NCBI GenBank assembly: GCA_938049385.1
Contig: CALIBQ010000044.1
Span: 1-64,000, forward strand
Direction: 5' to 3'
Length of the DNA stretch: 64,000 bases
Source of the DNA: an uncultured Anaerolineae bacterium
GTDB lineage: Bacteria; Chloroflexota; Anaerolineae; JACIWP01
Below are positions 1 to 64,000 of the stretch, piece by piece (within the stretch, counting starts at the first letter, position 1; each line of letters begins with the position of its first letter). A program made the translations under genes and the position numbers. The notes under the pieces are model-generated. The model saw nothing but the letters and a program-made list of their open reading frames with translations, ran no database searches and was not told where the DNA came from.

Positions 1-69
1 GACCAGCTCAAGCAGACGTGATCGTTGTTCCCCGGTCAGCTCGACTGCGTACACCTTGGGCCTGGGCAT
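1..69 (-). CDS. IS630-family transposase, N-terminal fragment cut by window edge
   Basis: Reading the minus strand from the ATG at 69 gives 23 residues beginning MPRPKVYAVELTGEQR, open to the window edge. This resembles the N-terminal helix-turn-helix start of IS630/Tc1-like transposases (seen: sequence; known: such starts in this family). A strong Shine-Dalgarno (GGAGGGAAGG) lies 4 to 13 bases upstream. The catalytic DDE domain would lie outside the window, so whether the element is intact cannot be judged. The left end of the insertion sequence should fall within roughly 70-140, but no inverted repeat could be defined with only one end visible. Confidence 0.6.
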   Translation of the reverse strand, partial: MPRPKVYAVELTGEQRSRLLELV

Positions 70-172
70 GATTCCTTCCCTCCACATGAATGTCATGGAG
101 AGAAGGATACCGTATGAAACCAACGTGGTCAAGTACTAGGCCAAGTCGAGAGCGGCCAAGAAGGTACTGAAA

Positions 173-226
173 CCCCATCCCCTGGCCCCTTCCCCGTACA
201 CAGGGAAGGGGTGTAAAAGGATGGGG
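173..226. repeat. Dispersed palindromic repeat, family P, copy 1
   Basis: This is a nested imperfect palindrome. The outer arms CCCCATCC (173-180) and GGATGGGG (219-226) enclose an inner hairpin of CCCCTTCCC (186-194) against GGGAAGGGG (203-211). The same layout recurs at 2631-2683 and, degraded, at 56246-56279. It lies between the transposase start and the roadblock promoter. Outside this repeat I see no gene in 70-279. Confidence 0.65.
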
Positions 227-279
227 CGTTTTGGGCCATAAGTACCAACGGTTTTTTTCAACACCTTCGGCCGGCAGGA

Positions 280-308
280 TTGACGCATCCGTATAAATGT
301 GCTATGAT
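280..308 (+). promoter_or_regulatory. Sigma-70-type promoter of the roadblock gene
   Basis: TTGACG at 280-285, a 17-base spacer, and TATGAT at 303-308. The start of transcription would be near 315, leaving a leader of about 60 bases before the ATG at 375. Confidence 0.75.
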
Positions 309-374
309 GGGCAGTGTGACCGAGAAGTCCTACCATCGCACACAACGGCAGGCGAGTGAGGAAAGGAGTCTTTC

Positions 375-749
375 ATGATGACCCGGTCTCGCACTGAGCT
401 GATGGTGAGCCGCCTGCGTGATCTGCAGGCCAGCAGTCCCGACATCGAGGCTTCCGCGGTGGTGAGCGTGGATGGCCTGATCATGGCCTCGGCCCTGCCG
501 GCGGATGTTGAGGAAGACCGCGTCTCTGCTATGTCCGCCGCCATGCTCTCCCTGGGCGAGCGCATCGCCTCGGAACTGGGCCGCGGCGCGCTGGAACAGG
601 TCTATATCCGGGGCACCAACGGGTATGTCTTCCTCTCCGCCGTGGGTGAAGAGGCAGTGCTGACCGTGCTGGCGCGCAAGGATGCCAAGCTGGGCCTGGT
701 GTTCCTGGATATGCGGCGCGCTGCCGAGGACCTCAGCAAACTGGTCTGA
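375..749 (+). CDS. Roadblock/LC7 domain protein
   Basis: A 124-residue protein consisting almost entirely of one roadblock/LC7 fold. The sequence shows the typical pattern: an amphipathic first helix (residues 5-20), then VVSVDGLIMAS, a central helix, and paired strands ending VFLDMRRAAEDL. In bacteria such proteins usually act as co-regulators of Ras-like MglA GTPases in polarity or motility. No GTPase gene lies next to it here, so its partner is unknown. It is transcribed alone from the promoter at 280-308 and ends before a terminator at 832-859. A second roadblock domain in the window is fused to a receiver domain at 14570-15358. An AGGAG motif precedes the ATG and supports this start. Confidence 0.85.
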   Translation: MMTRSRTELMVSRLRDLQASSPDIEASAVVSVDGLIMASALPADVEEDRVSAMSAAMLSLGERIASELGRGALEQVYIRGTNGYVFLSAVGEEAVLTVLARKDAKLGLVFLDMRRAAEDLSKLV

Positions 750-780
750 GGGGCCGGCGTGAGACATACAACCGCACTCC

Positions 781-809
781 GACAAACGCCTGCTGAGGGG
801 CGTTTTGTC
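781..809 (+). other. Hairpin downstream of the roadblock gene
   Basis: GACAAACGCC (781-790) pairs with GGCGTTTTGTC (799-809), with one bulged base. It has no T-run, so it is more likely an mRNA 3' stem than the terminator itself, which follows at 832. Confidence 0.45.
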
Positions 810-831
810 CCCTCCGAACGACTAACAAACC

Positions 832-859
832 CGGAGAGCATCGTCTCTCCGAGTTTTTT
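832..859 (+). terminator. Rho-independent terminator between roadblock gene and pyrG
   Basis: CGGAGAG (832-838), loop CATCGT, CTCTCCG (845-851), then AG and six T at 854-859. It ends the roadblock transcript. Because it lies 80 bases before pyrG it could also serve as an attenuator, but I see no promoter between 750 and 831 that would make this necessary. Confidence 0.75.
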
Positions 860-869
860 GTGTGCAGAA

Positions 870-890
870 AAGGTCAGCAATGCTGACCTT
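870..890. promoter_or_regulatory. Perfect inverted repeat upstream of pyrG, possible operator
   Basis: AAGGTCAGC (870-878), AAT, GCTGACCTT (882-890): perfect 9-base arms. A -10-like GATAAT follows at 898-903, but the bases where a -35 should be (875-880) fall inside the repeat and do not match the consensus. This fits a regulator-bound promoter region or a leader hairpin. The function is inferred. Confidence 0.45.
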
Positions 891-938
891 GAGGGGAGAT
901 AATATGCCGGTGCGCTTGGCCGGCGAGGGGGGTAACGC

Positions 939-2594
939 ATGACCAAATATATCTTCTGCACAGGCGGCGTGGTTTCCTCCGTGGGCAAGGGCATCACCGT
1001 CGCTTCCATCGGCCGCATCCTCAAAAGCCGCGGCTTCTCCGTGTCCGTCCAAAAATTGGACCCCTACATCAATGTGGACCCGGGCACTATGTCACCCTAT
1101 CAGCACGGCGAGGTGTTCGTCACCGAGGACGGCGCAGAGACCGACCTGGACCTCGGCCACTATGAGCGCTTCATTGACGAGAACCTGTCCCGCTCCTCCA
1201 ACGTGACTACCGGCCAGATTTATGCTGAGGTCATTGCCAAGGAGCGGCGAGGCGACTTCCTGGGCGGCACTATACAGGTCATCCCGCATATCACCAATCA
1301 GATTAAATGGAGCATCGGACGCGTCAGCCGTGAGTTCCAGCCCGACGTTCAGATTGTCGAGGTGGGCGGCACCGTGGGCGATATCGAGGGCTTGCCCTTC
1401 CTGGAAGCCATCCGCCAGATGCGCAAGGATGTGGGGCGGGAAAACACCCTCTATGTCCATGTCACCTTCCTGCCGTATATCGGCGCCACAGGCGAGCTGA
1501 AGACCAAACCGACCCAGCACAGCGTGCGCGAACTGCGCAGTATCGGCATTCAGCCCGATATCATCGTGGCGCGCTCCGATCATCCGGTGGACGACAGCCT
1601 GCGGGAGAAGATCGCCCTGTTCTGCGACGTGGAACCGGAAGCCGTGATCCCTCTGCTGACGGCGGAGACCGTCTACGAGGTGCCGGTCCTGCTGGAAGAG
1701 CTGGGCATGGGGGATTTGCTGGTGAAGAAGCTGGGTCTGCCGGCGCGCGAGGCCGATTTGAGCGCTTGGCGGGCACTGGTCGAGGAAATCAAGCGCCCCA
1801 AGCCGCCGGTCGAGATCGGCCTGGTGGGGAAGTATGTCCAGCTTCAGGATGCTTATATCAGCGTGCGGGAGGCGTTGAAACATGCCGGCGTCGCCCTAAA
1901 TCGCGACGTCAGGATTCGCTGGATCGATTCGGAGCAACTGGAGCGCCGGCGCGACCTGAGCCTGCTGGAAGGTCTGGACGGTATCGTGGTTCCCGGCGGC
2001 TTCGGCTACCGCGGCATCGAGGGCAAGATCATGGCCGCCCGCTACGCGCGCCAGAACAAAATCCCCTACCTCGGCCTCTGCCTCGGCATGCAGGTCATGG
2101 TGATCGAGCTGGCACGCCATGTCGTCGGCAATGACCTGCCCAACAGCACCGAGTTCGACGTCTCTACCCCGTACCCGGTCATTGACCTGATGGCGGACCA
2201 ACGCGACCTTGCCGAGATGGGCGGTACCATGCGGCTGGGGGTGTATCCCTGCTATCTCAAGCCCGGGACGAAGGCTGCGGAGGCCTACGGCAACGTGGAA
2301 GTCGTCATGGAGCGCCACCGTCACCGCTTTGAGCTGAACAATGCCTTCCGCGATATGCTCAGCAAGGGCGGGATGGTCTTTTCGGGCATGTCCCCCGGGG
2401 ATAAGTTGGTGGAGATCGCCGAGCTGGCCGACCACCCCTGGATGGTGGGCAGTCAGTTCCATCCGGAGTTCAAGTCACGTCCCAACCGCCCGCACCCGCT
2501 GTTTGTGGGGTTCATCCGGGCAGCTATCCGCTATCGGGAACAGCGTCTGGGGCAGGTGGAATCGGCGCCGGCCGCTTCCCAGCCGGCCTCCTGA
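939..2594 (+). CDS. pyrG: CTP synthase
   Basis: A 551-residue, full-length CTP synthase, which makes CTP from UTP, ATP and glutamine in the cytoplasm. The N-terminal synthetase domain opens with [16 protein letters not shown] (P-loop, residues 4-18) and carries the [16 protein letters not shown] stretch. The C-terminal class I glutamine amidotransferase domain begins near residue 295 and has the nucleophile Cys381 (LGLCLGMQ) with His508 and Glu510 (SQFHPEFKS), so the glutaminase triad is complete. A GAGGGGGG Shine-Dalgarno lies 7 bases before the ATG. It is transcribed alone. The inverted repeat at 870-890 and the terminator at 832-859 are the only candidate control signals. Confidence 0.98.
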
Positions 2595-2630
2595 CAGCCT
2601 TGGCACACCAGATGACAGCGGTTCAAGACA

Positions 2631-2683
2631 CCCCATCCCCTGCACCTCTTCCCCGCATGCGGGGAAGAGGCCAGAGGTAGGGG
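2631..2683. repeat. Dispersed palindromic repeat, family P, copy 2
   Basis: Outer arms CCCCATCCCCTG (2631-2642) and CAGAGGTAGGGG (2672-2683) enclose a perfect inner hairpin CCTCTTCCCCGC (2645-2656) / GCGGGGAAGAGG (2659-2670). The layout matches copy 1 at 173-226. It lies just after pyrG and may also help to end that transcript. Confidence 0.7.
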
Positions 2684-2725
2684 CTTCGGCTCCTTATGCG
2701 GCATGTTCTACACATTTGCCACAAC

Positions 2726-2921
2726 GGGTGACAGTCCTCGGCAAGGGGACTCAAGGCTTTTCAATGTTCTAACAAACAGCAGTTGAAACTGCACCAACGA
2801 CCGCGAAATCGGCCGGCGCCGACTGATATGGCCCACGCAGGTGGGCTTCGCCACTGTAGCCGCGACTTCCAGTCGCCCAGAATGTTATAGCATTGAAAAG
2901 CCCTGAAGGGGACTGTCACCC
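2726..2921. mobile_element. MITE-like element with long terminal inverted repeats
   Basis: The left arm GGGTGACAGTCC (2726-2737) plus GGCTTTTCAATG (2755-2766) is mirrored by CATTGAAAAGCC (2891-2902) plus GGACTGTCACCC (2910-2921). The two pairs are exact; the bases between them differ in length. The interior (2778-2877) holds a second palindrome that opens GCAGTTGAAACTGC and closes near GCCGCGACTTCCAGTCGCC, a relative of the repeat family R at 8126, 49677 and 61616. No open reading frame of note lies inside. It occupies most of the gap between the convergent genes pyrG and the lipoprotein gene. No clear target duplication was found. Confidence 0.6.
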
Positions 2922-2926
2922 AGCTC

Positions 2927-4783
2927 TCACCCATAAAACCCTGGCCCGTAGAGCATCATCGTCAGCAGGGCGTCGGTCAGCACGAAGATGAAGAATCCAA
3001 CGAAGAGCCGCGGCGGCTGTGCCTTGCGGATGTACTGCCGCAGTGCCAGCAGTGCCAGCGCCAGGATGAGTGCCGGCAGTCCGAAATCCAGCGTCCAGCG
3101 CAGGCCTGCCGGCAGAAGCTCCCGGAAGGGTGGGAAGGACAGCAGGGCGGAGAAGATCAGCAGTTTGCCGGCATAATACAGCAGGCCGGCGATCCCCAGG
3201 ACGATGCGCGGCCCCCGCTCCGTCAAATCCTCCTGACTGCCGAAAATGTGATATCCCACCACCACTGCCAGCGGGAAGACCAGCACCACCAGGAGGAAGG
3301 GCAGAAATGTGGTCAGGCCGGCCAGCATCCCCCACCCGAAGACCATCACACCCAACAGGATGTCCTCTCGGGTTGGCCGGCGGATGGCCTCTTTCAACGC
3401 CGGCGCTGTGGTAGCAATATACACGTCATATTGGCCCTGTCCGCGCGTATCCGGCCATGCCAGGTAGAGATGGCCGGCACTGTCCCGGGCCGGCGATGGG
3501 TTCCAGGATAGGCTGCCCGTGCGCGCCACCTGCTGATAGGCCAACGGTTCGCCGTCAGCAAGGATGGCCACCGCCGGCTGTAGCTCATCGTTGAGGCGGT
3601 ACTCCGTCATGACACTGCAGAAGACAAGCTGAAGCTCCGCCGGCATGCTCAGCGGCGCTGGATAGGCCACGAACTGGCTTCCGCCCTCGCCGGTGGAAAG
3701 GGGCACCAGCGCCGAGATGTCAGGGAACGCCGCTTCCGCCGGCATGCCGCCGCGGCTGATCTTCCCCGCGCCGCGCCACTGTCCAAGCTGAGCGCTCATC
3801 GGCACATACGCCAGGGCCTCTGTATCCGGCAGGGATAACGTGCGGGGCTGTTGGGGGGCAGGCCGGCCCTTGGGGAAGGAGGCGAAAAAGGTGCTGGCGG
3901 AACCCTGCTCCATGCCGGCGCGGTATTCCACGCTCCAGTACACGTACACATGTCCGTCGTCGAACCCCAGGCGCGGCGCGGTGAAGAGGGCTCCCGTGCC
4001 GGCGTACAGCCGGCTCAGCTCCACCGGCCGGGGTTCGGCGGCGAAAGGATATTCCAGCCAGGCATAATAGAGGCGGCGGTCCTGGGGGCGCGGCTCGGTG
4101 ATCCAGGCAAGATGCGCGCCGGCCCCCGGCTCTACGGCCAGCGCCGGCTCCTTCCCATCGCCGGCCAGCAGGCGAGGACTGCCCTGCGGCGCGCCGCTCC
4201 CATCAAGCCGCTGGAAGAATATGCCCGCCGGCGTTTCGCCGGCCTCCCAGACCGTCCAGAATCCGCCGGCACCGTCCGGCGCCAGGGCATAATGCCGGAG
4301 GTTGTGATCCCTCGGCGTGATGGGTTCGGGTTCGGCGCCAAGCCGGCCGCTCTTCTCCAGCACCGCATGGTACAGGCGTGCGTTTTGACCAGAGCCTTCG
4401 CTGGCCAAGAAAAAGACATGCAGTGCGTTCCCTTCCAGAAATAGGCTGTAGCTCTTGGGGAAAAAGAGCGACAGCTCGATGAGCTGGTCCACCGCCGGCT
4501 GACGGCTGTTCCGCAACTGCAGGTAATGCAAAGCCAGGCCGTCAGCGCCGGCCTCCGGCCACACCAGGTGGACGGCGGAGCCATCCTCTTCCACGGCGAT
4601 GGCGATCGGCTCGTGCTGGCTGGCATTGCCCACCCGCAGGGCCGGGCTCCAGTCCCGGGAGATGAGCGGGGTCTTCACCGGCCGCATCTCACAACCGGCG
4701 AGCAGTATCATGACAATGCTCACTGTGAGCAAAATCAGCCCGCGGCGGAGCCGCGGGAAGGCCCAATGCTTCCGATATGACAT
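2927..4783 (-). CDS. Lipoprotein with propeller-like outer domain and C-terminal membrane helices (unknown function)
   Basis: 618 residues from the ATG at 4783. That start gives a clean lipoprotein signal: basic n-region, hydrophobic stretch, and lipobox LLAGC with Cys31. An ATG at 4819 overlapping the murE stop is possible but would bury the signal. Residues from about 35 to 480 are beta-rich, with repeating HLVWPEAG, HLAWITEP and LYLAWPDTRG phrases typical of propeller blades. About four membrane helices follow (from VMVFGWGMLAGLTTFLPFLL to the C-terminus). A lipid-anchored outer domain combined with a polytopic tail is unusual. It follows murE, so it may act in the cell envelope, but I do not recognise the family. 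Confidence 0.75.
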   Translation of the reverse strand: MSYRKHWAFPRLRRGLILLTVSIVMILLAGCEMRPVKTPLISRDWSPALRVGNASQHEPIAIAVEEDGSAVHLVWPEAGADGLALHYLQLRNSRQPAVDQLIELSLFFPKSYSLFLEGNALHVFFLASEGSGQNARLYHAVLEKSGRLGAEPEPITPRDHNLRHYALAPDGAGGFWTVWEAGETPAGIFFQRLDGSGAPQGSPRLLAGDGKEPALAVEPGAGAHLAWITEPRPQDRRLYYAWLEYPFAAEPRPVELSRLYAGTGALFTAPRLGFDDGHVYVYWSVEYRAGMEQGSASTFFASFPKGRPAPQQPRTLSLPDTEALAYVPMSAQLGQWRGAGKISRGGMPAEAAFPDISALVPLSTGEGGSQFVAYPAPLSMPAELQLVFCSVMTEYRLNDELQPAVAILADGEPLAYQQVARTGSLSWNPSPARDSAGHLYLAWPDTRGQGQYDVYIATTAPALKEAIRRPTREDILLGVMVFGWGMLAGLTTFLPFLLVVLVFPLAVVVGYHIFGSQEDLTERGPRIVLGIAGLLYYAGKLLIFSALLSFPPFRELLPAGLRWTLDFGLPALILALALLALRQYIRKAQPPRLFVGFFIFVLTDALLTMMLYGPGFYG

Positions 4784-4815
4784 CCCATCCCCCCATTGGG
4801 GAAGCGCTGGCTTCC

Positions 4816-6354
4816 TCATGAACTGCCGGCGAAGCCCAGTTCCCGCAGCGCGCGCTCCACCGCCTCGTGGTCGCTCCAAGGGTATTCCACAGTGCCGATG
4901 CACAGGGAGCGCTCGTGCCCTTTGCCGGTGATAAGCACCAGGTCTCCTGGTTCGGCCAGGCGGATAGCGGTGCGGATAGCCTCGGCGCGGTCGTGGATTT
5001 CCAGCAGGCTGTCATCGAGGGGCCGGCCGCTTTCCCGATAGCCGGCGATGATCTGGGCGTTGATCGCACGGAGGTCTTCCGTGCGGGGGTCCTCGGCGGT
5101 CAGGATGACCCGGTCGGCCAGTTCGGCGGCGATGCGTCCCATCATGGGGCGTTTCTGGACGTCGCGCAAGCCGGCGCATCCGAACACCACGGTCAGCCGG
5201 CCGTGGGTCATTCCCCGGGCGGTCGTCAGCGCTTTCTGCAGGGCGTTGGGCGTGTGCGCGAAGTCAATGATGACGGTGAAAGGCTGACCTCGGTCAATGC
5301 GCTCCATACGTCCGGTCAGGCCGGCCATGCCGGCGATGCCGGCCTGCACATGCGCCGGCGCGATGCCCTGCGCCAGGGCGGCGGCGATGGCCGCCAGCAG
5401 GTTGTGGACGTTGTATTCCCCGACCAGCGGGGAATGTACGTCGAAGTGCCCGAAAGGCGTGCGGGCGCGAAAGCGGATGCCGGCCTCGGTGCACTTCACA
5501 TCCTCTGCCCGGATGTCTGCGCCGGCCCGCCGGCCGTAGGTGATGACCATATCGGCCGGGATGCGGGAAAGGCCGGCGAAGGGTCCTTCATCATCGGCAT
5601 TGAGCACGGAGATTTTGGGGATGCCCGGCTTGCGCACGCTCTGCGACAGGTCCCAGAACAGCCGCGCTTTGGCCTCGAAATAGGCCTCGTATGTGCCGTG
5701 ATAATCCAGGTGTTCGTGGGTGATGTTGGTGACGACGGCCGTGTCAAAGGCGCAGGCCGCCGCGCGGTACTGCGCCAACCCGTGGGAGGTCACCTCCAGC
5801 ACAGCGGCCTGGGCGCCGGCATCCACCATCTCTCGCAGGTACCGCTGTACCGCCGGCGCATCCGGGGTAGTGGTGTGCAGGCCGGTATCGTAGATCCGGC
5901 CGGCGATATCGGCGTAGATGGTGCTGATCATGCCGGCGTTCCAGCCGGCGGCGCGCAGGATGTGATAAATCAGGTTGGTGGTCGTGGTCTTGCCGTCCGT
6001 CCCTGTCACACCAATAACGCGCAGGCGGTGCGCAGGGAAGTCATAGAACGCCGCGGCCAACCAGGCCAGCGCCCGACGCGCATCGCGCACCTGAAGATAG
6101 GGCATGCCCGCCGGCAGTTCCAGCTCCGCACGGCTTCTCTCGCCGGCGACCGCGCCGGCTCCGCAGGCGAGCGCCTGGGGGATGAAGCGATGGCCGTCCA
6201 CGGTCAGGCCCGGTACGGCGACGAAAAGGAAGCCGGCGCTCACCTGGCGGGAATTATCGGTCACTCCGCTGATAGATGCATCTTCCCAGGCGCCGCTGAG
6301 GTCAAGCAGTTCGCCGGCCGGCAAGCCGTGCACCACTGCGGAAAGGGCTTTCAT
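4816..6354 (-). CDS. murE: UDP-N-acetylmuramoyl-tripeptide synthetase (MurE)
   Basis: 512 residues, the normal length for MurE. In the cytoplasm it adds the third, diamino acid residue to UDP-MurNAc-L-Ala-D-Glu. Seen: the substrate-binding N-terminal domain, the ATP-binding GVTGTDGKTTTTNLI, the YFEAKARLFWD segment with the lysine that is carbamylated in the family, and a C-terminal domain with EDPR at 421-424. Meso-diaminopimelate enzymes usually carry DNPR here. The Arg is kept but Asn is replaced by Asp, so the amino acid added (meso-Dap, ornithine or lysine) cannot be read with certainty. It lies 33 bases downstream of the adenylate cyclase gene. Confidence 0.95.
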   Translation of the reverse strand: MKALSAVVHGLPAGELLDLSGAWEDASISGVTDNSRQVSAGFLFVAVPGLTVDGHRFIPQALACGAGAVAGERSRAELELPAGMPYLQVRDARRALAWLAAAFYDFPAHRLRVIGVTGTDGKTTTTNLIYHILRAAGWNAGMISTIYADIAGRIYDTGLHTTTPDAPAVQRYLREMVDAGAQAAVLEVTSHGLAQYRAAACAFDTAVVTNITHEHLDYHGTYEAYFEAKARLFWDLSQSVRKPGIPKISVLNADDEGPFAGLSRIPADMVITYGRRAGADIRAEDVKCTEAGIRFRARTPFGHFDVHSPLVGEYNVHNLLAAIAAALAQGIAPAHVQAGIAGMAGLTGRMERIDRGQPFTVIIDFAHTPNALQKALTTARGMTHGRLTVVFGCAGLRDVQKRPMMGRIAAELADRVILTAEDPRTEDLRAINAQIIAGYRESGRPLDDSLLEIHDRAEAIRTAIRLAEPGDLVLITGKGHERSLCIGTVEYPWSDHEAVERALRELGFAGSS

Positions 6355-6387
6355 ATGGTATCCGACAATCCTCCGGAAAGCGAGGGT

Positions 6388-8016
6388 TTATTTCGGCCGG
6401 CGTAATCCCAGCAGTTCATAGGCCAGGATACGGGTTTGCCGGCCGCGCAGAGTTACGGACTGGACCGAACGCACATCCACCATATCCTTGACCCGCTCAT
6501 ACACCGCATGGCTCACCAGGATCTGCCCCGGTTCGGCGACCTCTTGCAGTCGGTCCGCCACGTTGACGCAGTCCCCTACCGCGGTGAAGTCCATGCGCTC
6601 CTCCGTCCCGATATGGCCCACGATGGCCTCGCCGACCGTAATCCCGATGCCGAACTGCAGTCGGAAAGGCTCGGGGAACGTTTCCCAATTGCGGCGCACG
6701 TTCTCCTGGATCGCCAGCGCCGCTCGCAGTGCCCGCATGAGGTGATCGGGCTGGCGCACCGGGGCATTGAAGAAGGCCAGGATGGCGTCGCCCAGGAACT
6801 TATCCAGCGTCCCCTCTTCGGCGAAGATGGCATTTACCGCCAGGCCCAGGTAGCGGTTGAGGATGTGCACCATCTCTTCGGGGGCCGTCTGTTCCGCCAG
6901 CGCCGAGAAGCCGCGCAGGTCGGCGAAGAGCACGCTGATCTCCTGACGCTCCCCACCCAGTGTCAGGGCACTCGCCGGCATGGCGGCCAGCTTCTGGGCA
7001 ACCGAAGGGCTTAAGTAGCGCTGGAGCATGGCCTGTAACTGCTCCCGCGCCCGGGCTTCCCGCTCCCTGTCTTGCTGGAGCAGGGTCTCCAGCGTCTGGT
7101 CCTCGATGGCCAGCACAATGCCGCCGCCCGTGGCGCCGCGCAGGCGGGAAAGGGTGAGCTTGAAATGTACCTGCCCGCGCCCGGGCAGATGGGCGGAGAA
7201 GGGCAGAGTGATGACATCCTTTTCCCCGCGCACGATCTGCAGGAGCGCATCGGGGATAGGCTCGATCACCAGCCAGGGGAGCGCTTCTTCCAGCGGTTTA
7301 TCCAGCAGTGCTTCGCGCGGCTGGCCGAGTAGGTGGGAAGCGGCGCGGTTGACCATGGTGATGCGGCCATGCGGCCCGACCGTGACGACACCGCTGGCAA
7401 TGCTGGCAAAGATGTTGTCCATGAGGCTTTTGAGCCGGCTGGTCTCCTCCAGGTTACTCTGCAGGCGGCTGAACAAGCGCGCATTCTCAATGGCTACTGC
7501 CGCCAGGTTGGCGAAGGAGGTCAGAAAGTCCAGGTCCTCGTGGGAGAAGGCGCCGGCCTTCAGGCGGTTATCAATATAAATGGCGCCGGTCACCTGCCCC
7601 TTGAGTTTGAGCGGCACGCAGAGGATGGAGCGCAGGTGATAGTCCAGGATGCTCTGATAAGCCTGAAAGCGCTCGTCCTCCTCTGCGTTCAGCGTCAGCA
7701 CCGGCTCTCCGGTGCGCGCCACGCGGTTGACCACACTGCGGCTGATCTCGAACTCGGGACCGGCGATGTTCTGACGGTCCAGGTTGCGGGCGACGGGGAA
7801 ATTCAACTGCCCGGTCTCCGGGTTGACCAGCATCAGGAACCCCCGCTCCGCCTCCAGCGCCTCGATGACGATGTCCATGATCAGCTCCAGCAGTTGATCC
7901 AGATGCAGGGTGGAGTTCAGCAGTTCGCTGACGTGCATCAGTGCCCGAAAGTGCCCGCGGGATTTCGCCTGATCCTGTGGTGCCTCGAACCGTGCTGGAG
8001 AGTGCTCCCTGCTCAT
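6388..8016 (-). CDS. GAF-PAS class III adenylate cyclase
   Basis: 542 residues. An N-terminal GAF domain (about 25-185) is followed by a PAS domain (about 190-315), a short coiled coil, and a class III nucleotide cyclase domain (about 345-530). The cyclase appears active: both metal aspartates are present (ISVLFADLRGFS and KFLGDAILAFF), as are the purine-binding Lys in LDKFLGD, the Asp in TAVGD, and the transition-state Asn and Arg in VNVADRLQ. The Lys/Asp pair points to ATP rather than GTP, giving cAMP. No membrane segment is present, so it is a soluble sensor. It has its own promoter at 8086-8114. murE and the lipoprotein gene follow and are probably co-transcribed. Confidence 0.92.
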   Translation of the reverse strand: MSREHSPARFEAPQDQAKSRGHFRALMHVSELLNSTLHLDQLLELIMDIVIEALEAERGFLMLVNPETGQLNFPVARNLDRQNIAGPEFEISRSVVNRVARTGEPVLTLNAEEDERFQAYQSILDYHLRSILCVPLKLKGQVTGAIYIDNRLKAGAFSHEDLDFLTSFANLAAVAIENARLFSRLQSNLEETSRLKSLMDNIFASIASGVVTVGPHGRITMVNRAASHLLGQPREALLDKPLEEALPWLVIEPIPDALLQIVRGEKDVITLPFSAHLPGRGQVHFKLTLSRLRGATGGGIVLAIEDQTLETLLQQDREREARAREQLQAMLQRYLSPSVAQKLAAMPASALTLGGERQEISVLFADLRGFSALAEQTAPEEMVHILNRYLGLAVNAIFAEEGTLDKFLGDAILAFFNAPVRQPDHLMRALRAALAIQENVRRNWETFPEPFRLQFGIGITVGEAIVGHIGTEERMDFTAVGDCVNVADRLQEVAEPGQILVSHAVYERVKDMVDVRSVQSVTLRGRQTRILAYELLGLRRPK

Positions 8017-8085
8017 GGTATATCCCCGTTGCGCAGTGTAGAGCGGCGCCGCCGGCGCCGGCCCACCCTTGTTCCGCGTGCAGTC

Positions 8086-8114
8086 ATTATACGCTGATTA
8101 CTGGGGGCCGGCAA
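8086..8114 (-). promoter_or_regulatory. Promoter of the adenylate cyclase gene
   Basis: On the minus strand: TTGCCG (8114-8109), a 17-base spacer, TATAAT (8091-8086). Transcription would start near 8079, about 60 bases before the ATG at 8016. Confidence 0.7.
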
Positions 8115-8125
8115 TCCGAAGGGAT

Positions 8126-8275
8126 GAGGGTGTGGAAAGGGTCAAGATTGTCTTTCGATTTGCGGGTATTGGCTCATCGCCTGGCGGTTGAAACCGCGGG
8201 CCGGCGCCGACTTCGCGAAGCCTGCCTGCGCAGGCAGGCTTCGCAGTCGTTGCCGCGGCTTCAGCCGCCAGGCCG
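8126..8275. repeat. Dispersed repeat, family R, copy 1
   Basis: A 150-base unit that recurs at 61616-61753. A conserved non-palindromic arm of about 50 bases (starting GAGGGTGTGGAAA) is followed by a palindrome with ends TGGCGGTTGAAACCGCG and CGCGGCTTCAGCCGCCA. At its centre is the perfect 26-base palindrome 8217-8242 (arms GAAGCCTGCCTGC / GCAGGCAGGCTTC). It fills the space between the NTPase gene and the cyclase promoter. Confidence 0.8.
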
Positions 8276-8289
8276 CGGTTTGGAAGCGG

Positions 8290-8829
8290 CTACTCCCACA
8301 GCCGGCGCGCCAACTGCCGCGGCAGTTCATCCCGGTTGTCCTCGGTGACGCCGACCAGAATGGTGGAGGTGTGTCCCAAGCCGGCCAGCCGTTCCCGCAG
8401 TGCCTCCACCAGCTCCGGCCGCACAACGATGAGCACGGCGGCTCCCGGAAAATCGCCCAGTATAGTAAGAAGGGGGGCAAAGCCCTCGCCGCGCAGGAGT
8501 TCCAGCGGGCCAATTTCATCAATGATGACCAGATCATCGCCGGCGCGCAGGGCTTCCTCCACCAGCCGGATGCCCCACCGCAGGACCGACTCATCCATAG
8601 CGAAGGGTCCGACCCGCATACCGGTGTCTGCCTCGGTGCTGTACTGCAGGCGCATTTCGCCCGTATGCAGGTCCTGGAGATAGGCACCGGTTTTTTCGCC
8701 CTGGGGGTTGAACACCGCCGGGGAAATGAACCCGCCGATGCGTTTGCCCCGCCGGCGGCCCTCTTCGGCCAAGCCCTGGCAGACGGTGCTCTTCCCCACC
8801 CGACGCGCGCCGGTCAGCAGGATGATCAC
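8290..8829 (-). CDS. THEP1-type nucleoside-triphosphatase
   Basis: 179 residues from the GTG at 8829, which overlaps the stop of the upstream flavoprotein gene (GTGA). A much longer upstream reading frame exists but lies entirely within that gene. The start MIILLTGARRVGKST carries the Walker A motif, and DDLVIIDEIGPLELL is a clear Walker B. The overall pattern, including GGFISPAV near residue 35, matches the THEP1/NTPase_1 family, soluble P-loop enzymes that hydrolyse NTPs. The physiological role of the family is poorly known. The translational coupling to a geranylgeranyl-reductase-like gene hints at a shared task, but this is not shown by the sequence. Confidence 0.85.
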   Translation of the reverse strand: MIILLTGARRVGKSTVCQGLAEEGRRRGKRIGGFISPAVFNPQGEKTGAYLQDLHTGEMRLQYSTEADTGMRVGPFAMDESVLRWGIRLVEEALRAGDDLVIIDEIGPLELLRGEGFAPLLTILGDFPGAAVLIVVRPELVEALRERLAGLGHTSTILVGVTEDNRDELPRQLARRLWE

Positions 8830-9947
8830 GGCAGGCGCACCAGCCCTTCGAGGAAACAGAGGAGCAGGCCGGTCATGATGCGTGCTTTGCTCGATTGGCC
8901 GTTCAGCCAGCCGGCGAACAGCTCCGTAGCGCGGCGGTTGCGCACGCCGTAGCGGTAGCAGGCCCAGGGATGCTCGTAAAAGAGGCGCGCCAGCAGGAGA
9001 ATGGGGTGGAGGCGGGAGCGGGCGTAGCGCGCCACGGCGCGCGAATAGGCCGGCACCTTGCCCTGGACGATAGCCTTCGCCGCCAGCCGGGCGCTGAAAA
9101 CGGCATGACGGATGCCCTCGCCGCTCAGGGGGTCCACCAGGCCGGCGGCATCGCCGGCCAGCATACACCTTGTGGTGCCGAGCGGTTCCGGCCCGCGATA
9201 CACTGGCAGGGTATGACCGTGCCAGGGCGTGTTCTCCAGCTCTAGGCCGAACTTGCGCATCTCGCGAAGGAGCACCGCTCGCAGTTCACTGCCTTTGCCG
9301 CGAAGCTGGCCGATGCCAACGGAAAGATGGTCGCCCTTAGGGAAAATCCAGAGGTAGCCGTTGCGCAGGGCGCCGAACTCGAATAGAGCGGAATCGGCGA
9401 AGCGCTCCATCACCGCCGGCGCCGGCGTGTGCTCCACCTCCACCGCGCCCACCAGCTCTCTCTGCCGGCGCAGGCCGAGCTGATGGGCCAGGCGCGAGTG
9501 GGCGCCGTCCGCGGCGATGAGATAATCGGCGTGGAGGATGTCTCCGCCGGCCGTGCGCACCCGCACCCCATCGGCCGTTTCCTGCACCTCCTCGACGGTC
9601 ATGCCGTCCCGTACCTCAGCCTGGGCGTGCTGGAGGATGTGCCAGTCGAAGCGGTCGCGCATAACCATGCAGATGGGCCGGCCGGCCAGCGGCCACCGCA
9701 CCGCCTGTTCGCCCCGCCAGGAGTAGATCACGTAGGAGGGCCGGCGCTCTATGACTGGGTCAAAGGAAAAGGGGAACAGGCGGAAGACCGCCGCGGGGAC
9801 CGCGCCGCCGCAGGGCTTATAGCGCGGCAAGCGGTCTTTTTCGAGGACCAAGACGCGGGCGCCGGCCTCTCCCAAGAAATAGGCGGCGGAACTGCCGGCG
9901 GCGCCGGCGCCGGCGATGATTACGTCCCAGTGCAAGGTTCTCACCAT
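8826..9947 (-). CDS. Geranylgeranyl reductase family FAD-dependent oxidoreductase
   Basis: 373 residues. The N-terminal Rossmann dinucleotide fold is plain (DVIIAGAGAAGSSAAYFL, residues 8-25), followed by RYKPCGGAVP near residue 45, typical of the geranylgeranyl reductase/PHBH-like group. The second FAD motif is LAGDAAGLVDPLSGEGI near residue 275. Relatives reduce isoprenoid double bonds in (bacterio)chlorophyll, quinone or lipid side chains. Nothing here shows the substrate, and no photosynthesis genes are in the window, so menaquinone or lipid reduction is as likely as any other role. It lies 34 bases after argS and overlaps the NTPase gene by four bases. Confidence 0.88.
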   Translation of the reverse strand: MVRTLHWDVIIAGAGAAGSSAAYFLGEAGARVLVLEKDRLPRYKPCGGAVPAAVFRLFPFSFDPVIERRPSYVIYSWRGEQAVRWPLAGRPICMVMRDRFDWHILQHAQAEVRDGMTVEEVQETADGVRVRTAGGDILHADYLIAADGAHSRLAHQLGLRRQRELVGAVEVEHTPAPAVMERFADSALFEFGALRNGYLWIFPKGDHLSVGIGQLRGKGSELRAVLLREMRKFGLELENTPWHGHTLPVYRGPEPLGTTRCMLAGDAAGLVDPLSGEGIRHAVFSARLAAKAIVQGKVPAYSRAVARYARSRLHPILLLARLFYEHPWACYRYGVRNRRATELFAGWLNGQSSKARIMTGLLLCFLEGLVRLP

Positions 9948-9981
9948 GTCCAGTGCACCTGGATGCAGTATCTCTCGCTAG

Positions 9982-11646
9982 CTACATGGTTTCGGGCGCG
10001 CTCATGCCCATCATGCGCAGGACGCGTGCCAGCACCAGCTTGGTAGCGGCGACCAGCTTCAGGCGTGCCTTGGTGATGGCCTCGTCCTCTGGCAGGCTGG
10101 AAAGCACCCGGCAGTCGCGGTAGAAGGCATGGAAGGCGCTGGCCAGGTCCATGGCATAGTAGGTCAGATGATGGGGCGCTAGGCGCGCGGCGGCCAGCTC
10201 GATGATCTCTGGCAGTCTCAGCATCTCGCGTATCAGCGCGATCTCCGAGGGGTGCTGGAGCAGGGAGGTATCGCCGGCGCTGTAGTCCATATCGCCGGCC
10301 TTGCGCAGGATGCTGGCGATGCGCGCATGCGCGTACTGGACATAATATACCGGGTTCTCGTTGGACTGCTCTTTAGCTAGCTCCAGGTCGAAGTCCATCT
10401 GACTCTCGGCGGCCCGGGACAGGAGGAAGAAGCGCACTGCATCGGGGCCGACCTCTTCCACCACCTCGCGCAGGGTGATGAGGTCGCCCGTGCGCTTGGA
10501 CAGCCGCACGACCTCTCCGCCGCGCTTGAGCGTCACCAATTGATAGAGCAGGAGCGTCAGGCGGTCCGGGTCCAGCCCCAGCGCCTGCATCATGATTTTC
10601 ATGCGCGGCACATGGCCTTGATGGTCGGCCCCCCAGACGTCAATGACCCACTCGAAGCCGCGCACGACGAACTTGTTGTAATGGTAGGCGATGTCCGAGG
10701 CGAAGTAGCCGGGGGTGCCGTCGGAGCGGATAAGCACCTCGTCCTTGTCGCCGCCGAGCTTGGTGGCGGTGAACCAGACGGCGCCCTCGCGTTCCTCGAC
10801 CATGCCGGCGGCCCGCAGGATTTCCATCACCTTCTGGAAGGTATCGTCCTGATAGAGGGAGCGCTCAGAGAACCAGCAGTCGTAATAGACGCCGATAAGC
10901 TCCAAGTCCTGGCGGATGCCGGCCACGGTGCGCTCCAAGGCGATCTCGCCCAACTGCCGGGTGGCCTCCTCGCGCGGCATATGGAGGAATGTATCGCCGT
11001 ACTCCTCGGCCAACTGCCGGCCCAGCTCGATCATGTACTGGCCGAAATAGCCGGCCTCGGGCATGGGTTCGTCAATGCCCAGCGCCTGGGCATAGCGCAC
11101 ATAGGCGGTGGCGGCGAAGTTGTCGAACTGGGTGCCGCGGTCGTTGATGTAGTACTCGCGGTACACGTCATAGCCGGCGGCCTGCAGGACGTTGGCCAGT
11201 GTGTCGCCGATGACGGCGTTGCGCGCCGAGCCAATATGCAGGGGGCCGGTGGGATTGACGCTGACGAACTCCACCTGCGTCTTTTTCCCCTTGCCCAGGT
11301 CAATGTTGCCGAACGTCTCGCCGGCGGCCAGGATGGTGTCCACCTGGCGGGCGATCCATTCCTGGCTGAGGGTGAAGTTGATGAAGCCCGGTCGGGCGGG
11401 CTGGACCTTCGCCAGCATGGGCGCGGCCGGGAAGTGGGCCGCGATGGTCTCGGCTACCTCCAGGGGGCGCCGGCCGATTTTGCCGGCCAACTGCAGGGCC
11501 AGCGGTGTGGCATAGTCCCCCAAGTTGGCCTGCTTAGGGCGCTCCAGGATGATTTCCGGGAGCTCCAGCTCGGCCGGCAGGGCGCCGGCGCGCTGAGCGG
11601 CTTCCACAGCTTCTTTCAGCAACCGGTTCAGTTCGCGCAGGATCAA
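9982..11646 (-). CDS. argS: Arginyl-tRNA synthetase
   Basis: 554 residues, typical for ArgRS. It is a class I enzyme that charges tRNA-Arg in the cytoplasm. Seen: an N-terminal additional domain (1-110), the HIGH motif in PTGPLHIGSARNAVIGD (about residues 130-146), a KMSKS-like RLSKRTGDLITL near residue 380, and a C-terminal helical anticodon-binding domain ending VLRMMGMSAPETM. The start ATG at 11646 gives the expected length. It lies between polA and the flavoprotein gene in the same minus-strand run. The 70-base polA-argS gap shows no promoter. Confidence 0.97.
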   Translation of the reverse strand: MILRELNRLLKEAVEAAQRAGALPAELELPEIILERPKQANLGDYATPLALQLAGKIGRRPLEVAETIAAHFPAAPMLAKVQPARPGFINFTLSQEWIARQVDTILAAGETFGNIDLGKGKKTQVEFVSVNPTGPLHIGSARNAVIGDTLANVLQAAGYDVYREYYINDRGTQFDNFAATAYVRYAQALGIDEPMPEAGYFGQYMIELGRQLAEEYGDTFLHMPREEATRQLGEIALERTVAGIRQDLELIGVYYDCWFSERSLYQDDTFQKVMEILRAAGMVEEREGAVWFTATKLGGDKDEVLIRSDGTPGYFASDIAYHYNKFVVRGFEWVIDVWGADHQGHVPRMKIMMQALGLDPDRLTLLLYQLVTLKRGGEVVRLSKRTGDLITLREVVEEVGPDAVRFFLLSRAAESQMDFDLELAKEQSNENPVYYVQYAHARIASILRKAGDMDYSAGDTSLLQHPSEIALIREMLRLPEIIELAAARLAPHHLTYYAMDLASAFHAFYRDCRVLSSLPEDEAITKARLKLVAATKLVLARVLRMMGMSAPETM

Positions 11647-11716
11647 TGTGGGTCTCCTCCAGCTCTATGTTCTACAGCACAGCGCTGATACTGCTGGGCC
11701 ATCGGCGGCGGGCCGG

Positions 11717-14518
11717 CTAGCATGCTTCCATCTGCCCCCAGTTGGGGCCGGCCTGGCAGTCCACCTTCAGGGGCACCTTCAGCGGGTACGCGTTCTCCAT
11801 AATATCCTTCACCAGGGCGGCGGCGTCACGCGTTTCCTCGGCTGGCACCTCCAGCACAAGCTCGTCGTGCACCTGGAGCAGGAGCCGACTGCGCATGCCC
11901 CGCTCTTTCAGGGTATGGTGCAGGCGGATCATGGCGATCTTGATGATGTCAGCCGCCGTGCCCTGCACCGGCATGTTGATGGCCATGCGTTCCGCGGCAG
12001 CGCGCAGGCCGGCGGGTATCTTTTGGCCGGCCTGCAGTTCCGGGAAGTAGCGGCGCCGGCCCAACAGCGTCTCCACGTAGCCCTTCTTTGCCGCCTCTTC
12101 CTTACACCGCTCCACATATTCCTTGACCCGGGGATACTGCTGGAAGTACGCCCGGATGAAGGCCGCCGCATCCTCGTTGGACATGCCGGTCTGCTGGGCC
12201 AGGCCGTACGCCGTAACGCCGTAAATAATAGCGAAATTCGTCGTCTTGGCAATCCGGCGCATCTCCGGTGTCACTTCTTCCTTGGGCACGCGGAAGATAA
12301 CGGAGGCGGTGAAGGTGTGGATGTCCTCGCCGCGCTGGAAGGCCGCTACAAGCTGGGGGTCATCGGTCATATGGGCCAGGATGCGCAGTTCGACCTGGGA
12401 ATAGTCCGCCGAGAGCAGGAGCCAGCCGTCCTCGGCGACAAAGGCCTCGCGCACCCGCCGGCCGATGGGGGTGCGGATGGGGATATTCTGCAGGTTTGGG
12501 TCGCTGGAAGAAAGCCGGCCGGTGACCGTGCCGGTCTGGTTGAAGGAGGTGTGCACGCGCCCGGTCTGCGGATTGACCAGCGCCGGCAGGGTCTCGATAT
12601 AGGTGGATTTGATCTTGGCGATCTGGCGGTGCTCCAGGATTTTCTCCACCACCGGGTGCGCATCGCGCAGTTTTTCCAGCACGTCGGCGGAGGTGGAATA
12701 TTTGCCGGCGGTCGTCTTCTTCAGCCCCTTGGCCGAAAGCCCCAGGTGCACGAACAGGGCATCGGAGAGCTGTTGGGAGGACTGCAGGTTGAAGCGGTAG
12801 CCAACCATGCGGTATATCTCTTCCTCCAGCTCTGCCATGCGGGCGGCCAGCTCGCGGTCCAGCTCCTGGAGGACACCTACGTCCAGCTTGATGCCGGCCA
12901 TCTCCATATCAGCCAGCACCGCCACCAGCGGCATCTCCACCTCGGTGAACAGGTGCCAGAGGTTTTTCTCCTTCAGCTCCGCTTCCTGCAGGGGTTTCAG
13001 GCGCAGGAGCATGTCGGCGTCCGCCGCGGCATACGGGCCGGCCTGTTCGACGGACACATTGGCCATGCTGTCCTGGTGCTTCCCGCTCCCGATAAGGTCG
13101 GTGATGGGAGTCATCTCCATGCCCAGCCTCTGCCAGACCAGGTTCTTCAGGCCCAGGTTGCGGCTGGCCGGGTCAATCAGCCATTCGGCGATCATGGTGT
13201 CGAACAGGGGGCCTCGCACCTCCAGGCCGTGCCGGCGCAGGATGATCAGGTCGTAGATGGCGTTGTGGGCGACCATGGGAATCTGCGGGTTGGCGAGCAC
13301 GGGATGAAGATGCCGGCGCACCGTTTCCATGGACAACTGCTGGCCGCGCGCATGCCCGACCGGGATGTAATAGCCCTCGCCGGCCTTGTCGGAGAAGGAA
13401 ATGCCCACCAAATCCGCTTCCATGGGGCGCAGGCTGGTAGTTTCGGTGTCAAAGGCCACCGCCGGCGCTTGCTCCAGCCGCTTTGCCAGCTCCTGAAGCG
13501 CTTCTTCCTCCTGCACCACGCGATAGGTGCCGAGGGCTGGTTTGGGCGGGACGGCGGCGGCGAATTTGGCGGAAGGCAGTGCTTCTTCCGGGAAGATAGG
13601 TAACTGGGTGGGGCCGGCCGGCGCGGCTTCCACGGGTGCCGGCAGGCGGCTTACCAGCGAGCGGAACTCCAGCTCGCGGAACAGCTCCAGCACGCGCTCG
13701 CGGTCGTAGCCGGCGAAACGGCAGGCCTCCAACTGCAGGGAGATGGGGGCATCGCGCCGGATGCGCGCCAGCTCCTTGCTCAGGAAGGCCTGTTCACGGT
13801 GCTCCTCCAGTGCCTGGCGCAAGCGGGCGTTGGTGATTTCATCCAGATGCTCGTAGATGTTTTCCAGCGTGCCGTATTTCTGGAGCAGCTGGGTGGCGGT
13901 CTTCTCCCCAATACCCGGGATGCCCGGGATATTGTCCGATTTGTCGCCGATGAGGGCTTTATAATCAATGAGCTGTTGGGGGCGCAGGCCGTAGCGCTGG
14001 AGCACCGCCTTCTCGTCGTAGATGACGACATCGGAGAAGCGCCGGCCGGAGGTCATTACTCGCACCAGAGGGTCGATCAACTGAAAGGCATCGGTATCCC
14101 CCGTCACGATGAGGGTCGGCATACCCTGTTTCTCGGCCTGGGCGCTCAGGGTGCCCAGCACATCATCGGCCTCATATCCCTCCAGGGTGAAGATCGGGAT
14201 GCGGAATGCCTCCAGAAGCTGGTTGATGCGCTCAAGCTGATAGCGCATTTCGTCAGGCATGACGGCGCGGTGCGCCTTATATTCCGGGAAGCGCTCGTGG
14301 CGGAAGGTCTTTCCGACGTCGAAGGCCACCGCGATATATGCCGGCTGAAGCTCCTGCAGGGCATTGAGGAGCATGGAGGTGAAGCCGTAGACAGCGTTGG
14401 TCAGCTCACCGCGCGAGGTGGCCAGCGTCGCCGGCAGGGCATGAAACGCGCGATAGGCCAGCGAATGCCCATCAATCAACACCAACTGCGGACGCTTGCC
14501 TTCACCTTCCTGTGACAC
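11717..14518 (-). CDS. polA: DNA polymerase I
   Basis: 933 residues from a GTG start preceded by AAGGAGAGGG. The protein has three domains: a 5'-3' flap nuclease (1-300, LVLIDGHSLAYRAFHALP), a 3'-5' exonuclease (about 340-530) and the polymerase. The proofreading site looks intact: AFDTETTSL gives Asp and Glu, HNAIYDLI the second Asp, and YAAADAD the Tyr and last Asp. Polymerase motifs A (DYSQVELRIL), B (RRIAKTTNFAIIYG) and C (QVHDELVLEVP) are complete. The Phe in motif B is the residue that discriminates against dideoxynucleotides in the family. It follows the REC-roadblock gene by 51 bases, with argS downstream. Confidence 0.97.
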   Translation of the reverse strand: MSQEGEGKRPQLVLIDGHSLAYRAFHALPATLATSRGELTNAVYGFTSMLLNALQELQPAYIAVAFDVGKTFRHERFPEYKAHRAVMPDEMRYQLERINQLLEAFRIPIFTLEGYEADDVLGTLSAQAEKQGMPTLIVTGDTDAFQLIDPLVRVMTSGRRFSDVVIYDEKAVLQRYGLRPQQLIDYKALIGDKSDNIPGIPGIGEKTATQLLQKYGTLENIYEHLDEITNARLRQALEEHREQAFLSKELARIRRDAPISLQLEACRFAGYDRERVLELFRELEFRSLVSRLPAPVEAAPAGPTQLPIFPEEALPSAKFAAAVPPKPALGTYRVVQEEEALQELAKRLEQAPAVAFDTETTSLRPMEADLVGISFSDKAGEGYYIPVGHARGQQLSMETVRRHLHPVLANPQIPMVAHNAIYDLIILRRHGLEVRGPLFDTMIAEWLIDPASRNLGLKNLVWQRLGMEMTPITDLIGSGKHQDSMANVSVEQAGPYAAADADMLLRLKPLQEAELKEKNLWHLFTEVEMPLVAVLADMEMAGIKLDVGVLQELDRELAARMAELEEEIYRMVGYRFNLQSSQQLSDALFVHLGLSAKGLKKTTAGKYSTSADVLEKLRDAHPVVEKILEHRQIAKIKSTYIETLPALVNPQTGRVHTSFNQTGTVTGRLSSSDPNLQNIPIRTPIGRRVREAFVAEDGWLLLSADYSQVELRILAHMTDDPQLVAAFQRGEDIHTFTASVIFRVPKEEVTPEMRRIAKTTNFAIIYGVTAYGLAQQTGMSNEDAAAFIRAYFQQYPRVKEYVERCKEEAAKKGYVETLLGRRRYFPELQAGQKIPAGLRAAAERMAINMPVQGTAADIIKIAMIRLHHTLKERGMRSRLLLQVHDELVLEVPAEETRDAAALVKDIMENAYPLKVPLKVDCQAGPNWGQMEAC

Positions 14519-14569
14519 AGTTCCCTCTCCTTCCGGGCAAAGTACTGCCCGAACGCATACACAGGCGCA

Positions 14570-15358
14570 CTATGCGAGCAAATCGGCCAGGCGTTCGGCG
14601 GCCTGGCGCATCTGATAGCGCAGAATGCCCAGCGGGGTATCGGCCCCCAGGACGCAGGCCAGGAGCCAGCCCGGGCGCACGGTCTGCCAGTAGATGCGCC
14701 GGCGCGTCCCTTCGAGATAGCCGTGCAAGGGGCCGGCGTCCTGTGATTCTCCCAACAGGGCCATGATTTCCTGCGAATCCGCATGCAGGCGGCGCAAGAG
14801 CGGGGCGAGGGCTTCCGGCTCCACCCGTCCGACTGCTCCCGAGGCCAGCGCCACACCCATAGGGCCAACCAGCAGGACCGCTTCGGAGACCAGCTCCCGC
14901 TGAAGCTCCCCGACGACCCGGATGATGGCCTGGTCGCGCGAGGGGGCGGCCGGCGGAGGTGGGGATGCAGGAGCGGTTGGCTCGATTTCTGGCGGTTTAC
15001 GCTCCATGGCCTGGCGCAGGATGGTCTGCAGGTCATCGAAGAAAAAGGGTTTGGGCAGGATGCCTTGGACCTCGATGGAGCGGAAGCTCTCGTCCAGCTC
15101 TTCCCCTTCCAGCGGGATGAGCACCAGGCGCAGGGTGGGGTAGCGCCGGCGCACCTCCCGCACGAACTCCAGCGGGCTGGTGTCCTGCAGGCCGGTGTCA
15201 ATGATGACCATATCGGATGCGGCGCGCGCCAGACAGGCCCAGGCATCTTTGGCGGAGGCCGCCGCCTCCGCCGAATAGCCCAGCGCCCCGGTGATGGTCT
15301 GGCAGAGCATCTGTGCGAATGCCGGGTCGTTGTCAACGACGAGGACACGCGGTGGCAT
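14570..15358 (-). CDS. Receiver domain-roadblock domain fusion protein
   Basis: 262 residues. Residues 1-120 form a CheY-like receiver with VLVVDNDPAF, the phospho-acceptor Asp in MVIIDTGLQ, and the Lys in LPKPFFF. A Pro/Ala-rich linker (about 125-150) leads to a roadblock/LC7 domain (about 153-262). No DNA-binding or enzyme domain is present, so the predicted output is a phosphorylation-controlled protein contact, perhaps with a small GTPase. This is an inference from the domain order. It is the first gene of the polA-argS run and has a perfect consensus promoter at 15413-15441. Confidence 0.85.
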   Translation of the reverse strand: MPPRVLVVDNDPAFAQMLCQTITGALGYSAEAAASAKDAWACLARAASDMVIIDTGLQDTSPLEFVREVRRRYPTLRLVLIPLEGEELDESFRSIEVQGILPKPFFFDDLQTILRQAMERKPPEIEPTAPASPPPPAAPSRDQAIIRVVGELQRELVSEAVLLVGPMGVALASGAVGRVEPEALAPLLRRLHADSQEIMALLGESQDAGPLHGYLEGTRRRIYWQTVRPGWLLACVLGADTPLGILRYQMRQAAERLADLLA

Positions 15359-15412
15359 GCTGGATCGCTCCCCGCCGGCCGCGGCAGGTTTGGCAAGGGG
15401 CCGGCACTCCGC

Positions 15413-15441
15413 ATTATACGATTCCCGGCGGGGCTTGTCAA
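15413..15441 (-). promoter_or_regulatory. Consensus promoter of the REC-roadblock/polA run
   Basis: On the minus strand: TTGACA (15441-15436), a 17-base spacer, TATAAT (15418-15413). Both hexamers are perfect. Transcription would start near 15406, about 48 bases before the ATG at 15358. It is divergent from the promoter at 15535-15563. Confidence 0.85.
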
Positions 15442-15534
15442 CGCGGGGGCGATCCCCACACCGGTCCGATGATTATGCGCGCCATAACTTGGGATATTTA
15501 GATGAGCGGCGTCGGGCCTGATTAGGGGGCGCGC

Positions 15535-15563
15535 TTGACAGTGCCGGCGCCCCGTGCTATCCT
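15535..15563 (+). promoter_or_regulatory. Promoter of the zinc-ribbon membrane protein gene
   Basis: TTGACA at 15535-15540, a 17-base spacer, TATCCT at 15558-15563. Transcription would start near 15570, 32 bases before the ATG at 15602. Confidence 0.75.
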
Positions 15564-15601
15564 GTGGCAGACTTCATGGGTTGGAGCGGCACAGCAGGGC
15601 G

Positions 15602-16990
15602 ATGAGCACCTCCGGCGATGACTTACTGCGCATGTGCCTGGCGACGGGCATCGCTGCTGCCAAGGCTGGCGACAAATATCAGGCGCGCCTCTATCTCGAG
15701 CGCGCCCTGCGCTTACAGCCTTCCCCCGAGGAACGGGTGCAGGCTCTGCTGTATCTCCAGCAAATTGCGGATGATCCGGTGGAGCGCCGCGCCTATCTGG
15801 AGCAAATTCTCATTTTCGACCCGGCCAATCCCACCGCGCGGCAGGAGCTGGCCATTCTGGAGGGCCGGCTCACGCGGGAACAACTGCGGTCCCCAGACGC
15901 ATCGGCAGAGTCAGAGCCGGCGCAGGGACCCGAACCAATCCCTAGTCGGCGCTTCGTCTGCAAGAACTGCGGCGGCATCATGCGGTTCGATCCCTGGAAA
16001 GGACGTCTGCTTTGCCAGTACTGCGGCCATACCATCCTCCCTAGCGAGGCAGTGCAGGCCGGCTATGTCGTGGTGGAAGGGGATTTCCTGACCACTCTGC
16101 CGACAGAGGTGGGGCATCGCTGGCAGAAGCAATCCTATGCGGTTCGCTGTGCCGGCTGTGGCGCTACCAGCATCCTCCCCGAGGGACAGTTCAGCGCCTC
16201 CTGCCCGTTCTGCGGCTCCCCGCAGGTGGTGCACATCGAGCTGGACGCCGATGTCATCCCGCCGCACGGCATCCTGCCGTTCCGCATCTCGCAGGAGCAG
16301 GCCCTTACCGCAGTGCAGGAATGGTTGGGGTCGGGATGGTTCACGCCGGCAGACCTGCGGCGCTCTGCCCGGCTCGCTTCCATCCGGCGGGCATACCTGC
16401 CCTTCTGGGCGTTCGATTTTATCGGTACGGTCAAGTGGAATGCCCTGATGCAGAGCGGTTCCGAATGGGTACCCACTGCCGATGCCCTGTCCATTTTTGA
16501 GGAAGGTGTGCTCGTACCGGCTTCCTCTTCCGTGCCGGCCAGCCTGCTCGAGCAGGCGATGGACTTTGACCTGCATGAGCTGGAACCTTTTGCTCCTGAA
16601 AAGCTGGCCGGCTGGCCGGCAGAGCTGTATCAGGTTTCCCTAGCCGATGCCTCTATCCGGGCGCGCGAGCGCGTCGCCCATATGGTGCGCGAGCGCATCG
16701 CCGGCCAGCTTTTCCCGGGCCAGAATATTCGCTCCCTTTCCATCAGCACCCATATGGTCAACATTGATCGTTTCCAGCATCTTCTCCTGCCTTTTTGGCT
16801 GATGAGCTACCGCTATCGCGACGGGGTGCGGCATGTGGTGGTGAACGGGCAGACAGGCAGGGTCGCCGGCGAGCTTCCTCGCACGTATGCTCCTCTGCTC
16901 ATCCTGGCCGGCCTGGCGCTGGCGGTCATCGCCGCCTTCACTGTGCTGATCTACCTCATTACTTCCTCCGGTGGAATAGGCTTCCCCTGA
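15602..16990 (+). CDS. TPR and zinc-ribbon protein with C-terminal membrane anchor (unknown function)
   Basis: 462 residues from the ATG at 15602. An earlier in-frame start at 15554 would lie inside the -10 element of the promoter. Residues 5-90 are TPR-like helices (AGDKYQARLYLERALRLQPS). A first zinc ribbon follows (CKNCGG ... CQYCGH) and then a second (CAGCGA ... CPFCGS). A domain with repeated aromatic phrases YLPFWAFDF and LLPFWLMSY follows, and one hydrophobic helix near the C-terminus (LLILAGLALAVIAAFTVLIY). Proteins with TFIIB-type ribbons and a PFW motif occur in several phyla without an assigned role. Membrane association is inferred. fabF follows after 109 bases. Confidence 0.75.
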   Translation: MSTSGDDLLRMCLATGIAAAKAGDKYQARLYLERALRLQPSPEERVQALLYLQQIADDPVERRAYLEQILIFDPANPTARQELAILEGRLTREQLRSPDASAESEPAQGPEPIPSRRFVCKNCGGIMRFDPWKGRLLCQYCGHTILPSEAVQAGYVVVEGDFLTTLPTEVGHRWQKQSYAVRCAGCGATSILPEGQFSASCPFCGSPQVVHIELDADVIPPHGILPFRISQEQALTAVQEWLGSGWFTPADLRRSARLASIRRAYLPFWAFDFIGTVKWNALMQSGSEWVPTADALSIFEEGVLVPASSSVPASLLEQAMDFDLHELEPFAPEKLAGWPAELYQVSLADASIRARERVAHMVRERIAGQLFPGQNIRSLSISTHMVNIDRFQHLLLPFWLMSYRYRDGVRHVVVNGQTGRVAGELPRTYAPLLILAGLALAVIAAFTVLIYLITSSGGIGFP

Positions 16991-17099
16991 TCTAAGACCC
17001 GACCCGCGACTTTCGACCTCTTGCAGGGTTATCATCTTTTGAATGTGCCGGTACCCCAGAGGCCGGCACGTCCCACATTCCATTCGCGTGGAGGATGTC

Positions 17100-18341
17100 A
17101 TGAACCGGCGGGTTGTCATCACCGGTCTGGGAGCTGTCACGGCCCTCGGGGAGGATGTGCAGAGCCTGTGGACTGCCGTGGTAGAGGGGCACAGCGGTGT
17201 GCGCCGCATCCAGTCCTTTGACCCCAGCGGATTGAAGACCCAGGTGGCGGCAGAGGTGTTGGATTTCGATCCCGCCCGCTATATGAACCGCAAGGATGTG
17301 CGCCGGCTCGACCGTTCCATCCAATTCGCGGCCAACGCCGCCGGCCAGGCGGTCGAGGATGCCGGTCTGCTGACGGATAACCTGGACCGCACCCGGGTGG
17401 GCGTCATCATCGGGAGCGGCATCGGGGGCATCCACAGCCTGGTGAAAAGTCAGCAGATCCTCGAGACCGAGGGACCGGACCGCATCAGCCCCTTCTTTGT
17501 GCCGGCCTGTCTGGCCGACATGAGCGCCGGCTATATCTCCATCCAGTACGGCTTCGGCGGGCCCAATATGGCTATCGTCACCGCCTGTGCCACAGGGAAC
17601 AACGCCATCGGCGAAGCGATGCGCATGATTCGCCTAGGGCTGGTGGACGTGATGATCGCTGGCGGGACGGAGGCGGCCATCCTGCCGCTGACCGTCGCCG
17701 GCTTCGACCAGATGGGCGCGCTGGCCTGCAACTCGAACGATGTCCCGGAGCGGGCCTGCCGGCCTTTCGACCGGGACCGCGCTGGCTTTGTGCTGGGGGA
17801 GGGGGCTGGCGTGCTGGTGCTAGAGGCACTGGAGCATGCGCAGGCGCGCGGTGCCCGGGTCTACGCCGAGCTGGCCGGCTACGGCTCGACCTCCGACGCC
17901 TATCATATCGCCGCGCCGGACCCCAGCGCTCAGGGCGCTGTGCGCGCTCTGCGTCTGGCGCTGGAGGATGCCGGCCTGTCCCCCGATGACATTGATTACA
18001 TCAACGCCCACGGCACCGGCACCGATCTGAATGACGCCATGGAGACGCTGGCGATCCGCCAGGCCTTTGGGCCGGCAGCCGACCGGCTGATGGTCAGCTC
18101 GACCAAGGCGGTCACAGGCCATCTGTTGGGCGCGGCCGGCGCCGTGGAAGCGGTTATCTCCGTGCTGGCGCTGTACCACGGCATTGTGCCTCCCACCATC
18201 AACTTGGAGAACCCCGACCCCCGCTGTGACCTGGACTACGTGCCGGGAAAGGCGCGCCAGGCGGCACTGCGGGCGGTGATCTCCAACTCCTTCGGTTTCG
18301 GGGGACATAATGCCTGCCTGGTCTTCCGGCGCCATGGCTAA
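17100..18341 (+). CDS. fabF: 3-oxoacyl-ACP synthase II
   Basis: 413 residues from the ATG at 17100, preceded by GGAGG. An earlier start at 17043 would add a tail not found in the family. It elongates acyl-ACP with malonyl-ACP in type II fatty acid synthesis. Seen: MNRRVVITGLGAVTALG at the N-terminus, the nucleophile Cys163 in TACATGNNA, and the two histidines His304 (INAHGTGTD) and His341 (VTGHLLGAAG), so the Cys-His-His triad is complete. fabH follows after 45 bases. No acpP or fabD lies nearby, so this is a partial fatty acid gene cluster. Confidence 0.96.
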   Translation: MNRRVVITGLGAVTALGEDVQSLWTAVVEGHSGVRRIQSFDPSGLKTQVAAEVLDFDPARYMNRKDVRRLDRSIQFAANAAGQAVEDAGLLTDNLDRTRVGVIIGSGIGGIHSLVKSQQILETEGPDRISPFFVPACLADMSAGYISIQYGFGGPNMAIVTACATGNNAIGEAMRMIRLGLVDVMIAGGTEAAILPLTVAGFDQMGALACNSNDVPERACRPFDRDRAGFVLGEGAGVLVLEALEHAQARGARVYAELAGYGSTSDAYHIAAPDPSAQGAVRALRLALEDAGLSPDDIDYINAHGTGTDLNDAMETLAIRQAFGPAADRLMVSSTKAVTGHLLGAAGAVEAVISVLALYHGIVPPTINLENPDPRCDLDYVPGKARQAALRAVISNSFGFGGHNACLVFRRHG

Positions 18342-18386
18342 TCTCCACTGTCTGAACATATCCATTATGACGTTGCGGAGCTGTCT

Positions 18387-19511
18387 ATGAGCCCCTATGC
18401 GCATATCGCGGGTTGGGGAATGTACGCGCCGGCCAAGGTGCTTTCGAACCAGGACCTGGAGCGCATGGTGGATACGTCCGATGAGTGGATCCGCTCGCGC
18501 ACCGGCATTGCGGAGCGGCGCATCGCTGGCGAGAAGGAGTCCACCTCTACCATGGCGGTCGAAGCGGCGCGGCGTGCCCTGGCACGCGCCCATCTCTCCC
18601 CGCGCCAGCTCGATGCCATCATCGTCGCCACCATCTCGCCCGATTATCTGACCCCTGCCACGGCCTGTCTGGTGCAAGCGGCGCTGGGCGCGGATAGGGC
18701 GGCGGCGTTCGACGTCAGCGCCGGCTGTTCCGGCTTCGTATATGCGCTCCACTTGGCGCACATAGGCATCGCCGCCGGCGAATGGCGTAGCGTGCTCATC
18801 ATCGGCGCGGAGACGCTTTCCCGTTTCGTGAATTGGGAGGACCGCGCTACCTGCGTGCTTTTCGGAGATGGGGCGGGGGCGTTAGTGCTGGTGGCTTCGG
18901 ACCAGCCGGGCGGTGTGCTGGCCTGCGTGCTGGGGGCGGATGGTTCCGGTGCAGAACTGCTGTCCATCCCCGCCGGCGGGAGCCGCATGCCGGCCAGCCC
19001 TGAGACACTCTCTCAGCGCGCCCACACGATCCAGATGGATGGGCGGGCGGTGTACCGCTTTGCCACGCACATTATCCCGGAGGCGGTGGAGCAGGTGATG
19101 CGCAAGGCCGGCCTGCCCCTATCGGCGGTGGATATGATTATTCCGCATCAGGCCAATATCCGTATCATCGAGGCGGCGCGCAAGAAACTGCGCCTGCCGG
19201 AGGAAGCGTTCTACATCAACCTGTACCGCTACGGGAACACTTCCGGGGCATCCATCCCCATCGCGCTGTGTGAGGTTGCCGAGCATGAGCTGATCAACGA
19301 TGGGAGCGTGGTGGTGCTGGTGGGGTTCGGCGCCGGCCTGACTTGGGGGGCGGCGGCAGTGCGTTGGGGTGTGCCGCTTCCTCAGCCGGCGCGCCCGTGG
19401 CATCAGCGCGTGCTGTACCTGGGCCGCGCCCTGCTGGGGCGCCTGCCGGCGTTCCTGCGCAAACTGCTGTACCGCCTGTGGCACATCCTGCCCTCGCAGC
19501 GGGATGGGTAG
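18387..19511 (+). CDS. fabH: 3-oxoacyl-ACP synthase III (FabH-like) with C-terminal extension
   Basis: 374 residues. The catalytic Cys114 (AGCSGFVYAL), His254 (IIPHQANIRI) and Asn284 (RYGNTSGAS) form the FabH triad that condenses acyl-CoA with malonyl-ACP to start fatty acid synthesis. The usual enzyme ends near residue 330, at the GFGAGLTWGAA motif and following strand. Here about 45 more residues, rich in Arg, Leu and Trp, form an amphipathic tail (ALLGRLPAFLRKLLYRLW). The tail may bind a membrane or partner (inference). The stop codon TAG at 19509-19511 is the first three bases of the repeat array 19509-19620, so the tail's end is set by the repeat. Confidence 0.92.
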   Translation: MSPYAHIAGWGMYAPAKVLSNQDLERMVDTSDEWIRSRTGIAERRIAGEKESTSTMAVEAARRALARAHLSPRQLDAIIVATISPDYLTPATACLVQAALGADRAAAFDVSAGCSGFVYALHLAHIGIAAGEWRSVLIIGAETLSRFVNWEDRATCVLFGDGAGALVLVASDQPGGVLACVLGADGSGAELLSIPAGGSRMPASPETLSQRAHTIQMDGRAVYRFATHIIPEAVEQVMRKAGLPLSAVDMIIPHQANIRIIEAARKKLRLPEEAFYINLYRYGNTSGASIPIALCEVAEHELINDGSVVVLVGFGAGLTWGAAAVRWGVPLPQPARPWHQRVLYLGRALLGRLPAFLRKLLYRLWHILPSQRDG

Positions 19512-19620
19512 GGACGACCCTTGTGGTCGTCGGTAGGTCGTCGGTAGGGGCGACCCTTGTGGTCGTCCCCTATGGTTAGGGCAACCACAAGGGTTGGGGC
19601 AACCACAAGGGTTGCCCCTA
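19509..19620. repeat. Array of four short palindromic units, two in each orientation
   Basis: Units with the core GACCCTTGTGGTCGTC begin at 19509 and 19544. Units with the complementary core CAACCACAAGGGTT follow from about 19576, the last closing as GGGTTGCCCCTA at 19620. Each unit is itself a hairpin and the halves of the array are inverted, so the whole can fold into a large stem. The terminal TAG/CTA triplets are the stop codons of the two convergent genes that flank it. It probably also acts as a two-way transcript end. Confidence 0.8.
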
Positions 19621-20475
19621 CGGGTGTAACCGTCTCTCGAACAGGGACTGCTTCAGCTCGGCATAAAGGACGTAGCCGCTGGATTGGAACGCCGCCTGTG
19701 CGTCGTCCAGGCCCTCGGGGATGACGGCCTGGACGTTCTCGGAGCGGCCGACGGCCCAGGCGCGCAAGGAGCGGGCCAGCGCCGGCATCGCCTCGGCATC
19801 GCCGGCGATGAGGCCGCAGGTCACATCCCCATATTCCAGGTCCACCGAGGCGATGAGCAGGCCGTGCCACGCGCCCTCCGCCGGCCAGACCCAGACCTGT
19901 CCCGCCTGCTGGCGCTCTGCCAGACGCTCCTGCGTCAGCCGGCGCCAGACCCAGCCCTCGCAGAGCAGTCCGCCGGTCAGGCGGTGCCAATGGCTTTGCC
20001 GGATGAACTCCCAGGCGGCCGGCAGTTCGTCGGCGTCCAGCAGGCGTGCCTCGAACGTCCCGCCAGCCGGCGCCTCCCAGAGCAGGGAATCCGCCAGCCG
20101 GCGGAAGCGGTACACCTTCGCCAGGTGCTGGACAGGCGCGTTGTCGCTGGCGGTGCAGAAGCGCGCCACATGCACCCCACTGCGCCGCACCACGAACATC
20201 TGATAGGCGAACAAGATGCTGGCCAGGCCCTGCCCCTGATACTGGGGGTGCACCCTCCCGCCTTCCAGCCAGGCCTCGCCCGGGTCAGGGAAGGACACTC
20301 GCCCCAGGCCGGCCAGTTTGCCCTCTACCTCCACGACGTAGAAATGGCCCGTGGGGTCCTGCACCCAAGCGTCGAAGACGCGCGGCAGGTAGTCGTGCCC
20401 TTCCCAAATATCGCGGGTGAGTTCCAGCACGGCCGGCTTGTCCTCGGGGCGGGCGGGACGGATGAGCAGGGTCAT
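19618..20475 (-). CDS. GNAT family N-acetyltransferase
   Basis: 285 residues. The N-terminal half (1-150) is a GNAT acetyl-CoA-dependent acyltransferase: IRPARPEDKPAVLEL at the start and the acetyl-CoA binding motif A around VHPQYQGQGLAS. The C-terminal half (about 155-280) resembles a second, degenerate GNAT fold without the binding loop, an arrangement known in several two-domain members. The substrate is unknown. It lies 3 bases after the coiled-coil membrane protein gene. Its stop codon TAG is supplied by the end of the repeat array 19509-19620. Confidence 0.82.
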   Translation of the reverse strand: MTLLIRPARPEDKPAVLELTRDIWEGHDYLPRVFDAWVQDPTGHFYVVEVEGKLAGLGRVSFPDPGEAWLEGGRVHPQYQGQGLASILFAYQMFVVRRSGVHVARFCTASDNAPVQHLAKVYRFRRLADSLLWEAPAGGTFEARLLDADELPAAWEFIRQSHWHRLTGGLLCEGWVWRRLTQERLAERQQAGQVWVWPAEGAWHGLLIASVDLEYGDVTCGLIAGDAEAMPALARSLRAWAVGRSENVQAVIPEGLDDAQAAFQSSGYVLYAELKQSLFERRLHP

Positions 20476-20478
20476 GGC

Positions 20479-21138
20479 TCACTCCTGCGCCTGGTTTGTG
20501 GGGCGTTCGCTATCCGATGGCAAGGAGGCCGGCGGCTCGCCGGCCGGCAGGAACCGGCCTTCCGCCAGCATGCGCTCCAGCAACTGCCGCGCTTCCTCCT
20601 GCTGTAAGAAGGTGGAGAGCAGGGCCTGCTTATAGCGCACGGCGCGGGCGCTCTCCTGGTACTGCTTCTCCAGCCGATCCATGAGCTTGCCGGTCAGGTC
20701 CCCGACCATATCGCGCATTTCCTCCTGCAGGCGCGCGATCTGCTCATGGAGCTGTTCGTTCTCCAGCAGGAGCGCACTGACAGCCTCGCGCTGGCCGCGC
20801 CCGAAGAGGCTCAGCAGACCCCCCTGGCTCAGGCGGTCGCGCAAGCGCGCTACCTCTTTCTCCAAGGCCTCAATGCGCGCCTGTTTCTCGGCGACGATTT
20901 CCTCGTACTTGCGCACCAGCTCTTCTTTGTCGTGGGCGAGGGAGTCAAAGAGGCGTGAGACGGTCCCTTCCTGCTGTCGGCGCTGTTCCTCCAGAGCCTT
21001 TTCCAGCCGGCGGCGCCAGTTCCATGAGAGGAGCCAGATGACCAGACCGGCTGCCGCCGCCGTTGCCAGGAAGGTCAGCAGTACCTTCGGGTCCATGAGC
21101 ACTTCCATAAATTCTGCGCAATCCTTTCTGCCTGTCAC
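20479..21138 (-). CDS. Membrane-anchored coiled-coil protein (unknown function)
   Basis: 219 residues. One hydrophobic helix (VLLTFLATAAAAGLVIWLLSW, about 19-39) is followed by a long charged coiled coil (about 42-150, rich in Glu, Arg, Lys and Leu) and a helical C-terminal part. The start ATG at 21138 overlaps the upstream stop (ATGA). In-frame ATGs at 21108 and 21096 are possible. The layout resembles scaffold proteins such as RmuC or DivIVA-like factors, but without their catalytic or signature motifs. Its function is unknown. Confidence 0.72.
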   Translation of the reverse strand: MTGRKDCAEFMEVLMDPKVLLTFLATAAAAGLVIWLLSWNWRRRLEKALEEQRRQQEGTVSRLFDSLAHDKEELVRKYEEIVAEKQARIEALEKEVARLRDRLSQGGLLSLFGRGQREAVSALLLENEQLHEQIARLQEEMRDMVGDLTGKLMDRLEKQYQESARAVRYKQALLSTFLQQEEARQLLERMLAEGRFLPAGEPPASLPSDSERPTNQAQE

Positions 21139-21992
21139 GGCCAGGGAGCGCCGCCCTCGTCCCAGGGGGCCGGCTCGCGCCGGCGCTTGCGGCCGCCCCA
21201 GATGACCACCGGCGGGAAGAACAATGGGATGATGAGCGGGCCGATACAGCAGAATCCGCCGCGCGGCACGGTGCGCTCCCCGTCTGTAAGCGCCGGCAGT
21301 TCCCGGACCTCCGCCGGCCGGCCTGCCAGCACCGCCAGGGGCCGGCCCGGCCCTTCCAGCGCCGGCGGCAGGGCCAGCAGGACTTGGCCGGCATCCCAGG
21401 CCTGCCCCAGCAGAGCGAACTCGAGCCGGCGATCACCCTTCCATGATAAGTAGGCTGGCACGCGCTCGTCGGTGAAGCGCACCCGGTACACCGCCAGGTC
21501 GCGTTCGATTAGCGGGAAGAGGCGCGGCTTGACCCGCACAACCAGCTCGCCCTGCTGACCGGGTAGGGCGCCCATGCCGCGCAGAGCAACCTCGCCGATG
21601 TATGCGCCTCCGGGCGAGACGGCGCTTTCGATGCGGTGCTCGACAGCCGTGCCGGCGAACAGCTCCAGCGTGTCAAAGGTGAAGGGCGGCACCAGCATCA
21701 GTACCGCCGCCAGGACGAAGGCCGCCCCGCCGACCAGCGATGGGATGCAGGCACGCCGCACCGATGCCCGCATATCCGCCGGCACGTAGTACGGCACGGC
21801 GATAAAAGTGTAATAGGCGAGCACCCCGACCAGCAATGGGTATACCCAGTCCGCAACCGTGCCGGCCAGCGAGAGGTCGGTCAGATAGCCGATCCACAGC
21901 AGGATGCCGAGGACTAGGTTGATCGCGCTGATGGTGCGCCAGGTGGTTTGCGATGCCCAGGGAGAGTGCGATGGCTCCAAAGATGTGCGCAT
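21135..21992 (-). CDS. Membrane protein (unknown function)
   Basis: 285 residues from the ATG at 21992, which has GGGAGG 7 bases upstream; a GTG two codons earlier is less well placed. Three or four helices are predicted in the first 110 residues (LVLGILLWIGYL, WVYPLLVGVLAYYTFIAVPYY, FVLAAVLMLVPP). An outer beta-rich domain then carries phrases such as GELVVRVKPRLFPL, and a last hydrophobic stretch (FCCIGPLIIPLFFPPVVIW) precedes an Arg-rich end. It lies between glgP and the coiled-coil gene, with which it is coupled by an ATGA overlap. The family is not recognised. Confidence 0.7.
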   Translation of the reverse strand: MRTSLEPSHSPWASQTTWRTISAINLVLGILLWIGYLTDLSLAGTVADWVYPLLVGVLAYYTFIAVPYYVPADMRASVRRACIPSLVGGAAFVLAAVLMLVPPFTFDTLELFAGTAVEHRIESAVSPGGAYIGEVALRGMGALPGQQGELVVRVKPRLFPLIERDLAVYRVRFTDERVPAYLSWKGDRRLEFALLGQAWDAGQVLLALPPALEGPGRPLAVLAGRPAEVRELPALTDGERTVPRGGFCCIGPLIIPLFFPPVVIWGGRKRRREPAPWDEGGAPWP

Positions 21993-22019
21993 GGTCACAC
22001 CTCCCAGCTTCTGATGTCC

Positions 22020-24590
22020 CTACGCCGCCCAGATCATCATCCCTGGCAGAACAGGGTCGGGCAGGTCTGGGTGCGCCGGCCGCACCCGCACCGTGTAGCC
22101 GAAACGGCCGCTCTGGGTGCAGGTCACCGAGCCTTGGAAGGTATGCATGCGGTCGTCGTGGACGCCGGCGTGTTCCATGCGCACCACCTGCGGTTCGGTG
22201 ATGCCGCGGTCCGGGTCCAGCCGGCCGAAGTACAGCTCCACCAGCACATCCTCCGCAGACAGCTCTCCCAGGAATACATCCGCCCGCACATCAAACTGTT
22301 CGCCCACGCCGATGCGTTCCAGGTCGCGGTTGGTCTCCACGGAGCGGATCCAGACCTGCGCCCATCCTTTGCGCACCTTGTCCAGCCAGCCGGCCAGCTC
22401 GCGGGCGCGCGCCATGTCTTCGGCGGAGAGCCGGCGGAAATGCTCATGGGCCGGCAGGTACATGCGCTCGGTGTATTCCCGCACCATGCGGTTGGTGTTG
22501 TAGTACGGCGCGAGCTGGGCGATGGCGCGCCGCATGCGCTCCGCCCAGCGCCGCGGCACGTCGTCCGGCCCGCGCTCGTAGAAGAGCGGGACAATCTCTT
22601 TTTCCAGCAGGTCGTACAGCGCCTCGGCCTCGACCTGGTCCTGATAGGCCTCGTCGGCATATACCTCGCCTTGGCCGATGGCCCAGCCCACGTCCTTGGA
22701 ATAGGCCTCGTCCCACCAGCCGTCCAGCGTGCTGACGTGGAGCACGCCGTTGGCGACCGCTTTCATGCCGCTGGTGCCGCTGGCCTCGCGCGGCCGGCGC
22801 GGCGTGTTCAGCCAGATATCGGCGCCGGCCACCAGGTAGCGGGCCAGGTTGGCGTCATAGTCCTCGAGGAAGACCACATGCCGGCGCACGTCTTCCTGGC
22901 GGGCGAAGTGCACGATCTGCCGGATGAGGTCCTTGCCCGGGCCGTCCGCCGGATGCGCCTTGCCGGCGAAGATGATCTGCACCGGCCGATCCGGGTTCAG
23001 CAGGATGCGCTTCAGGCGCTCGGGGTCCTTGAGCAGGAGCGCGGCCCGTTTGTAGGTGGCGAAGCGGCGGGCAAAGCCGATGGTCAGGGCGGCCGGGTTG
23101 AGCGCCTCGCCGGCCTCGTCTATCTCGCTCTGCAGTGCGCCACGCCGGCGGAGCTGTTCCTGCAGGCGCCGGCGGGCTACTGCGACCAGCCGCTCGCGCC
23201 GGCGCTCGTGGGTGCGCCACAGCTCCTCCAGCGGAATCTGCTCCACCGACTTCCATAGGTCGCCGTTGGCCTGGTCGGTGCGCCAGGCCGGCCCCAGGTA
23301 GCGGTCGAACAGCTCGGCCATGTCGAACGAGGTCCAGCTCGGGATGTGCACACCGTTGGAAATGTGTATGATGGGTACCTCTTCCTCCGGCAGGCCGGGC
23401 CATAGGTTCTGCCACATGCGCCGCGACACCGAGGCGTGCAGTCGGCTGACACCGTTGCGAAAGGCGGACAGGCGGAGCGCCAGCACGGCCATATTGAACG
23501 GTTCCTGCCAGTTGTTGGGGTTGATGCGGCCGAGCGCCAGGAATTCCTCGCGCGTGATTTTCAGCCACTCGTAATAGGGCATCAGGTATTTATCAATCAG
23601 TTCCGCGCCGAACTGGTCAATGCCGGCCGGCACCGGCGTATGAGTGGTGAAGATACTGCCGGCGACGGCCGCCCAGCGGGCCACCTCAAAGGGCACCTGA
23701 TGCTCTTCCATGAGCTGGCGGATGCGCTCCAGCACCGAGAAGGCGGCATGTCCCTCGTTGATATGGATGACGGTGGGGTTCAGGCCGAGGACGCGCAGGG
23801 CGCGCACCCCACCGATGCCCAGCACGATCTCCTGCTTGATGCGCATCTCCGTATCGCCGCCGTAGAGCTGGTCGGTGATGTCGCGGTCCGCCGGCGCGTT
23901 GGCCGGGATGTTCGTGTCCAGCAGGTAGAGCGGCACGCGTCCCACCTGCACGCGCCATATCTGCGCCTTCACCTCGCGGCCAGGGAAGGGGATGGCGACG
24001 GTAACCGGCTCCCCGCCGGCGTCCCGCACCAACTGCAGAGGCATGGTGTAGAAGTCGTTGATGGGGTAGGATTCGCCCTGCCAGCCGTCGGCGTTGAGGT
24101 ACTGGCGGAAGTAGCCCTGTTGAAAAGCCAGGCCCACGCCTACCAGAGGAATGCCCTGGTCGCTGGAGGATTTGAGGTGGTCGCCGGCCAGCATGCCCAG
24201 CCCGCCCGAGTAGGTGGGGATGCAGTCGGTCAGCCCGAACTCCATCGAGAAGTAGGCGACCAGCAGGTCCTGGGCCTGGCTGTGTTTGGCGCGGAACCAG
24301 GCCGGCTCCGTCTGGCGCATGTATTCGTCCAGCCGTTCGGCGATGCGCGCCAGTTCGGCGCGGAAGCTGGCGTTGGCCGCCAGCGCGTTCAGCCGTTCTT
24401 GTGATATGGTGCCCAGCATGCGCACCGGGTTGTGTTCGGTGGTTTCCCAGAGGCCGCGGTCCAGCCGGCGGAATAACTCGATCGTATCATGATCCCACGC
24501 CCAGCGCAGGTTATAGGCGATCTCGCGCAACTGCTCCAATTCCGCCGGCAGTTTGGGCACGACCTCGATCGTGCGTACCGGCTTGATCAT
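22020..24590 (-). CDS. glgP: Alpha-glucan phosphorylase
   Basis: 856 residues. It releases glucose-1-phosphate from glycogen or maltodextrin in the cytoplasm using pyridoxal phosphate. Seen: the N-terminal DUF3417 region typical of this shorter bacterial/archaeal phosphorylase type (LRWAWDHDTIELFRRLD, residues 28-44), YFSMEFGLTDCIPTYSGGLG near 110, HINEGHAAF near 275, and the PLP site SGTSGMKAVANG near 605. An AAAGGAGC ribosome site precedes the ATG. The upstream 277-base gap holds only a weak -10 (TATAAC). The membrane, coiled-coil and GNAT genes follow closely and may be co-transcribed. Confidence 0.95.
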   Translation of the reverse strand: MIKPVRTIEVVPKLPAELEQLREIAYNLRWAWDHDTIELFRRLDRGLWETTEHNPVRMLGTISQERLNALAANASFRAELARIAERLDEYMRQTEPAWFRAKHSQAQDLLVAYFSMEFGLTDCIPTYSGGLGMLAGDHLKSSSDQGIPLVGVGLAFQQGYFRQYLNADGWQGESYPINDFYTMPLQLVRDAGGEPVTVAIPFPGREVKAQIWRVQVGRVPLYLLDTNIPANAPADRDITDQLYGGDTEMRIKQEIVLGIGGVRALRVLGLNPTVIHINEGHAAFSVLERIRQLMEEHQVPFEVARWAAVAGSIFTTHTPVPAGIDQFGAELIDKYLMPYYEWLKITREEFLALGRINPNNWQEPFNMAVLALRLSAFRNGVSRLHASVSRRMWQNLWPGLPEEEVPIIHISNGVHIPSWTSFDMAELFDRYLGPAWRTDQANGDLWKSVEQIPLEELWRTHERRRERLVAVARRRLQEQLRRRGALQSEIDEAGEALNPAALTIGFARRFATYKRAALLLKDPERLKRILLNPDRPVQIIFAGKAHPADGPGKDLIRQIVHFARQEDVRRHVVFLEDYDANLARYLVAGADIWLNTPRRPREASGTSGMKAVANGVLHVSTLDGWWDEAYSKDVGWAIGQGEVYADEAYQDQVEAEALYDLLEKEIVPLFYERGPDDVPRRWAERMRRAIAQLAPYYNTNRMVREYTERMYLPAHEHFRRLSAEDMARARELAGWLDKVRKGWAQVWIRSVETNRDLERIGVGEQFDVRADVFLGELSAEDVLVELYFGRLDPDRGITEPQVVRMEHAGVHDDRMHTFQGSVTCTQSGRFGYTVRVRPAHPDLPDPVLPGMMIWAA

Positions 24591-24828
24591 GACAGCTCCT
24601 TTCTAAAGTGTATGCGTTGATGTTGGGGCCGGCGGTGCGACGGCCGGCGCGTATTCCAGCGGTTATACTACTCGATGGGGGGCATTCCGGCAAATACGGA
24701 GGGCTTTGCCGACCGACTGAACTGCGCGGTCATTAATTAGGGGGCATGTAAGACCCAGGGATTTGTATTCTGTTGTTGTGAGCTTCTGGAATGTAGACCG
24801 CATCAATAACGCGAAAAACAGCTTATGG

Positions 24829-24858
24829 GGCGCCGGCTTTCCTGCCGGGGCCGGCGCC
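24829..24858 (-). terminator. Probable terminator after the coiled-coil gene
   Basis: Read on the minus strand, GGCGCCGGC and GCCGGCGCC (24858-24850 and 24837-24829) form a 9-base GC stem just after the stop at 24868. A run of five T lies about 11 bases further on. It would separate the coaD operon from glgP. Apart from this stem I see nothing clear in 24591-24867. Confidence 0.5.
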
Positions 24859-24867
24859 TTGGACCCA

Positions 24868-25374
24868 CTAGTCCTCGCTGTCGAGCGGCTCGCCGGCCTC
24901 AAACTGCCGCGAGCTGATTTTCTTGATGCCGTTGCGCACCTGCCGCAGTGATGCCTCCAGCGCCGCCTCCAGCTCCCGCAGTACCTGCAGGGCATACTGA
25001 TCCGCTTCCTGCCGCAGGGCGTCCGCCTCCGCACGGGCGCGCTCCAGTATCTGCTCCGCCTTGGCCTGCGCCACCACCACCTGCTCGTGCTGGGAAAGGG
25101 CGGCCTCCGCTTCCTGGCGGGCCTGTGCCTTGATGCGGTTGGCCTCTTCCTTGGCCTGGGCGAGGATGCGCTCCTGCTGTTGCTGGATGCGCCGTGCCTG
25201 CTTCAGTTCCTCAGGGATGCGGATGCGCATCTGGTCAATGATCTCGAAGACGGCATGCTCATCCACCACCACGCGGGCAGAGAAGGGCAGTCTCCACCCA
25301 TCGGTCAACAGCGCCTCAAGCTGGTCAATCCACTGCAGGATATCGATCGAGCTGGTTTGTTCTGGCGTTTGCAT
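24868..25374 (-). CDS. Coiled-coil protein (unknown function)
   Basis: 168 residues. The first 55 residues look folded (DILQWIDQLEALLTDGWRLP); residues about 60-150 are an unbroken, highly charged coiled coil (EELKQARRIQQQQERILAQA and on). The pattern resembles ATP synthase b-type stalks and DivIVA/SepF-region proteins, but no membrane segment is present and the N-terminus is not that of DivIVA. A cytoplasmic, dimeric structural or scaffolding role is inferred. It follows coaD by 76 bases on the same strand and probably shares its promoter at 26045-26073. Confidence 0.7.
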   Translation of the reverse strand: MQTPEQTSSIDILQWIDQLEALLTDGWRLPFSARVVVDEHAVFEIIDQMRIRIPEELKQARRIQQQQERILAQAKEEANRIKAQARQEAEAALSQHEQVVVAQAKAEQILERARAEADALRQEADQYALQVLRELEAALEASLRQVRNGIKKISSRQFEAGEPLDSED

Positions 25375-25450
25375 AGTTCTGCCCCTTTACAGTGAGGGTG
25401 CTGGACCCGGAATGCCTCGGGTTCGCCGGCCGGCGCACGGCAGGCCGGCG

Positions 25451-25975
25451 TCAATCACGCAGGGAGATCATCCGCACCAGGTCATCCTTGCCGGAAAGCC
25501 CGCGCAGTTTCTCGACCAGGGCATCTCGCACGTGGGGCGGCACCATCTGTTCCACACAGCCGCCGGCGGCGGCGATTTCTTTGACGATGCTGGAGCTGAG
25601 AAAGGCGTGGGCCTGCTCGGTCATCAGGCAGACCGTCTCCAAGGTCGGCGCCAGCTTCTTATTGGTCATCGCCATCTGATACTCCAGCTCGAAATCATAG
25701 GTCACGCGCAGTCCGCGCACAATGACCTTGGCGCCCACGCGGCGCGCGAACTCGACCGTCAACCCGCTGTAGCTGGTGGTCGTGATATTGGGGATATCCT
25801 GAAGCGCTTGCTGGACCATGCGCAGGCGTTCCTCGGTGCTGAACAACAAGTTCTTGAGAGGCCGGTCATATACCGCCACCACCACTTGGTCGAAGATGCC
25901 GGCCGCCCGCCTGGCGATGTCGATGTGGCCGTAGTGGATCGGGTCAAACGTGCCGGGATACAGGGCTATCGTCAT
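25451..25975 (-). CDS. coaD: Phosphopantetheine adenylyltransferase
   Basis: 174 residues. It transfers AMP from ATP to 4'-phosphopantetheine, the penultimate step of coenzyme A synthesis. Seen: TIALYPGTFDPIHYGHIDI at the N-terminus with the HxGH nucleotidyl-transferase motif, VYDRPLKNLLF, KVIVRGLRVTYDFELE near residue 90, and the LSSSIVKEIAAAGG motif near 130. It is slightly longer than the usual 160-165 residues at its C-terminus. The promoter at 26045-26073 precedes it with a leader of about 65 bases; AAGGG lies close to the ATG. Confidence 0.96.
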   Translation of the reverse strand: MTIALYPGTFDPIHYGHIDIARRAAGIFDQVVVAVYDRPLKNLLFSTEERLRMVQQALQDIPNITTTSYSGLTVEFARRVGAKVIVRGLRVTYDFELEYQMAMTNKKLAPTLETVCLMTEQAHAFLSSSIVKEIAAAGGCVEQMVPPHVRDALVEKLRGLSGKDDLVRMISLRD

Positions 25976-26044
25976 CTCATCCCTTCTCGGGTGGGAATAT
26001 GGGCCGCGCCGCTGCCGACCCAGACTTGACTATAATTCGCTTTC

Positions 26045-26073
26045 ATTCTAGCACAATCCGAGAGCCTCGTCAA
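26045..26073 (-). promoter_or_regulatory. Promoter of coaD
   Basis: On the minus strand: TTGACG (26073-26068), a 17-base spacer, TAGAAT (26050-26045). It is divergent from the ProRS-like promoter 53 bases away. Confidence 0.75.
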
Positions 26074-26125
26074 CTATGCGCGAGGGTCGCGAATGTTAAA
26101 ACTTTCCTCCATCTTCGGGGTCGGT

Positions 26126-26154
26126 TTGACAGTCCGGTCGTCATCTGATATATT
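26126..26154 (+). promoter_or_regulatory. Strong promoter giving a leaderless mRNA for the ProRS-like gene
   Basis: TTGACA at 26126-26131, a 17-base spacer, TATATT at 26149-26154. Counting seven bases from the last base of the -10 places +1 on the A of the ATG at 26161. No Shine-Dalgarno is present in GGCGGC before the ATG, which agrees with leaderless translation. Confidence 0.8.
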
Positions 26155-26160
26155 GGCGGC

Positions 26161-27795
26161 ATGCGAGCGACAAAACTTTTCTGGAACACCCTTCGACAAG
26201 CGCCGGCCGGGGTTGACCTCCCCGGTCAGCAGTTGCTGCTGCGTGCCGGCCTGATGCGTTCGCCGGCGCCATCCGTCTGGACGCTCCTTCCGCTCGGCCA
26301 GCAGGGATGGGAGAGACTGCTGGCATGCACTGTGCAGGTCGCCCGGGATGCCGGTGCACAGCCGGTCTCGTTCCCTTGGGCACGTCCGCCAGAATCCGAG
26401 AGCGGCAGGGGGGCGCGGTGGCGCTTTGGCGAGCCGGCCGGCTGGGCCGCCTGGGACACGGCGGCGCGTGAACTGCGTTCCTACCGCCAGCTTCCTCAGC
26501 TCTGGTACGCGGTACAGCCTCATATGTCCGCCCATGCCAACACCCGCGCCGGCCTGTTGGGAGGCGCCCTGGGACGCCGGCTGGAGCTGTTCGGGCTGTA
26601 TCCGACGCTGAAAGAGGCGCAGGCCGGCCAACAGGCGCTCACCGCGGCATACTCGGGGCTATGGAACCGCCTGGAGCTTCCGCTGGTGGCCGCGGCGGCC
26701 GGCCCCCGAGAGGCCGCCGCCTGGCTGTGGGAGCATCCCGATGGGGAGACCGCCTTTTTCCGCTGTGCGCACTGCGGGTATGCCGGCCTGCCGGCGGCCA
26801 CCGAAGTGCCCCCGCCGTCCCAAGACACTGCCCCCATGCTTCCGATGGAAGAAGTGGAAACGCCGGACTGCACCACGATTGCTGGGCTGGCGGATTTCCT
26901 GGGCATCTCGCCGGCGCAGACCATGAAGGTGGTCTTTTACACCCTGGAACAGGAGAATCAGGTGATCTGCGCCGTCATTCGCGGCGACCTGAATATTGAT
27001 GAACAGAAGCTGGCCAGGGCGGTGGGGAATAAACCCTTCCGGCCGAGCACGGACAGCGAGGTGCGCTGGATCGGTTCGGTGCCCGGCTACGGCTCGCCCA
27101 TCGGATTGACGCGAGTGCAGGTGCTGGCAGATCCATCGGTGATATCCGCCCGCAACCTGGTTGCCGGCGCCAATAAGGAACCGTTCCACATCCGCAACGT
27201 CAACGTCGGCCGCGATTTCTTCGTGCACCAGGTGGTGGACTTGCGAGCGGTGCGTGCCGGCGACCCCTGTCCCGGGTGCGGCGAGCCGCTTGCGGAGGGG
27301 TATGGGTTTGCTCTGGGGGAGAGCATGATGCACACCGCGGACGAGGCCGGCATACCCGAAGCCCGCTATCTGGACCAGGCCGGCCAGCCCCAGCCCTTAG
27401 TCATGCTGAACATGGTCTGGGACCTGGACCGCGCCTGGGGCGCGCTGGCCGAGGTGCACCGGGATGAGAACGGCCTGCGCTGGCCGGCTCCCGTGGCGCC
27501 GGTCCATGTGCATCTGGTCGCCATCAAGCTGGACGTGCCGGAGGTGGCGCAGACGGCAGAACGCCTGTACGAGCGCTTACAGGCCGCCGGCCTGTGCGTC
27601 CTCTATGACGACCGGGATGAGCGCCCTGGCGTGGCGTTCAAGGATGCTGATTTGCTGGGCGCGCCTCTGCGGCTCACGGTCAGCCCGCGCGCACTGGAGG
27701 CCGGCGGCATTGAGGCCAAATGGCGCACCGGCGGGGAGCCCCAGGTGGTGCCGGAGGATGCGCTGGCCTCGCTGGTTGCCCCGCTGTTGTCCTGA
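26161..27795 (+). CDS. Prolyl-tRNA synthetase-like protein: editing and anticodon domains kept, aminoacylation motifs lost
   Basis: 544 residues, collinear with bacterial-type ProRS. Motif 1 region (LMRSPAPSVWTLLPLG) is recognisable. The TxE loop (normally PTHEE) is replaced around 95-105. The motif 2 Arg and the RSREFLMKDAYSF-type block are gone (HMSAHANTRAG at 121-131). Motif 3 GxGxxR is WDLDR at 420-424. In contrast, the YbaK-like insertion domain (about 225-385) keeps Lys256 and His343, equivalents of the editing lysine and histidine of E. coli ProRS, and a GYGSP loop. The anticodon-binding domain (446-544) is complete, including DDRDERPGVAFKDADLLG. CxxC pairs at 202/205 and 370/373 match those in some ProRS. 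Charging activity is unlikely; hydrolysis of mischarged Ala-tRNA-Pro in trans is the favoured inference. A very divergent working ProRS is the alternative. Confidence 0.85.
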   Translation: MRATKLFWNTLRQAPAGVDLPGQQLLLRAGLMRSPAPSVWTLLPLGQQGWERLLACTVQVARDAGAQPVSFPWARPPESESGRGARWRFGEPAGWAAWDTAARELRSYRQLPQLWYAVQPHMSAHANTRAGLLGGALGRRLELFGLYPTLKEAQAGQQALTAAYSGLWNRLELPLVAAAAGPREAAAWLWEHPDGETAFFRCAHCGYAGLPAATEVPPPSQDTAPMLPMEEVETPDCTTIAGLADFLGISPAQTMKVVFYTLEQENQVICAVIRGDLNIDEQKLARAVGNKPFRPSTDSEVRWIGSVPGYGSPIGLTRVQVLADPSVISARNLVAGANKEPFHIRNVNVGRDFFVHQVVDLRAVRAGDPCPGCGEPLAEGYGFALGESMMHTADEAGIPEARYLDQAGQPQPLVMLNMVWDLDRAWGALAEVHRDENGLRWPAPVAPVHVHLVAIKLDVPEVAQTAERLYERLQAAGLCVLYDDRDERPGVAFKDADLLGAPLRLTVSPRALEAGGIEAKWRTGGEPQVVPEDALASLVAPLLS

Positions 27796-27816
27796 TGTCC
27801 CTTGTGAAAGCTTCGC

Positions 27817-27846
27817 GGCCTCCTGCCGGCCGGCAGGAGGCCTTTT
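27817..27846 (+). terminator. Rho-independent terminator of the ProRS-like gene
   Basis: A perfect 26-base palindrome at 27817-27842 (arms GGCCTCCTGCCGG / CCGGCAGGAGGCC) is followed by TTTT at 27843-27846. It lies 21 bases after the stop codon. Confidence 0.85.
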
Positions 27847-27850
27847 CGCT

Positions 27851-27879
27851 TTGGCGCGGCGGTGCGAATGGGGTATAAT
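27851..27879 (+). promoter_or_regulatory. Promoter of the TolB-like gene
   Basis: TTGGCG at 27851-27856, a 17-base spacer, TATAAT at 27874-27879. Transcription would start near 27886, 33 bases before the ATG at 27919. Confidence 0.7.
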
Positions 27880-27918
27880 GGCGGCGCGTGCATGTCATTA
27901 TCACATGGGGGATTCGCG

Positions 27919-29004
27919 ATGGTCTATTACCTGATCGCCGGCCTGTGTTTCGTGGTGGGTCTCAGCGCCCTGGCTGGGGCGCTGTTCAGCCGCTCGCCGG
28001 CGCGGCGGCGAACGGCGTTCGCCGCGGTATGGGTCGTTTTCTGGGCCGTTTCCCTCGGCCTGGTCTATATGGCGGAGAAACAATCTGCCGCTCGTCCTAT
28101 GGTACAGACGCCGACCCGTTCTGCAGTCACTCCCTCTGTGACGCATACCCAGCGTCCGACAGCTACGCCGACGCCGGCAGTTCCTGCCGGCCGCGTGGCT
28201 TTCCACAGCGACCGCACCGGCGATTTCGAGATATGGGTCATCAACGATGACGGGACGAACCCTGTGCAGTTGACCTCTTCCCCCGAACGGGATATTGAGC
28301 CGTGCTGGTCCCCTGACGGTTCGAAAATCGTCTTTGCCTCGGGAAGGGATGACCCCGATAATTTGGAGCTGTACGTGATGAACGCCGACGGGACGGACCA
28401 GCGCCGGCTGGTGGAGCTACAGCCCGGCGATGACCTGGCGCCGGCGTGGTCCCCGGATGGGAGCAAAATCGCCTTCCATACCAACCGCGACGGCAATCTG
28501 GAGGTTTACGTGGTCAACGCTGACGGCACAGGGTTGAAAAACCTGACCAATTACCCGGATGCCAATGACAGCCGGCCGAGCTGGTCGCCCGACGGCAGGT
28601 ACATCGCCTTCGTGTCGGATCGGGACGGCAACAGCGAGATTTACGTGATGGATGCCGACGGGAGCAACCAGCGCCGGCTGACCTTTGATGTGGCCAACGA
28701 TACGGTGCCGCGCTGGTCGCCCGACGGGAAGACCATCGCCTTTGAATCCACCCGGGGTGTGCGGTTGAGCATCTACCTGATGGACGTGGATGGTTCAAAC
28801 GTGCGGCCGGCCCTGCGAGAAGCGCAGGAGGATGCGGCGCCGGCGTGGGGCAACGGCGGCCGGCGCATCTATTTCTCCTCTTTGCGCACGGGTTCATGGG
28901 AGATTTTCTACGTGGACCTGGTGACGGGTGAGGAGGTTCAGCTCACGAAAGCGGAGGGGTACAACCGCTATCCGGCCTGGGGGTCGATGACCGCCGTTCC
29001 CTGA
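27919..29004 (+). CDS. Membrane-anchored TolB-like beta-propeller protein
   Basis: 361 residues from the ATG at 27919, which has GGGGGA upstream. Earlier in-frame starts lie in or upstream of the -10. Two hydrophobic helices at 3-23 (YYLIAGLCFVVGLSALAGAL) and about 35-52, a Thr/Pro-rich linker (about 60-90), then six WD40-like PD40 blades, each with a W-SPDG core (CWSPDGSKIVFAS, AWSPDGSKIAFHT, SWSPDGRYIAFVS, RWSPDGKTIAFES). The blade set matches TolB/DPP-IV-type propellers. There is no peptidase domain, so it is likely an extracytoplasmic binding or scaffold protein. No Tol-Pal partners are nearby. Confidence 0.85.
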   Translation: MVYYLIAGLCFVVGLSALAGALFSRSPARRRTAFAAVWVVFWAVSLGLVYMAEKQSAARPMVQTPTRSAVTPSVTHTQRPTATPTPAVPAGRVAFHSDRTGDFEIWVINDDGTNPVQLTSSPERDIEPCWSPDGSKIVFASGRDDPDNLELYVMNADGTDQRRLVELQPGDDLAPAWSPDGSKIAFHTNRDGNLEVYVVNADGTGLKNLTNYPDANDSRPSWSPDGRYIAFVSDRDGNSEIYVMDADGSNQRRLTFDVANDTVPRWSPDGKTIAFESTRGVRLSIYLMDVDGSNVRPALREAQEDAAPAWGNGGRRIYFSSLRTGSWEIFYVDLVTGEEVQLTKAEGYNRYPAWGSMTAVP

Positions 29005-29023
29005 TCATGTCCCAATGCCAACG

Positions 29024-29067
29024 CAACAGCGGGGGTCAGGAATCCCTGGCCCCCGCTGTTGTTGTTT
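29024..29067. terminator. Terminator between convergent genes
   Basis: CAACAGCGGGGGTCAGG (29024-29040) pairs with CCTGGCCCCCGCTGTTG (29045-29061) with one G-U pair and a 4-base loop. A T-rich run (TTGTTGTTT) follows on the plus strand. It ends the TolB-like transcript and, with a poorer T-run, may also serve the minus-strand gene ending at 29086. Confidence 0.8.
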
Positions 29068-29085
29068 CGTGCGTTAGCGCGAGCG

Positions 29086-30588
29086 CTACGGCACGTAGGC
29101 GTTGTAGGTGCCGGACCAGTTGGGCTTGCTGATGAGGTTGACCACGGCCACGATGGGCTGGTTCGAAGTGATCTTCACACTGCCGGTGAAGTTGTCGCCC
29201 AGCGGGTTGAAGGCCGAGGCCGGCACGGCGCCCGAGTCACTGCCGAAGCGGGTGTTGTAGGCGTCGCCAGAGTTGCCGGCGATGGTTGGGTTGAGCGTCA
29301 GGGCCACACTGCCATCGGGGTTATAGTAGGTGAGGGTCAGGTTGGCGGTGCTGGCGCTCAGGTTCTGGACGGCGATCTTGGACCACTGCACCCAAGCAGT
29401 GCCGGACTTCTTGCGCGGCGCGTAGGGGACGAAGATCTCGGTGGCGCCGGCGGGCACCGCCACGTAGGTGGAAGCGGCATTCTCATCCGGCCGGTTCCAG
29501 AAGGTGTGCACGACGGCGGCCAGCGGCTGGCCGTTGGTGCAGTTGATGACCACCGAACCGTTGAAGAGGTTGCCCAGGGCGCTGGCAAAGGCCGAGGCCG
29601 GGTAGGCCGGGTTGGTCGGACTGCCGAAGCGGGTGTTGTACTCGCCCATGGTCTTCGGTTGGATGGTGTCGTTGATGGTCATCTTGGGCGTGGTACTGCC
29701 GGTCTCGAAGAACTGGATGGTGACGTTGGCCGGGCTGGTGCCCAGGTTCTGGACCATGATGTTGGAGGAACGCACCCAGGAGCCGACGGCCGGATCGCTG
29801 GTGCGGTCAACGCGGAAGACGGACGGCGCATACAGGGTGGTGGCGCCGGAGCTGACGCCTTCATAGGCGCTGGCCCACTGCCGGTAGATGTACTGCGCCC
29901 AATGGTTGGTGACCACGCCGGCAATGGGCTGGTCCGAGTGCACGTACACGGAACCCTGCCAGTTGCCGCCCAGGTTCGGGATCTTGGGGCCGGAGAGGCT
30001 CAGGTTGTAGCTCTTGGAGCGGCCGGCCTGGATCACGTCGGAGATGGGGCCGGTCACACTGCCGTCGGTCTGGTTGTAGTAATACATCTGGATGTTGGCA
30101 TCGGCGGTGCCGGCGTTCTGCACGGTGATGATGGAAAAGCGGATGAGCTTGCCCGGGATGGTGCCGACGGGCTTCACCGTGGCGTAAGGGAAGTAGAGGT
30201 CGGTGCCCGGGGCATAGGTGCCGGCGTAGGCATCGCCCGTGATGCGGTCATCCACCGTGCCGTAGGTGGACTGCCAGGTCAGCATGGTCACCGCGGAGAC
30301 CTTTTTGTCGGCGGAGATGACCACGGAACCGACCCAGCCATCGCCCACCGGCAGGGTGGAGGACTGGAAGACGCGCGAGCCGTAGGCATTCAGCGTGAAG
30401 GGCGAGCCGGAAACATCGTTGGCGCCGGTTTGGTCGTAGTAATCGACCGTGACGGTGGCCGTGGAGTTCTCCACGTTCTGGATGACGAAGTCGCTGTTGC
30501 CGGTGCCGGGGTTATCGGCGAACGCCGGCACAGCCATCGTCACCAGCATGGCCGCGGCCAGGATGAAAGCAAACAGTCTTTTCCGCAT
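29086..30588 (-). CDS. Secreted protein with four similar beta domains, probable surface protein
   Basis: 500 residues from the ATG at 30588, which has AGGAGG 5 bases upstream. A Sec signal peptide is clear (MRKRLFAFILAAAMLVTMAV, cleavage after AFA at 24). The mature part is made of about four related segments of 110-125 residues, each with an [S]xIxVQNxG/S element (FVIQNVENSTATV, IITVQNAGTADANI, NIMVQNLGTSPANV, KIAVQNLSASTANL), a YYN/FFE strand, and a GSV(V/K)I/YV turn preceding AVV. It is rich in Asn, Thr and Ser and lacks cysteines apart from one. No enzyme motif or cell-wall anchor is visible. Its place after the polysaccharide locus suggests a surface or matrix protein. Confidence 0.8.
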   Translation of the reverse strand: MRKRLFAFILAAAMLVTMAVPAFADNPGTGNSDFVIQNVENSTATVTVDYYDQTGANDVSGSPFTLNAYGSRVFQSSTLPVGDGWVGSVVISADKKVSAVTMLTWQSTYGTVDDRITGDAYAGTYAPGTDLYFPYATVKPVGTIPGKLIRFSIITVQNAGTADANIQMYYYNQTDGSVTGPISDVIQAGRSKSYNLSLSGPKIPNLGGNWQGSVYVHSDQPIAGVVTNHWAQYIYRQWASAYEGVSSGATTLYAPSVFRVDRTSDPAVGSWVRSSNIMVQNLGTSPANVTIQFFETGSTTPKMTINDTIQPKTMGEYNTRFGSPTNPAYPASAFASALGNLFNGSVVINCTNGQPLAAVVHTFWNRPDENAASTYVAVPAGATEIFVPYAPRKKSGTAWVQWSKIAVQNLSASTANLTLTYYNPDGSVALTLNPTIAGNSGDAYNTRFGSDSGAVPASAFNPLGDNFTGSVKITSNQPIVAVVNLISKPNWSGTYNAYVP

Positions 30589-30675
30589 GTTCACCTCCTG
30601 TGTGATATGTGAAAAGGATAAGGCCGCATATCGCGAACCGCTTGCAGGGCCTACGCCGGCCCTTGTACTGCTCTC

Positions 30676-30704
30676 ATTGTAGCCGGCGGTCCCCTGAAAA
30701 TCAA
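30676..30704 (-). promoter_or_regulatory. Promoter of the secreted repeat protein gene
   Basis: On the minus strand: TTGATT (30704-30699), a 17-base spacer, TACAAT (30681-30676). It leaves a leader of about 80 bases before the ATG at 30588. Confidence 0.65.
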
Positions 30705-30739
30705 TACCACCATCGGGTTATTTTGGGGTGATGAAGATA

Positions 30740-32161
30740 TCAGAATGCTCCGCGCCCGCGGATGACCGCGCCGATGGTCTTGATGAGGATGTGCAGGTCC
30801 AGCCAAAGCGAATAATTTTTGATGTAGTACAGGTCGTCCTCGGTGTGCAGGTGCATGGGACGGTCGGCGCGGCCGCTGATCTGCCACCAGCCGGTGATGC
30901 CGGGCGGGACGGAGAGCCGGCGGCGTTGCCAGGGCTCGTACTGCTCGACGATGCAGGGAAGCTCCGGCCGCGGCCCCACCAGGCTCATCTCGCCCTTCAG
31001 CACGTTGAAGAACTGCGGCAGTTCGTCCAGGCTGGAGCGGCGCAGGAAGCGGCCCAGCCGCGTCACGCGCGGGTCATTGGGGAGTTTATGGATGGGTTTG
31101 CCGTCATCGGTGTACTGAATGACCTCATGAAGTTGGTGTTCCGCACCGTCCACCATGGTGCGGAATTTGTACATGAGGAACGGCCGGCCGTTCTCCCCCA
31201 CGCGCCACTGCTTGAAGATGACCGGGCCGGGGGAATCCAGCTTGATGGCCAGCGCGATGAGCGCCATGATGGGGGCAGTGATGACGATGAGCACGGCTGA
31301 GAGGAGCACGTCGAAGATGCGCTTGACCAGCCGGGTGTAGCCGTTGATGGCCGGCGCCCGCAGGCTGATGATCGGCATCCCGTCAATCTCTTCCACTTCG
31401 GTGCGGGCGAAGGCAAGGTCAAAGAGGTCTGGCACGACCTTGACCTCCACTGGGAGCTTCTGCAGTTCCGTCACCAGATTGATAAGCCGGTGATGCGCCC
31501 GCAGTGGCAGGGCGAAAATGACCTCATGGATGTTCTGCTCCTGGACGATGTTGCAGACCGTATCCAGCGGGCCGAGCACCGGCACCCCTTCGTACTCGCA
31601 GCTCCATTTCTCCGGGGCGTCGTCCAGGAATCCCACCACTCGGGCCATGGGCCAGCCGCGGCTGGAGTGGATGGCGCGCGCCAGGTCCTGCCCCACTTTG
31701 CCGGCGCCCAGGATAAGCACCCGCAGGGGGTCCTGATCGCGCCCCATGCGGATGTAAAAGAGCGTGCGCATCAACACCCGAAAGCCGATCAGAGCGATGA
31801 GGTCGAAGAAAAAGAAGTAAACGAAGAGCAGGCGGGGCACAGTGCGGTAGGTGAGGTACAGCACGCCGGCGAAGGCGGCTGTGGCGGCCAGCACTGCCAC
31901 CGCGACCGACTGCAGTTCCTGCGTCAGGCTGGCCATTTTGCGGTGGGAATAGACGGAGAGCGTATTGAAAAAGAAGACCCACAGCACCACGACCAGTACA
32001 TAGACCACAGGAGATAATTCCGCCGCCTTGGGGTGTGCGATCTCCGCGCCAAAGGGCCAGGATAACCGGGCCAGACGCGCCAGCGACAGGGCGATAACCG
32101 TCAGAACGATGTCACTGGCTCCCAGGAAAAGGCGAAAATTCACTTCGGAATCGCGGGGCAC
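30740..32161 (-). CDS. Polyprenyl-phosphate sugar phosphotransferase (exopolysaccharide initiation)
   Basis: 473 residues from a GTG with GGAGG upstream. The layout is that of WbaP/WcaJ-type enzymes: four membrane helices in the first 130 residues, a Rossmann-like CoA-binding-type domain (VLILGAGKVGQDLARAI near 148), a further helix (about 275-300), and the catalytic bacterial sugar transferase domain with MYKFRTMVDGAE, MSLVGPRPELPCIVEQY and GITGWWQISGR. It moves a sugar-1-phosphate from a nucleotide sugar to undecaprenyl phosphate, starting repeat-unit synthesis. It is the last gene of the locus read from 43739. A second member lies at 59137-60549. Confidence 0.92.
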   Translation of the reverse strand: MPRDSEVNFRLFLGASDIVLTVIALSLARLARLSWPFGAEIAHPKAAELSPVVYVLVVVLWVFFFNTLSVYSHRKMASLTQELQSVAVAVLAATAAFAGVLYLTYRTVPRLLFVYFFFFDLIALIGFRVLMRTLFYIRMGRDQDPLRVLILGAGKVGQDLARAIHSSRGWPMARVVGFLDDAPEKWSCEYEGVPVLGPLDTVCNIVQEQNIHEVIFALPLRAHHRLINLVTELQKLPVEVKVVPDLFDLAFARTEVEEIDGMPIISLRAPAINGYTRLVKRIFDVLLSAVLIVITAPIMALIALAIKLDSPGPVIFKQWRVGENGRPFLMYKFRTMVDGAEHQLHEVIQYTDDGKPIHKLPNDPRVTRLGRFLRRSSLDELPQFFNVLKGEMSLVGPRPELPCIVEQYEPWQRRRLSVPPGITGWWQISGRADRPMHLHTEDDLYYIKNYSLWLDLHILIKTIGAVIRGRGAF

Positions 32162-32198
32162 CTCTCACCCTCCTTGCCGCTGCTGCACGGTGTGCGTA

Positions 32199-32984
32199 TC
32201 ACCACAGAGGCAGGGGATGTTTGCTGAACAGCCGCATTATACTCCTGAGATGAATCCACGTCAATCGGTTGAAGGGGCCGCGCGCGCTCTCGCGGCGGTG
32301 GTGATGGATGATACGGGCGGTGGGGACGTAGTACACCGACCAGCCGGCGGCGTGCGCCCGATAGCACCAGTCAATGTCCTCGTAGTACATGAAAAAGCCC
32401 TCGTCCAGCGGCCCCACCTGCTCCCAGGCCTGCCGGCGGATGAGCAGACAGGCCCCCAGCACCCAGTCCACCTGGCGGGGCGTCTCATGGTCCCAGTCGC
32501 TCATCAGGTAACGGCACAGGCTGGGATGATGCGGGAATATGCGGTGCAGGGGAGTGCCGCGCAGGATGACGCCCAGCAGGTTGGGGAATTCCCGGCAGGA
32601 GGTCTGTATCTCCCCGTCCAGGCCGATGAGCTGTCCGCCAGCCGCGCCGGCGTCGGGATGCTCTTCCATGAACCGCACCAGCTCGTCCAGCGCGCCGGCC
32701 TGCACCTGGGTATCCGGGTTGAGCAGGAGGATATAGCGTCCGCGAGCACGTGCGATGCCGCGGTTGTTGCCGGCGGCAAAGCCCAGATTCGCCGGGTTCT
32801 CCAGCACCTGCACCTCTGGGAACTCGCGCCGGATGCGCGCCGGCGTCCCGTCGCCGCTGGCGTTGTCCACCACCCATATCTCGGAAGTCCCCAGGGTGAA
32901 GGGATAGCGCCGGAGGGACTGCAGGCATTCGACCAGCAGGTCTGGCGTGCGGTAGTGCAGGATAATGATGGAAAGGTCAATCAT
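32199..32984 (-). CDS. Glycosyltransferase family 2 (rhamnosyltransferase-like)
   Basis: 261 residues from the ATG at 32984, which overlaps the end of the GT4 gene by 8 bases. A longer start at 33017 would add residues before the first strand. Seen: LSIIILHYRTPDLLVECL, the nucleotide-sugar site VDNASGDGT, LLLNPDTQVQAGALDEL with the DxD-like NPDT, and FFMYYEDIDWCYRAHAAGW, typical of the inverting GT2 group near rhamnosyltransferases. It should add one sugar to the lipid-linked repeat unit at the inner membrane face. The sugar cannot be read from sequence. Confidence 0.9.
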   Translation of the reverse strand: MIDLSIIILHYRTPDLLVECLQSLRRYPFTLGTSEIWVVDNASGDGTPARIRREFPEVQVLENPANLGFAAGNNRGIARARGRYILLLNPDTQVQAGALDELVRFMEEHPDAGAAGGQLIGLDGEIQTSCREFPNLLGVILRGTPLHRIFPHHPSLCRYLMSDWDHETPRQVDWVLGACLLIRRQAWEQVGPLDEGFFMYYEDIDWCYRAHAAGWSVYYVPTARIIHHHRRESARGPFNRLTWIHLRSIMRLFSKHPLPLW

Positions 32985-34164
32985 CCGCCGGCGCTCTCCC
33001 GGGACGAAGCAGTTCATCCAGGACGGATTCGAGCCGCGCTGTGTTGGCCTGCGCGTCGTGCCGCGTCAGGGCGACCTCCCGGCCGGCCCGAGCGAGGCGT
33101 GCCCGCAGTTCCGCGTCCGCCAGAAGCGCGCCAATCTGCGCGGCTAGGTCGTCGGGGTCGCCAGCGCGGAAGTGCAGTCCGGTCTCCCCATGGCGCACCA
33201 GTTCTTGGGGGCCGGAGTGGTTCGGCACCACGACGGGGGTGCCGGCCAGCCAGGCCTCCGGGATGATGAGGCCGGCGCCCTCTGGGCCGGCGGAGGCCAG
33301 CACCACCACATCGGAAGCGGCCAGCAGTGCCGGCACATCCTCTATCCATCCTAATAGACGCACACTGTCCCCAAGTTGGTACGTCTCGATGCGCCGACAG
33401 ATGTCCTCTTTGTAGGATTGGTACATAGTGCGGGGGATGTCGCCGGCCAGGCAGAAATAGGCGCGGGTGCCGGCCTGCTGGAGCCGATGCGCGGCTTCCA
33501 CCAACGTGTCCAGACCCTTCTGCGGCACCATGCGCGCCACCGAGGCTACGATGGGCCAGGGTTCGGTCAGGCCGTACTGCTGGCGCACGCCGGCGGCACG
33601 CGCCTCCAGGTTCTCGAAGCGCCGGCGATCCACCCCATCGTAAATGACGCGAATCTTGCCTCCGACGTGCCGGAAATTGGCAATGGCTACCGCGTAGGTA
33701 ATGGTGATGATGCGGTCGGCCATGAGCGAGATATAGCGGTACAGGGAGCGCGTCAGCCAGCGCGGGGAGGTCCATATCTCGCGGATGTGCCAGACGTTCG
33801 GGACTCCGCTGAGCCGGGCGGCCAGCGCACCCACCGGGATGGCGCTGGAATTGGTGTACACCAGCGCGATGTGCTCCTGGCGGATCAGGCGCGTGAGCTG
33901 GAGCGTGCTGGCGATAAAGCGCCGGCCAAACTCCCATATGTCCCGCGGGCTGGAAAGCCGCTCCAGCCGACATAGGTCGAGGTAGATGATGTGGGCGCCG
34001 GCGGCCTCCAGATCGCCTACCAGGGGACCCGGATGCGGGAGCACCACCAGCGGGGTAAAGCGGCGCTGGTCCAGGTTCTGGACAATGGTCAGCAGGCCCA
34101 TATCGGCGCCGCCGTACTCGGAGCGGGAGTTCAGGAACAGAATGCGTTTTGGCTCGCTTTCCAT
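32977..34164 (-). CDS. Glycosyltransferase family 4
   Basis: 395 residues with the GT-B two-domain layout. The N-terminal domain begins RILFLNSRSEYGGADMGLLT. The C-terminal domain carries the family signature: VASVARMVPQKGLDTLVEA, then LLGWIEDVPALLAASDVVVL and PEGAGLIIPEAWLAGTPVVV with the E-x7-E pair. It is a retaining glycosyltransferase of the polysaccharide locus. Its ATG overlaps the stop of the upstream ligase gene by one base (TAATG), so the two are translationally coupled. Confidence 0.93.
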   Translation of the reverse strand: MESEPKRILFLNSRSEYGGADMGLLTIVQNLDQRRFTPLVVLPHPGPLVGDLEAAGAHIIYLDLCRLERLSSPRDIWEFGRRFIASTLQLTRLIRQEHIALVYTNSSAIPVGALAARLSGVPNVWHIREIWTSPRWLTRSLYRYISLMADRIITITYAVAIANFRHVGGKIRVIYDGVDRRRFENLEARAAGVRQQYGLTEPWPIVASVARMVPQKGLDTLVEAAHRLQQAGTRAYFCLAGDIPRTMYQSYKEDICRRIETYQLGDSVRLLGWIEDVPALLAASDVVVLASAGPEGAGLIIPEAWLAGTPVVVPNHSGPQELVRHGETGLHFRAGDPDDLAAQIGALLADAELRARLARAGREVALTRHDAQANTARLESVLDELLRPGRAPADD

Positions 34165-35747
34165 TATGCTACCTCATGGGAAGCAGGGTCAGGGGCGGAA
34201 CGGCGCGCCAGCCTGGCGGCTGTAACGATCATGGCGATATAGAACCACTGATAGGTGAAGTGGAAGGAATCCGCCATGGTGAGGCGGGCCATGAGGGCCA
34301 GGAAGCCGGCCAGCAGGCCGAGGGACGCCATGCGCATGAAGCGGTCGCCCCGCCGGCGCCACAGCCGGATGGCCTCGATCCCCTCCAGGACTACGGCGAT
34401 GACCAGCCATACGAAGGCCAGCAGGCCGGGGATGCCCGTCTCGGTCAGGAAGCGCAGGATGATACTGCCGCTCATCACAGGAAAAGCATCTGGATAGGCA
34501 TCGGTGATGGCCTTCCCCCAATCCGGCATGTAATCGTAGAAGAAAAAGCCGTAGTTGCCGTAGCCGACGCCCCAGGGGCGGTCCAGGAACATGGCCCAGG
34601 AGGCGGCGATGGCGGTGGTGCGGTGGATGTTGCCGAAATTTTCCTCCTGGAAGGGAGAGATGAAGCGGTCACTGACCGCCTGGAGCAGGGAGGCCTGCTC
34701 CGTCACGGGCATCTGCGACAGGATGAGGCTGATGATCACAATGACAACGGCGACGCCGGCCAGGGCAGTGCCGGCGCGCGCCAGAAAACGCGGGGCGAAG
34801 ACCAGCACGACCATGCCGCCCACCAGTACCGCCAGGTAGGCACTGCGGGCGAAGGTCAGCAGGAGCGCCAGGCCGGCGGCCCCCAGCGCCGCCCACAACA
34901 GCCACTGCCAGCGGCGGTCGCGCACCGCGCGGCCGGCCAGCAGGGCGAAGATCAGCGGGATGGCCCCGCTCAGGAAATCGCCGAACCACACCGGCTCCGA
35001 GGCGACGGACCAGATGCGCAGGAAGCGTCCGCCGGCCAGCGGGATGGCCCACTGCCGCGAGGCCCCGAACGATGCGCTTTGCGGAAACGGGTCTACCCCC
35101 GGCCAGCCCAGCGGGTAGGCGATGAACTGGTAGATGCCGTACAGCGACACCGCCAGGGTGGAAAGGATGAGGACGACAACGGCGCGCCGGAACAGCCGGC
35201 GGTCCTGCACGGTCAGCACTACCACCGCATACGTGACGACCATGAGCAGGAACTGCGCGATCTGCTTGGCACTGCGGATGTAGCGCACCTCGCCGCGATA
35301 TTCCCCGGGCGGCACCTGGGCGGAGAGGAAGAACGATGCCGCGATGGCCAGCGTCAGCAGGAGGACGGCGGTATGCACCCGCGAACGCGGCCACCACAGC
35401 GGGCGTGCCCGGCGCAGTGCGCGGCAGAGCAGGAGCAGAGCTGTGAAGGCCAGGGCGGCGTAATTGGCCTGGAGGCTGAAGCCCATCTCGAGGAGGGAGA
35501 AGCGCGTCGCCGGCATCAGGAAGACGAAGGCCAGGAAAGCCCATTCGACAGGGCTTCGGCTCCGCAGGGAAAGCCATATGCCGGCGGCCAGCACTGCCAG
35601 CCCCAGCAGGCCAAGGGCCAGGGCCAATTGGGGCACGGGGAGCAAGGCCAGCGCCAGCGCCGCGACCAGCGCGCCGGCCATCAGCATCGCCTGCCAGAGC
35701 GGAGGATGTTCTGCCAGCCAGGAACGTGCGCTCTCCATCAGGGTCAT
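34164..35747 (-). CDS. O-antigen ligase/polymerase-like membrane protein (Wzy/WaaL type)
   Basis: 527 residues with about 12 hydrophobic helices and a large outer loop between about residues 330 and 440 (MFLDRPWGVGYGNYGFFFYDY), the O-antigen ligase/Wzy_C pattern. Such proteins polymerise lipid-linked repeat units or transfer them to an acceptor outside the membrane. The GxGxGN-like stretch GVGYGNYG matches the H/G-rich loop of the family. It overlaps both neighbours: ATGA with the flippase and TAATG with the GT4 gene. Whether it acts as polymerase or ligase cannot be told from sequence. Confidence 0.88.
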   Translation of the reverse strand: MTLMESARSWLAEHPPLWQAMLMAGALVAALALALLPVPQLALALGLLGLAVLAAGIWLSLRSRSPVEWAFLAFVFLMPATRFSLLEMGFSLQANYAALAFTALLLLCRALRRARPLWWPRSRVHTAVLLLTLAIAASFFLSAQVPPGEYRGEVRYIRSAKQIAQFLLMVVTYAVVVLTVQDRRLFRRAVVVLILSTLAVSLYGIYQFIAYPLGWPGVDPFPQSASFGASRQWAIPLAGGRFLRIWSVASEPVWFGDFLSGAIPLIFALLAGRAVRDRRWQWLLWAALGAAGLALLLTFARSAYLAVLVGGMVVLVFAPRFLARAGTALAGVAVVIVIISLILSQMPVTEQASLLQAVSDRFISPFQEENFGNIHRTTAIAASWAMFLDRPWGVGYGNYGFFFYDYMPDWGKAITDAYPDAFPVMSGSIILRFLTETGIPGLLAFVWLVIAVVLEGIEAIRLWRRRGDRFMRMASLGLLAGFLALMARLTMADSFHFTYQWFYIAMIVTAARLARRSAPDPASHEVA

Positions 35748-37234
35748 CGCGACCCTCCTGTGCCGGCGCCACTGCTGGGGCGCAGGGCGGCCCGCGGCCG
35801 GAGCAGTGCGGCGAACTGGCGCAGTTCACTGGCTTCCACCAGGCCCAGCGGCCGCAGCGTGGCGAGGTACAGAAGGCCGGCGGCGGCCAGTCGGAGCAGT
35901 ACCGACCCAGCCGGCCATAATATGATGATGACAGCCGCCGGCAGGGCGCCGGCCGCCAGCCGTAGGAGCGGGCCGGCGAAATTATATGTCCCCAGGCCCC
36001 GGCTGACGTAATAATATCCCACGGCGAAGGCGACCACCTGCGCGGCAAGCATGGCGACAGCGGCACCGGTGGCGCCAGCGCGAGGGATGAGCCAGATGCC
36101 CAGGGCCAAGTGCGGCACCAGGGAAATGGCCAGGCTGATGGCCTCAAAATGCTGTTGCCCGAGCGCCGTCAGCAGGTACTTGAAGGTGTAATTAGGGAAC
36201 ATGAAGACCAGCGACCAGACCATCAGCGCCAGTGCCGGCGCCGCGCCGCGGTACTCAGCCCCGAAAAGCAGTACCACGATAGGTTCGCTCATCATGGAGG
36301 TGAGCACGGCGACCGGCACAGTCATGATGAGGAAGTACTTGAATATCTTCTGGTACAGGGCCAGCGCGCGCTGCCGCCCCTCGGCGTCGCGGGTCAGGTT
36401 GGAAAGCGCCGGCAGGAGGCCGGCCATGAGGCTGTCGGGCACGATGTTCATGCGGGAGATGAGCCGGTAAGGAGCGCCGTACAATCCCAACTCCAGCGCG
36501 GTTTGCAGAATCTGGAGCAGGAAGGTGTCGAGCTGGCCGTCCAGCGTGCGGAAGCCTGTGGAAAAAAGCAGGGGGAGCGACTCCCGGAAGAAGTAGCGCA
36601 GGCGCGGCCACTGCACCTGCCAGGCCGGCCGGGCGAACTTCCACCAGACGATGATACTGCAGAAGATGAGCTTGATGGTGAATGAAAGCACCTGGAACCA
36701 GAAAATGGACAGGAAGCCCCAGCGCAGGATCATGACCAGAATCACGCCGGCCAGGAACACGCCGCGCTCGATGAACACCGAGATTGCCAGATATTTGGTG
36801 TCCTCGAAGGCGGTGAAGACGCTGGCGAACAGGTTGGCCAGCACCTGAATGATGGACGCCAGGACACTGATGTAAACCGCTGTCACGACCCCGGCTTCGC
36901 GGGTGAAGAGCGGTAGGAGCAGGACGGAGAGAAGCGCCGCCAGGATGGTAAAGACCGCCTGAACCACCAGGGCATGGGTCAGGTTCTCGCCGGCGCGCGG
37001 GCGGTCGCGTGCCGTCTCGCGGATGAGGATACTGAAGGTTCCGCCGGTCGCCAGTGTACCGATGAAGAGGGAATAGGCCATGACGAAGGCGTAGCGGCCA
37101 AAGCCCTCGGCCCCCAGATAGCGGGTGATGAGCAGGACGGTGATGACGTTGGCAGCCAGGCCGATAAGGCGCGAGAGGAAGATATAGCCGGCGGTGGCAA
37201 CGGAACTGCGTCCGACAGGGGTCTCTTCTGCCAT
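35744..37234 (-). CDS. Polysaccharide flippase (Wzx-like, MOP superfamily)
   Basis: 496 residues from the ATG at 37234; a TTG at 37243 is an alternative. About 14 membrane helices are predicted and the opening SVATAGYIFLSRLIGLAANV is typical of the polysaccharide biosynthesis transport family. It should turn the lipid-linked repeat unit across the membrane before polymerisation. The start lies 15 bases after the upstream phosphodiesterase-like gene and its stop overlaps the ligase start, so it belongs to the same transcript. Confidence 0.92.
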   Translation of the reverse strand: MAEETPVGRSSVATAGYIFLSRLIGLAANVITVLLITRYLGAEGFGRYAFVMAYSLFIGTLATGGTFSILIRETARDRPRAGENLTHALVVQAVFTILAALLSVLLLPLFTREAGVVTAVYISVLASIIQVLANLFASVFTAFEDTKYLAISVFIERGVFLAGVILVMILRWGFLSIFWFQVLSFTIKLIFCSIIVWWKFARPAWQVQWPRLRYFFRESLPLLFSTGFRTLDGQLDTFLLQILQTALELGLYGAPYRLISRMNIVPDSLMAGLLPALSNLTRDAEGRQRALALYQKIFKYFLIMTVPVAVLTSMMSEPIVVLLFGAEYRGAAPALALMVWSLVFMFPNYTFKYLLTALGQQHFEAISLAISLVPHLALGIWLIPRAGATGAAVAMLAAQVVAFAVGYYYVSRGLGTYNFAGPLLRLAAGALPAAVIIILWPAGSVLLRLAAAGLLYLATLRPLGLVEASELRQFAALLRPRAALRPSSGAGTGGSR

Positions 37235-37249
37235 CTCTGCCAACTCTAA

Positions 37250-38959
37250 CTAATCCAGGTATCCCAGGCCGCGTAGGCGCTCTTCCAGGATAGCCCGTTC
37301 CTCTTCGTTGTAGAGGTCGCCGCCAGCCGGGGTCTCCCCGCTCTCGATGGCATCGAAGTAGCGCACTGTCGGCAGGGCCTCGAACAGCTCCGCCAGCACT
37401 CGCCCGTCCAGGCCGCGCGGCACGGCACAGCCGGCCAGGTGCAGGATGGTCGGCGCCATGTCTATGATTTCCGCGCCTTCGAGTGCACGGCCGGCGGCGA
37501 TGCCAGGCCCCTCCACGAACAGCATACCATAGAGCCGGTGCGTGCCGTTGGGCAGGTATTCCCGCAGGAGCTCCTGGCGTGACATGGTGTAGATGCTGAC
37601 CGGGCCGGGGCTGGTGTGGCTGGGCCGCACTCGGTAATAGGGGTCCTGCCGGGGGATGAGGATGATATCGGGCGCCCGCTCCAGCTCCGTGCCGTGGTAT
37701 ATCTCTTCCCGCAGGCCGGCATATTCGATGACCGCTTCGCCGGTGAGAGGGTCCTTCCATTCGTGCAGGCGCTCCAGGATCTGTCGGCGCAGTTTCTCAT
37801 ACTCGGCGCCGGGCTGGACAGTGCCCTGCGGCTCACGGCCGGCGAGGTTGATCCAGATGCTCTCCTGATACTCGTCCGCGTAGGCGAGGGTGTGCTCCCA
37901 ATCAATGAAGAAGAAAGCGGCTGGGTAGCGGATGCGCTGGTACCAGCGCGGCGCCAGGCGCTCCAACGCGGTCTTGAGCCGCTGGGGCACCATCTGGCGC
38001 AGGCGTTCCCAGGCCGTGCGCCACACCAGCCGGCCCAGGCCGGCCGCGCTCTGGGGTGCGGCCGGCTGGCGTCGGAACCTCAACCAGCCCTGCTCCGCCA
38101 GCCAGTTGTTCAGGTAGATGACCTTGTCGCTGGTAGGGCCGAAGCCGTGATCCGACATGACGATGAGCACGTCCTCAGGGGAAAGGCGCCGGCGCACCTC
38201 CGCGACGAATTCATCCAGCCGCTGATAGACGCGCAGGATGCGGTCGCCGTATCGGCCGGCGCCGGCGGGGTCGTACTGCGGATGGGCCGGCTCCATGAAC
38301 TTCCAGAAATGGTGCTGGACGCTGTCCGTGGCGCGGAAGTTCACGGCGAAGACGTCCCATTCCCCGTGTTCCAGGAGATAACGCGTCGCGGCGATCTGGC
38401 TCTCCATGTGGCGCTCGATCTTGTCCCACAGCGCGTCATAGCGGTAGGTGCGTGCCTCTTCCTCCAGCGTTGGCTCGATGATGTATTCCCCCAGCCGGCG
38501 GAGCAGTTCCTCCTTCAGTTCCGGCGGGTAGGTGTAGGCGCTGTCCTCGCCCGGCGTGTCCATGCCGGAGACTATGAAGCCGTCCAGCGGCTCGGGCGGA
38601 TAGGTCATCACCAGGTTGACTATGCCGGCCCGGCGCCCCTGCTCGTTCAGCATGCGCCAGAGGGGCTTGCCGCGCCGGTCCGCCCCGCACACCAAGCGCG
38701 ATTCGTAGGTGCCGGAGATGTGCTCTTTGAAGTAGTAGATGCCGTGCCGGCCGGGGTTGTTGCCAGTGACGAAGCTGGCCCAGGCCGGCGCGCTCACCGG
38801 CGGGATGGTGGACTTCATACGGCCGTACGCGCCGCGTTCCAGCATGCCGGCCAGCGCCGGCAGTCTGCCCTCGCGCGCCCAGCGGACGGCCAGCTCAAAC
38901 ACCGCACCGTCCCATCCGAGCACCACTACCTTCCGTTTGGTCAGCTCGCCGTCTGCCAT
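37250..38959 (-). CDS. Alkaline phosphatase superfamily enzyme, type I phosphodiesterase-like (second of a pair)
   Basis: 569 residues from the ATG at 38959, five bases after the upstream stop. It has the nucleotide pyrophosphatase/phosphodiesterase core: metal Asp17 (VVLGWDGA), probable nucleophile Ser56 in IPPVSAPAWASFVTG followed by NPGRHGIYYF, ATDSVQHHFW (Asp/His), VMSDHGFGP (Asp-His), and a late His in PSHTSPGP. There is no signal peptide or membrane helix, so it should act in the cytoplasm. It resembles its neighbour at 38965-40686 over the whole length. The substrate is unknown. Inside a Wzx/Wzy locus it may act on a nucleotide-linked or polyprenyl-linked intermediate (inference). Confidence 0.87.
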   Translation of the reverse strand: MADGELTKRKVVVLGWDGAVFELAVRWAREGRLPALAGMLERGAYGRMKSTIPPVSAPAWASFVTGNNPGRHGIYYFKEHISGTYESRLVCGADRRGKPLWRMLNEQGRRAGIVNLVMTYPPEPLDGFIVSGMDTPGEDSAYTYPPELKEELLRRLGEYIIEPTLEEEARTYRYDALWDKIERHMESQIAATRYLLEHGEWDVFAVNFRATDSVQHHFWKFMEPAHPQYDPAGAGRYGDRILRVYQRLDEFVAEVRRRLSPEDVLIVMSDHGFGPTSDKVIYLNNWLAEQGWLRFRRQPAAPQSAAGLGRLVWRTAWERLRQMVPQRLKTALERLAPRWYQRIRYPAAFFFIDWEHTLAYADEYQESIWINLAGREPQGTVQPGAEYEKLRRQILERLHEWKDPLTGEAVIEYAGLREEIYHGTELERAPDIILIPRQDPYYRVRPSHTSPGPVSIYTMSRQELLREYLPNGTHRLYGMLFVEGPGIAAGRALEGAEIIDMAPTILHLAGCAVPRGLDGRVLAELFEALPTVRYFDAIESGETPAGGDLYNEEERAILEERLRGLGYLD

Positions 38960-38964
38960 GTCCG

Positions 38965-40686
38965 TTATCCCAGGTACCCCAGGCCGGCCAGTTTTTCCCG
39001 CACCAGCTCCTCTTCTTCCTCGCTGTAGCCCAGGCGCTCGGCGGGACCGCCGGCACCCCAATCGCGGTACTGCACTTCTCCCGGCCGCTCCAGCGCTTCC
39101 ACCAGCACGCGCCCGTCCATGTGGGATGGCACGGGCAGTCCCATCAGGTGCAGGATAGTGGGGGCGATGTCCATGATGGAGGCGTTATGCAGTTGGACGC
39201 CGGCCTTGATGTTGGGGCCGGCCAGCAGGATGATGCCTTCCGAGCGGTGCAGGCCGGGGGGCAGGAAATCCTCCAGCAGTTCCTCGCGGGAGAGGGTCTG
39301 CACGGGGTCCGGCCGGCGGGCGGTATGGCTCAGGCGCGTGCGGTAGTACGGCTCCTCGCGAAGCTGAACGAAAATATCCGGCGCCTGTTCCGCGTAAGGG
39401 CCGTGATACAGCTCCTCGCGGAGATAGACGCGCTCCACGATGTGTTCGCCCGTCTCGGGGTCAATCAGCGATTCACTCAACCGGCGGGCGATTTCTCGCC
39501 GTAGGCGCTCATATTCCTCGCCGGGCGAGACGATGCCCTGCGGCTCGCGCCCGCGCAGGTTGACCCAGATAGCCTCGCGGAATTCGTCGGAATAGGCCTG
39601 CGTGTGGGCCCAGTCAATGGCGAAGTAGGACGCTGGCGAGCGGGCGCGGTCGTACAGGGTAGGGAAGAGCCGGCGGATCGTGTCCTTGGTGCGCTTGCCC
39701 AGCCACTTGCGCAGGTAGTGCCAGATGCTCTTCCACAGGAAGCCCATCAGGCCGGCGCGCAGGCGGCCGGCGAGGGAGCGAGAGCGTTCGCCGACGAAGG
39801 TCAGCCAGCCCTGCTGGGCCAGCCAGCGGTTAAAGTAGACGGCTTTGGCGCTGGCCGGGCCGGCGCCGTGGTCGGAGACGAGGATGAGCGCCGCCTCGGC
39901 ATCGAGGCGCCGGCGGAGCACGCCGATCCACTCGTCCAGCCGCTGGTAGACGCGCAGGATGCAGTCCCCGTAGCGGCCGGCGCTCTGCGGGTCGTACAGC
40001 GGGTGCGCCGGGTCCAGGAAGTGCCAGAAATGGTGCTGGATGTTGTCTGTGGCGCGGAAATTGACCACGAACAGGTTCCAGGGCTTGGTGGCCATCAGGT
40101 ATTCCACCGCTTTGAAGCGCTGTTCCATAGCATGCATGATGGCCTGGAAGGCGGCATCATAGCGCCCGCGGCGGGTGTGCTCCACCAGTCCCGGCTCGAT
40201 GATATATTCCCCGATGGCGGATTCCAGCTCTTTCGCCAGTTCCGGGGGGTAGGTATACTGACTGCCTGTGCCCGGGGCGTCCACGCCGGCGATGACGATG
40301 CCGTTGACGCGTTCCGGCGGAAAGGTCATGGCCACGTTGACGGCAATGCTGGATTTGCCGGCGTCGCTCAGGATGCGCCAGATGGTAGGCGCTTTCACGT
40401 CGGCACCGCTGACCAGCCGCGCCTGATAGCTGTTCGGGACATGTTCCTGGAAGTGATAAATGCCGTGCTTGCCCGGGTTCACACCGGTCATGAAAGAGAC
40501 CCATGCCGGCGCGCTGATGGGCGGTATCGTGGATGCCAGCGGACCGTGGGCGCCCTCTGTCAGCAGTTGGGCCAGGTGGGGCAGTTTCCCCTGGCGCACC
40601 CACGGCGTGATCAGGTCCCAGGTCGCGCCGTCCAGTCCGACGACCATGACGCGCCGGACGGCCGGCGGCGGTACATCTGTCATCAT
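38965..40686 (-). CDS. Alkaline phosphatase superfamily enzyme, type I phosphodiesterase-like (first of a pair)
   Basis: 573 residues from the ATG at 40686, with GAGGG upstream; the next codon is also ATG. The core motifs match the neighbouring paralogue: Asp19 (MVVGLDGATWD), probable nucleophile Ser58 (IPPISAPAWVSFMTG) with NPGKHGIYHF, ATDNIQHHFW, LVSDHGAGP and LSHTARRPDP. No export signal is seen. The pair probably arose by tandem duplication, and both copies keep every metal ligand. Serine in place of the usual threonine nucleophile is acceptable in the superfamily. It lies 8 bases downstream of the DUF2142-like gene. Confidence 0.87.
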   Translation of the reverse strand: MMTDVPPPAVRRVMVVGLDGATWDLITPWVRQGKLPHLAQLLTEGAHGPLASTIPPISAPAWVSFMTGVNPGKHGIYHFQEHVPNSYQARLVSGADVKAPTIWRILSDAGKSSIAVNVAMTFPPERVNGIVIAGVDAPGTGSQYTYPPELAKELESAIGEYIIEPGLVEHTRRGRYDAAFQAIMHAMEQRFKAVEYLMATKPWNLFVVNFRATDNIQHHFWHFLDPAHPLYDPQSAGRYGDCILRVYQRLDEWIGVLRRRLDAEAALILVSDHGAGPASAKAVYFNRWLAQQGWLTFVGERSRSLAGRLRAGLMGFLWKSIWHYLRKWLGKRTKDTIRRLFPTLYDRARSPASYFAIDWAHTQAYSDEFREAIWVNLRGREPQGIVSPGEEYERLRREIARRLSESLIDPETGEHIVERVYLREELYHGPYAEQAPDIFVQLREEPYYRTRLSHTARRPDPVQTLSREELLEDFLPPGLHRSEGIILLAGPNIKAGVQLHNASIMDIAPTILHLMGLPVPSHMDGRVLVEALERPGEVQYRDWGAGGPAERLGYSEEEEELVREKLAGLGYLG

Positions 40687-40694
40687 GCGATCCC

Positions 40695-42527
40695 TCAGAG
40701 ATTCAGCCCGATGTGATAATAGTGTGGTACAAGATAGCCCCAAAAGGCGATCTGGTCAAATATGAAGAGCAGGATGACGAGCGCTCCTGACCAGATGCGG
40801 CGCGGCAGGCGAACCGGCGCCAGTTCCAGCCAGCCGGCGGCCAGCAGGGCGCAGAGCGGCAGGAGAGCAGGGAAGAGGTAGCGCCCCTGGGGCTGCCAGC
40901 CACTGCCAATCATGGGCAGGAAAGTCTGCAGAAGGATCAAGCCGGCCGCGATACCCATCCCCGCCCAGCCGGCCCCCAACCGCCGACGGCGCACAGCCCG
41001 CATCAGCCCGACGCCAGCGGCCAGACAGACACCGGCCGGCAGGAGGTACCACTGCGGCGTGAGGGGCAGGGTGAGCCAGCCGAAATTGGCCCAGAAGCCG
41101 GCGAAGGTCAGCATCCCATAGAGGATATAGCGCCGCAGGGAGGGCCAGGAGTAGCTGGCCGGCTCCAGCAGATGCGGCACCTGTCCTGGCGAGACGCGGA
41201 GAAAGCGTGCCCACCATCCTTGGCTCCAGTGCGCTCCCTCTTCCAGCCCGGGATTTTGGAGGAGCTGGCGGCGGGTCGGGTCGCCGGCGCGCCAGAGGGC
41301 GATGTCATCGGCCAGCAGGGGGACGGGGCCGGCATTGGCGATCACCACGGCCAGTCTGCTTGCTCTCTCTGAGACGACGCGGCAGGCCTGCACGTACTGC
41401 CAGCCGGCGCCGTTGGGGCGAAATCCCTGCCGCGTGCTGGATTCCCCGTCGGTGATGACCAAATAGCCCTGCGCCGGCGCGCCTTCTGCCATCACCCAGA
41501 CCCCTAGGCACAGCTCGCTCCCGCGCAACTGCTGAGCCTTATTGAATGACAGTTCCTGGAGCGCGCGAGTTGGTTCTCCGTTCACCGCCGGCGCCAGGTA
41601 CAGGGCATATTGGCCGGCATGGGAGGCACTGCTGATGCGTTCCGCCGGCTGGTAGCTGATGGGGGTCACCCAATCCGATGCGCCGGCCAGGTGCCAGCTC
41701 CAGGCGATGCTCAGCGCCGAGGCGAATGCCAGGCCAGCGGCTGGCCACCAGGCCCGGTGGGCGCCCAACCAGGCGCACAGTTCCCTTCGGTACGCGATCA
41801 CAAGCGTGAGGCACACGGCCGGCCATAGGAACAGCGTCGTTTTCTTTGTGAATGCCGATGCCAGCAGGAACAGCCCCAGCAGTCCTATGTTCTGCGGGTT
41901 CCAACCCCGGCGGATAGAGCGCAGGAGCCACCACAGCGCCGCAGATGAGACGAACATGCCGGCGATGTCGTTGTTGGCCGAACCGCCGATGAAAGCCGGC
42001 ATGGGCATGAGGAGAGCCGCCGCCAGGGCCAGGCGCCACAGGGTGATATCGCGCGTCAGTTCACCAAGCCCCTGCCAGATGAAGATCATGGTCAGGGCGT
42101 ACAGCAGGACGGACCACAGGCGCATGAGCTGTAGCCCTTGGATGGGGTCAGCCGGCATCCAACGCAGGAGGAGCGCCGGCGGGAGGTAGTAGAGTGCTGG
42201 CTCGTCCTCGCGCTGGCTGATGAGGTAGGGGTCTTGGGAGAAGCGCGCCGGCAGGGGATTGGGTGTGGGCTTGCCCAACCGCTCCCAGAAGCGTTCATCC
42301 ACCAGGGAAGCGATGATATCGGACTGCAAGTCCGCTCGCGCCGGCGCCGATGGCTCCCGCAGTCCGTAATCTGCCAGAATACGGGCGTACTCGTAATGGC
42401 CAGGTTCATCCGGCGCCTGCCAGGGCGGAACGGCCAGCAGGCCGAAGCCTGCGGCGCGGATGCCGGCCAGCAGGAAAATCAGTGCCAGCTCCCAGAGGGG
42501 TCTGGAGAAAAATGAACGGCGGTGCAC
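40695..42527 (-). CDS. DUF2142-like polytopic membrane protein, possible GT-C glycosyltransferase
   Basis: 610 residues from a GTG. The first helix is followed by PPWQAPDEPGHYEYAR, the acidic loop seen in DUF2142 and related GT-C transferases that use polyprenyl-linked sugars. About eight helices follow, then an outer domain (about 295-440) that looks like a small beta-sandwich carbohydrate-binding domain (GSELCLGVWVMAEG ... VIANAGPVPLLADDIALW), then about four more helices. Insertion of such a domain between helices is notable. It is likely to transfer sugars on the outer face of the membrane (inference). Confidence 0.8.
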   Translation of the reverse strand: MHRRSFFSRPLWELALIFLLAGIRAAGFGLLAVPPWQAPDEPGHYEYARILADYGLREPSAPARADLQSDIIASLVDERFWERLGKPTPNPLPARFSQDPYLISQREDEPALYYLPPALLLRWMPADPIQGLQLMRLWSVLLYALTMIFIWQGLGELTRDITLWRLALAAALLMPMPAFIGGSANNDIAGMFVSSAALWWLLRSIRRGWNPQNIGLLGLFLLASAFTKKTTLFLWPAVCLTLVIAYRRELCAWLGAHRAWWPAAGLAFASALSIAWSWHLAGASDWVTPISYQPAERISSASHAGQYALYLAPAVNGEPTRALQELSFNKAQQLRGSELCLGVWVMAEGAPAQGYLVITDGESSTRQGFRPNGAGWQYVQACRVVSERASRLAVVIANAGPVPLLADDIALWRAGDPTRRQLLQNPGLEEGAHWSQGWWARFLRVSPGQVPHLLEPASYSWPSLRRYILYGMLTFAGFWANFGWLTLPLTPQWYLLPAGVCLAAGVGLMRAVRRRRLGAGWAGMGIAAGLILLQTFLPMIGSGWQPQGRYLFPALLPLCALLAAGWLELAPVRLPRRIWSGALVILLFIFDQIAFWGYLVPHYYHIGLNL

Positions 42528-42539
42528 CTTTATGTTCCG

Positions 42540-43739
42540 CTACAGCAAGCGGGTTTTCGCCGGCTGGTGCCGGGTCATGAATTCGGCGATGATGGAGGCG
42601 GCGATGGCAAGCACGGCGCCAGCCGTAATGGCAAGCACTGCGACTACGGACCAGTCACGGGATGCGCGTTTTTCCGGCGCCGCCGCCTTTCCGACCACTC
42701 GCACCAGGGGACCCTCCACCCGATTCTCGATCTCGATCTCGCTGACCTTGCGCTGAAGGGTCAGGTAATTCTCCTTGGCCAAGTTGCGTTCCTCTACCAG
42801 CCGATCCAGCTCCGAGGATAGCTGGGCCAGTTGTGCCTGGTCTGCGCTCAGGCGTTCCTCCAGAGCGGTAGCGGCGGCTTGCTGGGCCGTCAGTTCGGCA
42901 TCCAGCAGGGCGGCCAGGGCGCCGGCATCGTTCAGGTGTTCGGCAACGACCTCATGCGTCAGGATGCCGCGGGCGGCGATGGTGGGTGCGTCCAGCAACT
43001 GCCAGGACAGTTCCTCCAAGGAGGCGTTCTGCCGGCGGGCCTGCTCTAACTGTTCTTTCAGCAACTGCAGGTTGGCGATGGCCTGGCGGTGAGCGGCTAA
43101 CTGCCGGCTGCGCTCCGCCAGCTCCATGCCCAACGCCCCCAGCCATTCATAGCCCTCCAGCGATGGGGCGCCTTCGGAGGCGATACCCACACCGGTGCGG
43201 GCCTTGAACTCTTCCACGGCCTTCACTGCCTGCTGGTATTGTTCCTCCCAGCGCTTGAGTTCCTGGGCGAAGGGTTCCGCGAGGGCGGTGGCGCCGTAGA
43301 GCTGTTCAGCCTGATAGGCAAAGGCTTCCGCCCAAGCGTTGGCCAGGTCGGCGGCGTCCTGGGGCGTGAATGCAGTGACGTCGATATGGATGAGCGACTG
43401 TTTGCCGGCCCGCACGCTCATCTCCCCGATATTTTTGTGCGGGAAGCGGGTCTCCACCTGTGCGGCGACCTGGCTCCGGAACCAGGGGTCTTTGGCTAGG
43501 TCGAGAAAGATGCGCTGCCAGTTCACGTTGACTGGTATGTTGGGGGAGAGGCGGGAGTCGAAGCGCCACTGGTACTGGGGTCCGCCGGCGAAGAGGGTAG
43601 CAGTGGCCGTGTAGCTGGCCGGCCGCAGGAGATTGACGAGGAGGATGGCGCCGGCGGTCAGGATGAAAATCACGATCCCCAGACGAGCATGCCGTACCAG
43701 GATGCGCAGATATCGGGTCAGATCAAGTTCGTCTTCCAT
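42540..43739 (-). CDS. Wzz-like chain-length determinant protein
   Basis: 399 residues from the ATG at 43739; a GTG three codons earlier is an alternative. N-terminal helix (IVIFILTAGAILLVNLL, about 20-36), an extracytoplasmic domain with long coiled coil (about 160-340), and a C-terminal helix (VVAVLAITAGAVLAIAASII). This is the Wzz/polysaccharide co-polymerase layout that sets chain length. There is no C-terminal tyrosine kinase domain. It is the first gene of the polysaccharide locus, with a strong promoter 42 bases upstream. Confidence 0.9.
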   Translation of the reverse strand: MEDELDLTRYLRILVRHARLGIVIFILTAGAILLVNLLRPASYTATATLFAGGPQYQWRFDSRLSPNIPVNVNWQRIFLDLAKDPWFRSQVAAQVETRFPHKNIGEMSVRAGKQSLIHIDVTAFTPQDAADLANAWAEAFAYQAEQLYGATALAEPFAQELKRWEEQYQQAVKAVEEFKARTGVGIASEGAPSLEGYEWLGALGMELAERSRQLAAHRQAIANLQLLKEQLEQARRQNASLEELSWQLLDAPTIAARGILTHEVVAEHLNDAGALAALLDAELTAQQAAATALEERLSADQAQLAQLSSELDRLVEERNLAKENYLTLQRKVSEIEIENRVEGPLVRVVGKAAAPEKRASRDWSVVAVLAITAGAVLAIAASIIAEFMTRHQPAKTRLL

Positions 43740-43780
43740 TGCATTCACCCATGTGTCGGGGTAGATGACTTGACGCAGGT

Positions 43781-43809
43781 AGTGTAAACGAAAGGGGGCG
43801 TTTTGTCAA
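43781..43809 (-). promoter_or_regulatory. Promoter of the polysaccharide locus
   Basis: On the minus strand: TTGACA (43809-43804), a 17-base spacer, TACACT (43786-43781). Transcription would start near 43774, 35 bases before the Wzz start. The genes from 43739 down to 30740 are tightly spaced, so one transcript may cover them all. Confidence 0.75.
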
Positions 43810-43836
43810 TGAGAGTTGGTCTGTTGGAGCAAACGC

Positions 43837-43871
43837 GCCTGGAGCCCATCCCCCGAGGGAGGGCTCCAGGC
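43837..43871 (-). terminator. Terminator after the iron alcohol dehydrogenase gene
   Basis: An 11-base stem GCCTGGAGCCC (43837-43847) / GGGCTCCAGGC (43861-43871) lies 48 bases after the stop at 43919 on the minus strand. Only a short TTT follows, so efficiency is uncertain. It separates this locus from the polysaccharide promoter. Confidence 0.6.
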
Positions 43872-43918
43872 CTGATCAATGTGATGCGTCTCCACTGGGT
43901 CGGTACTGCCCGGCGGGG

Positions 43919-45085
43919 TTATTCCTCGAAGCAGGACTCGTAAATCTTGATGTAGCTTTCCAGCGTCAGGTCGCGCGGGTTGCCGATGGTCTGGGGATCC
44001 TTGAAGGCCAGCTCGGCCAGCATGGGGATGTCCTTTTTCGGGATGCCCATCTGCGCCAGGGTGGGGATTTCCAGGTCCTTGACCAGCCGGCGTACTGCCT
44101 CGACCGCCTTCCAGGCCGCATCCCACACGCTGAGGCCGCGGATGTCTTCGCCCATAGCCAGGGCGATGCGGGCGTATTTCTCCGGCTCACCCAGGTAGTT
44201 GTAGGCCATGACGTGGGGCAGGAGAGCGGCGGTCAGGGTGCCGTGCGGCAGGTCATAGACGCCGCCGGCGGTCTGGCTCATGGCATGGACGGCGCCGGCG
44301 CTTTCGGTGCCGTAGGACATGCCGGCGAGCATGGCGGCCATGGACATCTGATAGCGGGCTTTCAGGTTGTTGCCCTGGGCGAAAGCGATGCGCAGCCACT
44401 TGCCGATTTCCTCAATGGCCCATAGGGCCACTGCATCGGGCCAGGGCTGGGCGTAAGCGCAGGTGTAGCACTCGATGGCATGGGTCAGGGCATCCAGGCC
44501 GGTGCCGGCGGTGATGTGGGCCGGCAGACCCAGGGTCAGCTCGGGGTCGATGAGTGCCACATATGGGGCGATGAGGCCGGTGCCGCCGACGTTGAATTTG
44601 ATATGGCGGTTGGGGTCGGTGATGACGGCCCAGAGGGTCACTTCACTGCCGGTGCCGGCGGTGGTCGGTACAGTGATCAGCGGCGGGATGCGCTTTTTGA
44701 TGGGCTGGGGATCGGCCCACTCATACTGCAGGATGGAGCCGCCGTTGGCCACCACTACGCCGATGGCCTTGGCGGTGTCCATGGAACTGCCGCCGCCGAA
44801 GCCGATCAGGCCGTCGCATCCTTCCTGTTTGTACACTTCCGCGCCGTGGTCCACCAGGGCAATGGGCGGGTTGGGGATGACGTCCGCGAACAGGACGTAA
44901 TCCACGTTCGAGGCCTGCAGGGCTTTCTCTGCCTCGCCCACCAGGCCGGTCTTGACCAGTCCCTGGTCAGTGACCAGCATGGGGCGTTTGCATCCGAGCG
45001 CTTTGACCTCATCGCCCAGGGCCTTGACGGCGCCGGGGGCATGTTTGACCACGGTGGGCACTTCGAACGAACGCAGGTTCACCAT
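43919..45085 (-). CDS. Iron-containing alcohol dehydrogenase
   Basis: 388 residues, group III Fe-dependent alcohol dehydrogenase. Seen: the NAD-binding GFGGGSSMDTAKAIG (about residues 96-110), PTTAGTGSEVT, the metal-ligand region around HAIECYTC and GAVHAMSQTAGGVYDLPHG with its histidines. Substrates in the family range from 1,3-propanediol to butanol, 4-hydroxybutyrate and lactaldehyde, and the sequence alone does not decide. AAGGAG precedes the ATG. It is the last gene of the locus with the APC permease and GntR regulator. Confidence 0.93.
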   Translation of the reverse strand: MVNLRSFEVPTVVKHAPGAVKALGDEVKALGCKRPMLVTDQGLVKTGLVGEAEKALQASNVDYVLFADVIPNPPIALVDHGAEVYKQEGCDGLIGFGGGSSMDTAKAIGVVVANGGSILQYEWADPQPIKKRIPPLITVPTTAGTGSEVTLWAVITDPNRHIKFNVGGTGLIAPYVALIDPELTLGLPAHITAGTGLDALTHAIECYTCAYAQPWPDAVALWAIEEIGKWLRIAFAQGNNLKARYQMSMAAMLAGMSYGTESAGAVHAMSQTAGGVYDLPHGTLTAALLPHVMAYNYLGEPEKYARIALAMGEDIRGLSVWDAAWKAVEAVRRLVKDLEIPTLAQMGIPKKDIPMLAELAFKDPQTIGNPRDLTLESYIKIYESCFEE

Positions 45086-45182
45086 ATGTTCCTCTCCTTA
45101 CATGAATTTGGTCTATCTTTCACCAGCTTGTTGGACATAATGCCGAGCTGGCGAATTGCCGAGTGGGTAAGAGACGGCCGGC

Positions 45183-45941
45183 TTACTTGCGCTGGACCTC
45201 TTCGGGCAGTTCGTACCAGCGCACCCGCTTGCCGATCTTGGCGCGCAGTTTCCACTTGGTGGGCTTGGGAACCGCCTCCATGGCATCCTGGATCGCCAAG
45301 ATGCGGTTGCGGATGATGCGCTGGGATTCCTGGTCCAACCCCACCTTGCCCAGGTTTTCCAGGATGCGCTCAAAGTTCATGTTGACGGTGGTGTACAGCC
45401 CCCAATCCTGGGCGCCCAGCTCCGCGATGCGCTCCGAATTGATCATGTCATCGTCCGACGGTCCCACAGGATGGTCGAGCAGGATAGCCAGCATATCAAT
45501 GAGATCCTTCTGGTTCAGCTCGATGATCTGGGCCTTGGTCAGGAACAGCTCGGCCAGGGGGATGGTGAGTTTGTCTTTGTCCAGCCGGCCCTCCAGCGGG
45601 ATTTTGTGGCACATGCTGAATTCGCTGATGAAGATGTCAATCTGGCGGTTGTCGTGATATGGGTCGTAGTAAAGCTGTCGCCAGTCGCCGCTGAGCGTGT
45701 TGAAGGTCTTATTGGGCACGTAGCCCATGCGCTCGAAGAAATCGGGCAGTCGGATGCTCCCCTCTTTGTCGGTAACGAAGTCGGCGTCTTTGTACTTGCG
45801 CGCCAGCGGGCCGGCGACGGAGCTGGGGCAGTGAAGCCAGACCGCCAGCCCTCCGATCAGCCGGATGAAAATCCCTTCTTTCTGCGCGGCTTCGATAAGC
45901 CGCAGTGCTTCATCTTTTACATCATCTAACGTAGGAGCCAT
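45183..45941 (-). CDS. Nucleotidyltransferase-superfamily protein (unknown function)
   Basis: 252 residues. The N-terminal half has a minimal nucleotidyltransferase pattern: FIRLIGGLAVWLH (GG motif, near 26-38) followed by KYKDADFVTD (D-x-D metal site) and QIDIFISEF (third acidic position). The C-terminal half is helical with a basic end. This resembles AbiEii/MNT-like transferases, which attach nucleotides to proteins or RNA. No toxin or antitoxin partner lies next to it; it sits between a permease and a dehydrogenase gene on the same strand. Its function is unknown. A weak ribosome site precedes the ATG. Confidence 0.7.
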   Translation of the reverse strand: MAPTLDDVKDEALRLIEAAQKEGIFIRLIGGLAVWLHCPSSVAGPLARKYKDADFVTDKEGSIRLPDFFERMGYVPNKTFNTLSGDWRQLYYDPYHDNRQIDIFISEFSMCHKIPLEGRLDKDKLTIPLAELFLTKAQIIELNQKDLIDMLAILLDHPVGPSDDDMINSERIAELGAQDWGLYTTVNMNFERILENLGKVGLDQESQRIIRNRILAIQDAMEAVPKPTKWKLRAKIGKRVRWYELPEEVQRK

Positions 45942-45990
45942 GGTTATTTTCCAACCCTATTCCCCCTAGAACGTGGGGACATGGTTAGGG

Positions 45991-46018
45991 GGAGCTGGGG
46001 GCATTAGCCCCCAGCTCC
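45991..46018 (-). other. Perfect 12-base hairpin between permease and nucleotidyltransferase genes
   Basis: GGAGCTGGGGGC (45991-46002), ATTA, GCCCCCAGCTCC (46007-46018). It lies 14 bases after the permease stop and has no T-run on either strand. It may protect the upstream mRNA or reduce read-through, so that downstream genes are made at lower levels (inference). Confidence 0.6.
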
Positions 46019-46032
46019 GGTCCAACCGGCGC

Positions 46033-47679
46033 TTATTCGACCGGGATTTCCTCATATACCTTGTCGATGTCAATGCCCTGCCGCTTGCGGTAGGTTTTGA
46101 ACCCGAAGTAGATCACTGCCGCCAGCACATACATCGCCAGCATGAAGACGACCGAGCTGATATTGCGGTAGCTGATGCCGTAGAGCTGGAGCGGGTCAAT
46201 CAGCCACTCGTAGAGCAGGAACAGCTCGAAGCCGAGGAAGATGATGCCGGCGATGGTGATAAGGGGTACGCCGCCTACCTTGTACTTGGCGATGGGCGAG
46301 GCATTGTACAGGTCCCGCTTGCGGTACGGCAGGAGGATGGCGGCGATGGTGCTTCCCAGATACGTGGTAGCGATGACCAGTGTGGAGCACAGCGTCAGCG
46401 ACTGGAAGTTGAAGATGTTCCAGGAATACAGCGCGCCGACGATAAGGGAAGGAATCACCATCAGCAGGAGGGCATTGATGGGCGTGCGGAAGCGCGGGTG
46501 AATGTCCGCCACCCATTCCGGCAGGAGGCGATCAAAGGCCGCCGCGAAGATGACGCGGGTGGAGCTCAGGAAGACCGTGCCCGACCAGCCGAAGAACCAC
46601 AGCCCCATCAGCAGGATAACGATGAACTGGATCACCCGGCTGTTGGTGAGCAGAACGGCGAACAGGGCAGGGTAAGGCCAGACAGGGATGGGCGGTGGGG
46701 TTTCGGTATAGCCCCAGCGGTAGTTCCAGAACGCCCCGTTGGCCTTCATGTAGAAGTCCCAAGAGATGGTCTTGTTGATGAGCACGAAGAGCACGATACC
46801 CAGGATGGCGGTGGCGATGAGGGCGTACCACATGCCGTAGAAGTTGCGCTTGAAGTCGGTGGCGCCGCGCACTTCGCCGTAGAGGGTAGCGCCCCAGTTC
46901 GGCCACAAGTTGAAGAAGACCATGTAAGGGATGGCCAAGAAGATAGGGGCCAAGGCCCATCCGCCGCCCCAGGTCTGGGCAGTGCCGGCCTCTTCGCCGG
47001 CGGCCAGCGTCGCTTCATATAGGCCGTCGCCCGATGCGCCGAACAACTGCGGGATCTGGGCTTCCAGGTTGGCCTTGAATGCCGCCGGGTTGCCGAAGAG
47101 CAGGAACAGGAAGACCAGCAGTAAGCCGATGAGGCCGCCGATGAAGCAGGCTTTCTGCAGGCGGGCATAGTTGCGCATGCCCATGGCGATGTAGACGAAC
47201 ACGAAGGCACAGACGATCACCACGCTGATGAATGCACCCTCTGGCGTCTCGGTGAACCACAGCGCCGGCGACTGCGCGCCCAGGATCGCCAGCAAGGGGG
47301 TGATGACCTCAAAGCGCAGCATGTCGGCGTACAGGGGAACCCAGTACCAGAGGATGAACCACCAACCGGTGATCGCCAGGATGAAGCCCACGCCGCCGCC
47401 CAGGATGCGGCTCTGCCAGACGTAGTCACCGCCGGCACGCGGCATCACCGCGATCAGGGCCGCGTACACGAGACATTCGAACGTGATGAAGAAAGTGGAA
47501 ACCAGCAGGGCACCGATCAGATTCCCATCGAGGTAGTACATCTGGGAGAAGATGTACAACCCCAGGGTGATGAGGTTGACCGAGAAGAAGGCGTAGATGA
47601 ACGCGTCGGTAACCGACCAAGCGCGCACCAGTCCAGTCGCGGCCCGGACGAACAGGGTAGTGGATTGCTGACGTTCCAT
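46033..47679 (-). CDS. APC superfamily amino acid/amine permease
   Basis: 548 residues with about 12 membrane helices. The start of the transport core is recognisable (AWSVTDAFIYAFFSVNLITLG, then PRAGGDYVWQSRILGGGVGF, the helix 2-3 signature of the amino acid-polyamine-organocation superfamily). It should import an amino acid or amine by proton or sodium symport. Compared with ordinary members it has longer loops near residues 210-240. It has GGAGAG upstream of the ATG and its own -10 region (47818-47823). The genes for a nucleotidyltransferase and an iron alcohol dehydrogenase follow. Confidence 0.9.
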   Translation of the reverse strand: MERQQSTTLFVRAATGLVRAWSVTDAFIYAFFSVNLITLGLYIFSQMYYLDGNLIGALLVSTFFITFECLVYAALIAVMPRAGGDYVWQSRILGGGVGFILAITGWWFILWYWVPLYADMLRFEVITPLLAILGAQSPALWFTETPEGAFISVVIVCAFVFVYIAMGMRNYARLQKACFIGGLIGLLLVFLFLLFGNPAAFKANLEAQIPQLFGASGDGLYEATLAAGEEAGTAQTWGGGWALAPIFLAIPYMVFFNLWPNWGATLYGEVRGATDFKRNFYGMWYALIATAILGIVLFVLINKTISWDFYMKANGAFWNYRWGYTETPPPIPVWPYPALFAVLLTNSRVIQFIVILLMGLWFFGWSGTVFLSSTRVIFAAAFDRLLPEWVADIHPRFRTPINALLLMVIPSLIVGALYSWNIFNFQSLTLCSTLVIATTYLGSTIAAILLPYRKRDLYNASPIAKYKVGGVPLITIAGIIFLGFELFLLYEWLIDPLQLYGISYRNISSVVFMLAMYVLAAVIYFGFKTYRKRQGIDIDKVYEEIPVE

Positions 47680-47760
47680 TTTTGCCGACTCTCCTTTCCT
47701 TCCCTGAGCCTGCCTAGGGTGGTGGAATGACGAAAGAATGAGAGACTGCCGTACCGCTGT

Positions 47761-47800
47761 TCAGACCAGCAAGGATCTCTTGTGCGCCATCACCTCCTTT
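47761..47800 (-). promoter_or_regulatory. Perfect anti-SD complement with nine-codon reading frame in the permease leader
   Basis: On the minus strand, AAAGGAGGTG (47800-47791) is directly followed by ATG and the frame MAHKRSLLV, stop at 47761. The match to the 16S 3' end is unusually long (AGAAAGGAGGTGAT). The spacing from GGAGG to ATG is only two bases, too short for good initiation, so this may be a decoy ribosome site or a remnant and not a true leader peptide. Confidence 0.4.
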
Positions 47801-47817
47801 CTGAGAAAGCCAATGAT

Positions 47818-47823
47818 ATTATA
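47818..47823 (-). promoter_or_regulatory. -10 element of the permease gene
   Basis: TATAAT on the minus strand (47823-47818). No good -35 is visible at 17 bases (GGTTCG); TTCGAC lies at 15. The start of transcription would be near 47811, giving a leader of about 130 bases before the ATG at 47679. Confidence 0.55.
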
Positions 47824-47873
47824 GCACAATCCCGATGCGTCGAACCCTCGAAAATGGGTGCCGGCCGCCGGCG

Positions 47874-48815
47874 TCAGCCGGTGGTCAGCAGGTACGACTT
47901 GATCTTGCCCTTGTTCAGGGTGATGACGGCACCCAACAGCCGGCCCTGCTCGTACATACTGCCCGGGTTGATGCATAGCGTGCGGCCGATGCGGGCTGTG
48001 CCCTTCCCTTCATGGATGTGCCCGAACAGTCCCAGCAAAGGCTGATACTTTTCGACGATTTCCCGCACCGCGGTACTGCCGACAGGAATCAGCGCCCGAC
48101 CGCCCAGCTTGGGCTTGAGGTCGGGGGTCAGTTCCGGTGCCTCATCCAGGTTGCTGTTGTACGGCGGGACATGGAAGTTGAAGACAGCGGTCTCGGGCTT
48201 GCTGAGCTTCTTGACAATAGCTTCCAGACGCTCTTTCAGTTGGGGCTCCTCTTCCTCTCGGTAGGTGTGCCAAGGGGTGATGTTGCTCCAGCCGGAGCTG
48301 ACCATCTCGTGGTAATCATCAATATGGATTACCTCGCCCTCGGCCAGGTGGACGTGCTTGGAGGCGCGGATGATGTCGTCAATCTCGAACATGTCATCGT
48401 TGCCCGGAGCGACGTAACAGCGGATGCCGGTGCCTTCGAGCTTTTCATCGGCGTATTCCATCCAGGCTTGGACGGTTTTCAGCACTTCTTTGTGGAACAG
48501 TTCATCCACCTTTTCCGGGTGCTGTTCCAGCTCGCGGATTTCATCGGGGTTGGTGACGTAGGGGTAATAGCCGCGGCTTTTGACCTGCTTGATCATCTGG
48601 TCCACTTCCTCCTGGCCGTGGAGCTCGAACTGCTGTTCCAGGAGTGTGGCGATATACTTGTCACCACCCTGGTGGACGATGGGCACGATGGCCTTGCCGG
48701 TCATGTCGCCGCCGAGGATGATGATGTCCGCGTTGTAGAATTTGCCGGCGTTAATGAACTTCTTCCAGCAGATGTCGGAACCGTGAACGTCCGTCGCAAA
48801 AAAGATCGTTGTCAC
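47874..48815 (-). CDS. Metallophosphoesterase
   Basis: 313 residues from a GTG at 48815 with GGAGG 5 bases upstream; an earlier in-frame start at 48848 has no ribosome site. Calcineurin-like fold with the metal motifs FFATDVHGSD (D-x-H), IIILGGDMTG (GGD), APGNDD (GN-D), NFHVPPYN (H) and LFGHIHEGKG (GHxH). A helical insertion (about 60-125) sits between the first motifs. It hydrolyses phosphomono- or diesters in the cytoplasm; the substrate is unknown. It lies between the GntR regulator gene and the permease gene. Confidence 0.9.
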   Translation of the reverse strand: MTTIFFATDVHGSDICWKKFINAGKFYNADIIILGGDMTGKAIVPIVHQGGDKYIATLLEQQFELHGQEEVDQMIKQVKSRGYYPYVTNPDEIRELEQHPEKVDELFHKEVLKTVQAWMEYADEKLEGTGIRCYVAPGNDDMFEIDDIIRASKHVHLAEGEVIHIDDYHEMVSSGWSNITPWHTYREEEEPQLKERLEAIVKKLSKPETAVFNFHVPPYNSNLDEAPELTPDLKPKLGGRALIPVGSTAVREIVEKYQPLLGLFGHIHEGKGTARIGRTLCINPGSMYEQGRLLGAVITLNKGKIKSYLLTTG

Positions 48816-48867
48816 TCTGCCCTCCAAACAGAAATGGTCTCCGAGCAAGCCCGGGTACTGCCGAGTA

Positions 48868-48906
48868 ATAGTGTGCTAGAAAAATATCTGTGATATACTA
48901 CACTAT
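48868..48906. promoter_or_regulatory. Possible regulator site upstream of the metallophosphoesterase gene
   Basis: ATAGTGT (48868-48874) and ACACTAT (48900-48906) form an inverted repeat. Between them lies CTGTGATATA (48888-48897), complementary to the TATATCACAG found in the GntR gene's own promoter at 49633-49642. A shared half-site TGATATA suggests the same GntR protein binds both. The region is AT-rich but I could not place a confident -35. Confidence 0.45.
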
Positions 48907-48939
48907 CTGCGAGAATCCGCCCCTGCGGCGGGCAGTAGG

Positions 48940-49569
48940 CTATACCTGTGCCCGCACCTGGCTCCAGAAGTCCAGCACGTGTCGCTCCATGAGCTGATGG
49001 GCGAGGTCAGGGTCGCGCTTGCGCAAGGCGTTGAGCAGTTGCCAGTGTTGGGTCTGGATTTCGGCGGCGCCGGCGGCAGGATCCGGGGCCAGGCGCCAGA
49101 TGCGCGCGGTTAAGTCGTAGAGCCAGCGAACGCCATCAATCAGGAACTTGTTGCCAGTGGCCTCGGAGATGATTTTGTGCACCAGGCGGTCGCTTTCCAT
49201 GAGCCGGCCGACATAGTCCGGGCTGTGCCGGTCTTCTGCCATGCGAACAGCATCTTCCAGGGCGGAGAGCTGGTCTTCCGTAATGCGTTCTGCGGCCAGC
49301 CGCGCTGCCCAGGTCTCAATGGGTATGCGGGCTTCGAAGATCTGTTTGAGGTCGGTGACGCTGATTTCGGAGACATACATCCCGCGGCGGGGCTGGATGA
49401 CTACCAGGTCGTCGCGTGCTAAGCGCTGAAGCGCTTCCCGGATCGGGGTGCGGCCGATCCCCAGCTCCTGGATCAGTTCCGCTTCGCGGAGCACTTTCCC
49501 GGGGGGATATTCCAGGCTGACGATCTTGGCTTTCAGGATGTTGTAGGCCCGCTCTGTCTGGGAAATCAT
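48940..49569 (-). CDS. GntR family transcriptional regulator, FadR/FCD subfamily
   Basis: 209 residues from the ATG at 49569; a longer frame reaches up to 49704 but passes through the promoter. N-terminal winged helix (AELIQELGIGRTPIREALQRLARDDLVVIQPRRGMYVSEI, quoted in parts: ELGIGRTPIREALQRL is the recognition region) and a helical FCD effector domain (about 85-205) with the metal-binding Asp and His pattern (ESDRLVHKIISEATGN, RHVLDFW). Such regulators bind small carboxylates or amino acids. A palindrome overlapping its -10 suggests autoregulation. Confidence 0.92.
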   Translation of the reverse strand: MISQTERAYNILKAKIVSLEYPPGKVLREAELIQELGIGRTPIREALQRLARDDLVVIQPRRGMYVSEISVTDLKQIFEARIPIETWAARLAAERITEDQLSALEDAVRMAEDRHSPDYVGRLMESDRLVHKIISEATGNKFLIDGVRWLYDLTARIWRLAPDPAAGAAEIQTQHWQLLNALRKRDPDLAHQLMERHVLDFWSQVRAQV

Positions 49570-49618
49570 CGAGAGAATCCCTGTGAGATGGCGGCAAATG
49601 TGCCGGCGCCCCCACGAC

Positions 49619-49639
49619 TGATGTATTAATAATATATCA
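49619..49639. promoter_or_regulatory. Operator-like palindrome over the GntR gene promoter
   Basis: TGATGTAT (49619-49626), TAATA, ATATATCA (49632-49639): seven of eight arm positions pair. It overlaps the -10 of the GntR promoter (49631-49636), the place expected for an autorepressor. Confidence 0.6.
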
Positions 49640-49659
49640 CAGGTCGCCGGATTTGTCAA
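49631..49659 (-). promoter_or_regulatory. Promoter of the GntR regulator gene
   Basis: On the minus strand: TTGACA (49659-49654), a 17-base spacer, TATATT (49636-49631). Transcription would start near 49624, 55 bases before the ATG. Confidence 0.8.
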
Positions 49660-49676
49660 TCGCGGGGATATTACGT

Positions 49677-49757
49677 TGCCGGGCGGCTGAAGACTTGCCG
49701 GCATCTGCGAGGCCTGCCTGCGCCGGCTAACTTGACAGGCGCAGTTTCAACTGCCAG
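49677..49757. repeat. Dispersed repeat, family R, diverged inverted copy
   Basis: Read on the minus strand it shows the family ends CTGGCAGTTGAAACTGCG and CTTCAGCCGCC with the central GGCAGGC/TCGCA part, but lacks the conserved 50-base arm of copies 8126-8275 and 61616-61753. It separates the divergent promoters of the GntR and double zinc-ribbon genes. Confidence 0.65.
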
Positions 49758-49824
49758 GCAGGTCCGATGCGGATACCAACTTCTCTCATATGCGGCTTCT
49801 GCAACACCATCGGTCTGAAGCCCA

Positions 49825-49853
49825 TTGACAACGGCGCGATTTTGGAATATGCT
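49825..49853 (+). promoter_or_regulatory. Promoter of the zinc-ribbon/site-2 protease genes
   Basis: TTGACA at 49825-49830, a 17-base spacer, TATGCT at 49848-49853. Transcription would start near 49860, leaving a leader of about 127 bases with no reading frame that I can support. Confidence 0.7.
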
Positions 49854-49986
49854 AAAGGTGGAAATCCATGTTACTGCCGGCATGATGGATACTGTGTACG
49901 TAGGAATACGAAAAGGGGTGCGTAGAGAGAGGATCATGGATTGATGCGGACGATGAGGTCGCCGGCCGGCACAAGGAGGTTGGACG

Positions 49987-50364
49987 ATGGTAAACCTGAC
50001 GCAAATTGAAGAATATCTGCGCGAAATGGGCTGTCCCCGCTGTTATTCCACGCGTCTGGAGGTCTGCGTCCAGTTGGAAACGGAAAATGGACTGCCCCGG
50101 ATCATGGTGGTATGTCAGCAGTGCGGGTTCCGGTTCGAAATCAACGGCGAGGCCCTGACCTGGGACGCATTGGAGAAGCAGGTGGAACGCGATGTTCGCC
50201 GGAAGGGCTGCCCCCGATGCGGCAGTCATCGTCTGGAGCTGAACTTCCGGTGTTCGCTGGAATCGCGGCGCAGTTTCCACGTGGCCACCTGCCAGGATTG
50301 TGGGGCGGTCTTCATTGTGGAGAAGCAGTTGGACGAACCGCGACCAGGGATTTTTGATATGTGA
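49987..50364 (+). CDS. Double zinc-ribbon protein (unknown function)
   Basis: 125 residues. Two zinc ribbons in tandem: MGCPRCYSTRLEV ... VVCQQCGFRFEI (about 15-55) and KGCPRCGSHRLEL ... ATCQDCGAVFIV (about 76-113), eight cysteines in CxxC pairs. The two halves resemble each other, which suggests internal duplication. No enzyme domain is present. It may bind nucleic acid or a protein partner. AAGGAGG lies 7 bases before the ATG. The site-2 protease gene starts 20 bases downstream, so the two are probably co-transcribed and could share a stress-signalling role (inference). Confidence 0.8.
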   Translation: MVNLTQIEEYLREMGCPRCYSTRLEVCVQLETENGLPRIMVVCQQCGFRFEINGEALTWDALEKQVERDVRRKGCPRCGSHRLELNFRCSLESRRSFHVATCQDCGAVFIVEKQLDEPRPGIFDM

Positions 50365-50384
50365 ATCGTGAAGGAGAACAGGAC

Positions 50385-51503
50385 ATGAAAGGCTCCATTC
50401 GGGTAGGTAAGCTCTTTGGCATCCCGCTGTTCATTCATTATACTTGGTTCGTCATTGTGGCACTGATCACCGTCTCGTTCGCCACAGTTAACTACCCGAG
50501 CCAATACCCGGGCTGGCCGGCCGCTTCCTACTGGCTGGCCGGCCTGCTCACGGCGCTCCTGCTGTTCGCATCGGTGTTGATTCACGAGCTTTCCCACAGC
50601 CTGGTGTCGCGGGCCCAGGGCGTGCCGGTGGACAGCATCACCCTGTTCATCTTCGGCGGGGTGGCGAACATCCGTGAGGAGCCGCGCAAGGCGCGCCATG
50701 AACTGCTGATGGCGGCCGCCGGCCCTGCTTCATCCCTGCTCCTGGCCCTGCTCCTGGGCATCGCGGCGCTGGTGGCGCCGGCGAGGTCGTTTGCGGCCGG
50801 CCTGGCGCGCACCCTGGCCCTCATCAACCTGTGGGTGGGGCTGTTCAACCTCATCCCCGGCTTCCCCCTCGACGGCGGCCGGGTCCTGCGCTCCCTCGTC
50901 TGGTGGGGCAGTAGCGATATCGTGCAGTCCACCCGCATCGCCTCCATCATCGGGCGGGTCATTGCCACGCTGATGATTATCAGCGGGTTCCTGGTGGCTA
51001 TCTTCCTGGGCGATTGGGTGAGTGGCCTATGGCTGGTCTTCATCGGCTGGTTCCTGGACAATGCCGCCGTGCAGAGCTATCAGCAGTTGCTCCTGCGGGA
51101 GGCGCTCGCCGGCGTAACCGCTCGCCAGCTCATGAGTCCCCTCTGCCCGACCATCGAGGATGACCCCGACCTGCAGACCGTGGTGGATGAATTGGTGCTG
51201 GGCACCGGCCAGCGCTGTCTGTTCATCGCGCGGGAAAACCGCCTGGCCGGCCTGCTGACCCTGCACCATATCAAGAGCGTGCCGAAGGAGCGCTGGCGGG
51301 AAACGCACGTCTCCGAGGTGATGACCCCATCTGCAGAGATTAAATCGGTGGATGTCAACCAGAGCGGGCTGAACATCCTGCGCACCATGGACGAGGCCAA
51401 TGTGAACCAGATTCCGGTGGTGGAGGGAGACCGCTTGGTGGGCATTATCACGCGGGAGCATGTACTGCATTACATCCGCAACCGCATTGAGCTAGGGTTA
51501 TAG
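50385..51503 (+). CDS. Site-2 protease family zinc metalloprotease with CBS domains
   Basis: 372 residues from the ATG at 50385 (AAGGAG 8 bases upstream). M50-family intramembrane protease: about six helices, zinc site SVLIHELSHSLVSR (HExxH, near residues 65-75) and the third ligand in NLIPGFPLDGGRVLRSL. A pair of CBS domains (about 240-370; RQLMSPLCPTIEDDPDL and VSEVMTPSAEIKSVDVNQ) follows and may sense adenine nucleotides. Relatives (SpoIVFB group) cut membrane-bound anti-sigma or signalling proteins. No sigma/anti-sigma pair is seen nearby. The transglutaminase gene follows after 21 bases. Confidence 0.92.
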   Translation: MKGSIRVGKLFGIPLFIHYTWFVIVALITVSFATVNYPSQYPGWPAASYWLAGLLTALLLFASVLIHELSHSLVSRAQGVPVDSITLFIFGGVANIREEPRKARHELLMAAAGPASSLLLALLLGIAALVAPARSFAAGLARTLALINLWVGLFNLIPGFPLDGGRVLRSLVWWGSSDIVQSTRIASIIGRVIATLMIISGFLVAIFLGDWVSGLWLVFIGWFLDNAAVQSYQQLLLREALAGVTARQLMSPLCPTIEDDPDLQTVVDELVLGTGQRCLFIARENRLAGLLTLHHIKSVPKERWRETHVSEVMTPSAEIKSVDVNQSGLNILRTMDEANVNQIPVVEGDRLVGIITREHVLHYIRNRIELGL

Positions 51504-51524
51504 CGCCGGCGAAAGAGGTGGCGC

Positions 51525-53825
51525 GTGACAGACGAGGAAGGGCTGGCGCGCTGGCGTGAACTGCGCCTGTCCTTTGTGCTTCTGCTGTTGATATATCTCA
51601 ATTTGACCTGGTCCATTCAGGGCGCCCGCTGGGCGGAGGGCCTGCACATCCTGCCGTGGGTAGTCCTGGGCACGGTGGTGCTGGGTTTCTTGCTGGCCAT
51701 CAGCAGATGGCCGGCGCACGCCGCACACGGCTACATCCTCTTCGTCGGCGTTATTACTAACAGCCTCCTCCTCTGCGCCCTGGTATCTCCGGAGCTTTCA
51801 TGGCAGGACCGTCTTATTGAGGTGGGCCTGCGGCTCTATCACTGGTTCATGGTCCTGCTGGGCGGCGGCACCAGCTACGATAACCTGGTGTTTGTGGCGG
51901 AGCTGGCGCTCCTGCTGTGGATCGTCGGCTATGTGTCCGCCTGGCAGTATTTCCGCCACCGCCGGCTGTGGTGGGCCCTTTTCCCGCCCACCGCCGGCCT
52001 CATGTTCAATCTGTATTACGCCCCGCCGGAACTACTGCCCTATTTCATGATTCACTTGGGCCTCTGCCTCCTGCTCCTCATCCGCCACCGCCTGCATCAA
52101 CGCCAGGGGGAATGGCAGAAGGCCCGCATCTTGGCCGGCGACGAAGCCCGCTTCGACATCATCCGCGATGGCCTGATCATCGCGCTCCTAGCCCTCTTCC
52201 TGGCCTGGACGCTTCCCGGCGCACAACAGGTGAAAGCCCTGGCGCGCTTCGGGGAACGCCTGGAGCGGCCGGTGCGCACGGTCAAGGAGGAGTGGAACCG
52301 CCTCTTCGCCTCGCTCCAGCGCTACGGGCGTTCGCAGGAGCTGACCTTTGGGCCGACCAAACTGCTGGCCGGCGAGGTGCAGTTGACCGACGCGCCCATC
52401 GCTGATATCCAGGCGGCGGAAGGGCGCTATTGGGCGGCGGCCGTGTATGACTATTACGGCGGGCGCGGTTGGGCGGCGACCTATACCGATCGCGGCCCGC
52501 TGGGGGAGAATTCCTCGCCGATGGCAGAGCCGCCGTATCGGATGCGCATGAAGGTGGAGCAGGTGGTGCGGGTGCGCTGGCCGGCCATGCGCATTATTCT
52601 GGCGGCCCCTCTGCTGTACCAGGTGGATATCCCGGCCGAGGCCCAGCTCCTCTATCTGCCGCGGGAGGGCGCCACGGCGGCGCGGCCGCCGGCGGATATC
52701 CAGATGGCTTTCCCCCAGCACCGCCTGTACGAGGGTGATGTCTATCGGGTGACGTCGTTGGTCTCTGCGGCAGACGAGGAGAGCCTGCGCGCCGCTGGCA
52801 CGGATTATCCCGATTGGGTGCGGCAGTATTACCTGCAACTGCCCCAGGATGTGCCCCGGCGTCTGCGCTGGCTGGCCAGGTTCCTGACCCGTGGTCTGAC
52901 CAACAATTACGATAAAGCGCTGGCCATCGAGAGCTTTCTGCGCCTGATCCCGTATAATGAGCATGTCGAGGCGCCGCCGCCGACGGAGGATGCCGTTGAG
53001 TATTTCATTTTCATGATGCGCGAGGGGTACTGCGACTATTATGCCTCGGCCATGGTGGTGCTGGCGCGCATCGCCGGCATCCCTGCTCGCTTCGTACAGG
53101 GCTACGCGGTGGGAGAACCCGACGCGAACGGCGTGTATCATATCTTGGAAAGGAATGGACACGCCTGGGCGGAGCTGTACTTCCCTGGATATGGATGGAT
53201 CATCTTTGAGCCGACGCCGGCTCAGCCCCTGCCTGTGCGCTATGCCAACCGGGCGGAGGCGCTGATCGCTGAAGCGGAACACCGCACCGCGCCGACCAAT
53301 CCTCTGGAAGAGGAGGAAAAGTTCGGTCCGGACATGCCCCCTATGGGCGAAGCGGCGGGGCCGTTCGGGGTGGGGGAACTGCCAACGCCGGCGCGGGTGG
53401 GGGCAGAGATCGGCATCGTGCTGGTGGGGTTGGCCCTGCTGGTGGGCATCCTCTGGGGCCTCTGGCGGTTGATGGAGCCGCGAAGACTGACGCCGGTGGA
53501 GCGTGCTTATCTGCGGCTGACACGATTGGCACGCGTGCTGGCCGGCGTGCGGGCTGAGCCGACCTGGACGCCGTATGAGTTTGCCGGGACGCTGGCGCGT
53601 CGGGCACCGGCGGCCGGTGGGAGCGTGCGCGCGCTGGCCGATATGTTCGTGCGGCAGAGGTACGGGCCGGCCGGCTCAGCAGTGGCAGAGGGCGACCCAC
53701 TGGAGGTTTGGCGCCAGGCCAGTGCGGAGCTGTTGGGCGCGCGGATACGCGAGATATACCATCGGTTTATGGGGCTGGTACGGCTACCGAAGGATTATGC
53801 CGGCTCCAGCGGCAGGGTGAAGTAG
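51525..53825 (+). CDS. TgpA-like membrane protein with transglutaminase domain
   Basis: 766 residues from a GTG with AGAGGTG upstream. About six helices in the first 235 residues (LSFVLLLLIYLNLTW onward), an outer region (235-465), the transglutaminase-like core (about 465-570) with Cys in REGYCDYYAS, His in RNGHAWAELYF and the third acidic residue in IIFEPTP, one more helix (IGIVLVGLALLVGILWGLW, near 625-645), and a C-terminal DUF4129-like domain. This is the layout of TgpA-type proteins that are often next to MoxR and DUF58 genes, which are absent here. Its end overlaps that of the convergent kinase gene by 31 bases. Confidence 0.92.
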   Translation: MTDEEGLARWRELRLSFVLLLLIYLNLTWSIQGARWAEGLHILPWVVLGTVVLGFLLAISRWPAHAAHGYILFVGVITNSLLLCALVSPELSWQDRLIEVGLRLYHWFMVLLGGGTSYDNLVFVAELALLLWIVGYVSAWQYFRHRRLWWALFPPTAGLMFNLYYAPPELLPYFMIHLGLCLLLLIRHRLHQRQGEWQKARILAGDEARFDIIRDGLIIALLALFLAWTLPGAQQVKALARFGERLERPVRTVKEEWNRLFASLQRYGRSQELTFGPTKLLAGEVQLTDAPIADIQAAEGRYWAAAVYDYYGGRGWAATYTDRGPLGENSSPMAEPPYRMRMKVEQVVRVRWPAMRIILAAPLLYQVDIPAEAQLLYLPREGATAARPPADIQMAFPQHRLYEGDVYRVTSLVSAADEESLRAAGTDYPDWVRQYYLQLPQDVPRRLRWLARFLTRGLTNNYDKALAIESFLRLIPYNEHVEAPPPTEDAVEYFIFMMREGYCDYYASAMVVLARIAGIPARFVQGYAVGEPDANGVYHILERNGHAWAELYFPGYGWIIFEPTPAQPLPVRYANRAEALIAEAEHRTAPTNPLEEEEKFGPDMPPMGEAAGPFGVGELPTPARVGAEIGIVLVGLALLVGILWGLWRLMEPRRLTPVERAYLRLTRLARVLAGVRAEPTWTPYEFAGTLARRAPAAGGSVRALADMFVRQRYGPAGSAVAEGDPLEVWRQASAELLGARIREIYHRFMGLVRLPKDYAGSSGRVK

Positions 53826-55387
53826 AACCGGCTCCCTTGGCCGGGGACGCTCTCCACGCCGATCTGACCCCCACAGCGCTGGATCATCTCCCGGGCGATG
53901 GTCAGGCCCAGGCCGATGCCGCCGTGCTCCCGCGTCAGCGAATCCTCGACCTGATAAAACGGCTCGAAGATGTGCGGAATGGCATCGGGAGGAATGCCGA
54001 TGCCGGTATCGGTGACCTCGACCAGCAGTTCGCCGTTCCGTGCCTCGGCGCTGATGCGCACTTTGCCGCCGGCCGGCGTGAACTTGATGGCGTTGGAGAG
54101 CAGGTTGGTCAGGATCACCCCCACTTTCTGCCGGTCGGAGACCACGGGCGGGAGGTCGGCCGGCAGGTCCACCAGCACGGTGAGCGGCTTCTCGCGCGCC
54201 AGCGGCCCTAGTTCTTCCAGCACCTCCGCCACCACATCCCGGATGTGCAGTGTCTCGGGGTGAAAGGCGATTTCCCCTGTTTCCAGGTAGCGCAGGTTGA
54301 GCATGTCGTCAATCAGCGATCGCAGACGCACGGCGTTGCGCACGACGATTTCGAGCCGTTCGCGCGTCTCGCCGGTGGTTTCCTCGGCTAGGATGCTGGC
54401 ATAGCCCATAAGGATAGCCAAGGGAGTGCGCAGTTCATGAGCGGCAATGTTGATGAACTCCCGCTTCATGTGATCCAGGCGCTTGACCTCTTCGTAGGCA
54501 CGCTGGATCTCGGCGAAGAGGCGGGCGTTGGAGAGGGCGATGCCGGCCTGGCCGCACAGGATGGACAGCAGTTCCACGTCGCTGGCATCAAAAGGGGAGG
54601 CGCCGGCCTCGCGTGCGGCGATCAGCACGCCGCTGGGCTTATTCTGCACGATGATGGGCGTTCCGACCAAGGGGCCGATGCCGGCCTCTAACGCTATCGA
54701 GCGTGTGGTGGTAGGGAGCAGTTCCGTCCCATGCAGGATGACCTGCTGGTTCAGCTCCAGGATTTCCCATGGCAGGGACCACCCCTGGTGGGGAGAGCTG
54801 ATGCGCACGTCGGAGAGGATGCCGGCGGCCTTGCGGGCGGTGATCCAGCCGCGCTGGGTGTCAAGGAGCATGACGAGGGCGCCGGCGGCATGGGTCTCCT
54901 GATGCGCGATGCGCAGGACATGCTCCAGGATTTCTTCCTCTTTGACCGTAGAAAGAAAGGCCTTGCTCAGGTCGAACAGGGGGATTAAAGCCCGCAGACG
55001 GATGTTCTCCCGCTGGAGCCGCACCTTGGTCAGCGCCTTGCTGACAGAGGAGACCAGTTCATCGGGGGTAAAGGGTTTGACGATGAACTCGTCAATGCCC
55101 AGGCGCAGGGCCTCGATGGCCAGGTTCATGGTGCTGAAGCCGGTCATGGTGACACAGACAAGATTGGCGTTGCCCTCTTTCATGGCACGGGCCAGCTCCA
55201 GCCCGCCCAACCCGGGCATTTTGATATCGGTGAGCAGGAGGTCGAAGGTCTGCTCACGCGCTGTATTCAGCGCTTCCCAGCCATCCGAGGCGCGCGCAAC
55301 CTGATAGCCCTCTGTCTCCAGGACGCGCTGACAAAGGTCCAGCACATCTACCTCGTCATCCACGACCAGAACGCGTTCGCGCGGCAT
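53795..55387 (-). CDS. Hybrid sensor kinase with N-terminal receiver, GAF and histidine kinase core
   Basis: 530 residues. An N-terminal receiver (1-125: VLVVDDEVDVLDL, phospho-Asp in LLLTDIKMPG, Lys in IVKPFTP) is followed by a GAF domain (about 135-290), HisKA (REFINIAAHELRTPLAIL, phospho-His near 318) and a HATPase with NLLSNAIKFTP, DTGIGIPPD and GGIGLGL. No membrane helix: a soluble kinase whose receiver may take phosphate from another kinase or regulate its own core. It lies 36 bases after the REC-HTH gene and shares its promoter. Its 3' end overlaps the convergent transglutaminase gene. Confidence 0.92.
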   Translation of the reverse strand: MPRERVLVVDDEVDVLDLCQRVLETEGYQVARASDGWEALNTAREQTFDLLLTDIKMPGLGGLELARAMKEGNANLVCVTMTGFSTMNLAIEALRLGIDEFIVKPFTPDELVSSVSKALTKVRLQRENIRLRALIPLFDLSKAFLSTVKEEEILEHVLRIAHQETHAAGALVMLLDTQRGWITARKAAGILSDVRISSPHQGWSLPWEILELNQQVILHGTELLPTTTRSIALEAGIGPLVGTPIIVQNKPSGVLIAAREAGASPFDASDVELLSILCGQAGIALSNARLFAEIQRAYEEVKRLDHMKREFINIAAHELRTPLAILMGYASILAEETTGETRERLEIVVRNAVRLRSLIDDMLNLRYLETGEIAFHPETLHIRDVVAEVLEELGPLAREKPLTVLVDLPADLPPVVSDRQKVGVILTNLLSNAIKFTPAGGKVRISAEARNGELLVEVTDTGIGIPPDAIPHIFEPFYQVEDSLTREHGGIGLGLTIAREMIQRCGGQIGVESVPGQGSRFYFTLPLEPA

Positions 55388-55423
55388 CCGATGGCTCCGA
55401 AGGATTGGGGTCAGAGATGGAAC

Positions 55424-56017
55424 TTAGGCCTTTTCCTTGCGTTCCTGGGAAGGGCGTTCCTGGACGTTGCGCATGGCTTCGCGTTCGATCCAGCGGTCCA
55501 GGAGGGCTTTTTTGACGCGCCACTGCCGGCCGATCTTGAACGCCGGGATCTCGCCGTCGCGGGCCAGCCGGCGCACGGTCAGCTCATGCAGGCTCAGATA
55601 GCGCGCCACTTCTTCGATGGTCATGATCTCATCAATATCCTCGAACGGCTTGGCGATGAAGTCCTGCGCGCCCAGCGCCATGGCGCGTTTGATCTCCTCT
55701 TCCACCGAATAGCCGCTCATCATGACCACGATGCTGTCCGGGCTGAGCTTCTTGATCTCTTCCAGCGTCTGTACGCCGTCCATGCCTGGCAGGCGCACGT
55801 CCAGGAAGATGAGATTGTACGGCTCGGACTTGATCATTTCGAGGGCTTCGTAGCCGTCGCGAGCGATGGTGACCGTCGTTTGTGGGCCGCCCAGCAGGCG
55901 CTGGAACATGTAGCCGATTTCCTGGTCGTCGTCCACGACGAGGACCTTGAAGCTCTTCTGCGGCTGTTCCTCTTTTGCTTGCCGGCCGCGCTTGCGGGCC
56001 TTTCCTTCCTCTGTCAT
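55424..56017 (-). CDS. Response regulator with excisionase/MerR-like DNA-binding domain
   Basis: 197 residues. After a basic N-terminal tail (1-22) comes a receiver (about 24-138: VLVVDDDQEIGY, phospho-Asp in LIFLDVRLPGMDG, Lys in FIAKPF), and then a compact excisionase-type winged helix (about 143-190: MTIEEVARYLSLHELTVRRL, IPAFKIGRQWRVKKALLDRW). Most response regulators carry OmpR, NarL or NtrC output domains; an excisionase-like (helix_turn_helix_17) output is uncommon. It is the first gene of a pair with the hybrid kinase at 53795-55387. Confidence 0.88.
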   Translation of the reverse strand: MTEEGKARKRGRQAKEEQPQKSFKVLVVDDDQEIGYMFQRLLGGPQTTVTIARDGYEALEMIKSEPYNLIFLDVRLPGMDGVQTLEEIKKLSPDSIVVMMSGYSVEEEIKRAMALGAQDFIAKPFEDIDEIMTIEEVARYLSLHELTVRRLARDGEIPAFKIGRQWRVKKALLDRWIEREAMRNVQERPSQERKEKA

Positions 56018-56084
56018 GTGGAGTTACCCCCTGTATTCCTGCCTGATTACTGCCTAATAGGATTCAAGCGATCCGACTATCTCG

Positions 56085-56113
56085 ATTATACTAAACGCCA
56101 TAATGTTTGTCAA
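56085..56113 (-). promoter_or_regulatory. Perfect consensus promoter of the REC-HTH/kinase pair
   Basis: On the minus strand: TTGACA (56113-56108), a 17-base spacer, TATAAT (56090-56085). Both hexamers are perfect and the surroundings are AT-rich. Transcription would start near 56078, about 60 bases before the ATG at 56017. Confidence 0.88.
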
Positions 56114-56245
56114 TATATCTTTATGTATGCCAGCGCAACCGGGGAATACTTGGAATGTCAAAGAATGGGATAAGGGGGCAGTGAAAAGGTGATCGTCATT
56201 GCCAAAGACGTTTCTCCTATGCGGGAGGAAAATAAAGAGGCTGTG

Positions 56246-56279
56246 CCTCATCCCCGGCCCTTCCCTGCGGGGAGGAAAG
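56246..56279. repeat. Dispersed palindromic repeat, family P, degraded copy
   Basis: CCTCATCCCCGGCCC followed by a short hairpin TTCC...GGAA resembles the left half of copies 173-226 and 2631-2683; the outer right arm is missing. The rest of 56114-56431 holds no gene that I can support, only a GC hairpin at 56413-56428 just after the M16 peptidase stop, which may help to end that transcript. Confidence 0.45.
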
Positions 56280-56431
56280 CCGCGCGGAAGAGGTGGAAGC
56301 TCCTGGTGGGTTTCGCACCCTGAGCCAGGCGCTTCAGCGTCTAGCGAGGCCCGAGCACCGCCCCCGCACGCGGGCAGGGCAGTGAAACAGAGACAGTCAT
56401 CTTGTCGGTAACCGCCGCCTGGGCGGCGCGG

Positions 56432-57700
56432 CTACAGGGCCGAGAGGAACTGTTGGAAGCGGTCTTCCTGTTCAAAGGGGCCGACCACGGCGATGTTGAA
56501 ATGGTCGGGGGTCAGTACAGCCTGCATGACGCGCTGGATATCGTCGGGTGTGGCGGCTTCCATCTGGGCGATGACTTCATCCACGGAGAAGACATCGCCG
56601 GGCAGGATTTCCTGCCGGCCGTACCAGCTCGCGATGGCGGAGGTGTTTTCCATCTGGAGCAGGAGCCGTCCCTTGTTGAACTCCTTGGCGCGCGTCAGCT
56701 CGTCGGCGGAGATCGGTTCGTCACGCATGCGGCGCAGTTCGCGAATGATGGCCTCCAGCGCCGGCTCGGCGCGGGATGGGTCGACGCCGGCGTAAATCCC
56801 CAACATGCCGGTATCCCGCAGGAAGCTGATGTATGAATCCACGCTGTAGGCCAGCGCCTGGCGCTCCCGTATCTCTTGGAACAGGCGGGAGCTCATCCCG
56901 TCCCCCAGGATGGTGTTGGCCAGGGTCAGCACGAAGCGGTCCGGGTGATTGCGGGAAAGGCCAGGAAATCCGAGGCAGATATGGGCCTGCTCCGTGTCCT
57001 TGAAGACCACTTTTGCCTCGGTGTGCGGCGCGTTATGGTAGGGCAGGGGGTCGCACCCGGGCACCTTGCGCCAGTCCCGGAACAGGGCTTCTACCTGGTC
57101 GCGGGTTTGCGCCGGCTCGATGGCGCCGGCGATGCTGATGACGACGCGGGGCGGGCCGTAATACTGGTCCATGTATGCCAGCAGTTTGTCGCGGGTGATG
57201 CCGCGCACCGATTCGCGCGTGCCGCTGATGTCCCGGCCCAGCGGGTGGGCCGGCCAGACCAGGTTGTTGATGGTCATCTGTGCCAGCGACTCCGGCGAGT
57301 CATACAGCATATTGATTTCCTCGATGACCACCCGCTGTTCCTTGGCGAATTCCTCGGGGTCCATGATGGGGCGCATGAGCATGTCAGCCAGTAGCTCCAG
57401 CGCAACGTGTTCATGGGGCTGGGCGATCTTCACCCAGTATAAAGTGGTCTCGCGGCCGGTGCTGGCGTTGATGACCCCCCCAATGCCTTCGATGGTCTCG
57501 GAGATGGCGCGGGCGGTGGGCCAGCGGGAGGAGCCTTTGAAAAGCATATGTTCGATGAGGTGGCAGACGCCGGCGTCCTCATCCGGCTCGTAGCGCGAGC
57601 CGACCGCAACAAATACCGAAATGGCCACCGACCGAACGTACGGCACAGGGATGGTCAGGAGGATCAGGCCGTTATCCAGGATGGTCTTGATGTAGTTCAC
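56432..57700 (-). CDS. M16 family zinc peptidase (pitrilysin/processing peptidase-like)
   Basis: 422 residues from a GTG at 57700 that overlaps the stop of the TPR lipoprotein gene (GTGA); the longer frame to 57748 lies inside that gene. The inverted zinc motif is His47-x-x-Glu50-His51 (CHLIEHMLFKG), with the third ligand in the KEQRVVIEEINM stretch about 75 residues on. The C-terminal half is the inactive M16 partner domain. One chain holds two M16 domains, the size of bacterial mitochondrial-processing-peptidase relatives. No signal peptide is present. It probably degrades small peptides in the cytoplasm. Confidence 0.93.
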   Translation of the reverse strand: MNYIKTILDNGLILLTIPVPYVRSVAISVFVAVGSRYEPDEDAGVCHLIEHMLFKGSSRWPTARAISETIEGIGGVINASTGRETTLYWVKIAQPHEHVALELLADMLMRPIMDPEEFAKEQRVVIEEINMLYDSPESLAQMTINNLVWPAHPLGRDISGTRESVRGITRDKLLAYMDQYYGPPRVVISIAGAIEPAQTRDQVEALFRDWRKVPGCDPLPYHNAPHTEAKVVFKDTEQAHICLGFPGLSRNHPDRFVLTLANTILGDGMSSRLFQEIRERQALAYSVDSYISFLRDTGMLGIYAGVDPSRAEPALEAIIRELRRMRDEPISADELTRAKEFNKGRLLLQMENTSAIASWYGRQEILPGDVFSVDEVIAQMEAATPDDIQRVMQAVLTPDHFNIAVVGPFEQEDRFQQFLSAL

Positions 57701-58365
57701 GGTGTACCTCGCAGTTGGTTCAGCAGGTCTTCGGCGGTGGCGCGCCACTGGGGGTCCTGGCTTTTGGCGAGAAAAGTCTCCAAGGCCTGAATGGCTTCTT
57801 CGGTTCGGTCCAATCCCTTGTACGTGTAGCCCAGCGCCAGATAGGTCTCGGCCAGCTCAGGGTTCAGCTCGCGCGCCCGCTCCAGCTCGGGCAGGGCTTC
57901 CTGGAAGCGGTTCGTCTGGGCGTAAATACTGCCCAGGTTGTAGTGCAGGTCAGCATCATTCGGCTGAAGGGCGATGGCCTTCTGTAACTGCGCGATGGCA
58001 TCGTCCCATTTGCCCATATGGGCGTAGGCCACCGCTAAATTGGAGAGGGCGTCCGGGTTCCGGGGATTGAGGCGCAGGGCGGCCTCGTATTCGGAGGCCG
58101 CTTCGGAGAAGCGGCCTTGGTCTGCCAGGACATTGCCCAGGACGAAATGGGCTTCGGCAAGGTTGGGGTTCAGCTCGATGGCCTTGCGCAGGTTCTTTTC
58201 GGCGCCGGCCAGGTCGCCGGCCTGCTGGGCCTGCCGGCCGGATTTCAGGTAGGCGGCGGCATTGCCGGGGGCCGGCGCGCTGCCCGAGCAGGCGGACAGC
58301 ACCATAAGCCCCAGCGCCAGGCATACCAATATGAAGACTATCGGCGGACGCTTGAACAGTCGCAT
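57697..58365 (-). CDS. TPR-repeat lipoprotein
   Basis: 222 residues. Lipoprotein signal with lipobox VLSAC (Cys26), then about five tetratricopeptide repeats (about 42-215), each with the W/L-G-Y-A-F-A-P pattern (DLAGAEKNLRKAIELNPN, RFSEAASEYEAALRLNPR, KWDDAIAQLQKAIALQPN, RFQEALPELERARELNPE). It is anchored at the outer face of the membrane and probably holds a protein complex together. AGGAGGG precedes the ATG. It is translationally coupled to the M16 peptidase gene and follows the MBL hydrolase gene by 45 bases. Confidence 0.92.
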   Translation of the reverse strand: MRLFKRPPIVFILVCLALGLMVLSACSGSAPAPGNAAAYLKSGRQAQQAGDLAGAEKNLRKAIELNPNLAEAHFVLGNVLADQGRFSEAASEYEAALRLNPRNPDALSNLAVAYAHMGKWDDAIAQLQKAIALQPNDADLHYNLGSIYAQTNRFQEALPELERARELNPELAETYLALGYTYKGLDRTEEAIQALETFLAKSQDPQWRATAEDLLNQLRGTP

Positions 58366-58410
58366 GAACGCCCTCCTGGCTATGCGGCCGGCAGAATATC
58401 CGGCACCGGC

Positions 58411-59052
58411 TCAGTCCTGTCGGGGGTTCAGCACCACAATCTGGGTTTCCTCCGGCAGGCTGGCCGGCGTGACCTTCAGCACATCCAGCGGCTCGGGCAT
58501 GGAAATGCCCACTTCTTTCAGGAAGACATCCAGGCCGGCGAGCGGCAGAGTGGTGAACTTTGTCTTGTAATGGATGGGCACCACGATGCGCGGCTCCAGC
58601 AGGCTGATGACCTCGGCGGCCTCGGCGGCCTTCAGGCACTGATGCCCTCCTACCGGCACCAGCAGGACATCAATATGTCCCAGGGCCTCGATCTGTGCCT
58701 GGGTGGGCACATGGCCGAGGTCGCCCAGGTGGCACACGCTGAGGCCGTTGAACTCGTAGAGGTAGACGGTGTTAGGGCCGCGCTGGCTCCCCTGCTTTTT
58801 GTCGTGAAAGGTGGCGATGCCGGTGATGAATACCCCCTTGATCTCATATTCGCCTGGGCCGGCGATGATAAAGGGGTTCCCCTTGCAAGCCTTCACATAG
58901 GCATGATGGGGGTCGTCATGGCTGATAGTGACGATATCCGCCTTCAGCCGCGGCAGGGTGTAGCCGGTGGTCTCGTCATATGGGTCGGTGATGATGGTGA
59001 CGCCCATCTCGCGGATGCGACAGCAGGCGTGGCCTAACCAGGTAATCTCCAT
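58411..59052 (-). CDS. MBL-fold metal-dependent hydrolase (UPF0173-like)
   Basis: 213 residues. The metallo-beta-lactamase fold starts MEITWLGHACCRI. Metal ligands are in ISHDDPHHAY, VCHLGDLGH (His/Asp) and VPIHYK (His). This is the short UPF0173/UlaG-like group, whose members hydrolyse lactones or phosphodiesters in a few known cases. The substrate here is unknown. It is the first gene after the promoter at 59089-59117, and the TPR lipoprotein and M16 peptidase genes follow. Confidence 0.88.
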   Translation of the reverse strand: MEITWLGHACCRIREMGVTIITDPYDETTGYTLPRLKADIVTISHDDPHHAYVKACKGNPFIIAGPGEYEIKGVFITGIATFHDKKQGSQRGPNTVYLYEFNGLSVCHLGDLGHVPTQAQIEALGHIDVLLVPVGGHQCLKAAEAAEVISLLEPRIVVPIHYKTKFTTLPLAGLDVFLKEVGISMPEPLDVLKVTPASLPEETQIVVLNPRQD

Positions 59053-59088
59053 GCAGTTTTCCCTTTACCTCGAGGATTTGCCCGAGGC

Positions 59089-59117
59089 ATTATACCGTAT
59101 TTCGCCGGCTTTGCCAA
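59089..59117 (-). promoter_or_regulatory. Promoter of the MBL-TPR-M16 genes
   Basis: On the minus strand: TTGGCA (59117-59112), a 17-base spacer, TATAAT (59094-59089). Transcription would start near 59082, 30 bases before the ATG at 59052. Confidence 0.75.
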
Positions 59118-59136
59118 TATTATCCCTGCCGGCGCC

Positions 59137-60549
59137 TTAATACGCCTGCCGATCGGTGAAGATTTTCAGCACCGTGCGGATAAGGATTTTGATGTCCAGC
59201 ATGAGCGACCAGTTCTCGATGTACCAGAGGTCGTACTTGGTGCGCTCGGCGATGGAGGTATCGCCGCGCAGGCCGTTGACCTGCGCCCAGCCGGTGATGC
59301 CGGCCTTCTCCCGGTGGCGGTCCATGTAGCGCGGGATGCTTCGGCGGAACTGCTCGACGTAGATAGGGCGCTCTGGGCGCGGCCCCACCAGGCTCATGTC
59401 CCCCAACAGGACGTTGATGAGCTGGGGGAGTTCATCAATGGAGAGCCGGCGAATGATGGCTCCCAGGCGGGTGCGGCGCGGGTCATTCTCCCTGGTCCAG
59501 CCGGGGCCGTCCTTCTCCGCGTCTTGGCGCATGGAGCGGTATTTGATCATCCAGAACGGACGGGCATCGAGGCCCATGCGCTCCTGATAGTAGAAGACCG
59601 GTCCCGGCGAGTCCAGCTTGATAAGCAGGGCGGTCAACAGCATCATGGGGGATAGGAAGATCAACCCCAATGCGCTGACGACGATATCCATAGCGCGCTT
59701 CACGGCCAGGCGCCAGCCGCGCATGGCGGGGTCGCGGATGGTCAGCAGAGGCAGGCCGTCCAATGCGCCGATGGAAAGCTCGGCGGCGATAATTTGGAAG
59801 ACGTCCGGGAAAACGCGAATGCTGACCTTGCCGGCGTCGCACAGGGAGAGGATGTCGAGGATCTCGCGCCGGCTGGCCTCCGGCATGGCCACAATGACCT
59901 CATCCACCCCCTGCTCGGTGATGATGCGGGGGATGTCCTCGATGCGTCCCAGCACCGGCGCGCCGAGGATGGCCTTAGGGGCGTTCTCCTCATGGGTCAC
60001 GTAGCCGACCACCCGGTAGCCCAGAGCCGGCGAATGGATGATTTTCTGCTGGATCATGCGGCCGACCTCGGTGGTGCCGATGAGCAGTACCCGGGCCACG
60101 CCGATGCCGCGAGCGCGCAGGGCGCGCACCAACTGCTGGTGGATGAGCCGGCCCAGCGAGATGAGCAGGCCGGCGAGCACCCAGTCATACACCACCATCA
60201 GCCGCGGCGCATCAACCTGGTCTTTGTAAAGCAGGGTGGTCAGCGCTACCGTCACCAGCACGCCAACGGTGACCGCCGACCAGACCGCCGATATCTCGTC
60301 CAGCCGGGAGCGGGCGCGCGGACGCTGGTACAGACGGAACATCAGGAAGACGGCCAGCATGACCACTACCTGCAGGGCAAGCATACCGCCGTAATCGGAC
60401 AGCGGAGCGACGTTCTGGTGTTCCGTGAGCAGGCGCAGTCGGTAGGCCAGAAGGAAGGCCACCACATTCATGACTACGTCCAGCAGGAGCATGGTCATGG
60501 TGAAGATAATTTCGGCGCGTGTGGCTCTGGCTCGCGAGGGTGTATCCAT
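59137..60549 (-). CDS. Undecaprenyl-phosphate sugar phosphotransferase (second copy)
   Basis: 470 residues, same layout as the protein at 30740-32161: membrane helices within 1-130, a Rossmann-like domain (VLLIGTTEVGRMIQQKI near 155), a further helix (MDIVVSALGLIFLSPMMLLT), and the catalytic domain (MIKYRSMRQDAE, DMSLVGPRPERPIYVEQF, GITGWAQVNGLRG). Of the WcaJ/WbaP type; it loads a sugar-1-phosphate on undecaprenyl phosphate. Its ATG overlaps the stop of the GT2 gene by one base (TGATG). With that gene it forms a separate, small glycan gene pair. Confidence 0.92.
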   Translation of the reverse strand: MDTPSRARATRAEIIFTMTMLLLDVVMNVVAFLLAYRLRLLTEHQNVAPLSDYGGMLALQVVVMLAVFLMFRLYQRPRARSRLDEISAVWSAVTVGVLVTVALTTLLYKDQVDAPRLMVVYDWVLAGLLISLGRLIHQQLVRALRARGIGVARVLLIGTTEVGRMIQQKIIHSPALGYRVVGYVTHEENAPKAILGAPVLGRIEDIPRIITEQGVDEVIVAMPEASRREILDILSLCDAGKVSIRVFPDVFQIIAAELSIGALDGLPLLTIRDPAMRGWRLAVKRAMDIVVSALGLIFLSPMMLLTALLIKLDSPGPVFYYQERMGLDARPFWMIKYRSMRQDAEKDGPGWTRENDPRRTRLGAIIRRLSIDELPQLINVLLGDMSLVGPRPERPIYVEQFRRSIPRYMDRHREKAGITGWAQVNGLRGDTSIAERTKYDLWYIENWSLMLDIKILIRTVLKIFTDRQAY

Positions 60550-61457
60550 CAGCTCACCTCCGCTGGGGTACCCCGGCGCAGCTGGCGGGTCAGCCAGAAG
60601 CGGCCTACGTTCAGGGCGCCGGCCAGATAGATGCCGGCGATGATCAAGGCAGAGAGCCAGAACGGCGTGTCTTGGGCATAATGCTTGCGGAAGAAGAGGT
60701 ACATGGCGCGGTAAAATTCGACCTGGGCCTTCAGGCTGTGCCGGCTGGAGGCACGTTTATAGTGAAGGACGCTGACGTCAGCGTTGTAATAGATTTTCCA
60801 GCCGGCCTGCTTCATGCGGAAGGCCCAATCCAGGTCCTCGCCGTACATGAAGAAGTCTTCGTCCAGCAGGCCCACCTGCTGGAGCGCCTCGCGCCGCACC
60901 ATCATAAAGGCCCCGACCACGGAATCCACTTCGGTGGTAAGGTTGGGGTCCAGGCAGGTGAGGTTGTAGCGGCCGAAGCGCGGACTGCGCGGGAACAGCC
61001 GCGAGAGGCCGGTCAGGCGGTAGAAGGAGATGGCCGGCGTGGGGAAACTGCGCCGGCAGGCCAGGTCCAAGCTTCCATCAGCGAGCAGAAGGCGGGGGCC
61101 GGCAGCGCCGGCGTCCGGGTGCGCGTCCATAAAGGCCAGCATCTCCGCCAGCGCTGAGGGCGGCAGAACCGTGTCCGGGTTCAGCAGAAGGTAATAGCGT
61201 GCCTCGGCCTGGCGCAGGCCCAGATTGTTAGCGTAGGCGTAGCCGCCGTTGTACGGGCTTTCGATAAGGGTGACCTGCGGGAACTCGCGACGCACCATCT
61301 CGGCACTGCCGTCCGTGGAGCAGTTGTCCACCACGCATACGTCGAACGAGAACTGCCCCCGGCTCTCGTAAATGGAGGCCAGACAGTAGCGCAGTAGGTC
61401 GCGCGTGTTGTAATTCACGATAACGATATACAGGTCCAGCAGTCGCTCTTGTTCCAT
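60549..61457 (-). CDS. Glycosyltransferase family 2, probably translated from a leaderless mRNA
   Basis: 302 residues from the ATG at 61457 ([17 protein letters not shown]). Longer starts are ruled out by the promoter: the ATG at 61466 lies in the -10 element. Seen: [43 protein letters not shown] and [19 protein letters not shown], the GT2 rhamnosyltransferase-like set, and a C-terminal hydrophobic stretch ([17 protein letters not shown]) that may tether it to the membrane. It is coupled to the sugar transferase gene downstream. Confidence 0.9.
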
Positions 61458-61464
61458 ATGAGAC

Positions 61465-61493
61465 ATTGTACATACCGGGGCGCTCCGGGTCAA
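61465..61493 (-). promoter_or_regulatory. Promoter of the GT2/sugar transferase pair, leaderless
   Basis: On the minus strand: TTGACC (61493-61488), a 17-base spacer, TACAAT (61470-61465). Counting on from the -10 puts +1 at 61458-61457, the A of the ATG at 61457. No ribosome site precedes that ATG. Confidence 0.75.
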
Positions 61494-61615
61494 TTTTCCC
61501 TTTACGGCTTGCAGGGCAGATGCGCGCTTATACCTTGCTTGCCCTATGGGCGGCGGCCCCTGAAGCATACCAGATTATCCTGGCTTTGCAAAGCCTCGCT
61601 GGCGCAAGTACTCGA

Positions 61616-61753
61616 GAGGGTGTGGAAAAGGTCAAGATTGTCTTTCGATTTGCGGGTGTTGCTCATCGCTTGGCAGTTGAAACTGCGGCTGTGCCTGCGA
61701 AGCCTGCCTGCGCACGCTTCGCATTTGTTGCCATGGCTTCAGCCGCCAGGCCG
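61616..61753. repeat. Dispersed repeat, family R, copy 2
   Basis: It matches 8126-8275 nearly base for base over the first 50 bases (GAGGGTGTGGAAA onward) and over the palindrome ends (TGGCAGTTGAAACTGCG, TGGCTTCAGCCGCCA). The central palindrome is shortened. It ends at 61753, and the next base begins the -35 of the promoter at 61754. Nothing else is seen in 61494-61615. Confidence 0.8.
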
Positions 61754-61782
61754 TTGACGGCCGGCCCGCGCTGTGATAGAAT
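61754..61782 (+). promoter_or_regulatory. Promoter of the OmpR/kinase pair
   Basis: TTGACG at 61754-61759, a 17-base spacer, TAGAAT at 61777-61782. Transcription would start near 61789, 21 bases before the first possible start codon. It touches the end of repeat copy 2. Confidence 0.75.
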
Positions 61783-61809
61783 AGCCGCGCGCAAGAACAT
61801 GGAGAACAG

Positions 61810-62511
61810 GTGTGGATGATGAAGGCGGAAAGCAGTGGCCGGCGCATCCTGCTGATAGAGGACGAGCGCAAGATCGCGGATTTCATCCGCCGCGGGCTGA
61901 CCCTGGAAGGGTATCAGGTGCAGGTCGCCTATGACGGTGAGAGCGGCCTGGACGCGGCGGTGGAGCAGAAACCAGACCTCATTATCCTCGATATCATGCT
62001 GCCGGCGATAGACGGGATCGAAGTATGTAAGGCTCTGCGAGACGCCGGCCTTGATATGCCGATCCTGATGCTGACCGCGCGCGATGCGGTGCGTGACCGA
62101 GTGGCCGGCCTTGACGCCGGCGCTGATGATTACCTCGTCAAGCCCTTCGCCTTTGATGAACTGCTAGCGCGCATCCGGGCGCTCCTGCGCCGACGGGCGG
62201 CGGCGGAAGAGGAAATCCTGCAGTTTGCTGACCTGACCCTGCATCCTGCTACGCGCGAGGTGACGCGCGGCGGCCGGCGCATTGAACTCACTGCCCGAGA
62301 ATTCGACGTCCTGGAGACCTTCATGCGCCACCCCCGCCAGGTGCTGACCCGTGAGCAGTTGTACGAGCGCATCTGGGGCTACGATTTCAGCGGCGAATCC
62401 AACATCATCGAGGTATACATCCGCTACCTGCGAGCCAAGCTGGAGGCCAACGGGGAACCTCGTCTGATCCATACCGTGCGCGGGGTTGGTTACGTCCTGA
62501 GGGAGGCGTGA
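61810..62511 (+). CDS. OmpR/PhoB family response regulator
   Basis: 233 residues from the GTG at 61810 (GGAG 5 bases upstream); ATGs at 61816 and 61819 are possible starts. Receiver with [13 protein letters not shown], phospho-Asp in [13 protein letters not shown], Thr in LMLTARDAV and Lys in YLVKPFAF; then a trans_reg_C winged helix (about 135-230: [44 protein letters not shown]). It activates or represses target promoters when phosphorylated by the kinase encoded 23 bases downstream. Confidence 0.95.
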
Positions 62512-62534
62512 ATGCGCCGGCCGGGAGGAAAGGG

Positions 62535-63980
62535 ATGTCCATCCGCACCCGCCTGACCCTTTGGTACACCGGTATCCTGGCGGCCATTCTTCTCCTGTTC
62601 AGCCTGGCGCTCTATTCCCTCCTCAGCCAGGTGCTGTACGAGCAGGTGGATGATACGATCCGCTCGCGCGCCGGCGAGATCAGCAGTTATATCCAAACGC
62701 AGACGGACCCCTTGCGTCTACTCATCACCCGGCAGGTGCAGATCCCGCCGGTGGATGTGTTCTCCACCTCCAACACCTTTGTGCAGATTCTGGACCGGCA
62801 GGGGAATATCGTGGCGCGGTCGGCCAACCTGGGGGATAACTTCCTGCCCATCCGGCGCGAGAGCTTTGACCAGAACCTGGCCGGCAGTGCCGTGCTGTAT
62901 ACGCTCACCACCGCGCAGGCCCGGCTCCGGATATACAGCGCGCCGCTGATCATCTTGGACCCGCTGGAAGGGGAGACCATCATCGGCGTGGTGCAGGTCG
63001 GTATGTCCCTGCACGATGTGGATGCGACCCTGCTGACGGCGCGCTATGCGATCGGTTTGGGGGTGGCTTTCACGCTCCTGCTGGCCGCCGGCGTGGGCGC
63101 TTTCATGTCGCACGCGGCACTGCGTCCCATTGACCAGATCACGCAGACCGCCCTGCAGATTTCCCGTGCTGAGGACTTGTCCCGGCGTCTGCCGGCCGTG
63201 CGCACGCAGGATGAGCTGGCCCACTTGACCGACACCTTCAACGAGATGCTCGGCCGGCTGGAGGAGCTGTTCCAACAGCAACAGCGGTTGGTGGCGGATG
63301 TGTCGCATGAACTGCGCACCCCGCTCACGACCCTGCGGGGGAATCTGGACCTGCTCCGCCGTGGGATGGAACGGCTTTCCCCCGAGGACATTCAGGATAT
63401 CCTGCAGACGATGGAAGGGGAAATCACCCGCATGTCTCGGCTGGTGGCAGATTTGCTCCTGCTCTCGCAGGCGGATGCCGGCGTGCAAATAAAGCAAGAA
63501 ATTGTAGAGCTGGACGCTGTTCTGCTGGATGTCTACCGCCAGGCACTGCTGATGGCTGACGGCGTGCGGGTGGAGCTGGGGCATGAGGACCGGGCGCTGG
63601 TGCTGGGTGACCGCGATCGCCTGCATCAGTTACTGCTGAACCTGGTGGATAATGCCATCAAATATACGCCGGCCGGCGGCACAGTGCGCCTCTCGCTGTA
63701 CCGCCGCGAGGATTGGGTGCAGGTGAGTGTGGCCGACACAGGGGTGGGCATCGCCAAAGAGGACCTGCCGCATATCTTCGAGCGCTTCTACCGTTCCGAC
63801 CGCGCACGATCCCGTCAGACTGGCGGCACGGGGCTGGGCTTATCCATTGCCAAGTGGATCGCTGAAGCGCACGGCGGCCATCTGACGGTGGAAAGTGAGC
63901 TGGGGGTGGGGAGCACCTTCACTCTTTGGCTGAAGCCGTATCAACCGCGCGCCGGCGCGGCGGAGAACCGCGCCGCATGA
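62535..63980 (+). CDS. Membrane sensor histidine kinase
   Basis: 481 residues from the ATG at 62535, with GGAGG 6 bases upstream. Two membrane helices (about 8-31 and 170-195) flank an outer sensor domain of about 140 residues with no recognised fold. HAMP (about 196-248), HisKA (VADVSHELRTPLTTLRGN, phospho-His near 260) and HATPase (LLNLVDNAIKYTP, DTGVGIAKED, GGTGLGLSI) follow. It is the partner of the OmpR regulator upstream, by gene order and spacing. Its signal is unknown. Its stop overlaps the next start (ATGA). Confidence 0.95.
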   Translation: MSIRTRLTLWYTGILAAILLLFSLALYSLLSQVLYEQVDDTIRSRAGEISSYIQTQTDPLRLLITRQVQIPPVDVFSTSNTFVQILDRQGNIVARSANLGDNFLPIRRESFDQNLAGSAVLYTLTTAQARLRIYSAPLIILDPLEGETIIGVVQVGMSLHDVDATLLTARYAIGLGVAFTLLLAAGVGAFMSHAALRPIDQITQTALQISRAEDLSRRLPAVRTQDELAHLTDTFNEMLGRLEELFQQQQRLVADVSHELRTPLTTLRGNLDLLRRGMERLSPEDIQDILQTMEGEITRMSRLVADLLLLSQADAGVQIKQEIVELDAVLLDVYRQALLMADGVRVELGHEDRALVLGDRDRLHQLLLNLVDNAIKYTPAGGTVRLSLYRREDWVQVSVADTGVGIAKEDLPHIFERFYRSDRARSRQTGGTGLGLSIAKWIAEAHGGHLTVESELGVGSTFTLWLKPYQPRAGAAENRAA

Positions 63981-64000
63981 CACGTCTGCGTCCGCGCCTG
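63977..64000 (+). CDS. Start of a following gene, cut by window edge
   Basis: The ATG at 63977 overlaps the kinase stop (ATGA) and reads MTRLRPRL to the window edge. The overlap and reading frame suggest a third gene in the OmpR/kinase operon. A basic start fits a signal peptide, but eight residues are too few to assign a family. Confidence 0.4.

Follow-up and report, generated by a model that had tools for sequence, protein, structure and literature searches.

Tandem alkaline-phosphatase-superfamily enzymes in an Anaerolineae Wzx/Wzy operon as candidate phosphodiesterases of lipid-linked sugars

Introduction

Several enzymes with the alkaline phosphatase (AP) fold, EptA, LtaS and PIGN among them, are membrane-tethered, act on lipids or glycans and face the periplasm or lumen, and the phosphotransferases of this superfamily carry a membrane domain and an AP domain in one chain. 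In the NPPs (ENPP1/3, Xac NPP), an Asn after the HGI motif binds phosphate. Polyprenyl phosphate is a limiting carrier common to cell-wall and surface-glycan synthesis, and the means by which stalled lipid-linked intermediates are cleared or modified at the cytoplasmic face are, to our knowledge, little understood.

Two further systems resemble the genes studied here. EboF, of the ebo operon, is an uncharacterised PF01663 enzyme from a biosynthetic cluster that is predicted to hydrolyse a phosphate-containing substrate, and we liken it to our enzymes by this description; its cluster, as set out in the part of the paper on the operon, differs in having a UbiA-type prenyltransferase and no described glycan-assembly genes (PMC5133447). 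According to the section of the source on GacI and GacJ, DUF2304 is typically found in GacJ, which partners the Und-P-GlcNAc synthase GacI (PMC8327497). Among Anaerolineae relatives, an AP comes after, or shares one chain with, a GacJ-like protein that is itself preceded by a GT2, whereas that section mentions no AP partner (PMC8327497) and, by profile search, the operon described below has neither DUF2304 nor a GT2-DUF2304-AP order or fusion.

Results

The window, a 64,000-nucleotide stretch of DNA from an uncultured Anaerolineae bacterium, carries two complete AP genes, AP1 and AP2, within a nine-gene Wzx/Wzy operon on the minus strand:

42540..43748, minus strand: Wzz-like chain-length determinant, first gene of the run (weak match, under the Pfam cut-off)
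40695..42527, minus strand: GT-C-fold membrane protein by fold model, 610 aa; residues 283-416 form a CBM-like beta-sandwich insert
38965..40686, minus strand: AP1, PF01663 alkaline-phosphatase-superfamily enzyme, 573 aa (ATG 40686, TAA 38965)
39616..39792, minus strand: insert of AP1 (residues 299-357), flanked by the DHG metal site and the IDW motif, helical and cationic (+11)
37250..38959, minus strand: AP2, paralogue of AP1, PF01663, 569 aa (ATG 38959, TAG 37250)
35744..37243, minus strand: MOP/Wzx-type flippase (PF01943, PF13440)
34164..35747, minus strand: Wzy/O-antigen-ligase-type membrane protein (PF04932)
32977..34164, minus strand: GT4 glycosyltransferase (profile match)
32199..33017, minus strand: GT2 glycosyltransferase (profile match)
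30740..32161, minus strand: polyprenyl-phosphate hexose-1-phosphate transferase, the initiating PGT (PF02397; TIGR03025 and TIGR03023 over cut-off)

The components of a Wzx/Wzy-dependent locus (PGT, glycosyltransferases, flippase, polymerase-like protein and, by a weak match, Wzz) are thus found in one operon. The AP pair lies between the GT-C-like gene and the flippase, as originally predicted, with gaps of 8 nt from the end of the GT-C-like gene to AP1, 5 nt from the AP1 stop to AP2 and 6 nt from AP2 to the flippase start. A congeneric genome keeps the AP1-AP2-flippase order (L062/L185, G002:C301) and has the GT-C gene together with the start of AP1 at the end of another contig (G002:C139). 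Given this retained order, the arrangement exceeds chance. The model of the GT-C-like product (pLDDT 77) has a GT-C fold, with matches to a Pmt1-Pmt2 chain (Z 22.6) and ArnT (Z 17.9), and the acidic pair D40 E41 after its TM1 is invariant in 11 sequences. This protein is expected to use a polyprenyl-P-sugar.

AP1 and AP2 match PF01663 at 151.0 and 139.8 bits, respectively, against a cut-off of 23, and the metal ligands and Ser nucleophile (D-S-D-H-D-H-H) are intact in both (D19, S58, D214, H218, D272, H273 and H480 in AP1). This canonical seven-residue site is found in 188/198 relatives. By a simple hydropathy scan, neither protein has a transmembrane segment or a signal at its N-terminus. The original prediction of two tandem AP-superfamily enzymes in a Wzx/Wzy locus, without export signals and with all metal ligands and the nucleophile in place, is therefore upheld. 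The AP-fold model (pLDDT 92.4, pTM 0.93) is closest to ENPP, PafA, SPAP and phosphonoacetate hydrolase, with 363 residues aligned to the ENPP1 structure (Z 27.7, rmsd 3.7); sequence matches in the PDB are short and weak only.

With the NPPs, AP1 and AP2 share the PF01663 core and the seven active-site residues, and their top structural hits are NPPs (VIA Z about 27). They differ from them in carrying Phe at the position of the phosphate-binding Asn, in a ~55-residue cationic insert and in the absence of an export segment. With the Asn position set by alignment to Xac NPP, 177 of 198 relatives carry Phe there and 11 carry Trp, and NPP-type hydrolysis of nucleotide sugars, one of the roles suggested at the outset, is therefore disfavoured. 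No NCBIfam mutase or hydrolase model scored above cut-off for AP1 or AP2: the bpg-independent phosphoglycerate mutase model gave 18.7 bits for AP1 (cut-off 330.65) and the phosphopentomutase model 17.7 bits for AP2 (cut-off 254). The same-chain membrane domain of EptA, LtaS and PIGN is missing from AP1 and AP2 by hydropathy scan, whereas DUF2304-AP fusions of their relatives resemble that layout. Judging from the sequences, the cationic insert is a family feature, with a charge of +5 or higher in 64/71 members. As a candidate amphipathic membrane-anchor helix the insert found no statistical support, with 17/71 members within the top tenth of shuffles; its charge alone is robust.

The family is widespread and uncharacterised, with proteins of about 550-600 residues, and our searches of an open-access library listed no paper on it in glycan loci. 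Relatives are present in 123/298 Anaerolineae genomes, where copy numbers are lower bounds (four candidates scored per genome), and in many further phyla, Planctomycetota and Nitrospirota among them. They are not found equally often outside glycan loci, an objection that had been anticipated in the original prediction: glycan genes occur in 42/49 Anaerolineae AP loci and 50/61 named AP loci versus 6/40 random regions, the AP loci being picked by best score and not independent (several are from one genome), and the random regions being drawn from six Anaerolineae genomes, with no matched control for the named set from other phyla. The Anaerolineae set comprises 49/60 loci, 11 having been dropped (<12 kb, distant homologues from their own genome, duplicates), and the named set 61/79, with 18 dropped for length or duplication; two of the 40 control regions hold AP genes by chance and were retained. 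Counts were made with single-round, stricter HMMs (iterated HMMs drifted, the PGT model giving 123 matches) on all six-frame ORFs (with longest-non-overlapping calling, antisense ORFs displaced real genes where the DNA is GC-rich). A PF13440 flippase lies within 5 kb of 18/53 AP loci in 20 genomes, with at most 1.1 expected, and is absent within 10 kb of 35/53, for the best 80 of 101 AP matches (>370 bits) and 124 of 126 flippase matches.

The original expectation that polysaccharide loci rarely hold two such genes is not supported, as Anaerolineae, Planctomycetota and Nitrospirota all have repeated cases of adjacent APs. The largest number at one locus is six family genes (L098), and in one natural AP-AP fusion the two active sites are both intact. 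Only three of 39 adjacent pairs are tree sisters, and for one of these three the support is 0.0; pair list and tree were built on longest non-overlapping ORFs, from which the L062 AP2 is absent, and 39 is a lower bound. On this basis we reject recent tandem duplication as the general origin of the pairs. Pair members fall in parallel clades in several lineages, and adjacent pairs are mostly old, divergent heteropairs. The window pair itself is fairly recent (51-52% identity): AP1 and AP2, which are 52% identical over 564 alignment columns, belong to a clade of four that includes the single-copy L141.

A MOP flippase abuts 16/38 AP clusters versus 22/142 single APs (p=0.0012, rows not independent). 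GT-C-like genes, called by hydropathy and an acidic loop (seeds from pair loci were discarded as biased), were found near pairs in 14/19 Anaerolineae loci versus 9/30 others (p=0.004, one of ten post-hoc comparisons). The named set gave no such excess (5/28 versus 5/33), and flippase and GT-C jointly were not enriched near AP pairs. These results are mixed, and two carriers are a weak explanation for two copies.

Relatives of AP1 and AP2 are linked to DUF2304: an AP is fused to, or at most 300 nt downstream of, 9/79 DUF2304 genes, with three fusions. In all nine cases (9/9) a GT2 lies immediately upstream, its best match being a polyprenyl-phospho-GalNAc synthase model, under cut-off. The linked APs occupy two tree clades. 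By hydropathy scan DUF2304 has three hydrophobic segments, and its first loop is cationic, which by the positive-inside rule would place the fused AP in the cytoplasm.

Discussion

From our combined findings we infer, tentatively, a cytoplasmic location, a lipid-linked substrate, hydrolysis over transfer and a division of labour between the copies. In this preferred explanation, which we regard as plausible but far from assured, AP1 and AP2 are phosphodiesterases at the cytoplasmic membrane surface that release or recycle polyprenyl-(di)phosphate sugars in glycan assembly. A lipid-carrier substrate is favoured because AP relatives recur beside, or fused to, builders of lipid-linked sugars or flippases. 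A metal-activated Ser would attack the phosphate of a sugar linked to polyprenyl phosphate or polyprenyl diphosphate; the covalent intermediate would then be resolved by water. Surplus or mis-built lipid-linked sugars would thereby be cleared and the carrier regained ahead of flipping. One copy may serve the diphosphate-linked repeat unit initiated by the PGT, and the second copy may act on the monophosphate-linked donor sugar used by the neighbouring GT-C enzyme. A role on lipid-linked intermediates was among the original suggestions, and it has gained support in that relatives are linked or fused to DUF2304, that flippases adjoin the APs and that a GT-C-like gene lies next to AP1; its substrate and direction we still infer. 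Counting against the preferred explanation, the window operon has no DUF2304, 35/53 AP loci have no nearby PF13440 flippase, and the insert is cationic, and not convincingly amphipathic.

A hydrolase fused to the partner of an Und-P-sugar synthase would look futile unless regulated, and a productive transferase step is therefore equally imaginable. Transfer of a phosphate-linked group was also among the original suggestions. The enzymes might move a phospho-substituent (phosphoethanolamine-, glycerophosphate- or sugar-phosphate-like) via a Ser/Thr intermediate to a lipid-linked sugar in the cytoplasmic leaflet, with a separate acceptor for each copy. This reading, which we consider rather unlikely, shares the lipid-linked context of the preferred one; the DUF2304-AP fusions recall the layout of AP-superfamily phosphotransferases, and the six genes at L098 suit several decorations better than a single recycling step. 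However, profile searches recognised no donor-making gene within the window operon, and the top fold matches (ENPP, PafA, SPAP) are hydrolases. We give similarly limited credence to soluble feeder metabolites as substrates, with AP1 and AP2 acting as a sugar-phosphate phosphatase/phosphomutase or nucleotide-sugar hydrolase. The Ser/Thr AP-superfamily fold closest to NPP, PafA and phosphonoacetate hydrolase would fit, as would the absence of an export segment, but the Phe or Trp at the NPP Asn position (188/198), the NCBIfam mutase and hydrolase scores below cut-off, and the three DUF2304 fusions of relatives, behind a GT2 partner, which point towards the membrane, all argue otherwise. It is very improbable that these are general phosphodiesterases merely located in a glycan locus and paired by chance tandem duplication: the fairly recent window pair (51-52% identity, in the clade with L141) would agree with this, but the enrichment over random regions and over the flippase baseline, and the conservation of heteropairs in several lineages, do not.

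Returning to phosphodiesterases of lipid-linked sugars, a bolder and distinctly unlikely generalisation is that paired, non-redundant APs of several phyla edit or modify these sugars at the cytoplasmic leaflet just before flipping or GT-C use, in the extreme fused to the partner of an Und-P-sugar synthase, and represent a phosphodiesterase step that current models of polyprenyl-linked glycan assembly do not contain. The family occurs in a sizeable fraction of Anaerolineae genomes as well as in glycan loci of Planctomycetota and Nitrospirota, at times as a GacJ-like fusion. It would provide a concrete enzyme for clearing or modifying stalled intermediates, or else a new glycan-decorating transferase, and many genes labelled just 'alkaline phosphatase family protein' would gain a function.

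An intact enzyme pair in a polysaccharide operon

The two PF01663 (alkaline-phosphatase-superfamily) genes of the window, AP1 and AP2, lie in a nine-gene run on the minus strand (43748 down to 30740) with intergenic gaps of -41 to +37 nt, in the order Wzz-like, GT-C-like, AP1, AP2, MOP flippase, Wzy-like, GT4, GT2 and polyprenyl-phosphate hexose-1-phosphate transferase. Three of these genes are considered in detail:

40695-42527, minus strand: GT-C protein, 610 aa
38965-40686, minus strand: AP1, 573 aa
37250-38959, minus strand: AP2, 569 aa

AP1 and AP2 are 52% identical and both strongly match PF01663. Both retain D19, S58, D214, H218, D272, H273 and H480 (AP1 numbering), and a simple scan found no hydrophobic export segment in either. 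These findings confirm the original observation of tandem enzymes with intact sites and no export signal in a polysaccharide locus. The strand opposite the operon carries a beta-propeller protein (27862-29004, plus strand), which we take to be TolB-like from its repeats, with relatives near AP loci L141, L153 and L185 (L-numbers denote fetched regions with a gene of the AP1/AP2 family, here called AP; G-numbers denote genomes).

Distribution and association with glycan genes

Of 298 genomes in the class to which the window belongs, 123 have a family match at E<=1e-60. In 20 genomes, each searched in full, the copy number above 370 bits ranged from 1 to 11. Scanning a single genome for each species confirmed 251 stretches, from which 79 distinct AP loci were retained; their record titles name Chloroflexota, Planctomycetota, Nitrospirae, Acidobacteria, Verrucomicrobiota, other bacteria and several archaea. 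The AP matches in L080 (recorded as Aminicenantes) and L081 (Heimdallarchaeota) are identical in score, length and position, so one of the two contigs is probably misbinned; this may be L081.

Glycan-gene HMMs were seeded with the GT4, GT2, flippase and PGT of the window itself, and AP loci of 12-22 kb were compared with 40 regions of 20 kb picked at random in six genomes of the same class as the window. At least one glycan gene was present in 42/49 Anaerolineae AP loci and 50/61 named loci versus 6/40 random regions, and at least two in 25/49 and 35/61 versus 2/40. Independently, the Pfam flippase model PF13440, run over 20 whole genomes, placed a flippase within 5 kb of 18 of the 53 AP loci, where at most 1.1 were expected. 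Both comparisons speak against these genes being equally common outside glycan loci. Some of the 35 loci with no such flippase within 5 kb represent a second setting, with PMT_2-type GT-C proteins, DPM1-like GT2s and LPG_synthase_TM proteins (L150, L170, L177). Both settings are expected users of polyprenyl-phosphate-linked sugars.

Pairs, clusters and fusions

At least 39 same-strand adjacent AP pairs occur among 198 proteins; their members are mostly 27-46% identical, and only three pairs are sisters on the tree. In several lineages all the upstream members group in one clade and all the downstream members in another. This holds for Pirellulales (five loci, 5+5, support 1.0), for families f21/f31 (five loci), for the L167/L169/L170 group and for L150/L152; the L168 and L179 groups are less cleanly resolved. 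The AP1/AP2 pair is younger, falling in a clade of four that includes single-copy L141. A MOP flippase directly flanks 16/38 AP clusters versus 22/142 single AP genes (Fisher p=0.0012, rows not independent), and the Pirellulales order GT4-AP-AP-flippase is a close analogue of GT-C-AP-AP-flippase in the window. The two halves of a natural in-frame AP-AP fusion of 1079 aa (L172, 1260-4499, minus strand) are 39% identical, and each keeps an intact active site, with Thr in one half and Ser in the other; a third AP gene lies directly upstream of the fusion.

L098 (Nitrospiraceae) holds six AP-family genes round one flippase in 13 kb (8299-21093, plus strand), the sixth being a weak match (285 bits), as well as a radical-SAM/B12 protein and a flavin amine-oxidoreductase-like protein.

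Fold and family hallmarks

The AP1 model, built using AlphaFold2 with 71 family members, is confident (pLDDT 92.4, pTM 0.93), and the closest solved folds found by Foldseek were ENPP1/ENPP3, Xac NPP, PafA and SPAP (VIA Z about 26-28 across 340-400 residues). Unlike NPPs, in which the HGI motif is followed by a phosphate-binding Asn, the AP family has Phe (177/198 relatives) or Trp (11/198) at this position. It also has a helical insert of ~55 residues that separates the DHG metal site from an invariant Trp motif (IDW in AP1). The insert has a mean net charge of +7.8 and reaches +5 or more in 64/71 sequences; in 53/71 no other stretch of equal length is more cationic. Its amphipathicity was not significant across the 71. 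It may contact anionic lipid head groups or substrate.

In a small subgroup (D-T-N-H-D-H-N), two of the metal ligands, an Asp and a His, are each replaced by Asn, making an altered metal site or changed chemistry possible, judging from sequence:

L096 446-1933, plus strand: subgroup member
L157 6580-8241, minus strand: subgroup member
L173 13030-14604, plus strand: subgroup member

Linkage to DUF2304 and the GT-C neighbour

The strongest mechanistic clue is linkage to DUF2304 (GacJ-like), together with the fold of the GT-C neighbour. DUF2304 gave 80 matches in 76/296 genomes, of which 79 were fetched with flanks (the one omitted was below the family cut-off). Nine of the 79 have an AP within 300 nt downstream or fused in frame, the in-frame fusions numbering three (G169, G250, G061). 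These nine cases are spread over seven families, and those linked APs that the tree includes belong to two clades. All nine have a GT2 immediately upstream, whose best match, at a score under the cut-off, is to a polyprenyl-phospho-N-acetylgalactosaminyl synthase model. DUF2304 is characteristic of GacJ, which partners the Und-P-GlcNAc synthase GacI (PMC8327497). Hydropathy indicates three hydrophobic segments and a cationic first loop in DUF2304; by the positive-inside rule, its C-terminus, and any AP fused to it, should therefore be cytoplasmic.

The window GT-C model resembles one chain of the protein O-mannosyltransferase Pmt1-Pmt2 complex (Z 22.6), with further likeness to ALG12, Stt3/PglB and ArnT (Z 17.9). 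Enzymes of these types use polyprenyl- or dolichyl-linked sugars. Within the chain, residues 283-416 form a CBM16/22-like beta-sandwich that, from the model, possibly binds glycan outside the cell. Relatives of this protein occur in 27/296 genomes and share loci with AP genes in L095, L142, L145, L147 and L153.

Possible function of the AP1/AP2 family

The AP superfamily itself is already well known. The literature searched yielded neither a characterised member of the AP1/AP2 family nor a paper tying it to glycan assembly. EboF belongs to another PF01663 lineage that is likewise uncharacterised (PMC5133447).

The window's own genome also encodes, on C10, an 869-aa protein in which PUA-like, ATP-sulfurylase and PF01663 domains are fused (L182, 5102-9895, plus strand), followed downstream by an APS kinase and a 453-aa PF01663 enzyme. 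Such ATP-sulfurylase-AP fusions may recur, since five other genomes have open frames of 865-909 aa matching the family.

The gene neighbourhood and the fusions favour lipid-linked substrates. That AP1 and AP2 are soluble sugar-phosphate or nucleotide-sugar enzymes, a reading with which their hydrolase-like folds would agree, is less likely but a serious alternative. The same neighbourhood and fusions would equally suit phospho-group transferases acting on polyprenyl-linked substrates; the one observation favouring hydrolysis is that the nearest folds are hydrolases, and we give transfer a similarly low probability. We tentatively prefer to view AP1 and AP2 as phosphodiesterases at the cytoplasmic membrane surface whose substrates are polyprenyl-(di)phosphate sugars, which they probably release or recycle. 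The two copies may serve two carriers, an idea with mixed support.
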